Part shown: positions 1 to 64,000 of the stretch, piece by piece
Numbering within the stretch: the first letter of the stretch is position 1
How the letters are laid out: each line of letters opens with the position of its first letter
From: Streptacidiphilus carbonis
GTDB taxonomy: Bacteria > Actinomycetota > Actinomycetes > Streptomycetales > Streptomycetaceae
Direction of reading: 5' to 3'
DNA: 64,000 nucleotides
Assembly: GCF_000787775.1 (NCBI RefSeq)
Contig: NZ_BBPM01000013.1
Span: 80,540-144,539 of the forward strand
The notes under the pieces: generated by a model
What the model saw: the letters and a program-made list of their open reading frames with translations, nothing else
Told to the model about the DNA's origin: nothing
Database searches by the model: none
Translations under genes and position numbers: made by a program

Positions 1-569
1 GCGCCCGCGTCGAGGACCTGGTCCAGGTTCGAGGCGTCGATCCCGCCGATGGCGAACCAGGGGCGGGTCGGAGCCTGCTTGGCCGTGTAGGAGACCAGGT
101 CCAGGCCGGGGGCGTGCCGTCCCGGCTTGGTGGGGGTGGGCCAGACCGGCCCGGTGCAGAAGTAGTCGACGCCGGGTTCGACCGCCGCGGCGTCCACCTC
201 GGACTCGGCGTGGCAGGACCGGCCGATCAGCACGTCCTCACCGAGGACCGCCCGCGCGGCGGCCACCGGCAGGTCGTCCTGGCCGAGGTGGAGGACGTCC
301 GGGCGGGCCGCGTGGGCGACGTCCGCGCGGTCGTTGACGGCGAGCAGCCGCCCGTGGCGCCGGCACGCGTCGCTGAAGACCTCCAGCGCCGCCAGCTCCT
401 GCCGGGCCTCCAGGCCCTTGTCCCGCAGCTGGACGATGTCCACGCCGCCGGCCAGCACCGCGTCCAGGAACTCGGGGAGGTCCCCCTGCTCCCGGCGGGC
501 GTCGGTGCACAGGTAGAGCCGGGCGTCGTCGAGCGCGCTCCGCATCGACGCGGCGGACGAACGGCTCAC
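1..569 (-). CDS. thiE: Thiamine phosphate synthase ThiE (3' part outside window)
   Basis: Joins hydroxymethylpyrimidine diphosphate and thiazole phosphate to give thiamine phosphate in the cytoplasm. The reading frame shows TIM-barrel signatures of the family: YLCTD near the N-terminus, [49 protein letters not shown] and FAIGGID. The C-terminal end lies beyond base 1, so the gene is cut by the window. I chose the GTG at 569 because its first bases overlap the TGA stop of the upstream gene (GTGA), a usual coupling in this genome; an ATG at 545 is an alternative. It lies leftward of the TPP riboswitch-thiOSG operon, on the opposite strand, so it is probably not under that riboswitch. Confidence 0.93.
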
Positions 570-955
570 AGGGCCATCGCCTGGGCCCGGCGCTTGACCT
601 CCGTGCCGCGGTTCTCGTTCATGGCCTGGGCCGGGGTGCCGGGCAGCGAGGGGTCCTCGGTGAACAGCCACTCCAGGATCTCCTCGTCGGTGAACCCGGA
701 GTCGTGCATCAGGGTCAGTAGGCCGCAGATGCCCTTCACGGTGCCGTTGGGGCCGATGAAGGCGGCGGGCACCATCAGGGCGTTGTTCTCACCGCGGCGG
801 ACGGCGAGGATGGTGCCGTCGTCGACGAGACGCCGCACCTTGGTCACCACCACCCCCCACTGCTCGGCGATGTCGGGGATGTTCATCCACGCGGGAATCA
901 GGGCGTCAATCTTGGGATCAATCTGGCTCACGCCTTCAAGACTGCCATCCCGCAC
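566..955 (-). CDS. Rv2175c-family DNA-binding protein
   Basis: A 129-residue protein with an N-terminal helix-turn-helix-like segment ([22 protein letters not shown]), then a short wing ([19 protein letters not shown]) and a helical C-terminal part with DEEILEWLF. This matches the small actinobacterial Rv2175c family as I know it, whose mycobacterial member is a substrate of a PknL-type kinase. Its target DNA here is unknown. The start is uncertain: GTG at 955, or an in-frame GTG at 931 giving [13 protein letters not shown]. The stop overlaps thiE by four bases, so the two are probably co-transcribed. Confidence 0.8.
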
Positions 956-970
956 CGCCTCCGCGCACCA

Positions 971-2185
971 TCAGGAGCGGACGGCGGCCTTCAGCTGGAC
1001 GGACGGGTCGGCCGCGAGCGCCGGGTCGAGCGGGGTGCCGCGTTCCAGGAGTCGGCGGCCCTGGGCCAGGTCGCGGGGGCGGTCCACGGCCAGCAGCGCC
1101 ACCGGGGCGCCGTCGCGCAGCCAGATCGCGCCCCAGCTCCTGTCCGCCGGGTCCCCGCGGTGCAGCAGCTCGTCGTCCGGGCCGTGGTGCCCGGCGTACT
1201 GGACCATGCGGCCGAACTGCTGGGACCAGAAGTACGGCACCGGGTCGTACGCCTGGTCGGCCCCCAGCGCGTTGGCGGCGGCCGCCCTCGCGCCCTGCAC
1301 CGCGTTGTCCCAGTGGTGCACCATCAGCCGGGTGCCGTAGCGGGCGGACGGGAAGGAGGCGCAGTCGCCCACGGCGAGCACCCCGTCGGCCGAGGCCCGC
1401 AGCCGGTCGTCGGCCGCGACCGCGCCCCGGTCGTCCAGGACGATGCCGGAGCCGTCCAGCCAGCCGGTGTCGGGGCGGGCGCCGACGCCGACCACCACCG
1501 CGTCCGCGCCCAGCTCGGTGCCGTCGGTGAGCAGCACGGTCGCGCCGGGGTCGCCCTCCAGCCGGACGTCGCCGTCGACGATCCCGCCGACCGCGGCGCT
1601 GGTCCGCAGGTCCACGCCGGCCTCGGCGTACCAGCCGCGCATCGCCTCGCCGACCCCGGCGGGGAGCGCGCCCGCCAGCGGCACCGGCGCCGCCTCGACC
1701 ACGGTGACCTCGCAGCCCAGCTGCCGGGCCACGGTGGCCGCCTCGGCTCCGATCCAGCCGGCCCCCACGACCACGATCCTGGCCCCGGGGCGCAGTGCGC
1801 CCTTGAGTGCCACGGCGTCGTCGTGGGTGCGCAGCAGATGCGTCCGGGCCGACTGGCCCGGCAGGGTGACCGGGCTGGCGCCGGTGGCCAGCACCAGCCG
1901 GTCGTAGGCCAGCTCCCCGGCGTCGGTGCGCAGCAGGCGGGCTTCGGCGTCCAGCCCGGCGGCCCGGCTGCCGAGCCGCAGCTCGATGCCCTGGCCTGCG
2001 AAATCGATGTCGAAGCGGGAGTGCTCGGCCTTCCCCAGCAGCACGTCCTTGGACAGCGGCGGCCGGTCGTAGGGCTGGTGCGGCTCCGCGCCCAGCAGCA
2101 GCACCTCACCGTCGTATCCCCGCTCACGCAGGGCCACCGCTGTCTGCACCCCGGCCATCCCGGCTCCGACCACGACGATCCGCAT
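971..2185 (-). CDS. NAD(P)/FAD-dependent oxidoreductase, ferredoxin-reductase type
   Basis: A 404-residue flavoprotein with two dinucleotide-binding folds: FAD site VVVGAGMAGVQTA at the N-terminus and NAD site VVVGAGWIGAEAA near residue 143. A later GVLAVGDCASF motif is the second FAD contact. The architecture (Pyr_redox_2 plus a C-terminal reductase domain) is that of rubredoxin/ferredoxin reductases; the electron acceptor cannot be told. The ATG at 2185 has no Shine-Dalgarno sequence but is preceded six bases upstream by a TAGAGT hexamer, suggesting a leaderless transcript. It is divergent from the TPP riboswitch operon. Confidence 0.85.
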   Translation of the reverse strand: MRIVVVGAGMAGVQTAVALRERGYDGEVLLLGAEPHQPYDRPPLSKDVLLGKAEHSRFDIDFAGQGIELRLGSRAAGLDAEARLLRTDAGELAYDRLVLATGASPVTLPGQSARTHLLRTHDDAVALKGALRPGARIVVVGAGWIGAEAATVARQLGCEVTVVEAAPVPLAGALPAGVGEAMRGWYAEAGVDLRTSAAVGGIVDGDVRLEGDPGATVLLTDGTELGADAVVVGVGARPDTGWLDGSGIVLDDRGAVAADDRLRASADGVLAVGDCASFPSARYGTRLMVHHWDNAVQGARAAAANALGADQAYDPVPYFWSQQFGRMVQYAGHHGPDDELLHRGDPADRSWGAIWLRDGAPVALLAVDRPRDLAQGRRLLERGTPLDPALAADPSVQLKAAVRS

Positions 2186-2191
2186 CCCGTC

Positions 2192-2197
2192 ACTCTA
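2192..2197 (-). promoter_or_regulatory. Candidate -10 box for leaderless FAD oxidoreductase mRNA
   Basis: TAGAGT on the minus strand, six bases before the ATG at 2185. No purine-rich ribosome binding site lies between them, so transcription would begin at or next to the start codon. No convincing -35 was seen. Confidence 0.4.
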
Positions 2198-2232
2198 GGG
2201 CGCAGCGGCCGCGACTACAGTTGGGGGGTAAT

Positions 2233-2337
2233 CCACGGGAGCCCGGCGTACCGGGCTGAGAGGGAGGCAGCAGGGGCGTACCGCGCTCCCGGCCTCCGAC
2301 CGTCCGAACCTGATCCGGGTCATGCCGGCGAAGGGAG
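2233..2337 (+). promoter_or_regulatory. TPP riboswitch (THI element)
   Basis: The two conserved THI-box blocks are present: CCGGGCTGAGAGG around 2252 and GAACCTGATCCGGGTCATGCC around 2306, followed by GGCGAAGGGA. The paired P1 ends are CCACGGGA-like at the start and GGGA at the end. It ends ten bases before the thiO GTG at 2347, so control of translation start is likely. A TACAGT hexamer at 2216-2221 could be the promoter -10. Confidence 0.95.
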
Positions 2338-2346
2338 TGGGCAGCT

Positions 2347-3536
2347 GTGCCACGTACCAACGCGTCGGACCCCGCGCCGGACGTCCTGATCGTCGGCGGC
2401 GGGATCATCGGCCTGGCCACCGCCTGGCGGACGGCCCAGCGCGGCCTGTCCGTCACCGTGCTGGACCCCGATCCGGGTCGCGGGGCCAACCAGGTCGCCG
2501 CCGGGATGCTGGCGCCGGTCACCGAGCTCCAGTACGGCGAAGAGGACCTGCTGCGGCTCGGCATCGCCTCCAATGAGCGCTACGCCGACTTCGCCGCCGA
2601 GCTGACCGCCGCCTCGGGCCTGTCCACCGGCTACCGCGCCTGCGGCACCCTGGCCGCGGCGCTGGACGCCGACGACCGGGCCGAGCTGCGCGAGGTGCAC
2701 GCGTTCCAGCAGCGGCTGGGCCTGGAGGCCCAGTGGCTCACCGGGCGCGAGTGCCGCCGGTTGGAGCCCATGCTGGCCCCCTCGGTCCGCGGCGGGCTGC
2801 TGGTGACCGGCGACCACCAGGTGGACGGGCGGCGGCTGGGCGCGGCGCTGCTGGCCGCCTGTACCGCGGCCGGGGTGCGGCTGCACCGCTCCCGGGCCGC
2901 CCGGATCGAGCTGACGGACGCCCAGGACCGGGTGGTGGGCGCGCTGGCCGAGGACGGCACCCGGCTGGCCGCCGGGCAGACCGTGCTGGCGGCGGGCAGC
3001 TGGTCCGGGGAGGTACCCGGCCTGCCGCCGGCCGCGCGGCTGCCGGTCCGTCCGGTCAAGGGCCAGATCCTGCGGCTGCGGATGACCACCACCACCGGCG
3101 CGCCGCTGCCCGGCGGCCCGTTCCTGTCCCGCAACCTCCGCGCCGTGGTCCGCGGTGTGCACCTCTACCTGGTGCCGCGCGAGGACGGCGAGCTGGTGGT
3201 CGGCGCCACCATGGAGGAGCAGGGCTTCGACACCGCCGTCACCGCCGGCGGGGTCTACGAGCTGCTGCGGGACGCCCACGAGCTGGTCCCCGGCATCACC
3301 GAGCTGCCGCTCGCGGAGACCGGCGCCGGGCTGCGGCCCGGCACCCCCGACAACGCCCCGCTGCTGGGACCGACCGCCCTGCCCGGCCTGGTCGCGGCCA
3401 CCGGGCACCACCGCAACGGCGTGCTGCTGACCCCGGTCACCGCCGACGCCGTCTCCGCCTACCTGGCCACCGGCGTGCTGCCGGCCGAGGCCGCCCCGTT
3501 CACCCCCGCCCGCTTCTCCCTGATGGAGGCCAGCTC

Positions 3537-3540
<4 letters not shown>
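2347..3540 (+). CDS. thiO: Glycine oxidase ThiO
   Basis: A FAD-dependent amine oxidase of 397 residues (DAO fold) that oxidises glycine to the imine used in thiazole formation. It shows the N-terminal dinucleotide site VLIVGGGIIGLATAWR, the family stretch GANQVAAGMLAP, and C-terminal TGHHRNGVLLTPVTA near the flavin. The GTG start at 2347 follows directly on the TPP riboswitch. Its TGA overlaps the ATG of thiS (ATGA), so thiO, thiS and thiG form one translationally coupled operon. Confidence 0.95.
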
Positions 3541-4557
<1,017 letters not shown>

Positions 4558-4573
4558 AGTGACACTGGTCACT
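4558..4573. promoter_or_regulatory. Candidate Crp-type operator upstream of PASTA kinase
   Basis: Inverted repeat AGTGAC-ACTG-GTCACT directly after the thiG stop. It fits the GTG-N6-GNCAC pattern I recall for streptomycete Crp. Its centre is about 83 bases before the kinase start at 4649. Two similar sites lie at 40410 and 48053. Confidence 0.4.
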
Positions 4574-4635
4574 CAGTCCTTACCGTCCGGCAACAACTCG
4601 GCCGTCGGTGCGCCCGAAGCCGCCCCCGGGGCCCG

Positions 4636-4641
4636 TAAACT
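4636..4641 (+). promoter_or_regulatory. Candidate -10 box for leaderless PASTA kinase mRNA
   Basis: TAAACT seven bases before the ATG at 4649, with no Shine-Dalgarno sequence in between. The -35 position carries no good match. Confidence 0.35.
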
Positions 4642-4648
4642 CCGTTGA

Positions 4649-6553
4649 ATGGACACGACCCTGCACGACCCCCTTCTCGGGCGGCTGCTCGACGCCCGCT
4701 ACCGGGTCGAACAGCGGATCGCCGTGGGCGGTATGGCCACCGTCTACCGGGGGCTGGACACCCGGCTGGAGCGGGTCGTCGCGCTCAAGGTGATGCATCC
4801 GGGGATGGCCGGCGACCCCGAGTTCACCTCGCGGTTCATCCGCGAGGCCAAGGCCGTGGCGCGGCTGTCGCACCCCAACGTGGTGAACGTGTTCGACCAG
4901 GGCCAGGACGGCGACGCCGTGTTCCTGGCCATGGAGTACGTCCCCGGCTGGACCCTGCGCGACCTGATGCGGGACCGCGGCGCGCTGGCGCCGCGCACCG
5001 TGCTGGACATCCTGGAGCCGATCCTGGCCGGGCTCGGCGCCGCGCACCGGGCCGGCCTGGTGCACCGGGACGTCAAACCGGAGAACGTGCTGCTGACCGA
5101 GGACGGCCGGGTCAAGGTCACCGACTTCGGCCTGGTCCGGGCCGTCAGCGGGGAGAGCCAGGCGACGGCCGGTCAGGTCATGGGCACCGTCTCCTACTTG
5201 GCTCCGGAGCAGATCGAGCAGGGCCCCATCGACCCGCGCACCGACGTGTACGCGTGCGGGATCCTGCTGTTCGAAATGCTGACCGGCGCCAAGCCCCACA
5301 CCGGCGACAGCCCCATGCAGGTCGTCTACCAGCACATCAGCACGGACGTGCCGGCGCCTTCGACGCTGGTGCCCGGACTGGCGCCGCAGCTCGACGCCAT
5401 AACGACGGCGGCCGCCTCCCGGGACGCCGCCCGCCGCCCCGCCGACGCCGTGGCCCTGCTCGCCGCGCTGCAGCACATCCGCCGCGGCCTGTCCCCCGCC
5501 CAGTTGGACGCCGAGCCCGGACTGCCCTACCACGGCGGCGGGCAGCAACAGCCCATCGAGCGCACCAGCATCATGCGCGAGCTGCCGCCGGACCTGGTGA
5601 TGCCCCGGCGCACCCCGCCGGAGGAGCGCTGGGCCCCGCCGCCGCCCCGGGCCTCCCGGCGGCCGCAGCGGCGGCGGCGCCGCTGGGTGGTGCCCGCGGT
5701 GGTGGTGCTGGTGGTCGGACTGGTCGCAGGCGGCGCGACCTGGGCCCTGGACGGCCTCTACATGCAGATGCCCAGCGTGCTCGGCCAGCCCCGGGCCCAG
5801 GCGGTGCAGACGCTGCAGAGCGACGGCCTGACCGTGAACGTCACCCAGGACTTCAGCAGCACCGTCGCCGGCGGCAAGGTGATCAGCAGCAACCCCGGCG
5901 TGGGCACCAGGATCCGCAAGGACGCCACGGTGACCCTGGACGTCTCCAAGGGCCCCGACCGGCCGGCCGTCCCGGACGTCACCGGCAAGCCGCAGTCCAC
6001 GGCCGAGCAGACGATCAAGGACGCCGGACTCGCCGTGGGCCAGGTGAGCCAGCAGCCGAGCGACAGCGTCGCCCAGGGCGACGTGATCAGCACCGACCCG
6101 GCGGTCGGAACCAAGGAGCAGCCCGGCACCGTGGTCAACCTGGTGGTCAGCTACGGCGCCCAGCCGGTGTCGCTGCCGAACGTGGTCGGCGAGTCGGTGG
6201 ACCAGGCCACCTCCGACCTCCAGGACGCCGGGTTCAACGTCCAGCTCGACCCCAACCAGGTCTACTCCGCGAACGCGGACGCCGGCGCCGTGGCCGCGCA
6301 GAGCCCCGACGGCGACACCGCGTCCAAGGGCACCACGGTGACCCTGACCGTCTCCAAGGGACCGCAGCAGTCCACCGTCCCGGACGTGACCGGGCAGAGC
6401 GAGAAGGACGCCAGGAAGACGCTGCAGGGCGCGGGCTTCCAGGTGCAGACGATCAAGCTCAACCCGTTCGGCAACGCCACCGTGCACAACCAGAGCCCGG
6501 GCGGGAACTCGCAGGCGGCGCAGGGCAGCAAGGTCACCATCTGGGTGTACTGA
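4649..6553 (+). CDS. Transmembrane Ser/Thr protein kinase with four PASTA domains (PknB type)
   Basis: Likely a cell-envelope sensor kinase. Residues about 18-280 are a Hanks kinase: glycine loop IAVGGMATVYRG, ATP lysine K47 (VALKVMH), catalytic loop HRDVKPENVLL, DFG in VTDFGLVRA and APE-equivalent LAPEQIEQG. A basic patch (RRPQRRRRRW) precedes one membrane span (VVPAVVVLVVGLVAGGA) near residue 350. The outside part holds four PASTA repeats, each with a DVTG/NVVG-type opening, that in this family bind peptidoglycan fragments or lipid II. The N-terminus faces the cytoplasm. Total 634 residues, usual for the class. It is monocistronic as far as I can see. Confidence 0.95.
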   Translation: MDTTLHDPLLGRLLDARYRVEQRIAVGGMATVYRGLDTRLERVVALKVMHPGMAGDPEFTSRFIREAKAVARLSHPNVVNVFDQGQDGDAVFLAMEYVPGWTLRDLMRDRGALAPRTVLDILEPILAGLGAAHRAGLVHRDVKPENVLLTEDGRVKVTDFGLVRAVSGESQATAGQVMGTVSYLAPEQIEQGPIDPRTDVYACGILLFEMLTGAKPHTGDSPMQVVYQHISTDVPAPSTLVPGLAPQLDAITTAAASRDAARRPADAVALLAALQHIRRGLSPAQLDAEPGLPYHGGGQQQPIERTSIMRELPPDLVMPRRTPPEERWAPPPPRASRRPQRRRRRWVVPAVVVLVVGLVAGGATWALDGLYMQMPSVLGQPRAQAVQTLQSDGLTVNVTQDFSSTVAGGKVISSNPGVGTRIRKDATVTLDVSKGPDRPAVPDVTGKPQSTAEQTIKDAGLAVGQVSQQPSDSVAQGDVISTDPAVGTKEQPGTVVNLVVSYGAQPVSLPNVVGESVDQATSDLQDAGFNVQLDPNQVYSANADAGAVAAQSPDGDTASKGTTVTLTVSKGPQQSTVPDVTGQSEKDARKTLQGAGFQVQTIKLNPFGNATVHNQSPGGNSQAAQGSKVTIWVY

Positions 6554-6649
6554 TCCGGTCGTGCCGGTCCGGCCGAACCGGACAGCCTGTATCGATGTGG
6601 GCGGCCCCGCCGACAGTTCGTCCGAGGTCCCTCCGTAGACTCCGTGCGC

Positions 6650-7354
6650 ATGACCTCACCTGTGACGGCCGATCTCTTCGACACCATGGCGACCATGCGG
6701 GCCATGCGCCGGCTGAGTGCCGAACCGGTGCCGGCCGAACTGCTGGAAAAGCTCGTCCAGGCGGCCGTCTACGGTCCGAGTGGTCACAACGCCCAGGACT
6801 ACCAGTACGTGCTGGTCACCGACCGCGAGGTGATGACCAGGCTGGCCCCGCTCTGGGCCCGCTGCGTGGACGCCTACCTGGCCTCCGCGGGCCGCACCGT
6901 CCCCGCGCCGATGGACGAGGGCGCGTACGAGCGGATGCGCGCCGCGATCGAGTACCAGCGCGACCACTTCACCGACATCCCGGCGCTCATCATCCCCTGC
7001 TACCGCTCCCCCAAGGGCCAGGCCGACCTGGACGGCCTGCGCGGCATGGTCGCCACCCTCGGCACCGCGGGGCTCGGCCGGCTCGCCGCCCGGGGCGGCC
7101 GGTTCAGCCTGCTCGCCGAGGCCTCCAGCGTGTACCCGGGCATCCAGAACCTGCTGCTGGCCGCCCGCGGCCTGGGGCTGGGAGCGAATCTGACGATCTG
7201 GCACCTGCTGCTGGAACGCGAGTGGAAGGCCGCACTGGGCATTCCCTCCGACATCCACACCTTCGGCATCATCCCGGTCGGCTGGCCCCTGGGCCGCTTC
7301 GGCCCGGTCCGCCGCCGCCCCCTCGCCGACGTCCTCCACCGCGACCGCTGGTAG
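6650..7354 (+). CDS. Nitroreductase family protein
   Basis: A 234-residue FMN-binding nitroreductase-fold protein. It shows the N-terminal motif TMRAMRRLSAEPVP, followed by LLEKLVQAAVYGPSGHNAQD for the FMN phosphate, and C-terminal NLLLAARGLGLGANL and IIPVGWPLGRFGPVRRRPL, the family's closing FMN contacts. Its substrate is unknown. I start it at ATG 6650, eight bases after a TAGACT hexamer (6636-6641), which suggests a leaderless mRNA; a GTG two codons earlier is possible. Confidence 0.88.
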   Translation: MTSPVTADLFDTMATMRAMRRLSAEPVPAELLEKLVQAAVYGPSGHNAQDYQYVLVTDREVMTRLAPLWARCVDAYLASAGRTVPAPMDEGAYERMRAAIEYQRDHFTDIPALIIPCYRSPKGQADLDGLRGMVATLGTAGLGRLAARGGRFSLLAEASSVYPGIQNLLLAARGLGLGANLTIWHLLLEREWKAALGIPSDIHTFGIIPVGWPLGRFGPVRRRPLADVLHRDRW

Positions 7355-7370
7355 CTGCGGCGTGTGCCTG

Positions 7371-7469
7371 GCTCGTCGCGCAGTTCCCCCGCACCCCCGG
7401 GGTAGGTGCAACTTGCTCACGGCGGGCCAGTTGCAGCCCCTGGTGGCGCGGGGAACTGCGCGACAAGCC
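7371..7469. repeat. Palindromic intergenic element, copy 1
   Basis: Left arm TCGCGCAGTTCCCCCGCACC and right arm GGCGCGGGGAACTGCGCGACAAGCC are inverted copies, with an inner stem GCAACT/AGTTGC and a long loop between. The right flank continues with CTACGGTCCGCAGCCGAAG, which also occurs beside copy 4. It lies between the convergent nitroreductase and acetyltransferase genes. Confidence 0.9.
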
Positions 7470-7495
7470 GCCTACGGTCCGCAGCCGAAGACCCG

Positions 7496-8035
7496 TCAGC
7501 CACGGTTGAGGCGGTGGACGACGGTGACACCGGACTCCGCGGGGGCGCCGCCCCGTTCCGCGTCGGGTTCCCGGGAGACGACGGTGAAGCCGAGGCGGCC
7601 GGGAACGGCCCCACTCGCGGTGTTGGCCTCGTCGTGGTGGATTTCCACATGCGTGGTCGCCGGCAGGGCGAAGGCGGCTTCGACCAGCGCGGCCACGGCC
7701 ATGGTGACCAGGCCGCGGCCGGTCCAGCCGGGGTGGATCCAGTAGCCGATCTCGAAGCCGCCGGGGCCGATCCGCCGCATCAGGCTGCACGAGCCGACGG
7801 GCACCCCGTCGCTGACGATCACGTAGTCGTAGGCCGTGCCGGACGCCCAGTCCTTCTGAGCCCGGATCAGATGGTCCTCCAGCGACTCCCGGGTGTAACC
7901 GGACGCCCAGGCCATCCACGGCAGCAGGTGCTCCAGCGACTCGACGACGACGCGGTGCTGCTCGTCGGCGTCGTCGAGGCGCTTGCGGCGCAGCTCGACC
8001 CGGTCGTGGGTGAGTGTCTCGGCGGGGTGTTCCAT
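7496..8035 (-). CDS. GNAT N-acetyltransferase, RimJ/RimL-like
   Basis: A 179-residue protein with the RimL-type layout: ELRRKRLDDADE at the start, GSCSLMRRIGPGGFEIGYWIHPGWTGRGLVTMAVAALVEAAF containing the acetyl-CoA loop (about residues 95-130), and VEIHHDEANTASGAVPGRLGF. The loop GWTGRGL fits the Q/RxxGxG/A pattern. The acceptor (a protein N-terminus or small molecule) cannot be told. It is convergent with the nitroreductase across repeat copy 1. Confidence 0.85.
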   Translation of the reverse strand: MEHPAETLTHDRVELRRKRLDDADEQHRVVVESLEHLLPWMAWASGYTRESLEDHLIRAQKDWASGTAYDYVIVSDGVPVGSCSLMRRIGPGGFEIGYWIHPGWTGRGLVTMAVAALVEAAFALPATTHVEIHHDEANTASGAVPGRLGFTVVSREPDAERGGAPAESGVTVVHRLNRG

Positions 8036-8077
8036 GAACCGATCCTGGCCATCCGGCCGGACCCCGGCAAACGGATT

Positions 8078-8716
8078 TCAGAGCTCGGGGCCGTCGCCCG
8101 GAGCCTCCTGGTAGGAGTACCGCTGCTCGGACCAGGGGTCGCCGATGTTGTGGTAGCCGCGCTCCTCCCAGAAGCCGCGGCGGTCGGCGGTCATGTACTC
8201 GATGCCGCGGACCCACTTGGGGCCCTTCCAGGCGTAGAGGTGGGGCACCACCAGGCGGACCGGGAAGCCGTGCTCGACGGTGAGCGGGTCGCCGTTGCGG
8301 TGGGTGGCGAAGATCGCGGAGTCGTCGGCGAAGTCCAGCAGCCGCAGATTGGAACTGAAGCCGTACTCGGCCCACACCATCACATGGGTGACTTCGGGGG
8401 CCGGCGGGGCGAGCTCGAGAACGGTCGCCGTGGAGACCCCGCCCCAGCGGCTCCCCAGCATGCTGAACCGGGTGACGCAGTGCAGGTCCGCCGTGACCGC
8501 GGATCTGGGCAGGGTCATGAAACCCTCGTGGTCCCAGCTGTGCTTCTCCCCGGAGGCCGTTGCTCCGAATACCTGGAACTCCCAGGTCAACGGCTTGAAC
8601 CGGGGAACCGGGCCATAGTGCAGAACCGGCCAGCCGCGCTGCAGGCGCTGCCCCGGCGGAAGCTCCTCCGCACCGGGCTCAAGGGCCCTGGCCTGCTCGT
8701 TCTCTGACTGACCCAT
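8078..8716 (-). CDS. Sulfite-oxidase-like molybdopterin oxidoreductase (soluble)
   Basis: A 212-residue protein of the sulfite oxidase/MsrP molybdopterin fold. The molybdenum-ligand cysteine is C80 in DLHCVTRFS; other family signatures are WGGVSTATVLE, NLRLLDFADD, HGFPVRLVVPHLYAWKGPKWVRGIEYM and YHNIGDPW. There is no Tat signal or transmembrane segment, unlike MsrP, so it is probably cytoplasmic, and no haem domain is present. The substrate is unknown. It is divergent from bacterioferritin. Confidence 0.88.
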   Translation of the reverse strand: MGQSENEQARALEPGAEELPPGQRLQRGWPVLHYGPVPRFKPLTWEFQVFGATASGEKHSWDHEGFMTLPRSAVTADLHCVTRFSMLGSRWGGVSTATVLELAPPAPEVTHVMVWAEYGFSSNLRLLDFADDSAIFATHRNGDPLTVEHGFPVRLVVPHLYAWKGPKWVRGIEYMTADRRGFWEERGYHNIGDPWSEQRYSYQEAPGDGPEL

Positions 8717-8852
8717 ATCCCCATGGTGACAGATCCAGCCGTTGCGGACGCACCGGGTGTGTCGAAGGCGAGTGTGACCTTACTGGAACTCGCCCCTCCG
8801 CAGTGGAACGATGCGCGGGACCGTCTTGAGCGGCATAGAAAGGGTACGAACG

Positions 8853-9332
8853 ATGCAGGGCGACCCCGAGGTCATCGAGTTCCTCAATGAGCAGCTGACC
8901 GCCGAACTGACCGCGATCAATCAATACTTTCTGCACTACAAGATGCAGGAGAACTTCGGCTGGACCAAGCTCGCCAGGTACACCCGCTCCGAGTCCATCG
9001 ACGAGATGAAGCACGCGGAGATCCTCACCGACCGGATCCTCTTCCTGGAGGGGCTGCCCAACTACCAGCGGCTGTTCCACATCAGGGTCGGCCAGACCGT
9101 CGGCGAGATGTTCCAGGCCGACCGCCAGGTCGAGGTCGAGGCGATCGACCGGCTGCGCCGCGGCATCGTGGTCATGCGCGCCAAGGGCGACGTCACCTCC
9201 GCCAACATCTTCGAGGACATCCTCAAGGACGAGGAGCACCACATCGACTACCTGGACACCCAGCTCGAACTGCTGGAGAAGCTGGGCGAACCGCTCTACA
9301 TCCAGTCGCTGATCGAGCAGCCCAGCAGCTAG
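8853..9332 (+). CDS. bfr: Bacterioferritin
   Basis: Haem-containing ferritin that oxidises and stores iron in a 24-subunit shell. At 159 residues from ATG 8853 (AAAGGG eight bases before it) it has the standard length. All diiron ligands are in register: E18, Y25, E51, H54, E94, E127 and H130, and the haem ligand M52 is present. An upstream in-frame start at 8811 would add 14 residues and is unlikely. Its partner ferredoxin (11063) is separated by one unknown gene on the other strand orientation. Confidence 0.97.
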   Translation: MQGDPEVIEFLNEQLTAELTAINQYFLHYKMQENFGWTKLARYTRSESIDEMKHAEILTDRILFLEGLPNYQRLFHIRVGQTVGEMFQADRQVEVEAIDRLRRGIVVMRAKGDVTSANIFEDILKDEEHHIDYLDTQLELLEKLGEPLYIQSLIEQPSS

Positions 9333-9391
9333 GGGTCCGCGTCCAGCCTGGGCCGTCCATGCTGGTGGGGGCCTATTGGGAGGGAACTGCT

Positions 9392-11050
9392 GTGCCTGAG
9401 CCGTTCACAGCGCTGTGGGGAAGGTCCCGGCCTGCCCGGGATCCTGCGGCGGAAGCCCAGGACGACTGGCCGGGACCGGTCGGCGCCGACGCGACGGTGG
9501 AGTTCGGCGGCCGACTGCTCTACGGCTGCGTGGGCTCGGCCGCGCCCCGGCTGCTGCAGCTGTTCGACGCCGCCGGCGGGGCGCGGGTCGCGCCGCCGAC
9601 GGCCCTGGCCGCCGGCCGCCAGGCGCTCGCCTTCGCGGTCACGGCGCACGGGCTGCTCGCCGCCGGGACCGAGGAGCTGGTCGCCCCGCTGGAGTCGTGC
9701 CGCTCCGGGTACCCCGATGGCGGCTATCCCGCCGAAGAGGGCGATGTCGCGGCGGTCGCCGCGGTCGGCCCGCTGCTGGCGACCTTCCACCCCTTCCACG
9801 GTCTGGCGGTCCGGGACCTCGACGGCCCGGCCTGCCTGGGCACGGTGAAGCTGGTCAGCCATGAGTTCCCGGCGCTGACCACGACCACGATCGAAGGCCT
9901 CCCCCACGCCGTGCTCAGCCTTGGCCATGAGCTCAGGGTCTTCGATCTCACCACGCCCCGTCAGGTCGCCTGCTGGACCAACGAGTCGGACGTGACCGTG
10001 ATGCGGACGGCATGGACGACGGATCCGGCCACCGGCCGGGTACTGCTGCTGACCGCGGACTTCCAGCAGCGGCTGCAGCGCTGGGACCCGCTCACCGGCG
10101 AGGCGGTCGGTCCGTCCTGGGAGCTGTCCGGGCGCGCCGTGCAGTTGCATGCGGCGGTCGTCACCGACGACACCGGCACGCAGGTACCGGTGGCCGCTGT
10201 CACCACCATGGACCGCGTCCAGCTGCTGCGGGCGGACACCGGTGGGCTCCTGCTGTCACTGCGGCCCGAGCAGCGGGTCCGCAGCGCCACCCTCGGCGGC
10301 GACGGGCTGCTGCTGCTCGGCACGGACGCCGGCCCCGGCGCCCTCCGGCTGGACCCGGCGCTGCTGTCCGCCGGCCACCGGCGGGAGGTCCGGCTGGACC
10401 TCGCCGCCTTCCCGGCGCCCGCGCAGGGCCCGGCGGAGGGCGGCTCCGCGGAGACGGGTGCCGACACCGACAGCACTGACACCGACAGCGCGGTCGAGCG
10501 GGCCGGTCGGCTCTGGGGTGCGGACCAGGTCATGGTGCTCGCCCCGGAGCGCTGGGAGGCGGGTCTGCTGGACGACGCCGTCCGCGCGGACCTGGACGGG
10601 CTCCCGGTCCCGCTGCATCCGCTGCCCACCGTGGAGCTGGATCCGGACCTGGCCGAGTTCGGCCCCGAGCTGCTGTCGCGGGCCGGCGTGGACGAGGAGT
10701 CCGACGAACCGGCCCAGGCGCCGCCCGCGGGACTGGAGCAGCACCGCTGGCTGGGCTCGTGGGGCGACAGCGACCTGCTGCTCAGCCCGGCGGGGGCGGT
10801 CCAGGCACTGGGACCCGAGTCCGGCTTCAAGGCTCCGCTGCCGCTCAACTCCGGCCTGGCCGGCTTTGTCGCCTGCACCGCCGAGCTCGCCCTGGCACGC
10901 CGGCGACGCGACCCGGACTCCGTGGACGACCGGGAGGAGCGGGCGGCACGGCTGGCCGACCGGCTGCGGGTGCTGGATCCCGCCGCGCTCGCCGAGGGCG
11001 GCTCGTCGCTGTGGGCGGACGCGCTGAGCGACCTGGAGGCGGGCCTGTAG
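9392..11050 (+). CDS. Unknown protein, beta-propeller-like with possible SUKH-like C-terminus
   Basis: I do not recognise this 552-residue protein with certainty. The first two thirds carry recurring short beta-rich units such as TALAAGRQALAFAVTAHGLL, LGHELRVFDLTTPRQVACW, RVLLLTADFQQRLQRWDP and VAAVTTMDRVQLLRADTGG, which look like degenerate WD40-type blades. The last 130 residues (from about 425) resemble SUKH-family immunity proteins: FGPELLSRAGVDEE, GDSDLLLSPAGAV and LPLNSGLAGFVACTAELALARR. An acidic linker (TDSTDTDS) lies between. GTG 9392 is preceded by GGGAGGGA, better than the in-frame ATG 9359. No signal peptide is seen. Confidence 0.6.
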   Translation: MPEPFTALWGRSRPARDPAAEAQDDWPGPVGADATVEFGGRLLYGCVGSAAPRLLQLFDAAGGARVAPPTALAAGRQALAFAVTAHGLLAAGTEELVAPLESCRSGYPDGGYPAEEGDVAAVAAVGPLLATFHPFHGLAVRDLDGPACLGTVKLVSHEFPALTTTTIEGLPHAVLSLGHELRVFDLTTPRQVACWTNESDVTVMRTAWTTDPATGRVLLLTADFQQRLQRWDPLTGEAVGPSWELSGRAVQLHAAVVTDDTGTQVPVAAVTTMDRVQLLRADTGGLLLSLRPEQRVRSATLGGDGLLLLGTDAGPGALRLDPALLSAGHRREVRLDLAAFPAPAQGPAEGGSAETGADTDSTDTDSAVERAGRLWGADQVMVLAPERWEAGLLDDAVRADLDGLPVPLHPLPTVELDPDLAEFGPELLSRAGVDEESDEPAQAPPAGLEQHRWLGSWGDSDLLLSPAGAVQALGPESGFKAPLPLNSGLAGFVACTAELALARRRRDPDSVDDREERAARLADRLRVLDPAALAEGGSSLWADALSDLEAGL

Positions 11051-11062
11051 ACCGGCCCCCGG

Positions 11063-11317
11063 TCAGGCCGCCTCGGCGCCGGTGTGCGCCCCGGCACCGG
11101 GCAGCGGTTCCGGGAGGCCGAGGAGTGCGGCAAGGCGGGCGGTCGGGCAGGGGCGGGCGCCCTCGTGGCCGAGCATCGCCTGGATCCGGCGGACGCAGGA
11201 GCCGCAGTCGGTGCCGGCCTTGCAGCCGTTGGCGACCTGGCGGGGCGTGCTGGCTCCGGACGCTATCTCGTCGCGGACGCGCTCCTCGGTGACCGCATGG
11301 CACACGCACACGTACAT
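11063..11317 (-). CDS. bfd: Bacterioferritin-associated ferredoxin
   Basis: An 84-residue protein with a BFD-type [2Fe-2S] domain: C4 and C6 in YVCVCHAVTE, and C38 and C41 in TDCGSCVRR, with the family helix QVANGCKAGT. In this family it reduces stored ferric iron to release it from bacterioferritin. About 25 C-terminal residues extend beyond the domain. An iron box lies upstream, so it is likely derepressed when iron is scarce, the expected logic for iron release. Confidence 0.92.
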   Translation of the reverse strand: MYVCVCHAVTEERVRDEIASGASTPRQVANGCKAGTDCGSCVRRIQAMLGHEGARPCPTARLAALLGLPEPLPGAGAHTGAEAA

Positions 11318-11357
11318 GGCGGTCCTTCCCGATGCGATGGCGACGGCGTCTGGTTGA

Positions 11358-11376
11358 GCTAAGGCTAACCTTACCC
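11358..11376. promoter_or_regulatory. Candidate DmdR/IdeR iron box upstream of bfd
   Basis: Contains the palindrome TAAGGCTAACCTTA (11360-11373), close to the iron-box consensus TTAGGTTAGGCTAACCTAA. It lies about 43-58 bases before the bfd start. Confidence 0.75.
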
Positions 11377-11392
11377 AACGGTCGACGGTGCT

Positions 11393-11438
11393 AAAAGACC
11401 CCTCCGGTTCCGCTTTCGCGGAATCGAAGGGGTCTTCG
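11393..11438 (-). terminator. Rho-independent terminator of aroH
   Basis: Stem AAGACCCCTTCGATTCCGC pairs with GCGGAACCGGAGGGGTCTT across a GAAA-type loop, followed on the minus strand by a TTTT tract. It sits just beyond the aroH stop. Confidence 0.85.
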
Positions 11439-11470
11439 TCACATCGGCAGGGGCTGTCGCCCCCCGCTGC

Positions 11471-12832
11471 TCAGGACCGCAGCATCTCCGCGACCAGGAA
11501 TGCCAGGTCCAGCGACTGGCTGCGGTTGAGCCGCGGGTCGCAGGCGGTCTCGTAACGCTGGTGCAGGTCGTCGACGAACACCTCGTCGCCGCCGCCCACG
11601 CACTCGGTCACGTCGTCGCCGGTCAGCTCCACATGGATGCCGCCCGGGTGGGTGCCCAGCGCGCGGTGCACCTCGAAGAAGCCCTTGACCTCGTCCAGGA
11701 CGTCGTCGAAGCGGCGGGTCTTGTGCCCGGTCTCCGCCTCGTAGGTGTTGCCGTGCATCGGGTCGCAGATCCACACCGGCGTCGCGCCGCTCGCGGTGAC
11801 CTTCTCCACCAGCTTGGGCAGGTTGTCGCGGACCTTGCCCGCGCCCATCCGGGTGATGAAGGTGAGCCGCCCCGGCTCGCGGTCCGGGTCCAGCCGGTCG
11901 ATCAGCGTCAGCGCCTCGTCCACCGAGGTGGTCGGGCCGAGCTTGACCCCGATCGGGTTGCTGATCTGCGAGGCGAACTCGATGTGCGCGTGGTCCAGCT
12001 GCCGGGTGCGCTCGCCGATCCAGACCATGTGGCCGGAGACGTCGTAGAGGTTCCCGGTGCGGGAGTCGGTACGGGTCAGCGCCGTCTCGTAGTCCAGCAC
12101 CAGCGCCTCGTGCGAGGCGTAGAACTCGACCGTGCGGAACTCCTCCGGGTCCACCCCGCAGGCGTTCATGAAGGACAGCGCGCTGTCGATCTCCTTGGCC
12201 AGGCGCTCGTAGCGCTGGCCGGAGGGCGAGTTGCGGACGAAGTCCTGGTTCCAGGCGTGCACCTGGCGCAGGTCGGCGTAGCCGCCGGTGGTGAAGGCCC
12301 GGACCAGGTTCAGCGTGGAGGCGGAGGCGTTGTACATCCGCTTCAGCCGCTCCGGGTCCGGGATGCGGGACTCGGGGGTAAAGGCGAAGCCGTTCACCGA
12401 GTCGCCGCGGTAGACCGGCAGGGTCACCCCGTCGCGCGTCTCGGTGGGCTTGGAGCGCGGCTTGGAGTACTGGCCCGCAATCCGGCCGACCTTGACCACC
12501 GGGACGGAGCCGGCGTAGGTCAGCACCACGGCCATCTGCAGCAGCGTCTTCAGCTTGTTGCGGATCTGGTCCGCCGAGACGCCGTCGAAGGCCTCGGCGC
12601 AGTCGCCGCCCTGGAGCAGGAACGCCTCACCCCTGGCCACGGCGGCGAGGCGGGTGCGCAGCTGGTCGCACTCGCCGGCGAACACGAGCGGCGGATAGGA
12701 GGCGAGGTCCGCAAGGGACTTGCGCAGAGCCTCGGGGTCCGGCCACTCGGGCTGCTGCGCCGCGGGAAGGGACTGCCAGGAGAAGCCCTGGGCTGCGTCC
12801 CCGTCGGGTGGGGTTTCAACGTTCACGGTCAC
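11471..12832 (-). CDS. aroH: Class II 3-deoxy-7-phosphoheptulonate synthase
   Basis: First enzyme of the shikimate pathway, condensing phosphoenolpyruvate with erythrose 4-phosphate. The 453-residue protein is of the plant-like class II: LPAAQQPEWPD, PPLVFAGECDQLR, FLLQGGDCAEAF, KVGRIAGQYSKPRS, RGDSVNGF, YASHEALVLDYE, WIGERTRQLDHAHIEF, NPIGVKLGP, RMGAGKVRDNLP, WICDPMHGN and THPGGIHVELTG, including metal-binding cysteine, histidine and glutamate. I place the start at GTG 12832 (MTVNVETPP), with GTG 12826 also possible. It is divergent from trpL-trpEG, so precursor supply and the tryptophan branch share one intergenic region. Confidence 0.95.
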   Translation of the reverse strand: MTVNVETPPDGDAAQGFSWQSLPAAQQPEWPDPEALRKSLADLASYPPLVFAGECDQLRTRLAAVARGEAFLLQGGDCAEAFDGVSADQIRNKLKTLLQMAVVLTYAGSVPVVKVGRIAGQYSKPRSKPTETRDGVTLPVYRGDSVNGFAFTPESRIPDPERLKRMYNASASTLNLVRAFTTGGYADLRQVHAWNQDFVRNSPSGQRYERLAKEIDSALSFMNACGVDPEEFRTVEFYASHEALVLDYETALTRTDSRTGNLYDVSGHMVWIGERTRQLDHAHIEFASQISNPIGVKLGPTTSVDEALTLIDRLDPDREPGRLTFITRMGAGKVRDNLPKLVEKVTASGATPVWICDPMHGNTYEAETGHKTRRFDDVLDEVKGFFEVHRALGTHPGGIHVELTGDDVTECVGGGDEVFVDDLHQRYETACDPRLNRSQSLDLAFLVAEMLRS

Positions 12833-12927
12833 AGCGCCAAGGCTACGGGGTCGGGCAACCGGAATGCCTCGGCGACCGCTGGCTGAGACATGCGCCCGAA
12901 GACGCGCCGTGGCGCGCCGCGATCCGC

Positions 12928-12933
12928 TAGGGT
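12928..12933 (+). promoter_or_regulatory. Candidate -10 box of trpL
   Basis: TAGGGT seven bases before the trpL GTG, with no ribosome binding site between. Transcription would begin at the start codon, making trpL leaderless. No clear -35 is visible. Confidence 0.5.
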
Positions 12934-12940
12934 CGCTGCT

Positions 12941-12997
12941 GTGAACACGCAGCACACCTACTCCTGGTGGTGGACCGTCCCCGAGGCGGCCCACTGA
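12941..12997 (+). CDS. trpL: trp operon leader peptide TrpL
   Basis: An 18-codon reading frame starting GTG, reading MNTQHTYSWWWTVPEAAH, with three consecutive tryptophan codons (TGG TGG TGG). It is followed after 22 bases by a strong GC hairpin and then trpEG. Ribosome stalling at the tryptophan codons when charged tRNA-Trp is low would be the signal for readthrough. A trp attenuator with such a leader is established for streptomycete anthranilate synthase genes. Confidence 0.92.
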   Translation: MNTQHTYSWWWTVPEAAH

Positions 12998-13009
12998 TCG
13001 CGCGTTCCC

Positions 13010-13051
13010 ACGCAGACTCAACGGCCGCCCCTCGGGGCGGCCGTTCTGCGT
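13010..13051 (+). terminator. trp attenuator hairpin
   Basis: AACGGCCGCCCC and GGGGCGGCCGTT form a perfect 12-bp stem with a TC loop (13020-13045). ACGCAG and CTGCGT extend it outside a small bulge. No T-run follows, which is common in streptomycetes. It lies between trpL and trpEG. Confidence 0.85.
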
Positions 13052-13124
13052 AGCAGCGGACCCGCCCCGAGCCGGCCGGCGCACCCCACCCGCCCGCCGC
13101 ACCTCCTCGGAAAGGTCCCCTGCT

Positions 13125-15092
13125 GTGACCAACGCCACTGGTTCTGACAACGCCGCCGCGCTCGTCGCCAGGCTCGTCGTCGCCGGCGAGCCCTTCGCCC
13201 TGCTGCACCGCCGGACCCCGCGGCTGGCCCCCGACACCGTCGAGGTGCTGTTCGGCGAGGTCGGCTCGTACGAGACGCTGGCCGCGCTGCCGCTGCCGGA
13301 GGGGGCGCCGGGCGCCCCGGTGCACGATCTGCTGGCCCTGGTCCCCTATCGCCAGCTGCGCGAACGCGGCTTCGACGCCCGCGACGACGGCACCCCGCTG
13401 CAGGCCCTGAAGGTGCGCGAGTCCTTCGCCCTGCCGCTGTCCGAGCTGCGGGCGGCGCTGCCGCAGGTGCCGGTCCGGCTGGACGACGGCGGCTTCGACA
13501 TCGACGACGACGCCTACGCGGGGATCGTCCGGCGAGTGATCGAGGACGAGATCGGCCGCGGCGAGGGGGCGAACTTCGTCATCCGCCGCGACTTCACCGG
13601 GACCCTGCGGGACTTCTCCCAGGCGCTGGCGCTGACCCTGTTCCGGCGACTGCTGGAGCAGGAGCGCGGGGCGTACTGGACCTTCCTGGTGCACACGGGC
13701 GAGCGGGTGCTGGTCGGGGCGAGCCCGGAGGTCCATGTCCGGCAGGCCGGCGGGACGGTGGTGATGAACCCGATCTCCGGCACCTACCGCTACCCGGCCG
13801 AGGGGCCGAGCCTGGACTCCCTGCTGGCGTTCCTGCACGACCCCAAGGAGCTGGAGGAGCTCACCATGGTCGTGGACGAGGAGCTCAAGATGATGTGCGC
13901 GGTCGGCGACCTCGGCGGCCAGGTGCTGGGTCCGCGCCTCAAGGAGATGGCGCACCTCGCCCACACCGAGTACGAGCTGCGCGGGCGGACCACCCTGGAC
14001 GTCCGCGAGGTGCTGCGGGAGACCATGTTCGCCGCCACCGTCACCGGCAGCCCGCTGCAGAACGCCACCCGGGTCATCTCCCGCTACGAGTCCACCGGGC
14101 GCGGCTACTACGCGGGCGCGCTGGCGCTGATCGGCCGGACATCCGGCGGCGGCCAGACCCTGGACTCCCCCATCCTGATCCGCACCGCCGACATCGACCC
14201 GGCGAGCGGGAGGCTCGCGGTGCGGGTCGGCGCGACCCTGGTGCGGCACTCCGAGCCCGACGCCGAGGTCGCCGAGACGCACGCCAAGGCGGCGGGGGTG
14301 CTCAGCGCGATCGGCGCCGTCCCGGCGCGGGCGGCGCGGTCCGGTGCGGCGGCGGGGGCGCGGTCCGGGGCGGGGACGGCGCCGCGGCTGGCCGACAACC
14401 ACCGGGTGCAGGCGGCGCTGGACGCCCGGCGTGGCAACCTGGCCCCGTTCTGGCTGCGGATGCAGGTGGCGCCGGCCGCGGTGGCCGATCCGGCGGAGGT
14501 GCTGGTGATCGACTGCGAGGACACCTTCACCTCGATGCTGGCCCATCTGCTGCGGTCGCTGGGGTACCGGGTCACCGTCCGGCGCTATGACCTCCCCGGT
14601 CTGGCCGAGGCGGTCGCCGCGCACGTCGGACCACTGGTGCTGGGCCCCGGCCCGGGCGACCCGGCCGATCTGACGGACCCGAAGATGCGGCGGATGCAGG
14701 GCGTGGTCGGCGAGCTGATGGCCACCGGCCGTCCGGGCGGACTGCTCGCGGTCTGCCTCAGCCACCAGCTGCTGTGCGCGTCGCTGGGGCTGCCGCTGCG
14801 GCGCAAGGCGGTGCCCTACCAGGGCGCGCAGGAACGGATCGACCTGTTCGGCGCGGCCCGGACGGTGGGCTTCTACAACACGTTCACCGCGGTGTGCGAC
14901 GAGGGCGACGTGGCGCGGCTCGCGGCCCGGGGGATCGAGGTGAGCCGTGACGCGGTGACGGGCGACGTCTTCGCGGTGCGGGGGCCGGGGTTCGCGGGCG
15001 TGCAGTTCCATCCGGAGTCGGTGCTCACGCTGGACGGCGTCGGCATCGTGGGTGAGCTGTTGGCGGCGGTGGGTGTTGCGTCGGTGGTCTAG
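13125..15092 (+). CDS. trpEG: Anthranilate synthase, fused TrpE-TrpG
   Basis: Converts chorismate and glutamine to anthranilate. One 655-residue chain carries the chorismate-binding component first (FVIRRDFTG, PEVHVRQAGGTVVMNPISGTYR, ELTMVVDEELKMM, TVTGSPLQNATRVI, GYYAGALALIG) and a glutamine amidotransferase after an Ala/Gly-rich linker at about 410-425. Amidotransferase residues are C544 (AVCLSHQ), H629 and E631 (FHPES). The fusion resembles PhzE-type proteins, but the trp attenuator argues for tryptophan supply. GTG start at 13125. A promoter-proximal gene with trpD far away (46459), so the trp genes are dispersed. Confidence 0.95.
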   Translation: MTNATGSDNAAALVARLVVAGEPFALLHRRTPRLAPDTVEVLFGEVGSYETLAALPLPEGAPGAPVHDLLALVPYRQLRERGFDARDDGTPLQALKVRESFALPLSELRAALPQVPVRLDDGGFDIDDDAYAGIVRRVIEDEIGRGEGANFVIRRDFTGTLRDFSQALALTLFRRLLEQERGAYWTFLVHTGERVLVGASPEVHVRQAGGTVVMNPISGTYRYPAEGPSLDSLLAFLHDPKELEELTMVVDEELKMMCAVGDLGGQVLGPRLKEMAHLAHTEYELRGRTTLDVREVLRETMFAATVTGSPLQNATRVISRYESTGRGYYAGALALIGRTSGGGQTLDSPILIRTADIDPASGRLAVRVGATLVRHSEPDAEVAETHAKAAGVLSAIGAVPARAARSGAAAGARSGAGTAPRLADNHRVQAALDARRGNLAPFWLRMQVAPAAVADPAEVLVIDCEDTFTSMLAHLLRSLGYRVTVRRYDLPGLAEAVAAHVGPLVLGPGPGDPADLTDPKMRRMQGVVGELMATGRPGGLLAVCLSHQLLCASLGLPLRRKAVPYQGAQERIDLFGAARTVGFYNTFTAVCDEGDVARLAARGIEVSRDAVTGDVFAVRGPGFAGVQFHPESVLTLDGVGIVGELLAAVGVASVV

Positions 15093-15214
15093 TGCGGCGC
15101 CGTTCGTGGTTGCTGTTCGCGCAGTTCCCCGCGCCCCTATACGTTTGCAACTGGCCCGGTTGCAATTGCTTGAGGGGCGCGGGAACTGCGCGACAAGCCA
15201 CGACGGCGCCGCAC
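15092..15214. repeat. Palindromic intergenic element, copy 2
   Basis: Core 15111-15199 with arms TTCGCGCAGTTCCCCGCGCC and AGGGGCGCGGGAACTGCGCG around a short inner hairpin GCAACTGGCCCGGTTGC. The outer stem is private to this copy: GTGCGGCGCCGT at 15092 pairs with ACGGCGCCGCAC at 15203. The left end touches the trpEG stop codon. Confidence 0.93.
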
Positions 15215-15230
15215 GTCTGCACCCGCGAGT

Positions 15231-15236
15231 TAGTGT
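15231..15236 (+). promoter_or_regulatory. Candidate -10 box for leaderless tricorn mRNA
   Basis: TAGTGT six bases before the GTG at 15243, without a ribosome binding site between them. Confidence 0.4.
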
Positions 15237-15242
15237 GCCCGG

Positions 15243-18200
15243 GTGACTCTTGCTGAAGGCTATTTCCGGTTTCCGCACATCCATCAGGACCTGGTCACCT
15301 TCGTGGCCGAGGACGACGTCTGGATATCCCCGCTCGGCGGGGACGGCAGGGCATGGCGGGTGAGTGCCGATCAGGTGCCCGTGGCACGCCCGCGTTTCTC
15401 GCCCGACGGGTCGCTGCTCGCCTGGGCGTCCACCGCCGACGGCGCGCCGGAGGTGCATGTCGCGCCGGTCGAGGGCGGCCCGGCCCGGCGGCTGACCTAC
15501 TGGGGCAGCGCCCAGACCGCGCTGCTGGGGTGGACCGCCGAAGGCGAACCGCTGGCGCTCAGCAGTGTGGGGCGGATGTCCCGCGCCCACCCGTGGGCCT
15601 TCGCGGTGCCGCTGGACGGCGGCCCCGCGCGGCAGTTGCCGTACGGGCGGCTCGGCGCCCTCGCGCTGGAGCCCGGCGGGTCCGGGGTGGTGCTGGGCAC
15701 GGCCAACGCCGCCCGGGAGCCCGCGCACTGGAAGCGCTACCGAGGCGGCCGGGCCGGGAAGCTGTGGCTGCGCACCGACGGCGCGTTCCAGCGGGTCCAC
15801 CAGGAGCTGGACGGCAACATCGACTCGCCGATGTGGGTCGACGGCAGGATCGCCTTCCTCAGCGACCACGAGGGCGTCGGACGGCTCTACTCCAGCCTCC
15901 CGGACGGGTCCGACCTGCGGGTGCACAGCGAGCCGGACGAGTTCTACGCCCGCAACGCGACCACCGACGGCAGCCGGGTGGTCTTCCAGCGCGGCGGCAG
16001 CCTGTGGCTGCTGGACAGTCTCGACTCCGCCGGGCCGCGCCGGCTCGACATCGCCCTGGGCGGCCCGCGCACCGCCCGTCGGCCCCGCCCGATCACCGCG
16101 GCCGAGCACCTGGGCACGGTGGCCCCCGACGCGGAGGGGCGGGCCAGCCTGGTCGAGGTGCGCGGCACCGTGCACCGGGTCACCCACCAGGACGGGCCCG
16201 CCCGGGTGCTCTCGGACACCCCGGGCGTGCGCAACCGGCTGCCGCAGCCGCTGCCTGACGGGACGTCGGTGTGGGTCACCGACGCCGAGGGCGAGGACGG
16301 GCTGGAGTTCTCCGACGGCCGCCGGGTCGCCGTCGGAGCCCTGGGCCGGGTCGAACAGCTGGTCGCCTCGCCGGACGGCGCGCTGCTGGCCGTCGCCAAC
16401 CGGGACGGCGCGGTCCTGCTGGTCGCCGTCGAGGACGGCGCCGTACGGGAACTGGACCGCAGCCCCGCCGTCGAGGCCGAGGGCCTGGTGTTCTCGCCCG
16501 ACTCCGGCTGGCTGGCCTGGTCGCACGGCGCCGACCTGAACGAACGGCTGCGGCAGATCCGGCTGGCCCGGCTGGCCGACGGCGCGGTCACCGAGGTCAC
16601 CCCGCTGCGCTTCAAGGACGAGTCGCCCGCGTTCAGCGCCGACGGCAGATACCTGGCCTTCCTCTCCATCCGCGAGTTCGACCCGGTCTACGACGAGCAG
16701 GTCTTCGACCTCTCCTTCCCGCTGGCCTGCCGCCCCTACCTGGCGCTGCTGAGCGCCGAGACGCTCTCCCCGTTCGACCCGCTCCCGCAGGGCCGCCGGC
16801 CCGGACGGCCCGGGGACCGGGACGGGGAGGAGGCCGCCGAGGTGCGGGTCGACACGGACGGACTCGCCGCCCGGGTGGTCCCGTTCCCGGTCGAGGCCGG
16901 CCGCTACCTGTCGCTGCAGGCCGCCAAGGGCGGCTTCACCTGGCTGCACCGTCCACTGGCCGGGGTGCTGGGCAACGGCAAGGCCACCCCGGACACACCC
17001 GCCAAACGGCCCTCGCTGGAGTACTTCAACCTGGCCGCCCGCCGGCTGGAGACCCTGGCGGACGCCGTGGACCGCTACGCGGTCTCCGGCGACGGCGCCA
17101 GGCTGGCCCTGGTCGACGGCAAGGAGCTGCGGGTCGTCCCGGCCGACCGGAAGCCGGCCAAGGAGGACGACGGCGACAGTGTGGGCGTCGACCTGGAGCG
17201 GATCCGGGTCACCCTGGACCCGGCGGCCGAGTGGCGGCAGATGGTGGCCGAGGCGGCCCGGCTGATGCGGGACAACTACTGGCGGACCGACCTCAACGGC
17301 GTCGACTGGGAGGCGGTGCAGCGGCGCTACCGTCCGCTGGTGGACCGGCTCGGCAGCCATGACGACCTGGTCGACCTGCTCTGGGAGATCCAGGGCGAGC
17401 TCGGCACCTCGCACGCCTACGTCCAGCCCAAGGCGCGCAAGGTCGCGGACGCCCGTCGGCCGGGGCTGCTCGGGGCCGACCTGGCCCGGGCCGAGGACGG
17501 ACTCTGGCGGATCGTCAGGATCCTGCCGACGGAGACCTCGGACCCCGCGGCGCGGTCGCCGCTGGCCGCGCCCGGGCTGGGAGCCAGGGCCGGGGACGCC
17601 GTCCTGGCCGTCAACGGCCGCGCGGTCGACCCGGTGACCGGTCCGGCCCCGCTGCTGACCGGAACGGCCGGCAAGCCGGTCGAACTGACCCTGGACGCGG
17701 GCGCCGAGGGCGGCGAGTACGAGGTGGTGGTCGTCCCGCTCGCCGACGAGGAGCCGCTGCGCTACCACGACTGGGTGGCGGGCCGACGGGCCCGGGTCCG
17801 CGAGCTGTCCGGCGGACGGCTCGGCTACCTGCACCTGCCCGACATGATGGGCCCGGGCTGGGCCCAGCTGCACCGGGACCTGCACACCGAGGCGGCCCTG
17901 GACGGGCTGGTCGTGGACACCCGGGAGAACCGGGGCGGCCACACCTCGCAGCTGGTGGTCGAGAAGCTGCGCCGACGGGTCGTCAAATGGCAGACCATCC
18001 GCGAGTTCCGGCCGCACCCGCGGTATCCGGAGGACGCCCCGCGGGGACCGCTGGTCGCGGTCGCGGACGAGTTCTCCGGGTCGGACGGCGACAACATCAA
18101 CGCCGCGTTCCAGGCCTACGGCCTGGGTCCGGTGGTCGGCGTCCGGACCTGGGGCGGGGTGGTCGGGATCGACGGCCACTACAAGCTGGTGGACGGCACC

Positions 18201-18410
18201 GGGGTGACCCAGCCGCGGTTCCGCACCTGGTTCGAGGGCTACGGCTGGGAGCTGGAGAACCACGGCGTCGACCCGGACGTCGAGGTGGTGTGCACACCGG
18301 AGGACTGGGCGGCGGGGCGCGACCCGCAGCTGGACGAGTCCGTCGCCGTCGCCCTCCGGGCCCTGGAGTCGACCCCTGCCGTCGCACCGCCGGGGTTGCC
18401 GCCGCTCTGA
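15243..18410 (+). CDS. Tricorn protease homologue (S41 family)
   Basis: A 1,055-residue self-compartmentalising peptidase that in this family trims proteasome products in the cytoplasm. The N-terminal 600 residues hold two beta-propellers (repeating units such as ARPRFSPDGSLLAW and ESPAFSADGRYLAFLS). The C-terminal part has a core domain (MVAEAARLMRDNYWRTDLNGVDW), S723-H724 in LGTSHAY, a PDZ domain around 750-820 (GAGDAVLAVNGRAVD-like) and the nucleophile S947 in FSGSDGDN, then GVRTWGGVVGIDGHY. The length matches the family. The gene is bracketed by repeat copies 2 and 3. Confidence 0.94.
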   Translation: MTLAEGYFRFPHIHQDLVTFVAEDDVWISPLGGDGRAWRVSADQVPVARPRFSPDGSLLAWASTADGAPEVHVAPVEGGPARRLTYWGSAQTALLGWTAEGEPLALSSVGRMSRAHPWAFAVPLDGGPARQLPYGRLGALALEPGGSGVVLGTANAAREPAHWKRYRGGRAGKLWLRTDGAFQRVHQELDGNIDSPMWVDGRIAFLSDHEGVGRLYSSLPDGSDLRVHSEPDEFYARNATTDGSRVVFQRGGSLWLLDSLDSAGPRRLDIALGGPRTARRPRPITAAEHLGTVAPDAEGRASLVEVRGTVHRVTHQDGPARVLSDTPGVRNRLPQPLPDGTSVWVTDAEGEDGLEFSDGRRVAVGALGRVEQLVASPDGALLAVANRDGAVLLVAVEDGAVRELDRSPAVEAEGLVFSPDSGWLAWSHGADLNERLRQIRLARLADGAVTEVTPLRFKDESPAFSADGRYLAFLSIREFDPVYDEQVFDLSFPLACRPYLALLSAETLSPFDPLPQGRRPGRPGDRDGEEAAEVRVDTDGLAARVVPFPVEAGRYLSLQAAKGGFTWLHRPLAGVLGNGKATPDTPAKRPSLEYFNLAARRLETLADAVDRYAVSGDGARLALVDGKELRVVPADRKPAKEDDGDSVGVDLERIRVTLDPAAEWRQMVAEAARLMRDNYWRTDLNGVDWEAVQRRYRPLVDRLGSHDDLVDLLWEIQGELGTSHAYVQPKARKVADARRPGLLGADLARAEDGLWRIVRILPTETSDPAARSPLAAPGLGARAGDAVLAVNGRAVDPVTGPAPLLTGTAGKPVELTLDAGAEGGEYEVVVVPLADEEPLRYHDWVAGRRARVRELSGGRLGYLHLPDMMGPGWAQLHRDLHTEAALDGLVVDTRENRGGHTSQLVVEKLRRRVVKWQTIREFRPHPRYPEDAPRGPLVAVADEFSGSDGDNINAAFQAYGLGPVVGVRTWGGVVGIDGHYKLVDGTGVTQPRFRTWFEGYGWELENHGVDPDVEVVCTPEDWAAGRDPQLDESVAVALRALESTPAVAPPGLPPL

Positions 18411-18430
18411 CCGTTGCCGCCTTGTTGTGG

Positions 18431-18514
18431 CTTGTCGCTCAGTTCCCCGCGCCCCTGGCAATTGCGACCCCGGGTCAGTTGCAGCGCCCAGGGGGCACGG
18501 GGGACTGAGCCCCC
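18431..18514. repeat. Palindromic intergenic element, copy 3
   Basis: Left arm CTTGTCGCTCAGTTCCCCGC pairs with the degraded right arm GGGGGCACGGGGGACTGAGC, with inner ATTGCGACC/GTCAGTTGCA. The most diverged full copy. It begins about 20 bases after the tricorn stop. Confidence 0.85.
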
Positions 18515-18586
18515 GCGATGGATCACTCCACGACGCACCCCTACTGTGTCCCACAGCATCGGCACAGGACGACGACGGGGGACCAC

Positions 18587-20902
18587 ATGCAGCCGCTGGA
18601 AAGTGACGATCCGACAGCAATAGGCGCCTATCGGCTGATAGCCCGGCTGGGCGCCGGAGGGATGGGCCGGGTCTATCTCGCCCGCTCCGCGGGAGGGCGG
18701 ACGGTGGCGGTGAAGGTGGTGCGCCCCGAGCTCGCGGAGAGTGCCGACTTCAGGAGCAGGTTCCGCCGCGAGGTGGAGGCCGCGCAGGCGGTCTCCGGCG
18801 CCTACACCGCACCCGTGGTCGACTTCGACCACGACGCGGCGACCCCCTGGCTGGCCACCGCCTACGTACTCGGTCCCTCCCTGGCGGAGGCGGTGGACGC
18901 CCACGGCCCGCTGCCGGAACGCTCGGTCGCGGTGCTGGGGGCCGTCCTCGCCGAGGCGCTGCAGGCGATCCACGGCGCCGGGCTGGTGCACCGGGACCTC
19001 AAGCCGTCCAATGTGCTGCTGTCCGCGGACGGCCCGCGCGTGATCGACTTCGGGATCGCCCGCGCCCTCGACGGCGGTGAACTGACCAGCACCGGTGTGG
19101 TCGTCGGCTCGCCGGGGTTCATGTCGCCGGAGCAGGCCTCGGGCAGACCCGTCAGTCCGGCCAGCGACATCTTCTCGCTCGGCTCGGTGCTGGCCTTCGC
19201 CGCCACCGGCCACGGGCCCTTCGGCGCGGACTCGGTCGCCACGCTGCTGTACCGGGTCGTCCACGAGGCCGCCGAACTCGGTGACCTGCCGGTCGGGTTG
19301 CGCGAGCCCGTGGGCGCCTGCCTGGCCAAGGACGCGGCTGACCGGATCACCCCGGCGGCGCTGTCGCGACTGCTCGCGCCGACCGGCACCCCCGCCCTGC
19401 TGCGGACCGCCTGGCTCCCCGCCGAGGTGGCCTCCGGCATCGCCTCGCACGCGGCGCGGGTGATGGACATGGAGGCGCCGCAGGCCGGCCCCGGGGGCGG
19501 CGGGACGATGCTGCTGGGCCCGGCCGCCGGCGCCGACCCGGCCACCGCCGTGCTCGGCCGCACCCCGGTCCCGGCCGGCTTCCCGACCCCTCCCCCGGCC
19601 GCGCCCGCGACCACCGCGGTGGCCCCTGCCGAGCCCGGCCGGCGCAAGGTGCTCACCGGGGCGCTGTCGGTCGGCGCTGTCGCGGTCGTCGGCGGTGGCG
19701 TGGCGCTGGCGCTGTCCGACCACTCCGGCAGGAAGCCGGAGCCGGGCCCCACCCGCTCGCCCGCCCCGAGCGCCTCGGCCGACGCCGGTGCGAGCGCCTC
19801 CGCGGGCAGTGCCGCCGTGAGCTACCCCACCCATGCGCCCGGGGTGGCGCCCGCGGCGGTCTGGGTCTACAAGGGCTCCAGCCTGACCGAGGTACCGGTG
19901 GTTCCCTACCACGGCACGCTGATGGTCAGCGGGGCCAGTCTGACCGCGGTCGACGCCCGCAGCGGCAAGCAGCAGTGGCAGGGGCCGGAGTTGGGGTCGG
20001 CCTTCGCCACGCCGCCGATCGGCATCGGCGCCGGCGTGGTCGTCTCGGTGGGCTACACCGCCACCGAGCAGCCCGCCCTGCTCGCCACCGATCCGACCAC
20101 CGGGGCGGAGCGCTGGCACCTGCTGGAGCCGGCAGCGCTGGCCTTCACCTCGGTCCTGGCCGTGGACGACGAGCGGGTCTACCTGCTCGGCAGCAAGTAC
20201 CCGGTGGACGCCAACGGCAAGGCGGTGATCACCATCGGCGATCCGACCACCAAGGCGGTGATGGCCGTCGACCTGCGCACCAGGAAGGTCGTCTGGACCC
20301 AGATGCGCAAGGCCTCGGCCAACGACCAGGTCACCGGATCGGTGGCGGGGAAGTACCTCGTCTACACCAACGACCAGAACAACGTCGTGGTCCGGGACAC
20401 CACCACGGGGGTGCAGCTCTGGTCCAAGGACTTCGGCCTGAAGGACTTCCAGTCCCAGGTGGACCCGCTGATCAACGGCGGCGACCTGTACGTCGGCGGC
20501 CCGCAGCTCCTGGGCTTCACCGTGGCCGACGGCAAGCAGGTGCTGTCGGTGAAGAACACCAGCGGCGGCTCCTTCGACGTCCCCGCCTTCGCCGACGGCG
20601 TGCTCTACGCGGCCGACCTGCGCGGGGCCCGGGTGGCGCTGAACGCGGCCACCGGTTCCCAGCAGTGGGAGTGCGTGATCCCGGACGGGCCGTCCACCTC
20701 CACCCTGGTGGTGGTGGGGACGACCCTGTTCGCCGGGTCCTTCGTGGGCAGCAACGGGGTCTATGCGATCGACCGGAAGAGCGGCAAGATCCTCTGGAAC
20801 TACCGCACCACCGCCAACGACAAGGACTGGTGGCTGGCCACCGACGGCACCCTGCTGTACGGGGTCGTCGGTGACGAGGTCCACGCCCTGCCGCCGGTGT
20901 AG
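18587..20902 (+). CDS. AfsK-like Ser/Thr protein kinase with PQQ-type beta-propeller
   Basis: A 771-residue membrane kinase resembling AfsK. The N-terminal Hanks domain has LGAGGMGRVYLA, ATP lysine K43 (VAVKVVR), HRDLKPSNVLLS, DFGIARALDGG and SPGFMSPEQA. A proline-rich linker leads to one transmembrane segment (LSVGAVAVVGGGVALAL, about residue 370), then repeats of the PQQ/YVTN type such as LTAVDARSGKQQWQG, AVDLRTRKVVW and GVYAIDRKSGKILWNY, which would form an extracytoplasmic propeller. ATG 18587 has GGGGGA five bases before it; an upstream ATG at 18518 lacks this. The signal sensed is unknown. Confidence 0.92.
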   Translation: MQPLESDDPTAIGAYRLIARLGAGGMGRVYLARSAGGRTVAVKVVRPELAESADFRSRFRREVEAAQAVSGAYTAPVVDFDHDAATPWLATAYVLGPSLAEAVDAHGPLPERSVAVLGAVLAEALQAIHGAGLVHRDLKPSNVLLSADGPRVIDFGIARALDGGELTSTGVVVGSPGFMSPEQASGRPVSPASDIFSLGSVLAFAATGHGPFGADSVATLLYRVVHEAAELGDLPVGLREPVGACLAKDAADRITPAALSRLLAPTGTPALLRTAWLPAEVASGIASHAARVMDMEAPQAGPGGGGTMLLGPAAGADPATAVLGRTPVPAGFPTPPPAAPATTAVAPAEPGRRKVLTGALSVGAVAVVGGGVALALSDHSGRKPEPGPTRSPAPSASADAGASASAGSAAVSYPTHAPGVAPAAVWVYKGSSLTEVPVVPYHGTLMVSGASLTAVDARSGKQQWQGPELGSAFATPPIGIGAGVVVSVGYTATEQPALLATDPTTGAERWHLLEPAALAFTSVLAVDDERVYLLGSKYPVDANGKAVITIGDPTTKAVMAVDLRTRKVVWTQMRKASANDQVTGSVAGKYLVYTNDQNNVVVRDTTTGVQLWSKDFGLKDFQSQVDPLINGGDLYVGGPQLLGFTVADGKQVLSVKNTSGGSFDVPAFADGVLYAADLRGARVALNAATGSQQWECVIPDGPSTSTLVVVGTTLFAGSFVGSNGVYAIDRKSGKILWNYRTTANDKDWWLATDGTLLYGVVGDEVHALPPV

Positions 20903-20928
20903 GGGGCGAGCGGGGCCGGGGAGGCCGG

Positions 20929-21954
20929 TCAGCCGAAGAAGACGTCGAACTCGGAGTACAGCGCGGGTTCGACGGTCTTGATCCGGGCGGTGGCGTCCGC
21001 CAGCGGCACCCGGACGATGTCGGTGCCGCGCAGCGCCACCATCGTCCCGTAGTCGCCGTCGTGCACCGCGTCGATGGCGTGCAGGCCGAAGCGGGTGGCC
21101 AGCCACCGGTCGAAGGCGCTGGGGGTGCCGCCGCGCTGGATGTGCCCCAGGACGGTGGTCCGCGCCTCCTTCCCGGTGCGGGCCTCGATCTCGTGGGCCA
21201 GCCACTCGCCGATGCCGGAGAGCCGGACATGGCCGAAGGCGTCCCGGGTGTCGTCCTTGAGCACCATCTGGCCCTCGACCGGCATGGCGCCCTCGGCGAC
21301 CACCACGATCGGCGCGTAGTTGATCCGGAAGCGCTGCTCCACCCAGGCGCAGACCTGGTCCATGTCGAAGCGCTGCTCCGGGATGAGGATCACGTTGGCG
21401 CCGCCCGCGATGCCCGAGTGCAGTGCGATCCAGCCGGCGTGACGGCCCATCACCTCGATCACCAGCACCCGGCGGTGCGACTCCGCGGTGGTGTGCAGCC
21501 GGTCGATGGCCTCGGTGGCGATGTTGACGGCGGTGTCGAAGCCGAAGGTGTAGTCGGTGGCGTTGAGGTCGTTGTCGATGGTCTTGGGCACGCCCACGAC
21601 GTTGACGCCGTTGTCGTGCAGGGTGGCGGCGACCCCGAGGGTGTCCTCGCCGCCGATCACGATCAGCGCGTCCACCTGGTACTTCTCCAGGTTCTCCTTG
21701 ACCTTGCGGATGCCGTCGGCGACCTTGAGCGGGTTGGTGCGCGAGGACCCCAGGACCGTGCCGCCGCGCGGCAGGATCCCCCGGACCTCCGGGATTCCGA
21801 GGGGAAGGGTGGCGCCCTCCAGCGGGCCGCGCCAACCGTCCCGAAAGCCGGTGAACTCGTATTCGTAGACCTCGACGCCCTTGCGGACGACCCCCCTGAT
21901 GACCGCGTTGAGCCCCGGGCAGTCCCCGCCGCCGGTGAGCACGCCGATCCGCAT
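20929..21954 (-). CDS. pfkA: 6-phosphofructokinase (GGEDT type)
   Basis: Phosphorylates fructose 6-phosphate in glycolysis. The 341-residue protein shows GVLTGGGDCPGLNAVIRG, LGSSRTNP, VPKTIDNDL with the catalytic aspartate, EVMGRHAGWIAL and GHIQRGGTPSAFDRW. The phosphoryl-donor loop reads IGGEDTLG rather than GGDGS; from knowledge of actinobacterial enzymes this still fits ATP use, but ATP versus pyrophosphate cannot be settled by eye. A strong GGGGAGGGGACG ribosome site precedes the ATG, and a CATACT hexamer lies further upstream. Confidence 0.93.
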   Translation of the reverse strand: MRIGVLTGGGDCPGLNAVIRGVVRKGVEVYEYEFTGFRDGWRGPLEGATLPLGIPEVRGILPRGGTVLGSSRTNPLKVADGIRKVKENLEKYQVDALIVIGGEDTLGVAATLHDNGVNVVGVPKTIDNDLNATDYTFGFDTAVNIATEAIDRLHTTAESHRRVLVIEVMGRHAGWIALHSGIAGGANVILIPEQRFDMDQVCAWVEQRFRINYAPIVVVAEGAMPVEGQMVLKDDTRDAFGHVRLSGIGEWLAHEIEARTGKEARTTVLGHIQRGGTPSAFDRWLATRFGLHAIDAVHDGDYGTMVALRGTDIVRVPLADATARIKTVEPALYSEFDVFFG

Positions 21955-22052
21955 ATCCGTCCCCTCCCCTGAGTATGACGAACTGTCACTTCACGGTAGC
22001 GGCGGGCGGGACGGTTGCACCCTGCTGTGCACAGGACAGGGGCCCCACCGAC

Positions 22053-22201
22053 GGGTCTTCGGCTGCGGGCCGTAGGTGGCTGGGCGCGCAGTTCCCCGCG
22101 CCCCTATGGGGCTGCAACTGAACCACCGCCGGCAAGTTGCACTATTCAGGGGCGCGGGGAACTGCGCGACAAGCCATCTACGGCCCGCAGCCGAACCTCC
22201 C
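22053..22201. repeat. Palindromic intergenic element, copy 4 (longest arms)
   Basis: Arms of about 50 bases with only a few mismatches. The outer stem TTCGGCTGCGGGCCGTAG at 22058 pairs with CTACGGCCCGCAGCCGAA at 22178; the shared core CGCGCAGTTCCCCGCGCCCC at 22086 pairs with its inverse at 22149; and the inner stem is GCAACT/AGTTGC. It lies between the pfkA start and the 3' end of the response regulator gene. Confidence 0.95.
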
Positions 22202-22212
22202 GCAGAACCCCG

Positions 22213-22935
22213 CTACCCCTCGTCGTCCAACCCGCGCTCGATCGCGTAGCGGACCAGCTCCACCCGGTTGTGCAACTGCAGCTTGCCGAGGGTGTTCTGG
22301 ACGTGGTTCTGCACGGTGCGGGGCGACAGCACCAACCGGTCGGCTATCTGCCGGTAGGCCAGCCCCTTGGCGACCAGCCGCAGCACCTCGGTCTCCCGCT
22401 CGGTGAGCTGCGGGGCGGCCGGGCTGCGCGAGCCGGCCGGCACCGGCTCCGCCGCCAGCCGGCGGTACTCGCCCAGCACCAGCCCGGCCAGTCCGGGGGT
22501 GAACACCGGGTCGCCGACGGCGGTGCGGCGCACCGCGTCCAGCAGTTCCTCCCGGCTGGCCGACTTCACCAGGTAGCCGGTGGCGCCGGACTTCACCGCC
22601 TCCAGCACGTCCGCGTGCTCCCCGCTGGCCGACAGCACCAGCACCCGGGGGGCCGGGTCGTGGGCCATCAGCTGCCGGCAGACCTCGACCCCCGGCAGGT
22701 CCGGGAGATTGAGGTCGAGCACCACGACGTCCGCGGCGGCGGCCGGCGCCCGCCGCACCGCCTCGCGGCCGTCCCCCGCCGTGGCGACCACCCGGCAGCC
22801 GGCGTCACCCAGGTCCCGGGCCACCGCCTCGCGCCACATCGGGTGGTCGTCCACGACCATCACCCGGATCGGCTGCTGCCCCTCCACCGCGCCCTCGCCC
22901 GTCGTGCCCCCGGATCCCGTGCCCTCGGATGTCAC
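22213..22935 (-). CDS. LuxR/NarL-family response regulator
   Basis: A 240-residue two-component regulator. The receiver domain has the acidic pair in VMVVDDHPMWREAV, the phospho-acceptor aspartate in VVVLDLNLPDLPG, and LVKSAS with the conserved lysine. The C-terminal HTH reads LTERETEVLRLVAKGLAYRQIADRL and SPRTVQNHVQNTLGKL. The GTG start overlaps the stop of the histidine kinase gene by four bases, so the pair is translationally coupled. The target genes are unknown. Confidence 0.95.
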   Translation of the reverse strand: MTSEGTGSGGTTGEGAVEGQQPIRVMVVDDHPMWREAVARDLGDAGCRVVATAGDGREAVRRAPAAAADVVVLDLNLPDLPGVEVCRQLMAHDPAPRVLVLSASGEHADVLEAVKSGATGYLVKSASREELLDAVRRTAVGDPVFTPGLAGLVLGEYRRLAAEPVPAGSRSPAAPQLTERETEVLRLVAKGLAYRQIADRLVLSPRTVQNHVQNTLGKLQLHNRVELVRYAIERGLDDEG

Positions 22936-24131
22936 TGCCCGCTCCCTCGCTCGACTCGCTGCCGCGGCACCCGCAGCTCGACCTCGGTGCCCTGACCGGC
23001 CGCGGAGCTGATCTCGGCGCTGCCGCCCAGATCCCGCAGCCGGCCCCGGATCGACTGGGAGACCCCGAGTCTCCCCTCCTGCTCGGCCTGCCCCAGCCGG
23101 TCCGGGGTGAAGCCGGGGCCGTCGTCCCGGACGCTGACGACCACCTCCCCCGGCTCGTCCTCGACCAGGATCCAGGCGTGCGCCCGCTCCCCCGCGTGCT
23201 TGCGCACATTGTCCACCGCGGCACCGACAGCCGCGCTCAGTTCGTCCGCCGCCCGTCCCGGGAGCAGCACCGGCGTCCCCGGGGCCGACAGCGTCACCCG
23301 GGATCCGGCCAGCGGGGTGAGCAGCGCCCGCAGGTCCTGCGGCTCGCCCGGGTCCTGGTGGTGCAGCGGGCGGCGCGGGGCCTCGTAGGAGGCGTTGGGC
23401 ACCAGGCCCTCGGCGATCAGCGCACGCAGCGCGATCTCCTGCTCACCGGCCATCCGGCCGATCTCCTCGGCCTCGCCGCCGACCTCGGCGCCGCGCCGCT
23501 GCACCATCGCCAGCACCTGGAGCACCCCGTCGTGGATGTCCCGGGCCAGCCGCTCCCGTTCCCGGGTCGCGGCCTGGATCTCCAGGGCCCTGGCCAGGGT
23601 CTGCTCACTGGCGCGGGCCAGCTCGACCACATAGCCGATGGCGACGCCGGCGAGCATCAGCAGCACGATGTTGTGGGCGTTGCTGGAGGTGACCCTGCCC
23701 CGCTCGCCGATGTTGGCGACGCCGACCAGCAGTCCCGCGAGGGCGGCCGGGCGCCAGCCGCCCATCACCGCGAACCCGAGCACCGTCGCGGCGGCGCGGA
23801 CCGTCGGAAGCGTCACGTCGTTGGCGTCCACGCTGACGGCCTGGTCGAGGCTGCGGGTCAGCAGGATGCCGGCGACCACCAGCGCCAGATCGGCCCAGAG
23901 CCACCACCAGCCGCAGCGCGCCTTGGTGGAGAACACCCGCACGGTCGCGAAGGTCCAGACCGCGAGCACCGCCATGTAGGCCCAGGCCGCCGCGGGATGC
24001 GCGTAGTGGTCGGAGTTCCCGGCGTAGCGGCCCACCGCGTAGAGCAGGGTGAGCAGGCGGAAGGCCGCGACGGCCCGCCACAGCGGCTGCTCCACGGAGA
24101 AGACCCCCGTGGCACGCTTCCCGGTCCCCAC
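22932..24131 (-). CDS. Sensor histidine kinase, MacS/NarX-like
   Basis: A 399-residue membrane kinase, partner of the overlapping response regulator. The first 210 residues hold about six hydrophobic segments (for example WAYMAVLAVWTFATV, LWADLALVVAGILL, NIVLLMLAGVAIGYVV). The dimerisation/phosphotransfer motif is RERERLARDIHDGVLQVLAMV with the phospho-histidine. The ATPase has AAVGAAVDNVRKHAGERA (N box), VSVRDDGPGF (G1) and GRLGVSQSIRGRLRDLGG. No extracytoplasmic sensor domain is evident, so the signal may be in the membrane. Confidence 0.93.
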   Translation of the reverse strand: MGTGKRATGVFSVEQPLWRAVAAFRLLTLLYAVGRYAGNSDHYAHPAAAWAYMAVLAVWTFATVRVFSTKARCGWWWLWADLALVVAGILLTRSLDQAVSVDANDVTLPTVRAAATVLGFAVMGGWRPAALAGLLVGVANIGERGRVTSSNAHNIVLLMLAGVAIGYVVELARASEQTLARALEIQAATRERERLARDIHDGVLQVLAMVQRRGAEVGGEAEEIGRMAGEQEIALRALIAEGLVPNASYEAPRRPLHHQDPGEPQDLRALLTPLAGSRVTLSAPGTPVLLPGRAADELSAAVGAAVDNVRKHAGERAHAWILVEDEPGEVVVSVRDDGPGFTPDRLGQAEQEGRLGVSQSIRGRLRDLGGSAEISSAAGQGTEVELRVPRQRVERGSGQ

Positions 24132-24181
24132 TCTGCCGCCCCCTGCCGTCCTGGCTTCCGCCGACCGCCGCCGGCCGACTG

Positions 24182-24910
24182 CTACTGCTGTCTGTCCGCG
24201 CCGCTCTGCTTGGCCTGCTTCTTGGCCTCCTGCAGCTGCCGCTTGGCCGCCGTGGCGTAGATGTCCACGTACTCCTGGCCGGAGAGCCGCATGATCTCGT
24301 ACATCACCTCGTCGGTGACCGAGCGCAGGATGAAGCGGTCGTTCTCCATGCCGTGGTAGCGCGAGAAGTCCAGCGGGGCGCCGATCCGGATCCCGGGCCT
24401 GACCCCGAAGTTGGGCTTGACCTGGCCGGGCGGCTGCAGCTTCTCGGTGTCGATCATCGCGACCGGGATCACCGGGGCGCCGGTGGCCAGCGCGATCCGG
24501 GCCACCCCGCCGACCTTGCCGCGGTAGAGCTTGCCGTCGGGCGAACGGGTTCCCTCCGGGTAGACCCCGAACAGCTCGCCGCGCTCGATCACCGCGATAC
24601 CGCTGGTGATGGCGGCCTCACCGGCGCCGCGCGCACCCGAGCGGTCCACCGGGAGCTGGCCGACGCCCTTGAAGAAGGCCGCCGTCAGCTTGCCTTTGAC
24701 GCCCGTCCCGGTGAAGTACTCGGACTTGGCGATGAAGGTCACCCGGCGCTTCATCAGCGCGGGCAGGAAGAAGGAGTCGGAGAAGGAGAGGTGGTTGCTC
24801 GCGATGATGGCGGGCCCCTCCGCCGGGATGTGCTCCATCCCCTCGACCCAGGGACGGAAGAAGATCTTCAGCAGCGGTGCGACGATCATCTTCATCAGTC
24901 GGTAGAACAA
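24182..24910 (-). CDS. 1-acyl-sn-glycerol-3-phosphate acyltransferase (PlsC family)
   Basis: A 242-residue acyltransferase for the second acylation in phosphatidic acid synthesis, or a related lysophospholipid. It shows catalytic HX4D in ASNHLSFSDSFFLP, the glycerophosphate motif FGVYPEGTRSPDGKLYRGKVG, and VIPVAMIDTEKL. The C-terminal tail is Lys/Gln-rich (AAKRQLQEAKKQAKQ). The hydrophobic start (FYRLMKMIVAPLLKIFF) suggests membrane association. No neighbour is clearly linked functionally. Confidence 0.9.
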   Translation of the reverse strand: MFYRLMKMIVAPLLKIFFRPWVEGMEHIPAEGPAIIASNHLSFSDSFFLPALMKRRVTFIAKSEYFTGTGVKGKLTAAFFKGVGQLPVDRSGARGAGEAAITSGIAVIERGELFGVYPEGTRSPDGKLYRGKVGGVARIALATGAPVIPVAMIDTEKLQPPGQVKPNFGVRPGIRIGAPLDFSRYHGMENDRFILRSVTDEVMYEIMRLSGQEYVDIYATAAKRQLQEAKKQAKQSGADRQQ

Positions 24911-25067
24911 CCCTGGCCTCCAGATTCACGAACCAGGGAGAACCTTAGCCGCTCGGGCAGTGGTGAGCTGTACGGCTGACAGGCGGGCATGGGACTATGC
25001 GGGTCACCCGTCGTGTTGTGCCATGCAGCTGCCATGTGCCCCACCCCGCGTGCGAAAGGAGCCGCAG

Positions 25068-25826
25068 ATGCCGCTCATGCCCGGTGCCGAACCGTACCGC
25101 CATCACGGTGGCCCGGTCGGAGTCCTGGTGTGCCACGGGTTCACCGGCTCGCCCTACTCGATGCGGCCCTGGGCCGAGACCGCCGCCGCGCAGGGCTTCA
25201 GCGTCTCGCTGCCGCTGCTGCCGGGGCACGGCACCCAGTGGCGCGACCTCAACATCACCCGCTGGCCGGACTGGTACGCCACCATCGAGCGGGAGTTCGA
25301 CCTGCTGGCCGAGGACTGCGAGCAGGTCTTCGTCTTCGGCCTCTCCATGGGCGGCGCGCTGGCGCTGCACCTGGCCGCGCGGCGGGGCGCGGCCGTTTCC
25401 GGCCTGGTCCTGGTGAACCCGCTGGTGCGGATGCCCGGCCAGGCGCACCGGGCGCTGCCGCTGGTGCGGCACCTGGTTCCGAGCCTGCCGGGGATCGCCA
25501 ACGATGTGGCCAGACCCGGCGTCAACGAGGGCGGCTACACCCGGACCCCGCTGCACGCGGCGCATTCCATGGCGCAGCTGGCCCGGCTGGTGCAGGGGGA
25601 ACTGCCCCAGGTCACCCAGCCGGTGCTGCTGTTCCGGAGCCCCCAGGACCATGTGGTGAGCCCGGCCAGCAGCGCGATGCTGCTGGCCCGGATCTCCTCG
25701 ACCGACGTCGAGGAGCGGCTCTGCGAACGAAGCTTCCACGTGGCCACCCTGGACCACGACGCCGAATCCATCTTTGAAGGAAGTCTCGACTTCGTGCGGC
25801 GGCTCACCCCCGCCGTGAAGGGATGA
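25068..25826 (+). CDS. Alpha/beta hydrolase, Est30/carboxylesterase type
   Basis: A 252-residue esterase or monoacylglycerol lipase-like enzyme. Features are VLVCHGFTGSPYSMRPWAE with the oxyanion HG, the nucleophile elbow FGLSMGGALAL, SPQDHVVSP with the catalytic aspartate, and SFHVATLDHDAE with the histidine. ATG 25068 is eight bases after AAAGGA. It shares a four-base ATGA overlap with the next gene. The real substrate is unknown. Confidence 0.9.
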   Translation: MPLMPGAEPYRHHGGPVGVLVCHGFTGSPYSMRPWAETAAAQGFSVSLPLLPGHGTQWRDLNITRWPDWYATIEREFDLLAEDCEQVFVFGLSMGGALALHLAARRGAAVSGLVLVNPLVRMPGQAHRALPLVRHLVPSLPGIANDVARPGVNEGGYTRTPLHAAHSMAQLARLVQGELPQVTQPVLLFRSPQDHVVSPASSAMLLARISSTDVEERLCERSFHVATLDHDAESIFEGSLDFVRRLTPAVKG

Positions 25827-26362
25827 CAGCCGTGCCCGAGCTGCCCGAGGAAGGCGCGGACGCGCCTCAGGACGCCCCCGCCGAGAACACCCCGGTGGAC
25901 CGGGCCGCCGACGACGACGCGGTGTTCGCCCAGCTCGTCGCGGGCTTCGACCACCCGGTGGACGCGGAGGCGCGGTCCTGGCCGGCCGCGGAGGACCTGT
26001 CGGACCTCGCCCCCGTGGCGCGGCCCCGACCGGTGATCAAGCCGCTGCCGAGGATTCAGGCGATCGCGCCGGTGGATCCGCGGAACTGGATCCCGGAGGA
26101 GTCCAGCGAGGACGACCACTACGTCCCGCCGCCCCCGCCGCCGTTGCCGCAGACCGCCACCGCGACGAGGCTCGCGGTGGCGGCGGTGATCGTGGGGGTG
26201 GCGCTCACGCTCTACTCGGCGTTCGGGCAGTTGCCCGGGGTCGGGGGGATGGGGGCGTTCCTGGGGATCGGTCTGTTCGTCGGGGGGGTCGGCACGTTGA
26301 TCTCGCGGATGCGGGAGGACGACGACGAGGACGACGACCCGCAGCGGGGGGCTGTGGTCTGA
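25823..26362 (+). CDS. Unknown membrane protein with acidic, proline-rich cytoplasmic part
   Basis: A 179-residue protein I cannot name. The first 110 residues are acidic and disordered-looking (PEEGADAPQDAPAENTP), with WIPEESSEDDHYVPPPPPPLP. Two hydrophobic segments follow (LAVAAVIVGVALTLYSAFGQL and MGAFLGIGLFVGGVGTLIS), then a tail RMREDDDEDDDPQ. This layout is common as a hypothetical protein in streptomycetes. Its start overlaps the esterase stop, so they are expressed together. Confidence 0.8.
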   Translation: MTAVPELPEEGADAPQDAPAENTPVDRAADDDAVFAQLVAGFDHPVDAEARSWPAAEDLSDLAPVARPRPVIKPLPRIQAIAPVDPRNWIPEESSEDDHYVPPPPPPLPQTATATRLAVAAVIVGVALTLYSAFGQLPGVGGMGAFLGIGLFVGGVGTLISRMREDDDEDDDPQRGAVV

Positions 26363-26385
26363 ATCTGGGCTGCGGCATGTGCGTG

Positions 26386-26483
26386 GTTGTTCGCGCAGTT
26401 CCCCGCGCCCCTACGAAAGTGCAACTGACCCACTGTGAGCAAGTTGCACCTTCATAGGGGCGCGGGGAACTGCGCGCTCAGCC
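26386..26483. repeat. Palindromic intergenic element, copy 5
   Basis: GTTCGCGCAGTTCCCCGCGC and GGGGCGCGGGGAACTGCGCG are inverted arms, extended inward by CCTACGAAAGTGCAACT against AAGTTGCACCTTCATAGG. A long loop of the copy 1/4 type separates the inner stem. It sits between two convergent gene ends. Confidence 0.92.
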
Positions 26484-26485
26484 GG

Positions 26486-27232
26486 CTACGACCCCGCAGG
26501 GATCCGCAGGACGGCCACCAACGGCAGATGGTCGGTGGCGGCGATCAGATCCTTGCGCGGTAGATCGTCAGGCACGCCGCAGGCGAGAACCTCGATGCCC
26601 GGGGTGGCGAAGACGGCGTCGATGCGCTGGTAGGGGTCGGCCGGGACGGACGTGAACCCGGAGCCCCAGGGGGCGGTGGCCCAGCCGTCCTGGAGGCGGC
26701 CGGCCAGTAGTTTCCAACCGGGGCCGTCCGGGTGCTCGTTGAAGTCCCCGCCGACCACGCCCAGTCGGGTGCCGACCCGGTCCAGCTGCTCCAGCAGCAT
26801 CCCGCACTGGTCGTAGCGTTCGTCGGGGTCGAGCGAGAGGTGACAGCTCGTCACCGAGAACGGCTCGGCCGTGCCGAGCCGCACCACCGTGGTGGCGAAG
26901 CCCCGCTGGTGCAGGCCGGGGGTCCGCGGCAGCAGCACGTCGTGGACCGAGAGCGGCATCGCCCGCAGCCGTCCCAGCAGCAGCGGGCCCGACGCGCTGA
27001 GCCCGCCGGAGAGGATCACCAGCCCGGTCGACCGGGCCAGCCACCCGGCCTGCTGCCGGGGGAACCAGAACCGCGGCGACTCCTGGACGCAGACCAGGTC
27101 GGGCTCGCAGGCCCGGACCAGCCGCGCCAGCACCGTGCGGTCGTCGCGCAGCGAGCGGATGTTGTAGCTGAGCAGCCGCACGACTTCAGAGCCGTCGGGC
27201 TGTGGACCGGAGGCGGGGAGATCAGCCAGCAT
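26486..27232 (-). CDS. Endonuclease/exonuclease/phosphatase family protein
   Basis: A 248-residue protein with the EEP catalytic signature: RLLSYNIRSLRDD, VQESPRFWF with the metal glutamate, SCHLSLDPDE, VGGDFNEHPDGPGW and ATDHLPLVAVL. No signal peptide is seen. Whether it cleaves DNA, sphingolipid or phosphoesters cannot be decided. The start may be the ATG 27232 or an internal GTG near residue 17, since the domain begins at VVRLLSYN. Confidence 0.88.
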   Translation of the reverse strand: MLADLPASGPQPDGSEVVRLLSYNIRSLRDDRTVLARLVRACEPDLVCVQESPRFWFPRQQAGWLARSTGLVILSGGLSASGPLLLGRLRAMPLSVHDVLLPRTPGLHQRGFATTVVRLGTAEPFSVTSCHLSLDPDERYDQCGMLLEQLDRVGTRLGVVGGDFNEHPDGPGWKLLAGRLQDGWATAPWGSGFTSVPADPYQRIDAVFATPGIEVLACGVPDDLPRKDLIAATDHLPLVAVLRIPAGS

Positions 27233-27292
27233 GGGACCGAGTCTCGCACCGCCCCCGGTGCGACGGACAGTGTGCGTCCGGCGTGTCAGGCC

Positions 27293-28234
27293 TCAGACCT
27301 GGCGGGCCAGGTCGCCGGCGCCGGCGATCCCCGCGGCGGAGCCCAGCGAGGCGAGCACCACCTCGGCGCGGGGCCGGTGCACGCCGCCGATCAGGTGCTT
27401 CTCGAAGGCCTTGGCGACCGGGTCCAGCAGCAGGCTCCCGGAGTCGGCGACACCGCCGCCGAGGACGAACACGGCCGGGTCGAACAGCGAGGCGAGGTCG
27501 CCCATGCCGCGGCCGAGCCAGTCGGCCAGCTCGTCGTAGACCTCCAGGGCCAGCGGGTCGCCCTCCTCGGCCGCCTGGGTGATCTGACTGCCCGTGATGG
27601 TCTCGGCGATGCCCTCGTTCAGCTCCAGCAGCCGCTTGCCGAGCACCGGGTCGGCGGCGGCGCGCTCGCGGCCGTAGCGGCGCAGCGCGCGGCCGGAGGC
27701 GTACTGCTCCCAGCAGCCCTTGGAGCCGCAGCCGCAGGGGATGCCGTCGGGGATCATGTTGAGGTGGCCGATCTCGCCGGCGACGCCGAAGCTGCCCCGG
27801 TACATCCTGCCTTCGAGCACGATGCCGCCACCGATGCCGGTGCCCACCGTGATCATGATCATGTCGTTGTGCTGCGCCGCGGCGCCGAACCTGAACTCAC
27901 CCCAGGCGGCGGCGTTGGCGTCGTTCTCGATGACCGTGGGCAGGTGCACCAGGTCCTCGATACGGGTCTTCAGCGGCTCGTTCTCCCAGGCGATGTTGGG
28001 AGCCATGATCACGGTGGAGCGGTCCCGGTCGATGTAGCCGGGAGCGCCGACGCCCACAGCGGTGACCTCGTGGTCCGCCCGCAACTCCTTGATGGCGTCG
28101 GCGATGGCGCCGACCGCCCACTGCGGATCCGCAGGGGTGGGTACCCGCGTCCGGGCCAGGATCGCGCCGTTCTCGTCGACGACCCCGGCTGCGATCTTGG
28201 TACCCCCGACGTCGACGCCGATGGTCAGTCCCAT
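27293..28234 (-). CDS. glkA: ROK-family glucokinase
   Basis: A 313-residue glucose kinase, also central to carbon catabolite control in streptomycetes. It has the ATP phosphate motif IGVDVGGTKIAAGVVD, GVGAPGYID, the substrate aspartate in ENDANAAAWGEF, GTGIGGGIVLEG, and the zinc-binding CGCGSKGCWEQYASG. ATG 28234 has GAGGGA five bases before it; a longer frame adds 23 unlike residues. The enzyme product feeds the phosphofructokinase at 20929. Confidence 0.95.
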   Translation of the reverse strand: MGLTIGVDVGGTKIAAGVVDENGAILARTRVPTPADPQWAVGAIADAIKELRADHEVTAVGVGAPGYIDRDRSTVIMAPNIAWENEPLKTRIEDLVHLPTVIENDANAAAWGEFRFGAAAQHNDMIMITVGTGIGGGIVLEGRMYRGSFGVAGEIGHLNMIPDGIPCGCGSKGCWEQYASGRALRRYGRERAAADPVLGKRLLELNEGIAETITGSQITQAAEEGDPLALEVYDELADWLGRGMGDLASLFDPAVFVLGGGVADSGSLLLDPVAKAFEKHLIGGVHRPRAEVVLASLGSAAGIAGAGDLARQV

Positions 28235-28404
28235 GTGTCCCTCAGTCTCCGCTGGCTTCCCCGCTGGCCGGTACCGTACCCGGCCGGGTGGGGCCGGGTA
28301 CACACCTGTGCGTACATTAGCCGAAGACAGAGTGCTGAGGATACGTTGGTGAGCCTTCAGGAGTCGTAGTCAAGCCGAGTGGGTGGACCGGTACCGGTAC
28401 CGGC

Positions 28405-28908
28405 TCAGTCGAGGTCGATCTGCTCGGAGGAGGCCGGCTTCTCCGCCGTCCACCGCTTCTCCGATGCGGAGACCGCCGCGCGGTAGGCGGCCAGAAGCTC
28501 CCCACCTGCGGCGATGAGGTGTCCGTAGACCTCGGGGTGCTTGGCGCGGAGCGGTGCGGCCAGGTTCTGCAGGGCGCCCAGGCTGTCGCCGTTGCTCGCC
28601 GCGGTGGAAGCGGCGCTGACCCGTTCCCCCAGATCGGTGGCGAACCGGCGCACCTCGTCCACCAGCGGGGTCAGTTCGGGTCCGAAGAGGTCGCCCGGGG
28701 CGGACGGCTTCTGGTCCGCGACCCCGCTCCCGGTCTTCTCCGCGACAGCGTCGTGGGAGGTCGCGTCCGGCACGGGCGTGTCGCCGTCCCCGGCTGTCCC
28801 GGCGGGGGCAGCTGCCCCGGCGGGGCCCGCTGCCCCGGGCTCCTCGGCGGCCTCGGCCACGGCCTCGGCCCACACGTCCTCGTTGTTACGGTCGTCGGCA
28901 GTCGTCAT
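28405..28908 (-). CDS. Unknown acidic, Ala/Gly-rich protein
   Basis: A 167-residue protein. The N-terminal half is low-complexity (AEEPGAAGPAGAAAPAGTAG). The C-terminal half is predicted helical: LFGPELTPLVDEVRRFATDLGERV, ALQNLAAPLRAKHPEVYGHL and LLAAYRAAVSASEKRW. I believe it belongs to a small actinobacterial DUF family (possibly DUF5304), without certainty. It lies downstream of the ArsA-like ATPase on the same strand with a 58-base gap, so may be co-expressed. Confidence 0.75.
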   Translation of the reverse strand: MTTADDRNNEDVWAEAVAEAAEEPGAAGPAGAAAPAGTAGDGDTPVPDATSHDAVAEKTGSGVADQKPSAPGDLFGPELTPLVDEVRRFATDLGERVSAASTAASNGDSLGALQNLAAPLRAKHPEVYGHLIAAGGELLAAYRAAVSASEKRWTAEKPASSEQIDLD

Positions 28909-28966
28909 GGTTCCGCTCCTTCTACGAGCTCCGTGGGACCTGCTCGGGCACTGCTTCGACGCTACC

Positions 28967-30259
28967 TCAGCCCTTGGGCCAGAGCGCCGGATCCGGGGTG
29001 AACCGCACCGCCAGGAAGCCGTCGCGCAGTCCCGCGCCGGCCACCGTGCAGCGGCGCAGCGCCGACGGCAGGGCGACGGTGCGGCGGTAGCCGCCGACGC
29101 CGAGCACCAGGTCGTCGCCGCGGCGGACCAGGTCCAGGTCGGCCCGGTCGGCGCCGGGCAGCGGGATCCGCCAGACCAGCGCGCCCTCGTCGCCCTCGCG
29201 CAGGTCCTCCACCCCCCAGGGCTCGGGCAGCGGACCCGAGGGGCCGACCGGCGGCAGGCCCAGCGACCCGGGCAGCAGGTCCGCCGGCCCGGGCTCGCGT
29301 CCCAGGTGCGGCACCCCGTGCACGGGGACGTCCCACTCGGCCCGCAGCGCCTCCAACTGCCGCTGCTGCTCCCGGCGCAGACCCGCCAGGAACGGCTCGT
29401 CGCCCTCCGGCACCAGCCGGTTGACCAGCAGCGACTCCACCCGCTGGCCGTGCAGCGCGAGCCCGGCCCTGGCCTGCCGCAGCGCCGCTCCGGCCAGCGG
29501 TCCGGACGGGGCGTCCAGCACCAGCCGGACCGTGGTGCCCGGCGCGTCGGTGACCGCGCGGACCTCGTCGAGTTCGGCCGCGGCCCACGCCCTGGCCTCG
29601 TAGACCCAGTCCGAGGGCATCGGCACCCCGGCGACGGCGGCCAGCACCGGCCGCAGCGCGCGGGCGGCCTGGCGCTGCTCGGGCACCAGCCGGGCCAGGT
29701 AGCGGTCCAACTGTTCCGGCAGCGCCAGCGCCGCCAGCAGTTCGGCGACCACCGGGGCGTCGACGACCAGGACGTCCCAGTCGCCGCGGGCCGCGTGGGT
29801 GCGCAGCGCGTCCAGCAGGGCCAGGTGGGCGGCGCCGGGCAGGGCGCTGAGCTCGTCGCGTTCCAGCGGGTCCACACCGAGCAGGTCGAACAGCGGCTTG
29901 GCGCGGGAGAGCAGCCGGTCGGCGGCGTCCCGGAACGCGGTCTGCGGGTCCAGCCTGGCGGCGAACAGGCCGCCGTCCAGCCGGGCGGGCTCCGGCGACA
30001 GCCGGGCGCCCACCAGCCGGTCGACGGTGCGGTGCGGGTCGTCGGCGGCGAGCAGCAGGGTGCGGCCCGACCCGGCGGCGGCCTGCTGCGCGAGCGCAGT
30101 GGCCAGGGTGGAGCGGCCGCTGCCGCCCGCGCCGCTGACCAGGACGGTGCGGGGCACGAGGTCGGCGCGGGATACAAGGCTGGCGCGGGATTCGCGGTCG
30201 GCGCGGGGGTCGGAGTCGGCGCGGGGGTCGGAGTCGGGGCGCGGTGCCGGGGAGGCCAT
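28967..30259 (-). CDS. ArsA-family ATPase with unusual P-loop
   Basis: A 430-residue protein of the ArsA/GET3 SIMIBI fold. The P-loop region reads VLVSGAGGSGRSTLATALAQ (about residues 40-59): the usual ArsA form is GKGGVGKTT, so both the signature lysine and the phosphate-loop lysine are replaced (Ala and Arg). Switch-like LLLAADDPHRTVDRLVG and VLVVDAPVVAELLAAL follow, and the C-terminus has a small beta domain (VRRGDDLVLGVGGYRR). The first 35 residues are hexapeptide-like repeats (SDPRAD twice). ATG 30259 overlaps the upstream stop by one base; an in-frame GTG at 30157 is an alternative start. Confidence 0.85.
   Translation of the reverse strand: MASPAPRPDSDPRADSDPRADRESRASLVSRADLVPRTVLVSGAGGSGRSTLATALAQQAAAGSGRTLLLAADDPHRTVDRLVGARLSPEPARLDGGLFAARLDPQTAFRDAADRLLSRAKPLFDLLGVDPLERDELSALPGAAHLALLDALRTHAARGDWDVLVVDAPVVAELLAALALPEQLDRYLARLVPEQRQAARALRPVLAAVAGVPMPSDWVYEARAWAAAELDEVRAVTDAPGTTVRLVLDAPSGPLAGAALRQARAGLALHGQRVESLLVNRLVPEGDEPFLAGLRREQQRQLEALRAEWDVPVHGVPHLGREPGPADLLPGSLGLPPVGPSGPLPEPWGVEDLREGDEGALVWRIPLPGADRADLDLVRRGDDLVLGVGGYRRTVALPSALRRCTVAGAGLRDGFLAVRFTPDPALWPKG
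30175..30236. repeat. Short tandem repeat in the ArsA-like 5' end
   Basis: An 18-base unit GTCGGCGCGGGGGTCGGA occurs twice in tandem with diverged partial copies beside it. On the coding strand it encodes repeating SDPRAD-like hexapeptides. Confidence 0.7.
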
Positions 30260-30708
30260 CAGGCCGTGACGCCCTGGGACTCCACCCGCTTCTTCAGCCC
30301 GGCGAGCGCACGGTCGATGATGACCTTCTCCGCCTTGCGCTTGATCATGCCCAGCATCGGGATCTTGACGTCCACCGCGAGCTGGTAGATCACCACGGTG
30401 CCGCCGCTGCGGGACGGGTCCAACAGGTAGGAGCCGTCGAGGGACTTCAGCATCTGGCTCTTGACCAGGGTCCAGCTGACCCGGCGGTCGCCGTCCCAGG
30501 TGTAGGCGAGGACGTGCTCGTCCTTGATGGCCCCGGCGTCCAGCAGCAGCCGTACCTGCTCCGCCCGGCCGTCGGCGCCCTTGGCGAGCACCTCGACCTC
30601 CTTGACCTCACCGGTCCACTGCGGGTACGCCGCGAAGTCCGCGATCACCGCCATGATCTGTTCCGGGGTGGCCTCGATCGTGGTGCTCGACCTCGTGTGC
30701 TCCGCCAT
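30259..30708 (-). CDS. SRPBCC/START-fold protein (polyketide cyclase/COQ10-like)
   Basis: A 149-residue helix-grip protein. It shows the family opening TRSSTTIEATPEQIMAVIADFAAYPQW and internal VLAYTWDGDRRVSWTL, with a terminal amphipathic helix (GLKKRVESQG). Such proteins bind hydrophobic ligands; none is identifiable. A GGAGG ribosome site lies six bases before the ATG. The stop TGA overlaps the ArsA-like ATG (TGATG), which suggests coupled expression. Confidence 0.88.
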   Translation of the reverse strand: MAEHTRSSTTIEATPEQIMAVIADFAAYPQWTGEVKEVEVLAKGADGRAEQVRLLLDAGAIKDEHVLAYTWDGDRRVSWTLVKSQMLKSLDGSYLLDPSRSGGTVVIYQLAVDVKIPMLGMIKRKAEKVIIDRALAGLKKRVESQGVTA

Positions 30709-30778
30709 CGCTGGCCTCCGCGTCTCTGCTGCCTGGGTGCTGCTGGAAGGTTACCGGTGCGGTGCGCGGTGCTTGTAG

Positions 30779-31549
30779 TCAGTAGTCCAGTACCCAGGGG
30801 CGGCCGGTGGAGCGGAAGTGGCCGACGTTCACGCACTCGCTGCGGCCGATCCGCATCCGCCGGGCCAGCGGCTGGTGCACATGCCCGAAGAGCACATGGC
30901 CCGGGCCGGTGCTGTGGATCGCGTCCAGGATGGCCTCGCTGCCGCGTTCGAACCGGCGGGCCACGGTGTCGTAGGTGAGTTCGGGGACGGCCGGCGGGAT
31001 GTGGCTGCACAGCACGTCGACCCGGCCGAGTGCGGCGACCTTCGCCGCGTAGGTCTCCTCGTCCACCTCGTAGGGGGTGCGCATCGGCGTCGGCAGCCCG
31101 CCGCCGACGAAGCCGAAGGTGCGCCCGCCGATCTCGACCACCTGCCCGTCCAGCACGGTCACCCCGGTGCCGGCGGCGAACTCGGGCCACAGGTCCGGGC
31201 GGTCGACATTGCCGTAGGTGGCGTAGGTCGGGGTGGGGAAGGCGGCGAAGAGCTCGGTGTACTGGCGGCGCACCGCCTGCTCGGTGGCGGTCTCGCGGTC
31301 GACGTCCAGTCCTGCCCACAGCTGCCGGGAGAACTCCTTGGCCTCGTCGAACCGGCGGGCGGTGCGCATGGCCACGATCCGGTCCGCGTTCTCCCGGCCG
31401 AACAGGTCGGGGAAGATGCCGCGCGAGTGGTCCGCGTAGTCGAGGAAGAGGATCAGGTCGCCCAGGCACAGCAGTGCGTCCGCGCCTTCCCCCGCCCGCG
31501 CCAGGGCCTCGCTGTTGCCGTGTACGTCGCTGACCACATGCACCCGCAT
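30779..31549 (-). CDS. Metallophosphoesterase family protein
   Basis: A 256-residue calcineurin-like phosphoesterase. Metal-site motifs occur in order: HVVSDVHGNSEAL, LCLGDLILF, YGNVDRPD, LCSHIPPAVPE and FGHVHQPLARR. The substrate is not evident. The ATG at 31549 is six bases after TAGGGT on the minus strand, with no ribosome site, so leaderless transcription is likely. It is divergent from the acyl-CoA ligase. Confidence 0.9.
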   Translation of the reverse strand: MRVHVVSDVHGNSEALARAGEGADALLCLGDLILFLDYADHSRGIFPDLFGRENADRIVAMRTARRFDEAKEFSRQLWAGLDVDRETATEQAVRRQYTELFAAFPTPTYATYGNVDRPDLWPEFAAGTGVTVLDGQVVEIGGRTFGFVGGGLPTPMRTPYEVDEETYAAKVAALGRVDVLCSHIPPAVPELTYDTVARRFERGSEAILDAIHSTGPGHVLFGHVHQPLARRMRIGRSECVNVGHFRSTGRPWVLDY

Positions 31550-31750
31550 GGCGTCACCCTACCGACCCGCCCGGCAGTAGGGTTGCGGGCGGAGGGAAGT
31601 GTGCTTCCGCATCGGAAACGTGCAGATCACCGGAACTTTGGAGCACGTGGGTGTGACACAAGGAACATCTTGGCCGTCGCCCCTATCGGAACCCTCCTAC
31701 CGAGCAGTAACGTCCTGGCGTCCCGCAGCGTCGCAGACCGAGGAGCAGTC

Positions 31751-33547
31751 TTGCGCGAGTTCAGCCTTCCGGCTCTCTACGAGGTGCCGAGCGGCGCAAA
31801 CCTCACCGACCTCATCCACCGCAACGCCGAGCGGCATCCATCCGTCCCGGTGGTGAGCCGCAAGGTGGACGGCCGGTGGGAGGACCTGACGCCGGTGCAG
31901 TTCCTGGCCGAGGTGCGGTCCGCCGCCAAGGGCCTGATCGCCTCGGGCATCGGTCCCGGCGACCGGGTCGGGCTGCTGTCCCGCACCCGCTACGAGTGGA
32001 CCCTGCTGGACTTCGCGGTCTGGTGCGCCGGCGCGATCACCGTCCCGGTCTACGAGACCTCCTCCGCCGAGCAGGTCGAGTGGATCCTCGGCAACTCCGG
32101 CGCGGTGGCCTGCATCACCGAACTGCCCCGGCACCAGGCCGTGGTGGCCCAGGTCAGCGCCAACCTGCCGGAGCTGAAGCAGACCTGGCAGATCGAGGGC
32201 GGCGCACTGCGCGAACTGGCCGACGCCGGACGCGAGGTGGCGGACGCCACGGTGGACGAGCGCCGTTCGGCGCTGAACCCGGACTCCATCGCCACCATCG
32301 TCTACACCTCGGGCACCACCGGGCGCCCCAAGGGCTGCCAGCTGACCCACGGCAACTTCCTGGGCGAGCTGGGCAATGTGGTGGCCCGGCTCGACCCGCT
32401 GTTCCGCACCGGCGAGTCCTCGGTGCTGCTGTTCCTGCCCGAGGCGCACGTGCTGGGCCGGATCGCCGAGATCGCGGCGGTGCTGGCCCCGGTCAAGCTC
32501 GGCCACCTGCCCGACATCAAGGAGGTGGTGGCGGAGCTCAGCGCCTTCCGCCCGACCCTGATCCTCGGTGTCCCCCGGGTCTTCGAGAAGGTCTACAACT
32601 CGGCCAGGGCCAAGGCCCAGAGCGAGGGCAAGGGCAAGATCTTCGACCGCGCCGCCGACACCGCGATCGCCTACAGCCGGGCCCTCGACGGCGACGGGGC
32701 CCCGCTGGGCCTGAAGCTGCGGCACAAGCTGTTCGACGCCCTGGTCTACAGCAAGCTCCGGGCCGCGCTCGGCGGCCGGGCCACTCACGCCATCTCCGGC
32801 GGCGCCCCGCTCGGCGAGCGGCTGGGCCACTTCTACCGGGGCATCGGCTTCACCGTCCTGGAGGGCTACGGCCTCACCGAGTCCTGCGCCGCCACCGCCT
32901 TCAACCCGCACGACGAGCCGCGGATCGGCAGCGTCGGCCAGCCGGTGCCGGGCTCCGCGATCCGGATCGCGGACGACGGCGAGGTGCAGCTCAAGGGCCC
33001 GCAGATCTTCACCGGCTACTGGCAGAACCCCGAGGCCACCGCCGAGGCGCTGAAGGACGGCTGGTTCTCCACCGGGGACATCGGCAAGCTGGACGCCGAC
33101 GGCTACCTCACCATCACCGGCCGCAAGAAGGAGATCATCGTCACGGCCGGCGGCAAGAACGTCGCCCCCGCGGTGATCGAGGACCGGATCCGGGCCCACC
33201 CGCTGATCGGCGAGTGCATGGTGGTCGGCGACCGCAGGCCCTTCATCGCCTGCCTGATCACCATCGACCCGGAGTTCTTCCCCACCTGGAAGAAGCTCAA
33301 CGGCAAGCCCGACGCCTCCTCGGTCGCCGACCTGCTGCAGGACGCCGACCTGCTGGCCGCGGTCCAGGCCGCAGTGGACGACGGCAACGCGGCGGTGTCG
33401 CACGCCGAGGCGGTGAAGAAGTTCCACATCCTGGACACGGTCTTCACCGAGGAGTCCGGCCATGTCACCCCCTCGCTGAAGCTCAAGCGCGCGGTGGTGG
33501 CCAAGGACTTCGGCGCCGAGATCGAGTCCCTCTACTCGGCCCGCTGA
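31751..33547 (+). CDS. Long-chain fatty acid-CoA ligase (FadD15-like)
   Basis: A 598-residue AMP-forming ligase that activates fatty acids. Motifs: IVYTSGTTGRPKGCQLTHGN (ATP loop), ISGGAPLGERLGHFYRGIG, EGYGLTESCAATAFN, WFSTGDIGKLDADGYLTITGRKKE (hinge and aspartate), and the catalytic lysine near the end (TPSLKLKRAVV). I start it at TTG 31751 (MREFSLPALYEVP), five bases after GAGGAGCA; the in-frame upstream sequence to 30818 is shadow of the phosphoesterase gene. It is probably peripheral to the membrane. Confidence 0.93.
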   Translation: MREFSLPALYEVPSGANLTDLIHRNAERHPSVPVVSRKVDGRWEDLTPVQFLAEVRSAAKGLIASGIGPGDRVGLLSRTRYEWTLLDFAVWCAGAITVPVYETSSAEQVEWILGNSGAVACITELPRHQAVVAQVSANLPELKQTWQIEGGALRELADAGREVADATVDERRSALNPDSIATIVYTSGTTGRPKGCQLTHGNFLGELGNVVARLDPLFRTGESSVLLFLPEAHVLGRIAEIAAVLAPVKLGHLPDIKEVVAELSAFRPTLILGVPRVFEKVYNSARAKAQSEGKGKIFDRAADTAIAYSRALDGDGAPLGLKLRHKLFDALVYSKLRAALGGRATHAISGGAPLGERLGHFYRGIGFTVLEGYGLTESCAATAFNPHDEPRIGSVGQPVPGSAIRIADDGEVQLKGPQIFTGYWQNPEATAEALKDGWFSTGDIGKLDADGYLTITGRKKEIIVTAGGKNVAPAVIEDRIRAHPLIGECMVVGDRRPFIACLITIDPEFFPTWKKLNGKPDASSVADLLQDADLLAAVQAAVDDGNAAVSHAEAVKKFHILDTVFTEESGHVTPSLKLKRAVVAKDFGAEIESLYSAR

Positions 33548-33584
33548 GCGCCGGCCGCCGGGGTCCCGGCGGACCGCCGCCGTC

Positions 33585-34715
33585 TCAGAGCAGCGCGGCC
33601 AGCCGTCCCGCCAGCAGGTCCCAGCGCCAGCTCTGCTCCACCCAGGCCCGTCCCCGCTCGCCCATCCGGGCGCGCAGGGACGGGTCCTGAAGCAGTGTCA
33701 CCAGTCGGTCGGTGAGCGCCGCCAGGTCGCGTCCGGGGACCACATAGCCGGTCTCGCCCTCCAGCACCGCGTCCGGCGCCCCGCCCGAGTCCCCGGCGAC
33801 CACCGGCAGGCCGGTGGCGGACGCCTCCAGGTAGACGATGCCCAGCCCCTCCACGTCCAGACCGCCGCGGCGGGTCCGGCACGGCATCGCGTAGACGTCG
33901 CCGGCGCCGTAGTGGGCCGGGAGTTCGGACCAGGGCACGGCTCCGGTGAAGCGCACCGAGGCGGACACCCCGACCGAGGCCGCCAGCTTCTCCAGATCGG
34001 CCCGGTAGGGCCCGTCGCCGACGATCAGCAGCACCGTGTCCGGCTCGGCGGCCAGCACCCCGGGCAGCGCCCTGATCAGCGTGTCCTGGCCCTTGCGCGG
34101 CACCAGCCGGGAGACGCACACCACCACCGGTCGCGAGCTCAGCCCCAGCCCGGCCCTGACCTCGGCACCGCCGGAGTCCGGGTGGAAGGTCTTCTCGTCC
34201 ACGCCCGGCGGGACCTGCCGCATCCGCGCCGCCGCATCCGGGCCGACCGCGGCGGCGATCCGCGAGCGGGTGTACTCGCCGAGGTAGGTGAGGGTGTCGG
34301 TGCCGGCGCCGATCCGCCGCAGCAGCTGCCGGGAGGCGGGGAGCTGGGCCCAGGCTGCCTCGTGGCCGTGGGTCATCCCCAGCAGCCGCTCGGCCCCTGC
34401 CCTCCGCAGCGCGGGGGCGGTCAGCCCGAGCGGCGCCGCGGCCCCGTACCACACCGAGCCGCAGCCCTCCGCCCTGAGGATCTCGGCGGCCCGGCGGGTG
34501 ACCCTAGGCGTCGGCAGCAGCATCGTGGTGCGGTCCCGGACCACCTGGAACGGCTGTTCGGCGTCGAACCGGGCCACCTCGGCGCCGTCACGCCAGGTGG
34601 AGGCATACACCACAATCTGTTCAGCGGGCATACGGGCAGCCATGTTGTGGACGAACGTCTGAATCCCACCCGGGCGCGGCGGAAAGTCATTGGTGACGAT
34701 CAACGTCTTGTTCAT
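33585..34715 (-). CDS. GDP-mannose-dependent phosphatidylinositol-monomannoside mannosyltransferase, PimB' type
   Basis: A 376-residue GT4 enzyme; PimB' adds the second mannose to phosphatidylinositol mannosides. Signatures are LIVTNDFPPRPGGIQTFV, TTMLLPTPRVTRRAAEIL, VWYGAAAPLGL, LGMTHGHEAAWA, CVSRLVPRKGQDTLIRAL, and the donor site EGLGIVYLEASATGLPVVAG. The first 150 residues match the actinobacterial PimB' pattern closely as I recall it. It would act at the inner leaflet of the plasma membrane. The GT87 gene nearby is divergent from it. Confidence 0.85.
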   Translation of the reverse strand: MNKTLIVTNDFPPRPGGIQTFVHNMAARMPAEQIVVYASTWRDGAEVARFDAEQPFQVVRDRTTMLLPTPRVTRRAAEILRAEGCGSVWYGAAAPLGLTAPALRRAGAERLLGMTHGHEAAWAQLPASRQLLRRIGAGTDTLTYLGEYTRSRIAAAVGPDAAARMRQVPPGVDEKTFHPDSGGAEVRAGLGLSSRPVVVCVSRLVPRKGQDTLIRALPGVLAAEPDTVLLIVGDGPYRADLEKLAASVGVSASVRFTGAVPWSELPAHYGAGDVYAMPCRTRRGGLDVEGLGIVYLEASATGLPVVAGDSGGAPDAVLEGETGYVVPGRDLAALTDRLVTLLQDPSLRARMGERGRAWVEQSWRWDLLAGRLAALL

Positions 34716-34847
34716 GCACTTCTCCTCGCGAATTCCACTCGCCGACGGCTGCCGACCACGAGTTCACGTGGGGGTCCGGGGGCCGCCCCCGGAAATCTGG
34801 AGCAACGGAACCTCGGAGGCGTTCTGTAACCGGCTGGACGTGATCCG

Positions 34848-34853
34848 TACGAT
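34848..34853 (+). promoter_or_regulatory. Candidate -10 box for leaderless GT87 mRNA
   Basis: TACGAT six bases before the GTG at 34860, with no purine-rich site between. Confidence 0.3.
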
Positions 34854-34859
34854 AGGGCA

Positions 34860-36248
34860 GTGCGGCAACCGCACGAGCGTCCGCGAGCGTGTTCCACTGT
34901 GCGGTTACCTGTCGGCCTCCAGTCCCCGGGCGAGGATTCCATCACTACTCAGCTGCACCCGCTGTCCCGCCCGGCCGAACCGGCGGAGACCCCGGCGCCT
35001 TCGGGCGACCGGGCCGTGCGGCGTGCCTGGGTGGCGGTCGGGCTGAGCTGGGCCGCGACCCGGACCCTGGTGATGCTGATGGTGCTGGGGCTGCTGCAGC
35101 TCGGCACCAGCGACGTGACCAGCGACGTGAAGGTGATCTACCGGGGCTGGGCCCAGGTGCTGCAGACCGGCACCTTCCCGCTGGACGACGTGACCTGGCA
35201 GTACCCGCCGCTGACAGCGCTGGTGATGCTGGTGCCGCACTGGCTGCCGTGGACCTACTTCACCGGCTTCCTGGTCATGGTCGCGACCGCGGACGCACTG
35301 GTGCTCGGCCTGCTGCTGCGAGCCTCCCGGCACGGCCGGAGCCGGGCCGGGGCCTGGCTGTGGGCGCTGGTGGTGCCCCTGCTCGGCCCGACCGTGTACT
35401 GCCGCTTCGACCTGGTGGTCACCGCCGTGGCGGTGGTCGGGCTGCTGGCCGCGGCCACCCGGCCGCGGCTGAGCGGGGTGCTGGCCGGGATGGGCGCGAT
35501 GCTCAAGGTCTGGCCGGTGCTGATGGTGCTGGGCACCCCGCGCGGCCGAAGAACCAGGGAGACCTGGACCGCCATGGTGGTCTCGGCGCTGGCGATCGGC
35601 TTCTACTACGCGGTCACCAATGTCGGCGCCTACTCCTTCATGAGCTTCCAGGAGAACCGCGGCATCGAGATCGAGTCGCTCGGCGCGCTCCCCTTCTACC
35701 TGGCCCACCTCTTCGGCTGGCGCGGCCACGCCGAGATGCACTACGGCTCCACCGAGTTCCTGGGCACCGGGGTCGACCTGGCCGGAAAGCTCATGGTGGC
35801 GCTGTCGCTGGCGGCCTTCGGCTGGCTGCTGCTGTGGCGCTTCCGGGCCCGCCGCTGGAACGCGGCCACCCCCTGCGACGCGGCGCTGGCCGCACTGCTG
35901 CTGTTCACCGTGACCAGCCGGGTGATCAGTCCGCAGTACCTGGTCTGGCTGATCGGCGTCGCCGCCGTCTGCCTGGTCTCCCCGCACACCACCCAGCGGC
36001 CGACCGCCTGGCTGATCGCCGCCGCCAGCGTGTTCACCTTCCTGGAGTTCCCGGTCTTCTTCGGCGACCTGGCGGCGTTCAAGCCGCTCGGCGTCTCGGC
36101 CCTGGTGATCCGCAACCTGCTGCTGGCGGCAGCCGCCGTGGTCTCCTGCCGACGGCTGTGGCGCGCGACCGCGACGCCGCTGCCCGCGCCCGCCGAGCTG
36201 CCGATCGAGCCCGAGCCGGAGGCCGAGCCCGAGGCCGCGACTACGTAG
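34860..36248 (+). CDS. GT87-like polytopic glycosyltransferase
   Basis: A 462-residue membrane protein with about ten hydrophobic segments. The GT87/DUF2029 hallmarks are DVKVIYRGWAQVL and WQYPPLTALVM in the first outside loop, and VYCRFDLVVTAVAV. The family transfers mannose or arabinose from a polyprenyl phosphate donor on the outer face; the PimB'-like neighbour across the divergent promoter suggests lipoglycan work, which is inference. The N-terminal 45 residues are poorly supported, so the true start may be later than GTG 34860. The TAG stop lies within CTACGTAG shared with the convergent gene. Confidence 0.85.
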   Translation: MRQPHERPRACSTVRLPVGLQSPGEDSITTQLHPLSRPAEPAETPAPSGDRAVRRAWVAVGLSWAATRTLVMLMVLGLLQLGTSDVTSDVKVIYRGWAQVLQTGTFPLDDVTWQYPPLTALVMLVPHWLPWTYFTGFLVMVATADALVLGLLLRASRHGRSRAGAWLWALVVPLLGPTVYCRFDLVVTAVAVVGLLAAATRPRLSGVLAGMGAMLKVWPVLMVLGTPRGRRTRETWTAMVVSALAIGFYYAVTNVGAYSFMSFQENRGIEIESLGALPFYLAHLFGWRGHAEMHYGSTEFLGTGVDLAGKLMVALSLAAFGWLLLWRFRARRWNAATPCDAALAALLLFTVTSRVISPQYLVWLIGVAAVCLVSPHTTQRPTAWLIAAASVFTFLEFPVFFGDLAAFKPLGVSALVIRNLLLAAAAVVSCRRLWRATATPLPAPAELPIEPEPEAEPEAATT

Positions 36249-37506
36249 CCGCCTGCCTCAGGTCGGCCACCCACTGCGCGGTGAACGCGCTCAGTCCGAC
36301 CCCGGCCGTCCTGCGCAGCGCAGCGTCCAGGGCCGCGTCCGGTCCGGTGGAACCGCCGCTACCGGCCGCCGCCACCGCTCCGTACAGGGCCACCAGGGCC
36401 GACTGGCCGTGCCGCCGCACGATGCCGCGGCAGGCGAACCAGGCCTGCTCGTACGCCTGCGGCAGGTCCGCGGCCGAGCCGTCGAAGGCGGAGTCCGCAG
36501 GCAGCCGGTCGGGGATCCGGCCCGCCCTGAGGTCGGCGAGCAGCTCCGGGGCGATCTGGGCCGGGGTGCGGCCGGTGCCCAGGTAGCCGGTCCAGTTGGC
36601 GGCGCCCTCGGCGAGCCAGCGCGGGGTCCACTGCTCGGTGATCGCCCGGGTGGCCACATGGGTGGTCTCATGGGTGATGACGACCCGTCGGCCCAGCGCG
36701 TTGAGGGTGTCCCAGACCGGGGGGTTGACGGTGATCCGCTCGGTGCGGCCGGCCTCGGCGGCACCGAGCTCGCCGGTGGTGACGGCGGCGATCGCGGTGT
36801 ATCCGGCCGGGTCGGCGCCCAGCAGCCGACCGAACTGGTCCGGACCGAACGGGGCCAGCAGCACCGTCCGCTGCCCCCAGCCGGTCCCCCAGACCGTGCT
36901 GACGGCCGGTACCGCCCGGTCCGCCTCGTCGGCGAGCTGCTGCAGCGTGCTCTGACCGCGCAGCCCCAGCACCAGGCAGTGCCGGCCCTGGACCACGGTG
37001 ACCGGGCCCAGGTCCCACGGCTGGACGTCGCCGCCGGCGTGGTCGCTGTCCGAGCTGAGCAGCCAGTCGCCTCCGCCGCTGCGGGTGAAGGTGAGGTACT
37101 GGGTGGCGGTGACCGGCTGGGAGTCGAAGCCGCTGAGCCGGTACGAGAGTTCGACCCGCGCCGCCAACCGCGCGGTGCCCGCGGTGCCGAGGGCCGCCGG
37201 CAGGGGGTAGGCGTCGAGCGCCTTGAGCTGGTACGCCCAGGTGCCGATCGGCACCTGGGCCAGGTTCCCCAGCATCGCGGCACCGCTGTCGCGCAGCGAC
37301 TGCGCCGTCGGCAGCACGGTTGCCGCCAGCGCGGCCTGGTCCCTGCCCCGGATCGCCGCGGCCCTGCGGTCGAGCACGGCCTGCACGGCGGCGGCGTCGC
37401 TCGCGGCGTCGGCGTGTTGGCGGTCGTGCCACTCCTCGCCGCCCAGCGCCCCGGCGACCAAGGCGGCGGCACCGGCCGCCAGCACCGCCCTGCGTCCCAC
37501 GGCCAT
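36241..37506 (-). CDS. Exported zinc-metallopeptidase-like protein (HETTH)
   Basis: A 421-residue protein of unknown function. GRRAVLAAGAAALVAGALG at the N-terminus is a short twin-arginine-like or Sec signal. The region after it (LDRRAAAIRGRDQAALAATV) looks like a SnoaL/NTF2-like helix. H279-E280-T-T-H283 with E300 in WLAEGAANW is a gluzincin-like zinc site, and VNPPVWDTLNALGRR leads into it. This fits an extracellular peptidase or peptidase-like scaffold. It is convergent with the GT87 gene, overlapping it by eight bases. Confidence 0.8.
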   Translation of the reverse strand: MAVGRRAVLAAGAAALVAGALGGEEWHDRQHADAASDAAAVQAVLDRRAAAIRGRDQAALAATVLPTAQSLRDSGAAMLGNLAQVPIGTWAYQLKALDAYPLPAALGTAGTARLAARVELSYRLSGFDSQPVTATQYLTFTRSGGGDWLLSSDSDHAGGDVQPWDLGPVTVVQGRHCLVLGLRGQSTLQQLADEADRAVPAVSTVWGTGWGQRTVLLAPFGPDQFGRLLGADPAGYTAIAAVTTGELGAAEAGRTERITVNPPVWDTLNALGRRVVITHETTHVATRAITEQWTPRWLAEGAANWTGYLGTGRTPAQIAPELLADLRAGRIPDRLPADSAFDGSAADLPQAYEQAWFACRGIVRRHGQSALVALYGAVAAAGSGGSTGPDAALDAALRRTAGVGLSAFTAQWVADLRQAAT

Positions 37507-37530
37507 CAGTGGTCTGACCCGTCTGCATGG

Positions 37531-37608
37531 TTTGTCGCGCAGTTCCCCGCGCCCCTGCGGGGCTGCAACCGAGCCGGTTGCACATGCTGGGGGCGCGGGG
37601 AACTCTCA
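37531..37608. repeat. Palindromic intergenic element, copy 6
   Basis: Left arm TTTGTCGCGCAGTTCCCCGC matches right arm GGGGCGCGGGGAACT, which is cut short where the NlpC/P60 stop codon begins. Inner stem GCAACC/GGTTGC with a four-base loop. The left flank TGCATGGTTTGTCGCGCAG is shared with copy 7. Confidence 0.9.
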
Positions 37609-38691
37609 GACCCGGACCACCTCGGCCACGGGCATGTCGCCCACCCGCTCGTAGCGGACCCGGGCCCCCGGGTAGGGCGCGTGGATGATCGTCCCATGGC
37701 CTGCGTACATCCCTACGTGGTGCATGTCGCCGTAAAAGATCACAAGGTCGCCGGGCCTCGCCTGGCTCAGCGGGACCCGCTGTCCGGCGAAGGCCTGACC
37801 CTGCGAGGTTCGGGGCAGCGTCACCCCGGCATGGCGCCAGGACCAGTACATCAGGCCGGAGCAGTCGAAGGAGCCCGGGCCTGCGGATCCGTACACGTAG
37901 GGCTTGCCGAGGGCGCTCTCCGCGGCCGCCAGCGCCATCGCCGCGCGCGCGGAGGCCGGCCCCTGGCCGGACTGCGGCGGCTGCTCCGCGGTCTGCGCGG
38001 CCGCCCCGGCGGCGTCGTCCTCGTTCTGCTGGAGCTGGGCGCGCTGCGCCGCCGTCAGCGTGTCCAGCAGCGCCTTGGCGTGCCCGAGCCGCTGCTGCAC
38101 CTGGGTCTTGCTGCCGGCGATGGACTGCCGCAGCGACTCCAACTGGGCCAGCTGGGCGACCGCCTCGGCCCGGTCCTGCACCAACTGCCGCTGGTCGGAC
38201 TCGATCTCCTGGAGTTTCAAGGCGGCCACGGCGTCGGCCTGGTCCGCCGTGGAGGCCTGCTCCAGGTACTGGTCGGGATGGGCGTTGAGCAGCAACTTCA
38301 CCAGCGGGTCCACCCCGCCGCCCTGCCGGTACTCGGCGCTGGCGATCGAACCCATGGACTGGAGCAGCGTGTTCACATGCTGCTGCTCCTCGGCGACCCG
38401 CTGCTGCAGCAGCACCGACTCGCGCTGCAGCGACCGCTCCTGCTCCCGCGCCCCGTCGTACCGCTGGCCGGCCACCTCCGCCTGCGCGTAGAGGCCGTCG
38501 ACCTGCTGCCGGACGCCGTCGGCGGTGACCGGGGCGCCACCGGGGCCGCCGGGGGCGCCCGGCGCGGCCAGCGCGCTGCCACCGGTCGCCAGTACCGCCG
38601 CGGTCGCGGCCGCCAGGGTGGCCGCGGTGCGCGACAGGGCTGCCACGGTGGAGTGCTGGCCCAGCGGTCGGGCACGTCGGTGGGACGCCAC
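37606..38691 (-). CDS. NlpC/P60 peptidoglycan endopeptidase, paralogue 1 (RipA-like)
   Basis: A 361-residue secreted hydrolase that should cut the D-Glu-meso-DAP stem peptide bond. It opens with ASHRRARPLG and a signal segment (TAATLAAATAAVLATGGSALAAP). A coiled coil follows (VRQQVDGLYAQAEVAGQRYDGAREQE to about residue 230) and then the catalytic domain: cysteine in SFDCSGLMYWSW, histidine in DMHHVGMYAG and third residue histidine in IIHAPYPG. GTG 38691 is chosen because paralogues 2 and 3 start at the same position of the alignment; GGAG lies ten bases before it. It is the first of three tandem paralogues. Confidence 0.9.
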   Translation of the reverse strand: MASHRRARPLGQHSTVAALSRTAATLAAATAAVLATGGSALAAPGAPGGPGGAPVTADGVRQQVDGLYAQAEVAGQRYDGAREQERSLQRESVLLQQRVAEEQQHVNTLLQSMGSIASAEYRQGGGVDPLVKLLLNAHPDQYLEQASTADQADAVAALKLQEIESDQRQLVQDRAEAVAQLAQLESLRQSIAGSKTQVQQRLGHAKALLDTLTAAQRAQLQQNEDDAAGAAAQTAEQPPQSGQGPASARAAMALAAAESALGKPYVYGSAGPGSFDCSGLMYWSWRHAGVTLPRTSQGQAFAGQRVPLSQARPGDLVIFYGDMHHVGMYAGHGTIIHAPYPGARVRYERVGDMPVAEVVRV

Positions 38692-38844
38692 GGGGACTGG
38701 CTCCATTCGTCGAAGCAGAGGGCCGAGCGCCGACGTTAGCGAGTCGGACACAGGGAGTCCAAACCCTGGCAAGGACGAATATTTCCGCTGGATTAGTACA
38801 TTTTGACGAAACGCCACGTGAGGAGGGGTCGGCCGGACACGGCG

Positions 38845-38878
38845 ACGGGCCCGACCCCCGTCAGGGGATCGGGCCCGT
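38845..38878 (-). terminator. Terminator hairpin downstream of NlpC/P60 paralogue 2
   Basis: ACGGGCCCGATCCCC pairs with GGGGTCGGGCCCGT around a short loop. No T-run is seen. It lies 36 bases beyond the paralogue 2 stop. Confidence 0.75.
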
Positions 38879-38913
38879 ACAGCCGTTTGGGCGGCTCAGC
38901 CGGTCGTGTCGGC

Positions 38914-39984
38914 TCAGATGTGGCGCATCGCGTAGATGGAGCCGATCGTGTCGATGCTCTCGTACTTCACCACGGTCCCGGTGTGCGGGGCGTGCAGCAC
39001 GGTGTTGTTGCCGGCGTAGATGCCGACGTGCGAGTCACCGTTGAAGAACACCAGGTCGCCGACCTGCAGGTTGGCGCGGGAGACCGCGGTACCGGCGGTG
39101 ATCTGGTCGTAGGTGGTGCGGCCGATGGACACCCCGGCCTGGGCGTAGGCCCACTGGGTCAGCCCGGAGCAGTCGAACGAGTTGGGACCGGTGGCGCCGT
39201 AGACGTAGACGTCGCCGAGCTTGGTCTGGGCGGCGGCGTAGGCCGTGGCCTCCACCGAGTCGCCGGCCTTGCTGGAGCTGGAGCCCGACGCCGAACTGCT
39301 GCTGGACGAGGACGAGGACGACGCCGCTGCGGCGGCCTTGGAAGCGGCGGCCTCGTTGGCCGCCTTCAGCGCGGCCGCCTGGGCTGCGGTCAGCGAGTCC
39401 AGCTTGGCCTGGGCGGCAGCGAGCTTCTTCTGCACCGAGGCCTTGGAGGCGGCGAGCTGCTTGCTGGTCGCGTCGAGGGCCTTGAGCTTGGTCTCGGCCT
39501 CGGACTTCTCGGTGTTGAGCGTGGTCTGCTCGGACTTCAGATCGGCCAGCATGTTCGACTGACTGGCGGTGATCTGGCTCTGCGCCGACGCCGAGTTGAG
39601 GTAGGTCGTCGGGTCCGAGGAGAGCATCAGCTGGACCGAGGGGTCGACCGACCCGCTGCGGTACTGCGCGCTGGCGACGGCGCCGAGGGCGGAGGCCTTG
39701 GCGGTGACCGAGGCCTGCTGCCGGGCGACCTGGTCCTGCAGCGTGTTGACCTGCTTCTGCAGCGCCTGCTGGTCGGACTGCGCCTTGTCGTACTGCTGAA
39801 CCGCCGTGTCGGCGTCGCTGTTCAGCTGGTCGATCTGCGCCTTGAGTTGGGCGGTGGTCTGCTGCGGGGTCGCCTGCGCCGACTGGGCGGCGGTCGCGGA
39901 GAGGGCGACGGTTGTGGCCGCTGCAGCCGTGAGCACGGTTATGCGGGCGCGACCGGGATTTTTGGGACGACGATGGGACGCCAC
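38914..39984 (-). CDS. NlpC/P60 peptidoglycan endopeptidase, paralogue 2 (riboswitch-controlled)
   Basis: A 356-residue secreted hydrolase. The start ASHRRPKNPGRARITVLTAA leads into a signal peptide ending near SAQA. A long coiled coil (QLKAQIDQLNSDADTAVQQY up to residue 210) and a serine/alanine linker with SSSSSSS precede the catalytic domain: C in SFDCSGLTQWAYAQAG, H in DSHVGIYAG and H in VLHAPHTG. GTG 39984 has AAGGAG eight bases before it. The 5' leader is a c-di-AMP riboswitch with a promoter matching the housekeeping pattern, so the enzyme is probably switched off when c-di-AMP is high. Confidence 0.93.
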   Translation of the reverse strand: MASHRRPKNPGRARITVLTAAAATTVALSATAAQSAQATPQQTTAQLKAQIDQLNSDADTAVQQYDKAQSDQQALQKQVNTLQDQVARQQASVTAKASALGAVASAQYRSGSVDPSVQLMLSSDPTTYLNSASAQSQITASQSNMLADLKSEQTTLNTEKSEAETKLKALDATSKQLAASKASVQKKLAAAQAKLDSLTAAQAAALKAANEAAASKAAAAASSSSSSSSSSASGSSSSKAGDSVEATAYAAAQTKLGDVYVYGATGPNSFDCSGLTQWAYAQAGVSIGRTTYDQITAGTAVSRANLQVGDLVFFNGDSHVGIYAGNNTVLHAPHTGTVVKYESIDTIGSIYAMRHI

Positions 39985-40007
39985 GAAGGCGAGCTCCTTC
40001 TTCCTAC

Positions 40008-40240
40008 GGCCGCCTACCGGGTGAGCTGACGGGTTCGGGCTGGAAGACGTGCCCTACAACGCTTCACCGGCGGACCGGCCTGGCGTCGATTCACCCCGAG
40101 GGAACTTGGTTCCCCGGCTCCGAAACTGACGGCGCTCCCCTGTGGTCATCCCGATGGCGTCGGGAGGGCCTGCCGTACGGTCGGACTCGGCGGAAACCTC
40201 CGCTGCCACCCAGGCTGGGTGATCGACTTCGCGGTGGTTC
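40008..40240 (-). promoter_or_regulatory. c-di-AMP riboswitch (ydaO-yuaA)
   Basis: Conserved ydaO blocks are seen on the minus strand: GATCACCCAGCCTGGGTGGC near the 5' end, the GGGGAACCAAGTTCCC hairpin, GGGGTGAATC and CCCGAACCCGTCAGCTCACC followed by CGGTAGGCGG. These match the form in front of streptomycete resuscitation-promoting factor genes, as I recall it. The element ends about 25 bases before the paralogue 2 start. High c-di-AMP is expected to stop expression. Confidence 0.88.
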
Positions 40241-40248
40241 GATCGCTG

Positions 40249-40278
40249 ACACTAGTGACCCAACCGTGATCCGTTCAA
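40249..40278 (-). promoter_or_regulatory. Promoter of riboswitch-NlpC/P60 transcript
   Basis: TTGAAC (40278-40273) and TAGTGT (40254-40249) are separated by 18 bases on the minus strand, close to the streptomycete housekeeping form TTGACN-18-TAGNNT. The expected start, near 40242, is exactly where the riboswitch begins. Confidence 0.7.
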
Positions 40279-40409
40279 ATCCCTGTAAGTAAAAAGTATC
40301 TTTGGTTACGACACTGCATCAGATTTCCAACGGACCGTAGTCGTCACATGACCACATGGCGACGACATGGCGGTCAAATCGGTCATCCGGTCGAGGTGTT
40401 CGAGGCTCC

Positions 40410-40425
40410 TGTGACGTGAGTCACA
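40410..40425. promoter_or_regulatory. Candidate Crp operator (TGTGACGTGAGTCACA)
   Basis: A 16-base inverted repeat with perfect six-base arms TGTGAC/GTCACA, identical in plan to the enteric CRP site TGTGA-N6-TCACA. It lies about 175 bases upstream of the predicted start of the riboswitch transcript and 60 bases beyond paralogue 3's stop. The 40279-40409 stretch holds only AT-rich DNA and no gene. Confidence 0.55.
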
Positions 40426-40485
40426 CCAGGAGGCCACACCCGCCCCAGCCGACTCCCAAACCAGGTGTCCGCAAGTGGCTCTGCG

Positions 40486-41565
40486 TCAGAACCGGCGAAT
40501 CGCCACGATCGAGCCGAAATAGGACATCGGCTGGATGGAGACGTTGTAACCGTATTCGGGAGCGTTCAACAGCATCCCCTTGCCGGCGTAGAGGCCGACA
40601 TGCGCGCCGCCCTCCATCACCACGATGTCACCGACCCTCAGATCGGCGCTGGAGGCCACCCGGGTGCCCACCGACTCATCGCCCTCCGAGGAGTGCGGCA
40701 GGCTGATGTTGGCGTGGGCGTAGGCCCACATCACCAGGCCCGAGCAGTCGAACTGGTTGGGCCCCGCGCCGGCCCAGGCGTACGGGGCGACGCCGACCTT
40801 GCTCATCGCCGCCTGCATGGCGGTCCTGGCCGCGGCCGAGATCCCGGAGAGGTCGATGTCGGACACCGACATGTGGTTGTCGGTGGAGTCCACCGAGCTG
40901 TAGCCGCCCCCGCCGCCGCTGCCGGCGCCCTGATCCTTCAGCGCGGCCGCCTCCACCGCGGCGCGGGCCGCCGCCGACAGCGAGTCCAGCACGCTCTGCG
41001 CGTGCTTGAGCTTGGCCTGGGCGGTTTCCTTCGCCGTCTGCATCTGCTTGAGCAGCGCCTGCTGGGCCGTCAGTTCCTGGGCCGCCTGGGCCTTCTCCTG
41101 GGCCAGCGTCTTCTGCTGGCTCTGCAACATCGCCAGCAGCGCGGCCTGGCTGCCTGCTATCTGGCTCTGCGTCGAGGCGGCGTTCAGGTACTGGGTCGGG
41201 TTCGAGGCGAGCAGCAGCTTCACCGTCGGATCGACCGCGCCCTCGCGGTACTCGGCGCTGGCCATCTGTCCGAGCTGGCCCAACTCCTTGTTCACCGCGG
41301 TCTGCTGGCGGGCTATCTCGTCCTGGAGGACGTTCGTCTGCCGCTCCAGCGCCTGCTCCTGGCCCTGCGCCGCGTCGTACTGCTCCGTCGCCTTGTTCGC
41401 CGCCGACTGGTCCGCCTCGACCTGGGCCTTCGCCTGGTCGCTGGTCAGCTTCGGCGCCGCCTGGGCAGCCGTCTGGGCCGAGAGGGCCACAGCGGTGGCA
41501 GCGGCCGCGGTCAGGATCGACACACGGGCGCGGCTGGGTTGCTTGGGGCGGCGGTGTGTGGCCAC
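40486..41565 (-). CDS. NlpC/P60 peptidoglycan endopeptidase, paralogue 3
   Basis: A 359-residue secreted hydrolase that starts with ATHRRPKQPSRARVSILTAA and a signal peptide ending near AQAAP. Coiled coil (QAKAQVEADQSAANKATEQY and LLKQMQTAKETAQAKLKH), glycine linker (GAGSGGGGG), then NlpC/P60 domain: C in QFDCSGLVMWAYAHAN, H in GAHVGLYAG and asparagine, not histidine, at the third site (LLNAPEYG). Asn is tolerated in this family, so activity is likely. GTG 41565 follows GAAGGGA. No riboswitch is seen upstream; only a short 175-base spacer. Confidence 0.91.
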   Translation of the reverse strand: MATHRRPKQPSRARVSILTAAAATAVALSAQTAAQAAPKLTSDQAKAQVEADQSAANKATEQYDAAQGQEQALERQTNVLQDEIARQQTAVNKELGQLGQMASAEYREGAVDPTVKLLLASNPTQYLNAASTQSQIAGSQAALLAMLQSQQKTLAQEKAQAAQELTAQQALLKQMQTAKETAQAKLKHAQSVLDSLSAAARAAVEAAALKDQGAGSGGGGGYSSVDSTDNHMSVSDIDLSGISAAARTAMQAAMSKVGVAPYAWAGAGPNQFDCSGLVMWAYAHANISLPHSSEGDESVGTRVASSADLRVGDIVVMEGGAHVGLYAGKGMLLNAPEYGYNVSIQPMSYFGSIVAIRRF

Positions 41566-41740
41566 AGGAGCGGGGTCCCTTCGAGCAAACGCTGACGAAC
41601 ACAGGCAGCGAGCGCAGACATAGGTTCGAAGGGAGAGACTAGTGAGAGAGATGTGACTCTGTCGCCCTCGGCGGGAGGTCCGGGGGTGAATGGGCGCAAT
41701 GTCCTTTATAGGAAAGCCCTGAGAAGCCGCCGACGACCCC

Positions 41741-43207
41741 TCAGGTCCGCACCAGTCGGCGCAGCAGCATCGCCGAGGGCACCGGCCGCGCACCCGCCTT
41801 GCGCACCCCGTCCGCCACCTCACGGTCGGTCGACACCACGATCACCGGACGCCCCTCGGGCTCGGCCCGCACCAGACGGCGGATCAACTCGTCGGCGTTC
41901 TCGCCGGACCGGCTGAACAGCACCCGCACCCCGCGCGGCGGGGCCATCGGCACCGGCGCGTCCAGGTCCTTGCCGTCGAAGACGCAGGTGATCTCCGCGC
42001 CGCTGTGCGCGGCCAGCATGGAGAGCCCGTTCAGCAGCCTGACCCGCTGCTTGTCCAGCGGCAGGGTGGGATAGCCGCTCTTGGTCACGTTGTAGCCGTC
42101 CACCAGCAGATGCACCTGAGGCAGGGCCAGCAACTGGTCCAGCAGCGCCGGGTCGTCCGCGTCCAGGGCGCGCCTGGCCACGTCGTGCGGCGAGGCCGTG
42201 GTGGGCGCCACCGCCTCCACCGTGTCGGCCGGGCGGGTGGTGACCGGCTTCAGCCCCAGCTCCCGCTGCAGTCCCTGGGCACCCTGCAGCACCACGTCCA
42301 GCAGCAGCCGCAGCCGCATCTCCTCGGCACTGCGCCCTTCCCTGGACGCCCGCCGGGCCGCCTCGACCGCGGACTCGGCCTCGGCCAGCCGGTGCTTCAG
42401 CCGGCGGACCTCGCTGTCGGTGGTGCCCCGCTCGGTGGCACCGGCCGCGCGCAGCGCCTCCAACTCGGCTGCGACCTTGCGGGTCGCCGCCTCGGCGCGC
42501 TTGGTGTCGGCCTCCAGGCTGCGCACCCGGCGGCGGAGCGAATCCCGTTCCTTCCTGGTCTCGTCCAGCTCGACCCGGCCCCGGTCCGCCTCGGCCCTGC
42601 TGGTCTCCCGCAGCGCGGACAGCTCCGTCTGCAGCTTCTCCACCAGCCTGGCCGCCTCGGCGGCGGCGCCCTCGGACTCGGCCCGCTCGACCTCCTCGCC
42701 GGCGTCCCCGACCAGCTTGCTCCAGCCGGCCGGACGCAGCAGATAGGCCACCGCGGCCACGTCCTGCGGATCGGCGGCGGCCGGGACCTGTCCGCTCTCC
42801 AGGGCCGCGACCAGATCGGGCTGGCCCTGCCTGACCCGTTCCGCTATCCGCGCCCGGAAACCGGGCTCGGTCTCCAGCGCCGCGGCGATGGCGGTCGCAC
42901 CGCGCCGGGCCCGCTGCACCGGGGTGAACTTGGCGTAGGGGCGCAGCCGCGGCGGCAGCTCGGCGAGCGGCATGGCGCTCAGCCCGTCCGCGGCGATGCC
43001 CACGACCCGGCGCCGCACCCCCTCGGGCAGCGGCCGGTCCAGCTGCTCGGCAGGCTTCTGGTCAGCGGGTGCGGCGGGCTCAGCGGGTACGGCGGTCTCG
43101 GTGGGTACGACGGGCTCGGCGGCTTCGGTGGCGGGCAGCACGAGGTCCGCCGCCTCGTCGGGGCCCGCAGGCCCCGCGGCGGCTTCCGCCCGGTCATGCT
43201 GCACCAC
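41741..43207 (-). CDS. NYN-domain protein with coiled coil (putative RNA-binding/nuclease)
   Basis: A 488-residue protein. The C-terminal 160 residues are an NYN (YacP-like, PIN-fold) domain: VHLLVDGYNVTKSGYP, LDKQRVRLLNGLSML, ITCVFDGKDLDAP, VRVLFSRSGENADELI and PVIVVSTDREVADGV, with the acidic positions for metal. The middle is a coiled coil (about 200-310; ETRKERDSLRRRVRSLEADTKR) and the N-terminus is Pro/Glu-rich. Likely an RNA-binding or ribonuclease protein; target unknown. Two consecutive GTG codons (43207 and 43204) could start it. Confidence 0.87.
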   Translation of the reverse strand: MVQHDRAEAAAGPAGPDEAADLVLPATEAAEPVVPTETAVPAEPAAPADQKPAEQLDRPLPEGVRRRVVGIAADGLSAMPLAELPPRLRPYAKFTPVQRARRGATAIAAALETEPGFRARIAERVRQGQPDLVAALESGQVPAAADPQDVAAVAYLLRPAGWSKLVGDAGEEVERAESEGAAAEAARLVEKLQTELSALRETSRAEADRGRVELDETRKERDSLRRRVRSLEADTKRAEAATRKVAAELEALRAAGATERGTTDSEVRRLKHRLAEAESAVEAARRASREGRSAEEMRLRLLLDVVLQGAQGLQRELGLKPVTTRPADTVEAVAPTTASPHDVARRALDADDPALLDQLLALPQVHLLVDGYNVTKSGYPTLPLDKQRVRLLNGLSMLAAHSGAEITCVFDGKDLDAPVPMAPPRGVRVLFSRSGENADELIRRLVRAEPEGRPVIVVSTDREVADGVRKAGARPVPSAMLLRRLVRT

Positions 43208-43301
43208 GTCCGCTGTCTCCGATCCGGTCCTGCGGGGCTGCTGCCCGCAGTAACCATTCTCGCCCGCCCTCCCCCCTACTCGTCACCGCGCCACACAAGC
43301 C

Positions 43302-43574
43302 TCAGGCCTGGGTACGCCCTGCCTGCGCGGCCGCCTCGGCCTCCGCGCCCGGACGGTCCACCAGTTCCACCTGGTCCACCGCGTTGCACCAGCGGCAGCG
43401 CACGGACTCCACGGACTCGCTGAGCACCTCGCGCTCCTCCACCCGGGGCTCGCCGGCCAGGTCCAGATGGACGAACTCGACCACTCGGGAGGACCGGGTC
43501 ACATCGAAGCGGGTCAGGTTGCCGCACAGGGTGCAGCGCCACCGGGTCCCCTCGGTGGGAAGGGGAACAGACAT
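43302..43574 (-). CDS. Small zinc-ribbon-like protein
   Basis: A 90-residue protein with two CxxC pairs: RWRCTLCGNLTRFDV and VRCRWCNAVDQVELV, which would bind one zinc ion. The middle is acidic (EPRVEEREVLSESVESV). I do not know its function; similar small proteins are widespread in streptomycetes. I take ATG 43574 (MSVPLPTEG) as start; the longer frame has no supporting site. Confidence 0.8.
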   Translation of the reverse strand: MSVPLPTEGTRWRCTLCGNLTRFDVTRSSRVVEFVHLDLAGEPRVEEREVLSESVESVRCRWCNAVDQVELVDRPGAEAEAAAQAGRTQA

Positions 43575-43690
43575 GAGCGGTCCTCTCGCGACGGGTACTC
43601 CTACCTGCACAACCCTATGGCCTCGCCGTCAGGGTCAGATACGGCAGGACAACCGGTGTCAGATTTGCCCCGGTAAGGAATGCTCTATCC

Positions 43691-44494
43691 ATGCTGAGGC
43701 CGGTAAGCCAGACGTATTCATCCCTCCGGGGCCCCCGACCGTTCGTCCCGCTGGTGACCTACGCGCTGATCGCCGCGTGCGTACTGGTCTTCCTGGTGGG
43801 CCCGGTCTCCGGACTCGATCCGCTGTACGGCGGGGGGAACGCCCGTGCCTGCACGGAACTGGCCTACTACCACCACTGGGGGGTGATCCCCAGCGAGCTG
43901 ATGGACAATCAGCCGCTCCCGGCGGTCACCACCCCGGGCTGCCCGGCGCCGGACGGCGGCTTCCCCAAGATCCCGGCCCTGTCGGTGCTGACCGCGATGT
44001 TCGTCCACGGCGGCTGGCTGCACCTGCTGGGCAACATGCTGTTCCTCTACGTCTTCGGCGCGATGGTCGAGGAGCGGATGGGGCGGCTGCCCTACCTGCT
44101 CAGCTATGTCGCCCTCGGCTATCTGGCGACCTACGGCTACGCGCTGTTCGCCGGCGCCGGCAGCGCGACGCAGACCCTGGTCGGCGCGTCCGGCGCGATC
44201 GCCGGCATCCTCGGCGCGTACCTGCGGCTGCACCCCAGGGCCCGGGTGACCAGCCTGCTGCCGTTCCTGCTGTTCCTGCCGCTGCGGTTCCCGGCCTGGC
44301 TGGTGCTGGGGGTGTGGTTCGCGATCCAGTGGGCCTCGGTCGGCGTGCCCTCGGCCGCGGTCACCGGGGTCGCGTACACGGCCCATCTGATCGGTTTCGC
44401 CGGCGGCTTCCTCTTCGCCTGGCTGCTGTACCGCCGCGGGCGCGGCTACGCTGATCCGACGAACGTCGCCGTACTCCCAGGAGACCCCCCGTGA
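43691..44494 (+). CDS. Rhomboid-family intramembrane serine protease
   Basis: A 267-residue six- or seven-span membrane protease. The serine is S167 in VGASGAIAGILGAYL and the histidine H232 in AHLIGFAGGFLF. The family loop HGGWLHLLGNMLFLYVFG with the conserved HxxxN-type helix is present, and ERMGRLPYLLSYVALGYLA follows. The substrate is unknown. The stop overlaps the GTG start of the next gene (GTGA). Confidence 0.93.
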   Translation: MLRPVSQTYSSLRGPRPFVPLVTYALIAACVLVFLVGPVSGLDPLYGGGNARACTELAYYHHWGVIPSELMDNQPLPAVTTPGCPAPDGGFPKIPALSVLTAMFVHGGWLHLLGNMLFLYVFGAMVEERMGRLPYLLSYVALGYLATYGYALFAGAGSATQTLVGASGAIAGILGAYLRLHPRARVTSLLPFLLFLPLRFPAWLVLGVWFAIQWASVGVPSAAVTGVAYTAHLIGFAGGFLFAWLLYRRGRGYADPTNVAVLPGDPP

Positions 44495-44772
44495 TCACCG
44501 CGATCGTGCTCATCAAGACCACCGTCGACCGGATCCCCGAGATCGCCGAGTCGATCGCCGCGATCGACGGCGTCACCGAGGTGTACTCGGTGACCGGACA
44601 GCACGACCTGGTGGCGATGGTGCGGGTGCGCGCCCACGAGGAGCTGGCCGAAGTCATCCCGGGGCAGGTGAACAAGGTCCCCGGGGTGGAGTCCACCGAG
44701 ACCCACATCGCCTTCCGCACCTACTCCCGCCACGACCTGGACGCCGCCTTCGCCCTGGGCCTTGAGGACTAG
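44491..44772 (+). CDS. Stand-alone Lrp/AsnC ligand-binding (RAM) domain protein
   Basis: A 93-residue protein consisting only of the RAM fold: ITAIVLIKTTVDRIPEIAES, ITGVTEVYSVTGQHDLVAMV-like core and TETHIAFRTYSRHDLDAAF. There is no helix-turn-helix, so it cannot bind DNA by itself and may act by pairing with full-length Lrp/AsnC proteins or binding an amino acid. Its GTG overlaps the rhomboid stop. Confidence 0.9.
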   Translation: MITAIVLIKTTVDRIPEIAESIAAIDGVTEVYSVTGQHDLVAMVRVRAHEELAEVIPGQVNKVPGVESTETHIAFRTYSRHDLDAAFALGLED

Positions 44773-44790
44773 GTGCGGGCTGTGCATGGT

Positions 44791-44835
44791 TTGTCGCGCA
44801 GTTCCCCGCACCCCTGGGGGTCTGCGACTGGCAGC
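44791..44835. repeat. Palindromic intergenic element, copy 7 (left half only)
   Basis: The left arm TTGTCGCGCAGTTCCCCGCA and the start of the inner stem (TCTGCGACTGGCAG) are present, but the right arm is missing where the convergent aminotransferase coding end begins. The left flank matches copy 6. Confidence 0.85.
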
Positions 44836-44837
44836 CT

Positions 44838-46211
44838 CTACCCCCGACGGGTGTCCGGCACACAGCGCCCGCCCTCGGTCCGGTAGGCCCACTGCGCACC
44901 GTCGGTGACCAGCTCCCGCACCGCCTCCACAAAGCGGTCGACATGCTCGTCCGGTGTGCCCGCGCCGAAGCTCACCCGGATGGCATTGAGGCTCCGCTCC
45001 CCCGGCAGCGACGCCTCCGGCGCCCCGCACTCGGACGGCGCAGCCGTCTCCCCGCCGAGCAGGGTCCGCACCAGCGGATGCGCGCAGAACAGGCCGTCCC
45101 GCACCCCGATGCCGTACTCCGCGGAGAGCGCCGCGGAGAAGTGCGAGCTGTTCCAGTCCTGGACGACGAAGGACAGCACGCCCACCCGCGGGTGCTCGTC
45201 GCCGAACAGGGTGAGCACCCTGACCTGCGGAATCCCGGCCAGCCCGGTCCGCAGACGGTCGATCAGGTACTGCTCGCGGGCCACCAGGGAGTCGAACCCG
45301 GCCTCGGTGAGAGCCCGGCAAGCGGAGGCGACGGCGTAGGCGCCGATGACGTTCGGCGAGCCGGCCTCGTGCCGCTGCGGACCCCGGTGCCACTCCACCG
45401 CCACCGAGCCGTCGGTCTCCCTGGCCACGGTGCGGCTGGCGCCGCCGCCGGCCAGATAGGGCTCGGCCTCGTCCAGCCAGTCGCTGCGGCCGGCCAGCAC
45501 GCCCGCACCGAAGGGGGCGTAGAGCTTGTGCCCGGAGAAGGCGACCCAGTCGACGTCCAGCTCGCGGACCGAGACCGGGTGGTGCGGGGCCAACTGGGCG
45601 GCGTCCAGGACGATCCGCGCGCCGTGCCGGTGCGCGGTCCCGGCGAGCTCGCGGACCGGCCAGATCTCCCCGGTGACATTGGAGGCGCCGGTGACGCACA
45701 CCAGCTTGGGGCCCTCGCCGCCGGCCGCGAGCGCCTCGTCCAGCGCCGCGACCGCCTGCTCCGGGGAGCGCGGGGCACGCAGATAGGTGACCGCCAGGTC
45801 GTGCTTGCGCCAGGGCAGCAGCGAGGCGTGGTGCTCGGTCTCGAAGGCGAACACCCTGGTCCCGGTCGGCAGCACGCCCGCCAGCAGGTTCAGCGAGTCG
45901 GTAGTGGCCCGGGTGAACACCACCTGGTCGTCCTCGCGCAGGTCCAGGAACTCGGCGACGGTGGCCCGGCTCTGCTCGAACAGGTCGGTGGACAGCTGCG
46001 AGAGGTAGCCGGCGCCGCGGTGCACGCTGCCGTAGTAGGGGGCGTAGGCGGCGACGTCGTCCCACACCCGCTGCAGGGCCGGCGCGCTGGCGGCGTAGTC
46101 GAGCGCGGCGTAGGTCACCTTCGCCCCGCTGACCAGCGGGACCTCGACATCGCGGCCGAGCACGGACAGCGGCTGGCAGACACTGACGGAAGTTTTCGGG
46201 TACGCCGACAC
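44838..46211 (-). CDS. Class V aminotransferase, cysteine desulfurase-like
   Basis: A 457-residue PLP enzyme of the SufS/CsdB group. Markers are ALDYAASAPALQRVWDDVA, VVFTRATTDSLNLLAG, TEHHASLLPWRKHDL, VTGASNVTGEIWPV, VLDAAQLAPHHPV, the PLP lysine in VAFSGHKLYAPFGAGVL, and GVLSFVVQDWNSSHFSA. A cysteine occurs in the GLFCAHPLVR loop. Function may be sulfur mobilisation or a specific lyase. GTG 46211 has GGAGGGG four bases before it. A SAM-IV riboswitch upstream places it under methionine/SAM control. Confidence 0.9.
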   Translation of the reverse strand: MSAYPKTSVSVCQPLSVLGRDVEVPLVSGAKVTYAALDYAASAPALQRVWDDVAAYAPYYGSVHRGAGYLSQLSTDLFEQSRATVAEFLDLREDDQVVFTRATTDSLNLLAGVLPTGTRVFAFETEHHASLLPWRKHDLAVTYLRAPRSPEQAVAALDEALAAGGEGPKLVCVTGASNVTGEIWPVRELAGTAHRHGARIVLDAAQLAPHHPVSVRELDVDWVAFSGHKLYAPFGAGVLAGRSDWLDEAEPYLAGGGASRTVARETDGSVAVEWHRGPQRHEAGSPNVIGAYAVASACRALTEAGFDSLVAREQYLIDRLRTGLAGIPQVRVLTLFGDEHPRVGVLSFVVQDWNSSHFSAALSAEYGIGVRDGLFCAHPLVRTLLGGETAAPSECGAPEASLPGERSLNAIRVSFGAGTPDEHVDRFVEAVRELVTDGAQWAYRTEGGRCVPDTRRG

Positions 46212-46296
46212 AGACCCCTCCAGGGCATCCAGTGGATCCCTGGCGCAAGGCCTGATCAAAGGGGATCCGCGCTTGCCCCGCGGCGATGTTCCGAAG

Positions 46297-46402
46297 GGCC
46301 TGGTCGTCACCCGGAGGCACCCCGCCACGGACGGAGGGTTGCCGGACAGCAAGCCGGGGCCGTTGCGGTCGGATCAACCGCGTCGCTGTCACTCGTGACC
46401 TG
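46297..46402 (-). promoter_or_regulatory. SAM-IV riboswitch
   Basis: On the minus strand the conserved actinobacterial series appears in order: GGTCACGAGTGACAGCG, CCCCGGCTTGCTGTCCGGCA, ACCCTCC, GCGGGGTGCC and GGGTGACGACCAGGCC. This matches the SAM-IV consensus I know (S-adenosylmethionine binding). A CATAGT hexamer at 46409-46414 could be the -10. The leader then runs about 85 bases to the aminotransferase GTG. Confidence 0.9.
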
Positions 46403-46458
46403 CTGAGAACTATGCCAGAGGTCCGCCCTGTGGGCGAACCCCCGTCCGGCATATGGAC

Positions 46459-47529
46459 CTATTTGTGCGTCGCCGCAGCCCAGCGGGCCAGCGTCGCCGC
46501 GGCCGCGCCCGAGTCGATGGACTCCGCGGTGCGCTTCATCGCCGCCGCCAGCTGCTCGGCCAGCGGTGCCTCGGTCTGGTCCAGGGCGACCAGGGCCGAG
46601 GCCGAGTTCAGCAGCACCGCGTCCCTGACCGGTCCCTGCTCGCCGGCCAGCACCCGGCGGGCCACCTCGGCGTTGTAGCTGGAGTCGGCCCCGCGCAGCG
46701 CCTCGATGCCGGCATGGGCGATGCCCACGTCCTGCGGGTCGAAACTGATCCGCTCGACGTCGCCGTTGCGGACCTGCCACACCGTGGAGGTCCCGGTGAC
46801 GGTGAGTTCGTCCAGGCCGTCGTCGCCCCGGAACACCAGCGCGGAGGCGCCGCGCCGGGCCAGCACGCCGGCGATCAGGCCGGCCATCCTGGTGTCGAAG
46901 CAGCCCACGGCGTTGGCGCCGACCCGGGCCGGATTGGTGAGCGGGCCCAGCAGGTTGAACGCGGTCGGGACGCCGAGGCCGACGCGGGCCGGTCCGGCGT
47001 GCCGCATGGAGGGGTGGAACACCGGCGCCGGGCAGTAGGTGATCCCGGCCTCGACGGCGACCTCGGCGACCCGGGCCGGCGACAGCTCCAGATCGACGCC
47101 CAGCTTCTCCAGCACATCGGTCGCCCCGCTGGCGGAGGACGCGGCCCGGTTGCCGTGCTTGACCACCAGCGCGCCGGCCCCGGCCGCGACGATCGCCGAC
47201 ATGGTGGAGATGTTGACGGTCTTGGCCCGGTCACCGCCGGTGCCCACGATGTCCACGGCCCGGCCGGGCACCTCTATCACCGTGGCGTGCGCGTACATGG
47301 AGTCGACCAGGCCGGCGATCTCGTCCACGGTCTCGCCCTTGGCCCGCAGGCCCACCAGGAAGCCGGCCACCTGGATCGGCGAGGCCTCCCCGGTCATGAT
47401 CCGGTCCATCGCCCAGGCGGTCTCGTCGGCCGACAGGTCGGTACCGGCGATCAGCGCGCTCAGGAGGTCCGGCCAGGACCGCGCCTGCACGGGGTCGCCG
47501 CCGCCGTTCGCAGGAATCACGTTCGCCAT
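46459..47529 (-). CDS. trpD: Anthranilate phosphoribosyltransferase
   Basis: Second enzyme of tryptophan synthesis, joining anthranilate to phosphoribosyl pyrophosphate. The 356-residue chain has [17 protein letters not shown] (PRPP site), [53 protein letters not shown], and [15 protein letters not shown]. Its partner trpEG is 31 kb away at 13125. The ATG at 47529 is within a GTTCGCCATGG context without a clear ribosome site. Confidence 0.96.
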
Positions 47530-47603
47530 GGCCTGGGCCTCTCGGTGGAGTAGATAGGGAGAGGCCCAGCCTAGCGACCATGCAGACCGCCGAGTGGAAG
47601 ATC

Positions 47604-48017
47604 TCAGCCGACGAGATGGTTCCGATCGCTGCGGAGCAGCGTCACCGCGGTCTCGGCGAGGCCTGCCGGGTCCACCGGCGCGGCGATGGCCGCGTCGGCG
47701 CGGCTCCAACCGGCGAGCCAGGAGTCCTGCGGGCGACCGATCAGGACCAGCACCGGCGGGCAGCCGTAGACCTCGTCCTTCAGCTGCCGGCACAGCCCCA
47801 TCCCGCCGACCGGGGTGGCCTCGCCGTCCAGCACCAGCAGGTCCAGCCGCCGACCGCCCTTGGCATGGGCGTCCAGCGCCTTCAGTACGGCGGGCGCGGT
47901 GGCGCACTCCAGGTACTGGAGCTCGGCCAGGTCCGCCGCCGGACGGTGTCCGAGCGCCAGCAGGACCTGCTCGCGCGTATTGCGGTCGTCGCTGTAGACA
48001 AGAACGTTCAGTGCCAT
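47604..48017 (-). CDS. Receiver-like (pseudo-response-regulator) protein
   Basis: A 137-residue single-domain protein with a CheY-like fold. It keeps the acidic pocket ([14 protein letters not shown]) and the phospho-aspartate position ([18 protein letters not shown]). The Thr/Ser and lysine of the switch are replaced: the later strands read [12 protein letters not shown] and [12 protein letters not shown], where a KP motif is expected. It may therefore not be phosphorylated normally. It lies between trpD and ctaE, divergent from ctaE. Confidence 0.75.
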
Positions 48018-48052
48018 GGTCCGTATCCCCCTGGGAGGTGGTCAGGCATGTG

Positions 48053-48068
48053 AGTGACCGGCGTCACT
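48053..48068. promoter_or_regulatory. Candidate Crp-type operator between receiver-like gene and ctaE
   Basis: AGTGAC-CGGC-GTCACT, fitting GTG-N6-GNCAC. It is 43 bases before the start of the receiver-like gene and about 335 bases before ctaE. The rest of this 377-base spacer (48018-48394) holds no gene that I can see. It contains a short GGCTCCGGCCCC tandem stretch near 48135-48165. Confidence 0.4.
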
Positions 48069-48394
48069 TCGGCTCGTGGCGGATGCTACTCCGCTCCTAC
48101 CCCGATCAGCACCGGTGCGCACCGGGAAGATCGGGACGGTTCCGGCCCCGGCTCCGGCCCCGGCTCCGCGCCCGCAGCGCGGGGCCTCCGGGCCGAGCGC
48201 CGTCCGGCCGTTCAGGCTTCACCATTTCGAGGGACCCGGCGGCCTGTCGCGCGCGGGGCCGCCGGACCCTGCCCCCGGCCATCCGGGCTACCTGCGAGGT
48301 CGTCAGGGGTGCGACCACCGCCGGAGGGTACGTCACCAGCCGGACACACCGAGGAACACCCCCCGGAGTGAAGACGGAATAAGCGACCGACATA

Positions 48395-49015
48395 ATGACC
48401 GTCGTGGCGACAGCAACTGCAGTAGATACCGGGCACGCACACGGATCGGTCAACCGGCCGAATCTGGTCAGCGTCGGAACCATCGTCTGGCTGGCTTCCG
48501 AGCTGATGTTCTTCGCGGCCCTCTTCGCGATGTACTTCACACTCCGCTCGGTGACCGGGACGGAGTACTGGCACTCAATCAACGAAGCCCTCAACGTTCC
48601 CTTCGCGTCGGTGAACACCACGATCCTGGTGCTCTCCTCCTTCACCTGCCAGATGGGTGTCTTCGCCGCCGAGCGCGGCGACGTGAAGAAGCTCAGGGCC
48701 TGGTTCATCGTCACCTTCATCATGGGTGCGATGTTCATCGGCGGTCAGATCTTCGAGTACACGGACCTGGTCAGGCACGACCACCTGTCCCTGTCCTCGG
48801 GCCCCTACGGTTCGGTGTTCTACCTGACCACCGGCTTCCACGGCATGCACGTGACGGGTGGTCTGATCGCCTTCCTGCTGGTCCTCGGCCGTACGTACGC
48901 CGCCAAGCGGTTCACGCACGAGCAGGCCACGGCGGCGATCGTCGTGTCCTACTACTGGCACTTCGTCGACGTGGTCTGGATCGGCCTCTTCGCGACCATT
49001 TATCTGATCAAGTAG
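48395..49015 (+). CDS. ctaE: Cytochrome c oxidase subunit III
   Basis: A 206-residue five-span membrane subunit of the aa3 oxidase. It shows [76 protein letters not shown] and [21 protein letters not shown], all standard subunit III motifs. It is the first gene of ctaE-qcrCAB, as in other actinobacteria where the bcc and aa3 complexes form one supercomplex. Confidence 0.97.
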
Positions 49016-49122
49016 GCCAGGGTCGGACCGTCCTCTCGGCACACCGCCGGGCGGTCCCCACAGACCGACCTGACGGTCAACCAGACTCCAGACGCTCCAG
49101 ATCCTCACACCGGGGTTAATCC

Positions 49123-49929
49123 GTGAAAAAGCTCTCCGCACGACGGCGCCACCCGCTGGCAGCGCTCGTCGTCCTACTCTTTGCGCTGGCGACGACCGGG
49201 GGGCTGTACGCGGCGTTCGCGCCGGCCGGCAGCGCCCAGGCCGACAGCAGCCAGTCCCTGCAGATCGAGCAGGGCAAGAAGCTGTTCGCCGTGGGCTGCT
49301 CCAGCTGCCACGCTCTCAGCGGCGAAGGGACGAAGGACGGCCCCAGCCTGGTGGGTGTGGGCTCCGCCTCCGTGGACTTCCAGGTGGGCACCGGCCGTAT
49401 GCCGGCCCAGCAGCCCGGTGCGCAGGTCCCCGCCAAGAAGGTGATCTACACCCAGGACGAGATCAACGAGCTGGCCGCCTACGTGGCCTCCCTCGGTGCC
49501 GGCCCGTCGATCCCCACGGCTGAGCAGTACAACGCCGCGGGCGACGTCGCCAAGGGTGGAGAGCTGTTCCGTACCAACTGCGCGCAGTGCCACAACTTCG
49601 CCGGTTCCGGCGGCGCGCTGTCCGAGGGCAAGTACGCGCCCTCGCTGGACGGCGTGAGCGCCAAGCACCTCTACGAGGCCATGCTCACCGGCCCGCAGAA
49701 CATGCCGTCCTTCCCGGAAAGCACCCTGTCCCAGCAGAACAAGCAGGACATCATCGCCTACGTGCAGCGCACCACCAACCCGGCGAAGAACCCCAGCTAC
49801 GGCGGTCTGACCCTGGGCGCACTCGGCCCGGTGACCGAGGGCCTGTTCGGCTGGATCTTCGCGCTGGGCGCCCTGATCGGTATCGCGATCTGGATCGCCG
49901 CCCGCACCCCCAAGGCCAAGAAGTCATGA
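49123..49929 (+). CDS. qcrC: Diheme cytochrome c subunit of bc1 complex
   Basis: A 268-residue subunit anchored by an N-terminal segment (LAALVVLLFALATTGGLYAAF) and a C-terminal membrane span (FGWIFALGALIGIAIWIAA). Two haem c sites are C59-S-S-C62-H63 and C153-A-Q-C156-H157, facing outside. The diheme form is typical of actinobacteria, which lack soluble cytochrome c and pass electrons directly to the aa3 oxidase. GTG start; stop overlaps qcrA by four bases. Confidence 0.97.
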   Translation: MKKLSARRRHPLAALVVLLFALATTGGLYAAFAPAGSAQADSSQSLQIEQGKKLFAVGCSSCHALSGEGTKDGPSLVGVGSASVDFQVGTGRMPAQQPGAQVPAKKVIYTQDEINELAAYVASLGAGPSIPTAEQYNAAGDVAKGGELFRTNCAQCHNFAGSGGALSEGKYAPSLDGVSAKHLYEAMLTGPQNMPSFPESTLSQQNKQDIIAYVQRTTNPAKNPSYGGLTLGALGPVTEGLFGWIFALGALIGIAIWIAARTPKAKKS

Positions 49930-50993
49930 CGAGCCAGGACAACATGTCTGAAGAACACCTGCCGGAGGCCCACGGGGCCCACGGCGGAGAGCTCGCCGTC
50001 CACGGCGACGCCTTCGCCGATCCGGGGCTGCCGCCCCACGAGCACCGCCGTACCGACATCGACGAGCACGCCGCCGCGAGGGCGGAGCGCCAGGTGGCGA
50101 TGTGGTTCCTGCTCTCGATGGTCGCGACGATCGGCTTCATCGCGTCCTATGTGCTCTTCAAGCCGGGGCCGGAGACCGGGAACACGGTCTACATCTTCCC
50201 GCTGGGCCACATCAGCAGGCTCAACTTCTCGCTGGGCATGACCCTCGGCGTCTCGCTGTTCGCCATCGGCGCCGGCGCGGTCCACTGGGCCCGCACGCTG
50301 ATGTCGGACGAGGAGCACATCGCCGAGCGCCACCCGATCGAGGCCACCCCCGAGGTCCGCGAGCAGGTCTTCGCCGACTTCCGCCAGGGTGCCAAGGAGA
50401 GCGGCTTCGGCCGTCGCAAGCTGATCCGCAACACGATGATCGGCGCCATGGCGATGGTCCCGCTGTCCGCGGTGGTGCTGTTCCGCGACCTCGGTCCGCT
50501 GCCGGAGAAGAAGCTCGACTCCACCGAGTGGGCCAAGGGCAAGCGCCTGGTCAACATGAACACCAACGAGCCGATGAAGGCCTCGGACATCACGGTGGGC
50601 TCGCTGACCTTCGCCAAGCCGGAAGGCGTGGAGGAGAGCGACGAGAACTTCCAGGAGGTCATCGCCAAGGCCGCGGTGATGCTGGTCCGGATGCAGCCCG
50701 GTGACATCAAGGACAAGGCGTCCGCAGGCTGGGGCTACGAGGGCGTCCTCTGCTACTCCAAGATCTGCACCCACGTCGGCTGCCCGATCAGCCTCTACGA
50801 GCAGCAGACGCACCACGTCCTCTGCCCGTGCCACCAGTCGACCTTCGACCTCTCCGACGGCGGCCGAGTGATCTTCGGCCCGGCCGGGCACCCCCTGCCG
50901 CAGCTGCAGATCTCGGTCAACGGCGACGGCTACCTCGAGGCGCTCGGCGACTTCAGCAAGCCCGTCGGCCCCGGCTTCTGGGAGCGCAGCTAA
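49926..50993 (+). CDS. qcrA: Rieske iron-sulfur subunit of bc1 complex
   Basis: A 355-residue actinobacterial-type Rieske protein. The acidic/His N-terminus leads to three membrane spans (MWFLLSMVATIGFIASYVLF, LNFSLGMTLGVSLFAIGAGAV, TMIGAMAMVPLSAVVLF). The 2Fe-2S ligands are C281-T-H283 and C300-P-C302-H303, with disulfide partner C286 in CTHVGCP. ATG 49926 overlaps the qcrC stop (ATGA). Confidence 0.97.
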   Translation: MTSQDNMSEEHLPEAHGAHGGELAVHGDAFADPGLPPHEHRRTDIDEHAAARAERQVAMWFLLSMVATIGFIASYVLFKPGPETGNTVYIFPLGHISRLNFSLGMTLGVSLFAIGAGAVHWARTLMSDEEHIAERHPIEATPEVREQVFADFRQGAKESGFGRRKLIRNTMIGAMAMVPLSAVVLFRDLGPLPEKKLDSTEWAKGKRLVNMNTNEPMKASDITVGSLTFAKPEGVEESDENFQEVIAKAAVMLVRMQPGDIKDKASAGWGYEGVLCYSKICTHVGCPISLYEQQTHHVLCPCHQSTFDLSDGGRVIFGPAGHPLPQLQISVNGDGYLEALGDFSKPVGPGFWERS

Positions 50994-50995
50994 CC

Positions 50996-52672
50996 ATGAC
51001 CACTCACGCGGAACCCACATCGGTCGGCGACCACGACGACCACCAGGTCGGCCACAGCGAGGCCGGCGTCGACCAGGCCCACATCGGCGAGAAGGCCGCG
51101 GACTGGGTCGACGGCCGACTCGGCGTCTACGGTCTGGCCAAGGCCAACCTGCGGAAGATCTTCCCGGACCACTGGTCCTTCATGCTCGGCGAGATCTGCC
51201 TCTACAGCTTCATCATCATCATCCTCACCGGCGTCTACCTGACGCTGTTCTTCACCCCCAGCATGGGTGAGGTCGTCTACCACGGCTCCTACACCCCGCT
51301 GAACGGCATCCGCATGTCGGAGGCCTACAAGTCGACCCTGGACATCAGCTTCGACGTCCGCGGCGGCCTGCTGATCCGTCAGATCCACCACTGGGCGGCC
51401 ATCGTCTTCGTGGCGGCCATGCTGGTGCACATGATGCGCGTCTTCTTCACCGGCGCGTTCCGCAAGCCCCGCGAGATCAACTGGCTGTTCGGCTTCCTGC
51501 TGCTCTTCCTGGGCATGTTCGACGGCTTCATGGGCTACTCCCTCCCGGACGACCTGCTGTCCGGCACGGGTATCCGCTTCATGGAGGGCGCGATCCTGTC
51601 GATGCCGATCGTCGGCACCTACATCGCGATGTTCCTGTACGGGGGCCAGTTCCCCGGCAACGACATCATCCCGCGCTTCTACACCATCCACGTGCTGCTG
51701 ATCCCGGGCATCATGCTGGGCCTGCTGGTGGCCCACCTGATCCTGGTCTTCTACCACAAGCACACCCAGTTCGCGGGCCCCGGCCGCACCGAGAAGAACG
51801 TCATCGGCATGCCGCTGATGCCGGTCTACATGGCCAAGGCGGGAGGCTTCTTCTTCCTGGTCTTCGGTGTCATCGCGATGGTCTCGGCGATCGCCTCGGT
51901 CAACCCGATCTGGGCCTACGGCCCCTACCGCCCCGACCAGGTGTCCACCGACGCCCAGCCGGACTGGTACATGGGCTTCTCCGAGGGCCTGATCCGCATC
52001 ATGCCGGGCTGGGAGATCAGAGCCTGGGGCCACACCCTGGTCCTCGGCGTCTTCATCCCGCTGATGATCTTCGGCCTGGTGATGATCGTGATCGCGGTCT
52101 ACCCCTTCCTGGAGGGGTGGATCACCGGCGACAAGCGCGAGCACCACATCCTGGACCGCCCGCGCAACGCGCCGATGCGCACCGCGTTCGGCGTGGCCTG
52201 GATCACGGAGTACATCATCCTGCTGATCGCGGGTGGCAACGACCTGTTCGCCACGCACTTCAACCTGTCGATCAACACCATCACCTGGGCCTGCCGGATC
52301 CTCTTCTTCGTCGGCCCGGTGATCGCCTTCACCATCACCAAGCGCTGGTGCATCGGTCTGCAGCGCAACGACCGGGACAAGGTCCTGCACGGCCGGGAGA
52401 CCGGCACCATCAAGCGGCTGCCGCACGGTGAGTTCATCGAGGTGCACGCCCAGCTCTCCCCGGAGGCGCTGCACACCATCACCGCGCACGAGCAGTTCCA
52501 GCCGATGGAGCTGCCCGCCGAGGTGGACGAGAACGGCGTCAAGCGCAAGGTCTCGCTGCTGACGAGGACCCGCGCCAAGCTCTCGCAGAGCTACTTCGGC
52601 GAGGCGGCGCAGATCCCCAAGCCGACCCCGGAGGAGCACGCCGAGATCACCAGCGGCCACGGCCACCACTGA
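50996..52672 (+). CDS. qcrB: Cytochrome b subunit of bc1 complex
   Basis: A 558-residue eight-span subunit. It has haem b histidines in RQIHHWAAIVFVAAMLVHMMRVF and LIPGIMLGLLVAHLILVFYHKH, the quinol-site loop ISGT-like sequence LLSGTGIRFMEGAIL and WGYGPYRP-like NPIWAYGPYRP, and PDWYMGFSEGLIRIMPGW. A C-terminal cytoplasmic tail of about 130 residues, longer than in proteobacteria, is usual for actinobacteria. The start ATG is two bases after the qcrA stop. Confidence 0.97.
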   Translation: MTTHAEPTSVGDHDDHQVGHSEAGVDQAHIGEKAADWVDGRLGVYGLAKANLRKIFPDHWSFMLGEICLYSFIIIILTGVYLTLFFTPSMGEVVYHGSYTPLNGIRMSEAYKSTLDISFDVRGGLLIRQIHHWAAIVFVAAMLVHMMRVFFTGAFRKPREINWLFGFLLLFLGMFDGFMGYSLPDDLLSGTGIRFMEGAILSMPIVGTYIAMFLYGGQFPGNDIIPRFYTIHVLLIPGIMLGLLVAHLILVFYHKHTQFAGPGRTEKNVIGMPLMPVYMAKAGGFFFLVFGVIAMVSAIASVNPIWAYGPYRPDQVSTDAQPDWYMGFSEGLIRIMPGWEIRAWGHTLVLGVFIPLMIFGLVMIVIAVYPFLEGWITGDKREHHILDRPRNAPMRTAFGVAWITEYIILLIAGGNDLFATHFNLSINTITWACRILFFVGPVIAFTITKRWCIGLQRNDRDKVLHGRETGTIKRLPHGEFIEVHAQLSPEALHTITAHEQFQPMELPAEVDENGVKRKVSLLTRTRAKLSQSYFGEAAQIPKPTPEEHAEITSGHGHH

Positions 52673-52693
52673 TCTCCGCTCCACGGCACCCGC

Positions 52694-52744
52694 AGCACCC
52701 CGAAGGGCCCCTCCCGCACTGCGGGAGGGGCCCTTCGGGGTGCT
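52694..52744. terminator. Bidirectional terminator between qcrB and MFS gene
   Basis: A 25-bp nearly perfect stem, AGCACCCCGAAGGGCCCCTC and onward, inverted around a single-base loop. It separates the convergent qcrB and MFS-TetR genes. Confidence 0.9.
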
Positions 52745-52753
52745 GACGCCGGT

Positions 52754-54730
52754 TCAGCCCTCGCTGAACTCCAGCTGGGCGCCGATGTGGTGCAGGAACC
52801 TCTCCCAGCGGGCCACGAACTCCGGGTCGTGCGGGCTGAGACCGGTCGCCATCCTGGTGATCTGCGGGAGCAGGGACGGATAGCTCCCCAGCGCGAACGC
52901 CAGCAGCCGGAACAGCTCCGGATCGCAGTGCGGGTTGATCAGCCCGGCCTCCTGGCGCCGTCGGATCTCCTCCACCTGCGCCTGGATCACCGGCTGCCGC
53001 TCCTCCTCGTGCGGGACGGTCCGGTCCCCGTACGCGAGCGCCTCCCGCTGCAGGTAGCCGAGCCAGGAGCCGTCCCCCGCCTCGTGCTCGTGGTAGTGGT
53101 AGGCCAGGAAGTCGCCGAGTGCGTCCGGGGCCTCCGCGGCCCGTTCCAGCCGGGTCGACTTGATCCGGCCGAGCAGGTCGGTGAGCAGGGTGTCGCCCAT
53201 CCGTCCGCCGGTGGACAGGAACATCGACATGGCGAACCCGGCCGCCCAGCCCGGCAGCCGCTCGATCAGCGCGTTGGACGGCTGCCCCGGCGTGTGCGGC
53301 AGCCGGAACACCAGCAGCGCCGCGACCAGCAGCAGCCCCGCCGAGATCGGCAGCACCTCGGAGAAGGCGGTGGCGTACGCCTTCCCCGGCGCGGACTGCC
53401 CGACCAGGTTGAAGAAGACCAGCCCGAACAGCGCCACCCCGAGCACATTGGCGGTCTGCATGGTCGTGGTGACGATGCCGGAACCCGATCCGGCGTCCTT
53501 GGGCGGAACGCCGGAGATGATGGTGCCGACCAGCGGGCTCATCCCCAGGCCCTGGCCCAGGCCGGTGATCAGCAGCGTCGGCGCCAGCGTCCACACGGTC
53601 AGCGAGGCCCCCGCGGTGTAGGCGGTGGCCGCCGTCGCCAGCAGGCCCAGTGCGGCCACCACATAGCCCAGGGTCAGCACATGCCGGCCGAGCACCGGCA
53701 CCAGTCGCGGCGCCCGCAGCGAGGTGATGAAGAAGCCGAGGGCTGACGGTGTGTAGACCATCGCCGAGTCGATCGGCGAGAAGCCCAGGCCGGTCTGCAG
53801 ATAGACCGCGAGGGTGAACAGGAAGCCGGCGTAGGAGGCCATGAACAGCAGGGCGATCGGCACCCCGCTGGCGAAGCTGCGGTTGCGGAACAGGTCCAGC
53901 CGCACCAGCGGCTGCCCGCCCTCCCGGCTGCCGAGCCGGCGCTCGTACTGGACGAAGGCATAGCCGGCCGGCAGCGCGGCGACCAGGCAGACCAGCAGCC
54001 AGGCGGGCCAGCCCTGGTCGCGACCGATCAGCAGCGGCACCGACAGCAGCAGCAGGAACAGCGTGACCAGGCCGACGCCGCCGAGGTCCAGCCTGGTGCG
54101 GGCGCTGGGCTCGTCCCTGGGCAGCCAGACCAGGGCGGCGGCGACCGCCAGCAGCCCGATCGGGACGTTCACCAGGAAGACCGGCCGCCAGGTCCAGCCG
54201 AACAGGTTCGCGGCCAGCAGGCCGCCGCCGATCAGCTGCCCGGCGATGGAGGCGATGCCGATGACCGCGCCGAAGGTGCCCAGCGCCTTGACCCTGGCCT
54301 GGCCCTCGTAGCTGGTCTGGATGATCGCCAGCACCTGCGGGTAGAGCATCGCCCCGCCCATGCCCTGGAGCACCCGGGCGACGATCAGCACGTCGATGGT
54401 GGGCGCCGCCCCGCACAGCGCGGAGGCGGCCGAGAAGACCAGCAGACCGGCCACGAACATGTGCTTGCGGCCGACGATGTCGCCCAGCCGCCCCCCGGTG
54501 ACCAGCAGGGCCGCATAGGCGATGGTGTAGCCGGAGACCACCAGCTCGACCGCACCGAAGCCGGCGTGCAGGCCGCTGCGGATCGAGGGGATGGCGACAT
54601 TCACGATGGCGACGTCGAGGATCGCCATGAAGGTACCGACCAGGACGACGGGCAGCACGAATCTCGACTGCCCCGGCGTCGTCCCGACGACTTGCTGGGA
54701 TGTTCGGACCGCGGTCGCGCTCTCGGACAA
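52754..54730 (-). CDS. MFS drug exporter (DHA2 type) with C-terminal TetR-like ligand domain
   Basis: A 658-residue protein. Residues 1-480 are a 14-span DHA2 exporter: FMAILDVAIVNVAIPSI, GRLGDIVGRKHMFVAG (motif A), RVLQGMGGAMLYPQ (motif C-like) and the later segments. From about 525 the soluble tail resembles a TetR C-terminal domain: LGDFLAYHYHEHEAGDGSWL, QAQVEEIRRRQEAGLINPHC, PELFRLLAFALGSYPSLLPQ and DPEFVARWERFLHHIGAQL. No HTH is present. TTG 54730 has GGAGGGG seven bases before it. Substrate unknown; the tail may bind the same ligand and gate transport, which is inference. Confidence 0.85.
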   Translation of the reverse strand: MSESATAVRTSQQVVGTTPGQSRFVLPVVLVGTFMAILDVAIVNVAIPSIRSGLHAGFGAVELVVSGYTIAYAALLVTGGRLGDIVGRKHMFVAGLLVFSAASALCGAAPTIDVLIVARVLQGMGGAMLYPQVLAIIQTSYEGQARVKALGTFGAVIGIASIAGQLIGGGLLAANLFGWTWRPVFLVNVPIGLLAVAAALVWLPRDEPSARTRLDLGGVGLVTLFLLLLSVPLLIGRDQGWPAWLLVCLVAALPAGYAFVQYERRLGSREGGQPLVRLDLFRNRSFASGVPIALLFMASYAGFLFTLAVYLQTGLGFSPIDSAMVYTPSALGFFITSLRAPRLVPVLGRHVLTLGYVVAALGLLATAATAYTAGASLTVWTLAPTLLITGLGQGLGMSPLVGTIISGVPPKDAGSGSGIVTTTMQTANVLGVALFGLVFFNLVGQSAPGKAYATAFSEVLPISAGLLLVAALLVFRLPHTPGQPSNALIERLPGWAAGFAMSMFLSTGGRMGDTLLTDLLGRIKSTRLERAAEAPDALGDFLAYHYHEHEAGDGSWLGYLQREALAYGDRTVPHEEERQPVIQAQVEEIRRRQEAGLINPHCDPELFRLLAFALGSYPSLLPQITRMATGLSPHDPEFVARWERFLHHIGAQLEFSEG

Positions 54731-54855
54731 CGGAGTTCCCCTCCAGAAAGGCCAGGTGGCATGCCGCCGCCCATTGTTCAGGCGAACGTGCGTGCGCGTA
54801 GGGTCTTTTCGGAGGTTCCCCGCAGCCGAGAACGGTCGGGAACGCTCGGAAGCCC

Positions 54856-56112
54856 CTAGGCCTGCGGGCGGAGATACCCCGTGGGGCCCGCGGTGCGCGC
54901 GGTCGCCGAGCCGGTGTCGACCGGTTCGCCCAGCGCGCTGCCCTTGAGCCAGTCGCTCCAGGAGAGGTTCCAGTCGCCGAAGCCGTTGCTGAAGTCCTCC
55001 ATCTGGTGGCCGCCGCTGTTGACGACCTGGACCACGTCGCCGGGCCTGACGTTGTCGTAGAACCAGTGCGCGTCGTCGGTGCTCATCCCGGTGCAGCCGT
55101 GGCTGACGTTGGAGACCCCCTGTGAGCCCACCGACCAGGGAGCGGCATGGAGGTACTCGCCGCTCCAGGTGACCCTGGTGTCCCAGCGCACCACCAGGTG
55201 GTACGACTCGGAGCTGCCGGCCGGGATGCCGATGGTGGTGGAGTCCATCAGCACCACCGGCGACCGCTCCAGGACCACCTTGTAGCCGCTGCGGGTGGCG
55301 AACCCGGGCTTCCCGGTGGTGATCGGCAGGGTGTTGACCACCTTGTCGTTGCGGTAGAAGGTCAGCTGGTCGGTGCCGGCGTCGGTGATGGCGAGCACCT
55401 TGTCCCCGGTGCTGAAGGAGGTCCGGCTGGGCGCCCCGGCGTACAGGCCGGAGCCGACCGGCAGGCCCGGCATGGCGAAGGCGGCGCTGACGACCGCGTG
55501 GGCGGGCCAGAAGGTCCTGGGACGGAAGTGCAGGGTGCTGTCGTCCACCCAGTACCAGCCGCCCTGCACCGAGGGGGTGGAGTCGACCGTCAGGCCGCGC
55601 TCCACGGCCTTCCTGGCGGCCTGGTCGTGCACGGGGGTGCTGAGGGTCGCGGTGATCGGCTCGCCGACCCCGTAGACGCCCTTGTCGCCCGGTGTGAGCT
55701 TCACAGTCAGGGTCTTCGGCGCCGGCCTGGTGGCGAACTGCTGGACGGTGGTGCCGCGCCCGCCGGCGCCGTTGTCGGCGCTGATCCGCACGGTGTACAG
55801 CTCCCCCGCGCTCAGCGGGGCGCTGGAGCGCCAGCTGCGGTCGTCGGCGGCGATCGCCCCGGCCAGCCTGCGCCCGGCGGCGTCCGCGACCACCACATCG
55901 GTGAGCTGCCCGTGCGCGGCGGTCACCACGACCGGCGCGGCCGGGTCCACGGTCCGTCCGGACGGACTGAGGCTGACCAGCCCGGCCGCATCCACTGAGG
56001 TCTCCTGGCCGAGGCCGCCGGAGCCGCCGCCGCACCCGCACAGCATCAGCGGTCCGGTCACCATCGCCACCACTGCCGCTGTCTTTGCCAGTACCCGAGC
56101 CCGAGCCCTCAT
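54856..56112 (-). CDS. L,D-transpeptidase lipoprotein (YkuD, Ig-like domains)
   Basis: A 418-residue cell-wall cross-linking enzyme that makes 3-3 bonds. A lipobox LCGC27 ends the signal (MVTGPLMLCGCGGG). Two Ig-like regions follow (about 40-260), then the YkuD domain: TDQLTFYRNDKVVNTLPITT and the active site YLHAAPWSVG...NVSHGCTGMS with the nucleophile cysteine. Such proteins are anchored outside the membrane. The ATG at 56112 has AAGGA nine bases before it. It stands between the exporter and the cytochrome oxidase genes, with the same orientation. Confidence 0.93.
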   Translation of the reverse strand: MRARARVLAKTAAVVAMVTGPLMLCGCGGGSGGLGQETSVDAAGLVSLSPSGRTVDPAAPVVVTAAHGQLTDVVVADAAGRRLAGAIAADDRSWRSSAPLSAGELYTVRISADNGAGGRGTTVQQFATRPAPKTLTVKLTPGDKGVYGVGEPITATLSTPVHDQAARKAVERGLTVDSTPSVQGGWYWVDDSTLHFRPRTFWPAHAVVSAAFAMPGLPVGSGLYAGAPSRTSFSTGDKVLAITDAGTDQLTFYRNDKVVNTLPITTGKPGFATRSGYKVVLERSPVVLMDSTTIGIPAGSSESYHLVVRWDTRVTWSGEYLHAAPWSVGSQGVSNVSHGCTGMSTDDAHWFYDNVRPGDVVQVVNSGGHQMEDFSNGFGDWNLSWSDWLKGSALGEPVDTGSATARTAGPTGYLRPQA

Positions 56113-56228
56113 GCCGCTGTCCTTCCGATGCGCCGTGAGTCGACGTACCGTCACATACTAGGAAGAGTCCAGTCATTTCACCCACTCGCAGCGCCCCAAC
56201 GGGTGACGACGGTTCTCCGGGGCGACGA

Positions 56229-56269
56229 AAAGGGGCGGCAGACCGTGTGAAACGGTCTGCCGCCCCTTC
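56229..56269 (-). terminator. Terminator downstream of ctaF
   Basis: AAGGGGCGGCAGACCGT pairs with ACGGTCTGCCGCCCCTT, followed by TTTT on the minus strand. It ends the ctaCDF operon. Confidence 0.92.
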
Positions 56270-56281
56270 AGGGGGAGGACG

Positions 56282-56680
56282 TCACTGCGTCTGGTTCTCG
56301 CCCCGGTAGTACTCGAAGACCCAGCCGAAGATGCCGATCAGCAGGATGGGGGCGGAGAAGTACATCAGCCACCAGCCGAAAATCACACCGCTGAACATCA
56401 GCGCCCCGCCGATGCCCAGGGACAGCGGCATCCAGCTGTGCGGGCTGAAGAAGCCCTGCACGCCGGCGTCGTCGGACACCTCGGCCTTGGGGTTGTCACC
56501 GGCCCCGGTGTCCACCCGCTTGGCGGTGAACAGCAGGTAGAAGGCGATGAACCCACCCAGCCCGAAGGCCATGAACAGCGCCGTGGTGCCGGTCGGGTCC
56601 TTGGACCAGATGCCGTACCAGATCGCGATGCCGAGGACGAAGACGGCGAAGCCAGCGAAGATCTTGCCCTGTTCCCTCAT
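56282..56680 (-). CDS. ctaF: Cytochrome c oxidase subunit IV (actinobacterial)
   Basis: A 132-residue four-span subunit found only in actinobacteria: [49 protein letters not shown]-like [22 protein letters not shown] and [23 protein letters not shown]. The ATG overlaps the ctaD stop (ATGA), so it is the last gene of ctaC-ctaD-ctaF. Confidence 0.95.
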
Positions 56681-58443
56681 CGGTCACCCGCCTCCTTCTC
56701 GGTGTCGGCAGCGGCTGCCTCCAGTGCGGCGACCAGGTGCGGCGGCACCTCGCCGTGGTTCTCCAGGTAGTCCTGGGCCGCGATCTCCGGGTGGTGCAGG
56801 TCGAACGCCGGGGACTCGGAGCGGATCCGCGGCAGGGTGAGGAAGTTGTGCCGCGGCGGCGGGCAGGAGGTCGCCCACTCCAGCGAGCGGCCGTAGCCCC
56901 ACGGGTCGTCGACGTCGACCTTCTTGCCGTACTTGGCGGTCTTCCACACGTTGTAGAAGAACGGCAGCATCGAGGCGCCGAGGATGAACGACCCGATGGT
57001 GGAGATCAGGTTCAGCGTGGTGAAACCGTCGGTGGGCAGGTAGGTCGCGTAGCGACGCGGCATGCCCTCGGCGCCCAGCCAGTGCTGCACCAGGAAGGTG
57101 GTGTGGAAGCCGACGAACAGCATCCAGAAGGTGATCTTGCCCAGACGCTCGTCCAGCATCTTGCCGGTCATCTTGGGCCACCAGAAGTGGAAGCCCGCGA
57201 ACATCGCGAAGACGACCGTGCCGAACACCACGTAGTGGAAGTGCGCCACCACGAAGTAGGAGTCCGAGACGTGGAAGTCGATCGGCGGGGAGGCGAGCAG
57301 AACACCCGTCAGACCACCGAAGAGGAAGGTCACCAGGAAGCCGACGGTCCACAGCATCGGCGTCTCGAAGCTCAGCGAGCCGCGCCACATGGTGCCGATC
57401 CAGTTGAAGAACTTCACCCCGGTGGGCACCGCGATGAGGAACGTCATGAAGGAGAAGAACGGCAGCAGCACCGCACCGGTCACGTACATGTGGTGGGCCC
57501 ACACGGTGACGGAGAGGCCGGCGATGGCGATGGTCGCCGCGATCAGGCTCTGGTAGCCGAACATCGGCTTGCGCGAGAATACCGGGACGATCTCGGAGAT
57601 GATCCCGAAGAACGGCAGCGCGATGATGTACACCTCTGGATGGCCGAAGAACCAGAAGAGGTGTTGCCAGAGGATCGGCCCGCCGTTGGCGGGGTCGAAG
57701 ACATGCGCACCGAACTTGCGGTCCGCCTCCAGCGCCAGCAGCGCGGCGGCCAGGACGGGGAAGGCCAGCAGCACCAGCACCGCGGTGAGCAGCACGTTCC
57801 ACACGAAGATCGGCATCCGGAACATGGTCATGCCGGGGGCACGCATGCACAGGATCGTGGTGATGAAGTTGACCGAGCCGAGGATGGTGCCGAAGCCGGA
57901 CAGCGCCAGACCCATGATCCACATGTCGGCGCCGACACTCGGCGAGTGGATCGCGTCGGACAGCGGCGAGTAGGCGAACCAGCCGAAGTCGGCCGCACCC
58001 TGCGGGGTGAGGAAGCCGCCCACCGCGATCAGCGAGCCGAACAGGTACAGCCAGTAGGCGAACATGTTCAGCCGCGGGAACGCCACGTCGGGCGCGCCGA
58101 TCTGCAGCGGCATGATCCAGTTGGTGAAGCCGGCGAACAGCGGGGTGGCGAACATCAGCAGCATGATCGTGCCGTGCATGGTGAACGCCTGGTTGAACTG
58201 CTCGTTCGTCAGGACCGAGCCGTTCGGCTGTGCCAGCTGGGCACGCATCGTCAGCGCCAGGATGCCGCCGATGATGAAGAACGCGAACGAGGTGACCAGG
58301 TACAGCGTGCCGATGGTCTTGTGGTCCGTGGTGGTCATCCACTTGATGACCTGGGTCCCGGACTTGCGCTCCAGCGCGCTCTTCCGGCCGACGGTGGCGG
58401 TACTACCACCGCTGAGACCCTGGGGTTCGTTGAGGATCGTCAT
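56677..58443 (-). CDS. ctaD: Cytochrome c oxidase subunit I
   Basis: A 588-residue twelve-span subunit with the haem a/haem a3-CuB centre. The haem and copper histidines are in [40 protein letters not shown] and [15 protein letters not shown]. The K-pathway motif [18 protein letters not shown] and the C-terminal tail follow. The ATG overlaps the ctaC stop (ATGA) and its own stop overlaps ctaF. Confidence 0.98.
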
Positions 58444-59309
58444 TTGGCGTTGTCCGCTCCGGTGGTCGTGATGCCCGCGGGCACGAAGCCCTTCTGGCCC
58501 TTGGCGCGAAGCTCGGCGATGTGCGCGTCGTACTCGGCCGGGGTGACCACCTTGACGTTGAACAGCATCTGCGAGTGGTCGACGCCGCAGAGCTCGGTGC
58601 ACTTCCCGCGGAAGGTGCCGAGCTGGGTGGGCGTCACCTCGAACTTGTTCACCACACCCGGGATGACGTCCATCTTCATCAGGAAGTCGACCGGCCAGAA
58701 GCCGTGGATGACGTCACGCGAGGTGAGGTCGAACTCGACCTTCTCCCCCTGCGGGAGCCACAGCGTGGGCGGCGTGCCCGGGGTGCCGACGTCGTAGGCG
58801 CCACCGTCGTCACCGGCCACGTCGCCCTGGCTCTTGTTGGTGACGGTGTGGTTGTAGTTGAACGCCCAGCTCCACTGGAAGCCGACGACGTTCACCGTGG
58901 TGGCCGGCGTCGGGGTCTTGAGGAGGTAGTCCTCGTCGCGCGCGGTGTAGACGAAGAAGACCGACACCATGATCAGCGGGACCACGGTGAACAGTGCCTC
59001 GACCGGCATGTTGTACCGGAACTGCTGCGGCACCTCGATCTTGGTGCGGCTGCGCCGGTGGAAGAACACGCTCCACAGGATCAGCCCCCAGACGAGGACA
59101 CCGACCGCCAGCGCCGCGATCCACGAGCTCTGCCAGATGAAGAGGACCGTCTTGCCCTGCTCGTCACGCGGAGTGGGCAGGCCGAGCCGAGGCAGTTGCG
59201 AGGACGAGCAGCCGGTGGCGGTGGCAAGGACGAGGCCCAGCGTCAGCGCTGAGAGCAGCTTCCGCCGCATCGAGCGCCGCGGCGAGCGGTCGGAGCCGTT
59301 GGGACTCAC
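58440..59309 (-). CDS. ctaC: Cytochrome c oxidase subunit II
   Basis: A 289-residue subunit carrying the CuA site. It has a lipobox ending at C34 (ATATGCSSS), two membrane spans ([18 protein letters not shown] and [18 protein letters not shown]) and the outside domain with [10 protein letters not shown] and the CuA ligands in [21 protein letters not shown] 59309 is the start. First gene of the ctaCDF operon, divergent from the desulfurase-TusA gene. Confidence 0.97.
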
Positions 59310-59384
59310 GTAGCGCCTTCCCGAAGTCTCGCCCGCTCACGCGCCACCCGGGTAACTGTGGTCCCGGCGGCCCGGTCAGCGGGC

Positions 59385-59415
59385 AGGGTTTGGATGTTTA
59401 TGCGGGCCAAACCCT
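59385..59415. promoter_or_regulatory. Inverted repeat over the probable ctaC promoter
   Basis: AGGGTTTGG (59385-59393) and CCAAACCCT (59407-59415) are perfect nine-base arms with a 13-base gap. The right arm overlaps a TAGGGT hexamer on the minus strand (59416-59411), which could be the ctaC -10. The rest of the 331-base spacer (59310-59640) shows no gene. Confidence 0.45.
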
Positions 59416-59640
59416 ACTCCAGGCGTATCGGAGCTTCGCGGGCAGGTCCGGCTAACGCGCCGGGGCGGCCCCCTAACGGCCCCCGAACGGGTGGTTTCCC
59501 TGGTCAGATGGGCACTTCGCACACCCTGGGACCGTTCCGGCGACACGCCGGCGGCACCCGGCTGACACACCATAAGGCACCCAAACGATCACACTGCGGA
59601 CGGCCCCCTGACGTCCCGACAAGCAACGGCTCGCTACCGT

Positions 59641-61026
59641 GTGGAGGTGCCGTACTTCGACGCCGCCTCGACCGCCCCGCTGCACCCGCTCGCCCGGCAG
59701 GCGCTGCTGTCCGCGCTCGACGAGGGCTGGGCCGACCCGGCCAGGCTCTACCGGGACGGCCGGCGGGCCCGGATGCTGCTGGACGCCGCCCGCGAGACGG
59801 TCGCCGCGGAACTCGGCGCCCGCACCGACGAGGTGGTGTTCACCACGTCCGGAACCCAGGCCAACCACCTCGCCGTCCTGGGCGCGCTCGCCGGGAACCA
59901 CCGGAACGGGCGACACCTGGTCCACTCCGCCGTCGAACACTCTTCCGTACTCCATGCGGCCGAGCGGGCCGAGGCGGACGGCGGCAGCGCCTCCGCCGTC
60001 CCGGTGGACCGTCAGGGACGGGTGGACCCAACGGCATTCGCAGCGGCCCTGCGCCCGGACACCGCGCTGGCCGCCCTGCAGTCGGCCAACCACGAGGTCG
60101 GGACGGTGCAACCGGTCGCCGAGGCGGCCGCGCTGTGCGCGGAGCGGGGCGTACCGCTGCTGGTCGACGCGGCGCAGTCGCTCGGACCGCTGGGATCCCC
60201 GGCGGGCTGGTCGCTGCTGACCGCCTCCGCGCACAAGTGGGGCGGACCGGCCGGGGTCGGTGTGCTCGCGGTCCGCAAGGGCGTCCGCTACCGCTCGCCG
60301 CTGCCGGCCGACGACCGGGAGGCCGGGCGGGTGCCCGGCCATGTGAACGTCCCCGCGGTGATCGCCGCGGCCGTGGCGCTGCGGGCGGTCCGCCAGGAGG
60401 CTGCGGCGCTGAACCCGCTGCAGCACGCCAGGATCGCCCGGCTCCGGGAGGCCCTGCCGGGCCTGGTCCCCGACCTCGCGGTGCTGGGCCCCGCGGAGGA
60501 GCGGCTGCCGCACCTGCTGACCTTCTCCTGCCTCTACGTCGACGGGGAGGCGCTGCTCGGCGAACTGGACCGGGCCGGCTTCGCCGTCACCTCCGGCTCC
60601 TCCTGCACCTCCAGCACGCTGACGCCCAGCCACGTACTGGCCGCGATGGGGGTCCTCACCGAGGGCAACATCCGCGTCTCGCTGCCCGCGGGGTGCGAGG
60701 ACGCCGACATCGACCGGTTCCTCGACGTCCTCCCGAACGCGGTCGCCGCGGTCCGGAGCAAGCTGGACGCACCGTCAGCGGCGGTGCCCACTGCGGACGA
60801 AGTGACCCTGGACACCCTGGGCCGACGCTGTCCGATCCCGGTGATCGAGCTCGCCAAGCACCTCACCGACGTCCCCGTCGGCGGAATGGTCCGAGTGCTC
60901 TCGGACGACGAGGCGGCGGCGCTGGACATCCCGGCGTGGTGCGAGATGCGTTCGCAGGAGTACGTGGGCAGCGAACCCGCGGCGGGGCTGAACGCAGTCG
61001 CCTACCTGATCCGCCGTCTTTCCTAG
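59641..61026 (+). CDS. Cysteine desulfurase fused to TusA-type sulfurtransferase
   Basis: A 461-residue fusion. Residues 1-375 are a class V cysteine desulfurase: EVPYFDAASTAPLHP, FTTSGTQANHLAVLGAL, HSAVEHSSVLHAA, AALQSANHEVGTVQP, the PLP lysine in LTASAHKWGGPAGVG, and the sulfur-carrying cysteine in SGSSCTSSTLTPSHVL. From about 385 a TusA domain: LDTLGRRCPIPVIELAKHL with its cysteine in CPIP and a trailing CEMRSQEYVG. It would transfer sulfur from cysteine within one chain, to unknown acceptors. GTG 59641 gives EVPYFDA. Repeat copy 8 begins right after the stop. Confidence 0.92.
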   Translation: MEVPYFDAASTAPLHPLARQALLSALDEGWADPARLYRDGRRARMLLDAARETVAAELGARTDEVVFTTSGTQANHLAVLGALAGNHRNGRHLVHSAVEHSSVLHAAERAEADGGSASAVPVDRQGRVDPTAFAAALRPDTALAALQSANHEVGTVQPVAEAAALCAERGVPLLVDAAQSLGPLGSPAGWSLLTASAHKWGGPAGVGVLAVRKGVRYRSPLPADDREAGRVPGHVNVPAVIAAAVALRAVRQEAAALNPLQHARIARLREALPGLVPDLAVLGPAEERLPHLLTFSCLYVDGEALLGELDRAGFAVTSGSSCTSSTLTPSHVLAAMGVLTEGNIRVSLPAGCEDADIDRFLDVLPNAVAAVRSKLDAPSAAVPTADEVTLDTLGRRCPIPVIELAKHLTDVPVGGMVRVLSDDEAAALDIPAWCEMRSQEYVGSEPAAGLNAVAYLIRRLS

Positions 61027-61100
61027 CCGCGCAGTTCCCCGCGCCCCCAGCAATTGCAACTGGCCCGGTTGCAACACCTCAGGGGCGCGGGGAACTGCGG
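61027..61100. repeat. Palindromic intergenic element, copy 8
   Basis: CCGCGCAGTTCCCCGCGCCC and AGGGGCGCGGGGAACTGCGG are inverted arms around ATTGCAACTGGCCCGGTTGC, the short inner hairpin of copy 2. It begins at the first base after the desulfurase-TusA TAG and is followed by the convergent PfkB gene. Confidence 0.93.
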
Positions 61101-61134
61101 GAACATCAGCCACAGCCGACGTAGAGCCGAAAAA

Positions 61135-63235
<2,101 letters not shown>

Positions 63236-63240
63236 GAGAG

Positions 63241-63278
63241 AACGGCGCCCCCACCCGGATCCGGATGGGGGCGCCGTT
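63241..63278. terminator. Terminator between lipoprotein and erpA
   Basis: AACGGCGCCCCCA pairs with TGGGGGCGCCGTT around CCCGGATCCGGA. It serves both converging genes. Confidence 0.85.
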
Positions 63279-63299
63279 GCCCGCCCGTGCGCGGAGCGA

Positions 63300-63653
63300 C
63301 TAGCTGAAGGAGTCACCGCAGGCGCAGGAGCCGGTGGCGTTGGGGTTGTCGATCGTGAAGCCCTGCTTCTCGATGGTGTCGACGAAGTCGATGGAGGCGC
63401 CGCCCAGGTACGGGGCGCTCATCCGGTCGGTGACGACGCTCACGCCGCCGAAGTCCTTCACGACATCGCCGTCGAGCGAGCGCTCGTCGAAGAACAGCTG
63501 GTAGCGCAGGCCCGAGCAGCCGCCGGGCTGCACCGCGACGCGCAGCGCGAGGTCCTCGCGGCCCTCCTGCTCCAGCAGGCTCTTGACCTTGGCCGCGGCG
63601 GCATCGCTGAGAAGGATCCCGCTCTCGACGTTGGTCTCGTCCTGGACGGTCAT
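63300..63653 (-). CDS. erpA: Iron-sulfur insertion protein ErpA/HesB (A-type)
   Basis: A 117-residue A-type Fe-S carrier. The three cysteines are C46 in QPGGCSGLRYQLFF and C110/C112 in GSCACGDSFS at the C-terminus. Other family marks are VSVVTDRMSAPYLGGASIDFVD and GFTIDNPNA. It transfers clusters to target enzymes such as those of the respiratory chain. ATG 63653 has GGGAG ahead of it. Confidence 0.93.
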   Translation of the reverse strand: MTVQDETNVESGILLSDAAAAKVKSLLEQEGREDLALRVAVQPGGCSGLRYQLFFDERSLDGDVVKDFGGVSVVTDRMSAPYLGGASIDFVDTIEKQGFTIDNPNATGSCACGDSFS

Positions 63654-63809
63654 CTGCTTACTCCCGGGTTGTGACGACGTACTGCTGCTACCAGCGGCAA
63701 ACCGGCGGCGTCCCCGAAGTATTCCGGGGACCTCCATGCTCGCACACTGCGCCACGAAGACGGCTGGAACCACCCCCCTCCCCCTCGGCACGGGGAGAGA
63801 CTTGTCGGC

Positions 63810-64000
63810 ATGATCCTGCGCCCGGTCCGTGACAGCGCCGCCGACGCCGCCGCCGTCCGCGCGGTCGCCAACGCCGCCTTCGACGCGCTGCGGCGCAGCC
63901 TGGGCGAGGAGCCCGCCGAGCCCACCCCGGCGTTCGTCGCGGTCGCGGACATCCGTACCCGGCACCTGGCCGTCACCGACCCCGGCGGCTGCTGGCTGGC
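63810..64000 (+). CDS. GNAT acetyltransferase (5' part only)
   Basis: Only the first 63 residues are in the window: MILRPVRDSAADAAAVRAVA begins the usual GNAT strand/helix, followed by NAAFDALRRSLGEEPAE and FVAVADIRTRHLAVTDPGGC. The acetyl-CoA loop would lie beyond base 64000, so family assignment is moderate. Confidence 0.65.
   Translation, partial: MILRPVRDSAADAAAVRAVANAAFDALRRSLGEEPAEPTPAFVAVADIRTRHLAVTDPGGCWL

Follow-up and report, generated by a model that had tools for sequence, protein, structure and literature searches.

Two copies of a hairpin repeat in the window (the whole 64-kb stretch of Streptacidiphilus carbonis DNA analyzed) share a core but close with different outer stems, each of which pairs exactly. 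To an earlier note this looked like compensatory change, the usual sign of folding that matters in RNA or single-stranded DNA. We asked whether each copy's own arms match beyond what would be expected from arms drawn from other copies of the same repeat.

Copies of the hairpin repeat in the window

Eight copies lie within the window. Direct reading of the letters bore out the distinct outer stems of copies 2 and 4, with exact pairing over 12 and 18 nt respectively. Copy 2 (15092-15214, delimited from letters and folding) has an outer 5′ arm GTGCGGCGCCGT (15092-15103, plus strand), the first base of which is the final base of the upstream TAG stop codon, and this arm is complementary to the outer 3′ arm ACGGCGCCGCAC (15203-15214, plus strand). 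Between them lie the core 5′ arm CGCGCAGTTCCCCGCGCCCC (15118-15137, plus strand) and a core 3′ arm that is one base short of the consensus (15174-15192, plus strand). For copy 4 (22058-22195, delimited from letters), the complementary outer arms are TTCGGCTGCGGGCCGTAG (22058-22075) and CTACGGCCCGCAGCCGAA (22178-22195), both on the plus strand and both of type 1 (see below), and they enclose the core stem and apex (22085-22168). Copy 1 (7352-7489) does have the partly matched outer stem ascribed to it: CTGCGG and CCGCAG pair, with internal mismatches. It carries a type 2 arm on the 5′ side and a type 1 arm on the 3′ side, giving an interrupted outer stem below a long apex, and fills almost the entire gap separating two convergent called genes.

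The same combination of arms, type 2 then type 1, was found in copy 5 (26367-26503), which runs into the 3′ end of the called gene that faces it (26486-27232, minus strand). The 3′ core arm is degraded in copy 6 (37514-37609) and in copy 3 (18411-18520), the latter flanked by genes for a tricorn-like protease and an AfsK-like Ser/Thr kinase. Copy 7 is a half element with a 5′ arm only (44773-44850, right end approximate), and copy 8 (61006-61130, ends approximate) has convergent called genes on either side. Folding included the outer stem in both the copy 2 region (MFE -96.3 kcal/mol, z -11.1) and the copy 4 region (MFE -118.6 kcal/mol, z -13.2). A search of the window against Rfam at gathering score returned three riboswitch matches, none of them at hairpin loci.

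Arm types and distribution of the family

Further arms were located by an exhaustive mismatch scan of 2.73 of the 8.46 Mb of the genome, a sample that was not random, as 38 of the 40 sampled stretches and some tiles had been picked around already listed arms. The alignment (A1) comprises 74 of 79 copies, after removal of two beside N runs and of three with short loops (4, 4 and 11 nt). The core stem of 20–21 bp, CGCGCAGTTCCCCGCGCCCC and its complement, is nearly invariant, with 96.2% of core alignment cells paired in the 74 copies. The apex takes two forms, a short loop or an additional TTGCAACTG...CAGTTGCAA hairpin. The outer arms, of about 27 nt, are drawn from a small pool: type 1 (GCGGaCCGTAG), type 2 (GCGGcgTGTGC) and the CGCCGTCGTGG type of copy 2. 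The CCGTAG tag is confined to type 1 arms (41% EM share of 148 arms). Where both sides are of the same type the outer stem is perfect or near-perfect, as in copies 2 and 4; where two types meet in one copy it is interrupted, as in copies 1 and 5, and this is the more frequent state. Mixed types were seen in 35 of 53 typed copies (odds ratio 0.29, two-sided p = 0.046), the type table leaving out 21 of the 74 copies with an arm untyped or of a third class. With a cruder typing the figure was 33 of 60 (p = 0.41), so that the excess of mixed-type copies is marginal with the one typing and absent with the other.

Exact 19-nt arms occur 252 times in the 8.46-Mb genome (reversed control, 0). The exact arm is present in 88 of 150 sampled family genomes, with counts within the genus ranging from 0 to 293, and the arm type of copy 2 (pattern CGCCGTCGTGGNNNNTCGCGCAGTTCCCC) in 19 of 101 family genomes and 2 of 17 genera. 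All copies of this dispersed palindrome known from the present analysis come from a single bacterial family, the one that includes Streptomyces. Related genomes were then compared at the sites of the window copies. Copy 4 is missing from its site in S. jeojiense (by letters) and in three further genomes, G002, G019 and G030 (by coordinates), and copy 6 is missing from G002 and G019 (by coordinates). In S. jeojiense and G002 the loop at the copy 3 site is short, as it is at the copy 2 site in G002 and G019. In G002 the copy 7 site holds a full element and the copy 8 site a compact-loop element.

These data bear on whether the repeat is a two-ended, MITE-like mobile element, moved by some transposase and ending in a type 1 arm on one side and a type 2 arm on the other, perfect stems being the exception. 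The marginal excess of mixed ends, the presence or absence of copies 4 and 6 between species and the spread of exact-arm counts within the genus make this a possibility, though one less likely than not: the cruder typing shows no such excess, a tail-to-tail arrangement of arms occurs beside the head-to-head one, no target-site duplication was noticed by eye at copy 4 (one empty site, in S. jeojiense, compared by letters), and no transposase link was found in a genome search that covered Y1/RAYT (PF01797). A RAYT-driven REP/REPIN system was rejected, since PF01797 had no match in the genome itself and was present in 5 of 14 control genomes. No phage match was found for the family, and 7 of 72,556 plasmid records, all from Streptomyces, matched in part, none over 80% of the query.

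Matching of the two arms within a copy

Arm tests were performed on 77 copies (78 head-to-head pairs, less two beside N runs, plus copy 2 added by hand). An outer run of at least 12 nt common to both arms was seen in 9 of the 77, against 3.99 expected when the 5′ and 3′ arms of different copies were paired at random, and a run of 18 nt in one, against 0.12 expected; the longest run among 77 reached 18 nt in 12% of random-pairing trials. Matched outer stems are genuine and somewhat commoner than chance arm pairing predicts, and a single perfect stem is not surprising by itself because few shared arm types supply the arms. The 5′ arm of copy 4 scored 23, 21, 19 and 19 against the 3′ arms of some other copies and 18 against its own. 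An alignment-score test of arm matching showed no excess across the 77 copies (p = 0.36). Exact common runs were longer between a copy's own arms than between shuffled arms (7.01 vs 6.34 nt, p = 0.0016), and private arm tracts of at least 10 nt, matched within one copy, were found in 4 of the 77 copies, including copies 2 and 4 (0.42 expected).

Strand switching in replication or hairpin repair can copy one arm of a hairpin onto the other, and the private matched tracts suggest that such copying may occasionally have taken place here. Quasi-palindrome correction of this kind would make some copies perfect without selection; the excess of long exact runs and the contiguity of the private tracts (11–12 nt in C111:16156, C95:15960 and copy 2) argue for it. 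As the explanation of the outer stems it is nevertheless unlikely, since it explains few of the 77 copies, mixed-type copies persist, and a 17-nt portion of the copy 4 tract is also found in another copy, C138:72087.

Covariation was tested on the 74 aligned copies, leaving aside 10 tail-to-tail pairs and 48 single arms, with arms shuffled between copies as the null, which is not tree-aware. Across the 20 distal outer pairs, 61.6% were paired within copies compared to 61.2% after shuffling (p = 0.34), and a block shuffle of the same pairs likewise showed no excess pairing (p = 0.30). Five of the 20 exceeded expectation at nominal p < 0.05, but none of 55 single pairs passed a 5% false-discovery test. 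The distal net of zero conceals a weak joint excess at the outermost nine pairs (p = 0.013, uncorrected for the seven blocks tried) and a shortfall in the type segment, where the stems differ (alignment columns 19–22; 142 paired cells vs a shuffled mean of 158.2, p = 0.02). The proximal seven pairs covaried as a group (77.7 vs 73.3% shuffled, p about 0.001), and covariation in the inner stem was borderline (p about 0.05). The 17 pairs that RNAalifold predicted from the A1 alignment all fall in the core and inner stem, and the outer arms have none. Some coupling thus exists between the arms within a copy; it mostly takes the form of contiguous tracts or tips and does not extend to the type segment.

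The claim of compensatory change in the outer stems of this family is therefore partly supported: the coupling of the proximal pairs and the tip lends it weak support at best, and the distal arms show no net covariation, with a deficit in the type segment. It seems very unlikely that paired mutations maintain the outer stem as a functional helix of RNA or single-stranded DNA. The two different perfect stems in the window, the private matched tracts and the copy 2 site in G002, where most of the outer pairing is retained, speak for it. Against these stand the contiguity of the matched tracts, the frequency of mixed arm types and the copy 2 site in G019, where the 5′ arm is retained and its exact outer partner is gone, although an imperfect outer helix still appears there when the single sequence is folded.

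Position relative to genes

The gene context of 88 elements (the 78 head-to-head pairs, copy 2 and 9 tail-to-tail pairs) was determined using gene calls from a simple composition-based finder. Convergent gaps held 46, tandem gaps 34 and divergent gaps 3, with 1 at a contig edge and 4 overlapping a called gene, compared to 257 convergent, 547 tandem and 301 divergent among background gaps of at least 100 nt (chi-square p = 1e-12). In tandem gaps, 30 of 34 cores start no more than 53 nt past the upstream stop, vs 11% of random placements. The family usually lies just downstream of genes, the position of U-lacking / I-shaped terminators. The core forms a GC-rich hairpin, but the consensus past it reads ACCAGCCA, without the T run of a canonical Rho-independent terminator. 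Sense-strand G-U and A-C mismatches were alike in the core (6 vs 7 in 27 tandem copies, small numbers), and therefore no RNA signature was seen.

A role at the DNA level, such as offering sites to gyrase or nucleoid proteins between convergent genes, of the sort proposed for enterobacterial BIMEs, would fit the enrichment in convergent gaps, the palindromy of both strands and the lack of an RNA-type mismatch bias, but appears quite improbable, as most tandem-gap elements lie within 53 nt of stops, where a 3′-end role is simpler.

A probable explanation: arms of recombining 3′-end hairpins

The differing stems probably reflect, in the main, the arms that each copy holds, because matched types give a perfect stem and mixed types interrupt it, the copies being best read as recombining, bidirectional 3′-end hairpins that lack a U-tract. 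The observed basis of this explanation is the sequence, the arm statistics, the position and the presence or absence of copies between species. The repeats form one family of dispersed near-palindromic DNA elements, built of core, apex and outer arms. Each copy would owe its arms to descent, or to recombination between cores that are nearly identical; we infer recombination as the arm-shuffling step, no event having been observed directly. Occasional arm-to-arm copying within one hairpin may add matched stems. Judged from sequence and position, the conserved core may act in RNA directly past stop codons, as a bidirectional terminator without a U-tract or as a 3′-end stabilizer. A wider proposal is that the whole family is a portable bidirectional terminator of swappable parts: an invariant core, a pool of arms joined preferentially as mixed pairs, and an apical hairpin that existing sites acquire or lose. 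Such a terminator would spread by recombination, with no transposase of its own, and would rewire the 3′ ends of genes differently from species to species. We consider this rather unlikely.

Comparison with known systems

The family resembles REP-like extragenic palindromes in general in its many near-identical copies, few of which overlap a called gene (4 of 88). As described in the main text of PMC3733652, REP and BIME sequences are also short dispersed palindromes, mainly 3′ of genes, in head-to-head and tail-to-tail pairs; they form homodimers and heterodimers, and have sub-families with alternative complementary stem residues. They fall into GTAG and CGTC families, the latter apparently without a dedicated transposase (PMC3733652). 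The present family differs in its core stem, 20–21 bp plus arms compared to 5–13 bp there, and in a genome without a Y1/RAYT transposase match; that main text contains neither ‘Streptomyces’ nor ‘Actinobacteria’ (PMC3733652). In the REP GTAG superfamily, most families keep the GTAG tag at one end in more than 90% of their members, whereas the CCGTAG type has an EM share of 41% here.

A stable GC-rich hairpin without a U-tract is likewise described for the HS-U-lack ends of Streptomyces clavuligerus (PMC8269248), in which bidirectional transcript ends are reported, and for the structured non-motif ends of S. griseus (PMC8914203). Those classes, as presented there, are defined by mapped transcript ends, whereas ours is a repeated family known from sequence. 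Stable intergenic stem-loops of 40 bacterial genomes also favor convergent gaps and the 50 bp past stops, and some fall in repeated families (PMC1590033); ours is apparently not among them, ‘Streptomyces’ appearing once in that main text, in a reference. We found no description of the family in the open-access literature searched, and the four arm strings had no match in literature text, a search that does not reach strings in figures or supplements.

Two different self-complementary stems are weak evidence of compensatory change until the arms have been tested against those of other copies. The hairpin repeat is abundant and marks gene ends in the bacterial family that contains Streptomyces. 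If the hairpins terminate transcription, parts of the element would be usable as terminators, and hairpins gained or lost in particular species would offer a testable origin for differences in expression.

Outer Stems of the Window Copies

Direct reading of copies 2 and 4 of the near-palindromic hairpin repeat showed that the two different self-complementary outer stems described in the earlier note are both present exactly as claimed, with 15092-15103 pairing with 15203-15214 in copy 2 and 22058-22075 pairing with 22178-22195 in copy 4. Eight copies of the family lie inside the 64-kb window. By our own gene calls, copies 1, 5, 7 and 8 (7352-7489, 26367-26503, 44773-44850 and 61006-61130) occupy gaps between convergent genes, and copies 2, 3, 4 and 6 (15092-15214, 18411-18520, 22058-22195 and 37514-37609) gaps between tandem genes. 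A chorismate-binding/glutamine-amidotransferase gene lies upstream of copy 2, the final base of its stop codon being the first base of the copy, and a tricorn-like protease gene follows. Copy 4 is flanked by genes for a LuxR-type response regulator and a phosphofructokinase; the latter is 99% identical to that of S. jeojiense, to which the source Streptacidiphilus is close.

Outer arms were assigned to sequence types 1 and 2 by a mixture model on 148 arms, which typed both arms in 53 of 74 copies (1/1 = 8, 1/2 = 23, 2/1 = 12, 2/2 = 10). Mixed-type pairs were marginally above expectation (two-sided p = 0.046); a cruder typing (60 typed; 1/1 = 7, 1/2 = 20, 2/1 = 13, 2/2 = 20) gave p = 0.41. The model typed copies 1 and 5 as mixed and copy 4 as 1/1, and assigned copy 2 to neither type. 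The 5′ arm of copy 4 scored 23, 21, 19 and 19 against the 3′ arms of other copies and 18 against its own; its stem is not exclusive. The copy 2 arm is of the CGCCGTCGTGG type, the searched pattern of which had no match in the source genome (the 3′ core arm of copy 2 being one base short) and matched 19 of 101 genomes of the family, which fall into 2 of 17 genera. A TGGTTGCTGTT-like insertion of 3 nt was seen in the arms of 11 of 40 short-apex, 1 of 3 compact and 0 of 34 long-apex copies among 77 from the source genome (short versus long, p = 0.0006), hinting at sub-families of the repeat.

Tests for Covariation Between the Arms

For each of 77 copies, the likeness of the 5′ outer flank to the 3′ flank of that copy was set against its likeness to the 3′ flanks of the other copies. 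Likeness within copies was not above that between copies over the distal 25 nt (p = 0.36) or the type segment (p = 0.56), whilst the 10 nt adjoining the core were more alike within copies (p = 0.002). In place of the covariance model proposed in the earlier note, covarying pairs were sought by arm shuffling on an alignment of 74 copies (55 pairs). The result was positive for the proximal pairs as a group (77.7% paired vs. 73.3% shuffled, p about 0.001), borderline for the inner stem (93.0 vs. 92.2%, p about 0.05) and negative for single pairs, with 0/55 passing at a 5% false-discovery rate. No significant excess was seen in the core (96.2 vs. 96.0%, p = 0.11) or the distal pairs (61.6 vs. 61.2%, p = 0.34), 5 of 20 distal pairs exceeding the shuffle at nominal p < 0.05. 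Over the whole structure pairing was slightly above the shuffles (80.9 vs. 80.1% of cells, 2 of 500). The net zero over the distal pairs is the sum of opposite tendencies: the nine outermost pairs had 446 paired cells against a shuffled mean of 427 (p = 0.013), and columns 19-22 had 142, below the shuffled 158 (p = 0.02), each being one of seven blocks and uncorrected. As the shuffles ignore the kinship of copies, the weak positive values may be inflated, and the positive tip signal would also arise from degraded copies lacking the family tip on both sides.

Exact runs shared by the two arms of a copy were longer than those between random arms (7.01 vs. 6.34 nt, p = 0.0016), with runs of 12 nt or more in nine copies (3.99 expected). 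Private matched tracts, of 10 nt or more and in no other sampled copy, occurred in four (0.42 expected): copy 4, copy 2, and C111:16156 and C95:15960 from sampled stretches of the same genome. The copy 4 tract is private only at its full length of 18 nt, as a 17-nt part also occurs in C138:72087. The earlier reading of the two stems as compensatory change is only weakly and partly supported, by the proximal pairs, the outermost nine and these longer runs; it is not supported in the segment distinguishing the two stems, where columns 19-22 fell below the shuffle and the type segment was no more alike within copies than between them. Arm-to-arm copying is a known mutational route for quasi-palindromes, and the contiguous matched tracts point to such copying now and then within a hairpin rather than to step-by-step compensation; the tracts would also be compatible with selection for pairing.

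Equivalent Sites in Relatives

At the copy 2 site the same core is present in the related genomes G002 and G019; the loop is 4 nt long in the first and 6 nt in the second, and neither has an apical hairpin. The outer pairing is mostly kept in G002; in G019 the 5′ arm is kept and its exact partner gone, folding still giving an imperfect outer helix. Loops of 4 nt were found at the copy 3 site in S. jeojiense and, by coordinates, in G002, which has a 7-nt loop at the copy 8 site (by coordinates). Copy 4 is absent at the same site in S. jeojiense (letters compared). Coordinates alone show it absent also in G002, G019 and another relative, G030 (gaps of 23, 16 and 9 bp vs. about 180-205). Copy 6 is absent by coordinates in G002 and G019 (21 and 10 bp vs. 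93 and 85). Copy 7 is a half element, with a full element at the same site in G002.

By coordinates only, similarity to G002 and G019 breaks where copy 1 sits (stretch 7352-7503): they have about 1.3 and 2.7 kb there, against about 150 bp in the window. Likewise by coordinates only, a stretch with an AfsK-like kinase gene (18405-20933) is gone from the same place in G019, leaving 102 bp; the left break falls at copy 3, and an 85% identical counterpart lies on another G019 contig.

Elsewhere in the window, three 72-nt direct repeats (37828-40782, spacing 1.3-1.6 kb) perhaps reflect three related genes in tandem. They adjoin a c-di-AMP riboswitch (39995-40144, minus strand), which, like a SAM-IV riboswitch (46264-46400, minus), is an Rfam match. 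A TPP riboswitch lies at 2227-2353 (plus; 54.9 bits vs. a cut-off of 54.3).

Abundance and Genomic Position

The exact 19-nt arm has 252 matches in the 8.46-Mb genome, against 0 for a reversed control. A 2.73-Mb sample of it, chosen in part around known arms, contained 142 exact 20-nt arms; 78 pairs were arranged head-to-head and 10 tail-to-tail, and 48 arms stood alone. In the tail-to-tail pairs (e.g., L011:1943-2012 and L018:6958-7027) the same cores point outward and the arms join in the loop, which in several copies is a CTC-TACG-GAG-like sequence where the arms meet. Among 150 sampled genomes of the family, matches to the exact arm ranged from 0 to 478 and were present in 88; a phylum-wide draw of 296 genomes gave 7 with the arm, all seven belonging to the host's family. 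The exact long-apex form occurs in 3 of 14 genus genomes (62, 69 and 76 copies), and these three also carry the exact compact form (6, 9 and 5). Another relative, G074, has 240 exact arms yet lacks exact head-to-head pairs of both loop classes, which suggests another arrangement of the arms in that genome. The repeat is a real, widespread family of a known general kind; no description of it was found in the open-access papers searched.

We positioned 88 elements (the 78 head-to-head pairs, copy 2 and nine tail-to-tail pairs without an arm common to them): gaps between convergent genes contained 46 of them, those between tandem genes 34 and those between divergent genes 3; one more stood at a contig edge, and 4 overlapped a called gene. 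Background gaps of 100 nt or more numbered 257, 547 and 301, respectively. Of the 48 single arms, 25 were in convergent, 18 in tandem and 1 in divergent gaps, with 4 in called genes. In tandem gaps 30/34 cores began no more than 53 nt past the upstream stop, compared with 11% under random placement; for convergent gaps the nearer stop was within 46 nt in 40/43 (tail-to-tail pairs left out).

Selection against insertion elsewhere could produce the same positions. At the repeat hairpins there is no U-tract, and among sense-strand mismatches in 27 tandem copies G-U was not favoured over A-C (core, 6 vs. 7; proximal 9, 21 vs. 15). The family shares its gap and stop-codon preference with stable stem-loops in general, as described in PMC1590033. 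Other reports describe U-lacking hairpin transcript ends in Streptomyces (PMC8269248, PMC8914203) and, in S. coelicolor and E. coli, abundant short transcripts that map to palindromes (PMC4681348). Taken with these reports, the position near stops points to a putative 3′-end role of the repeat, which may act in termination or in protection of transcript ends.
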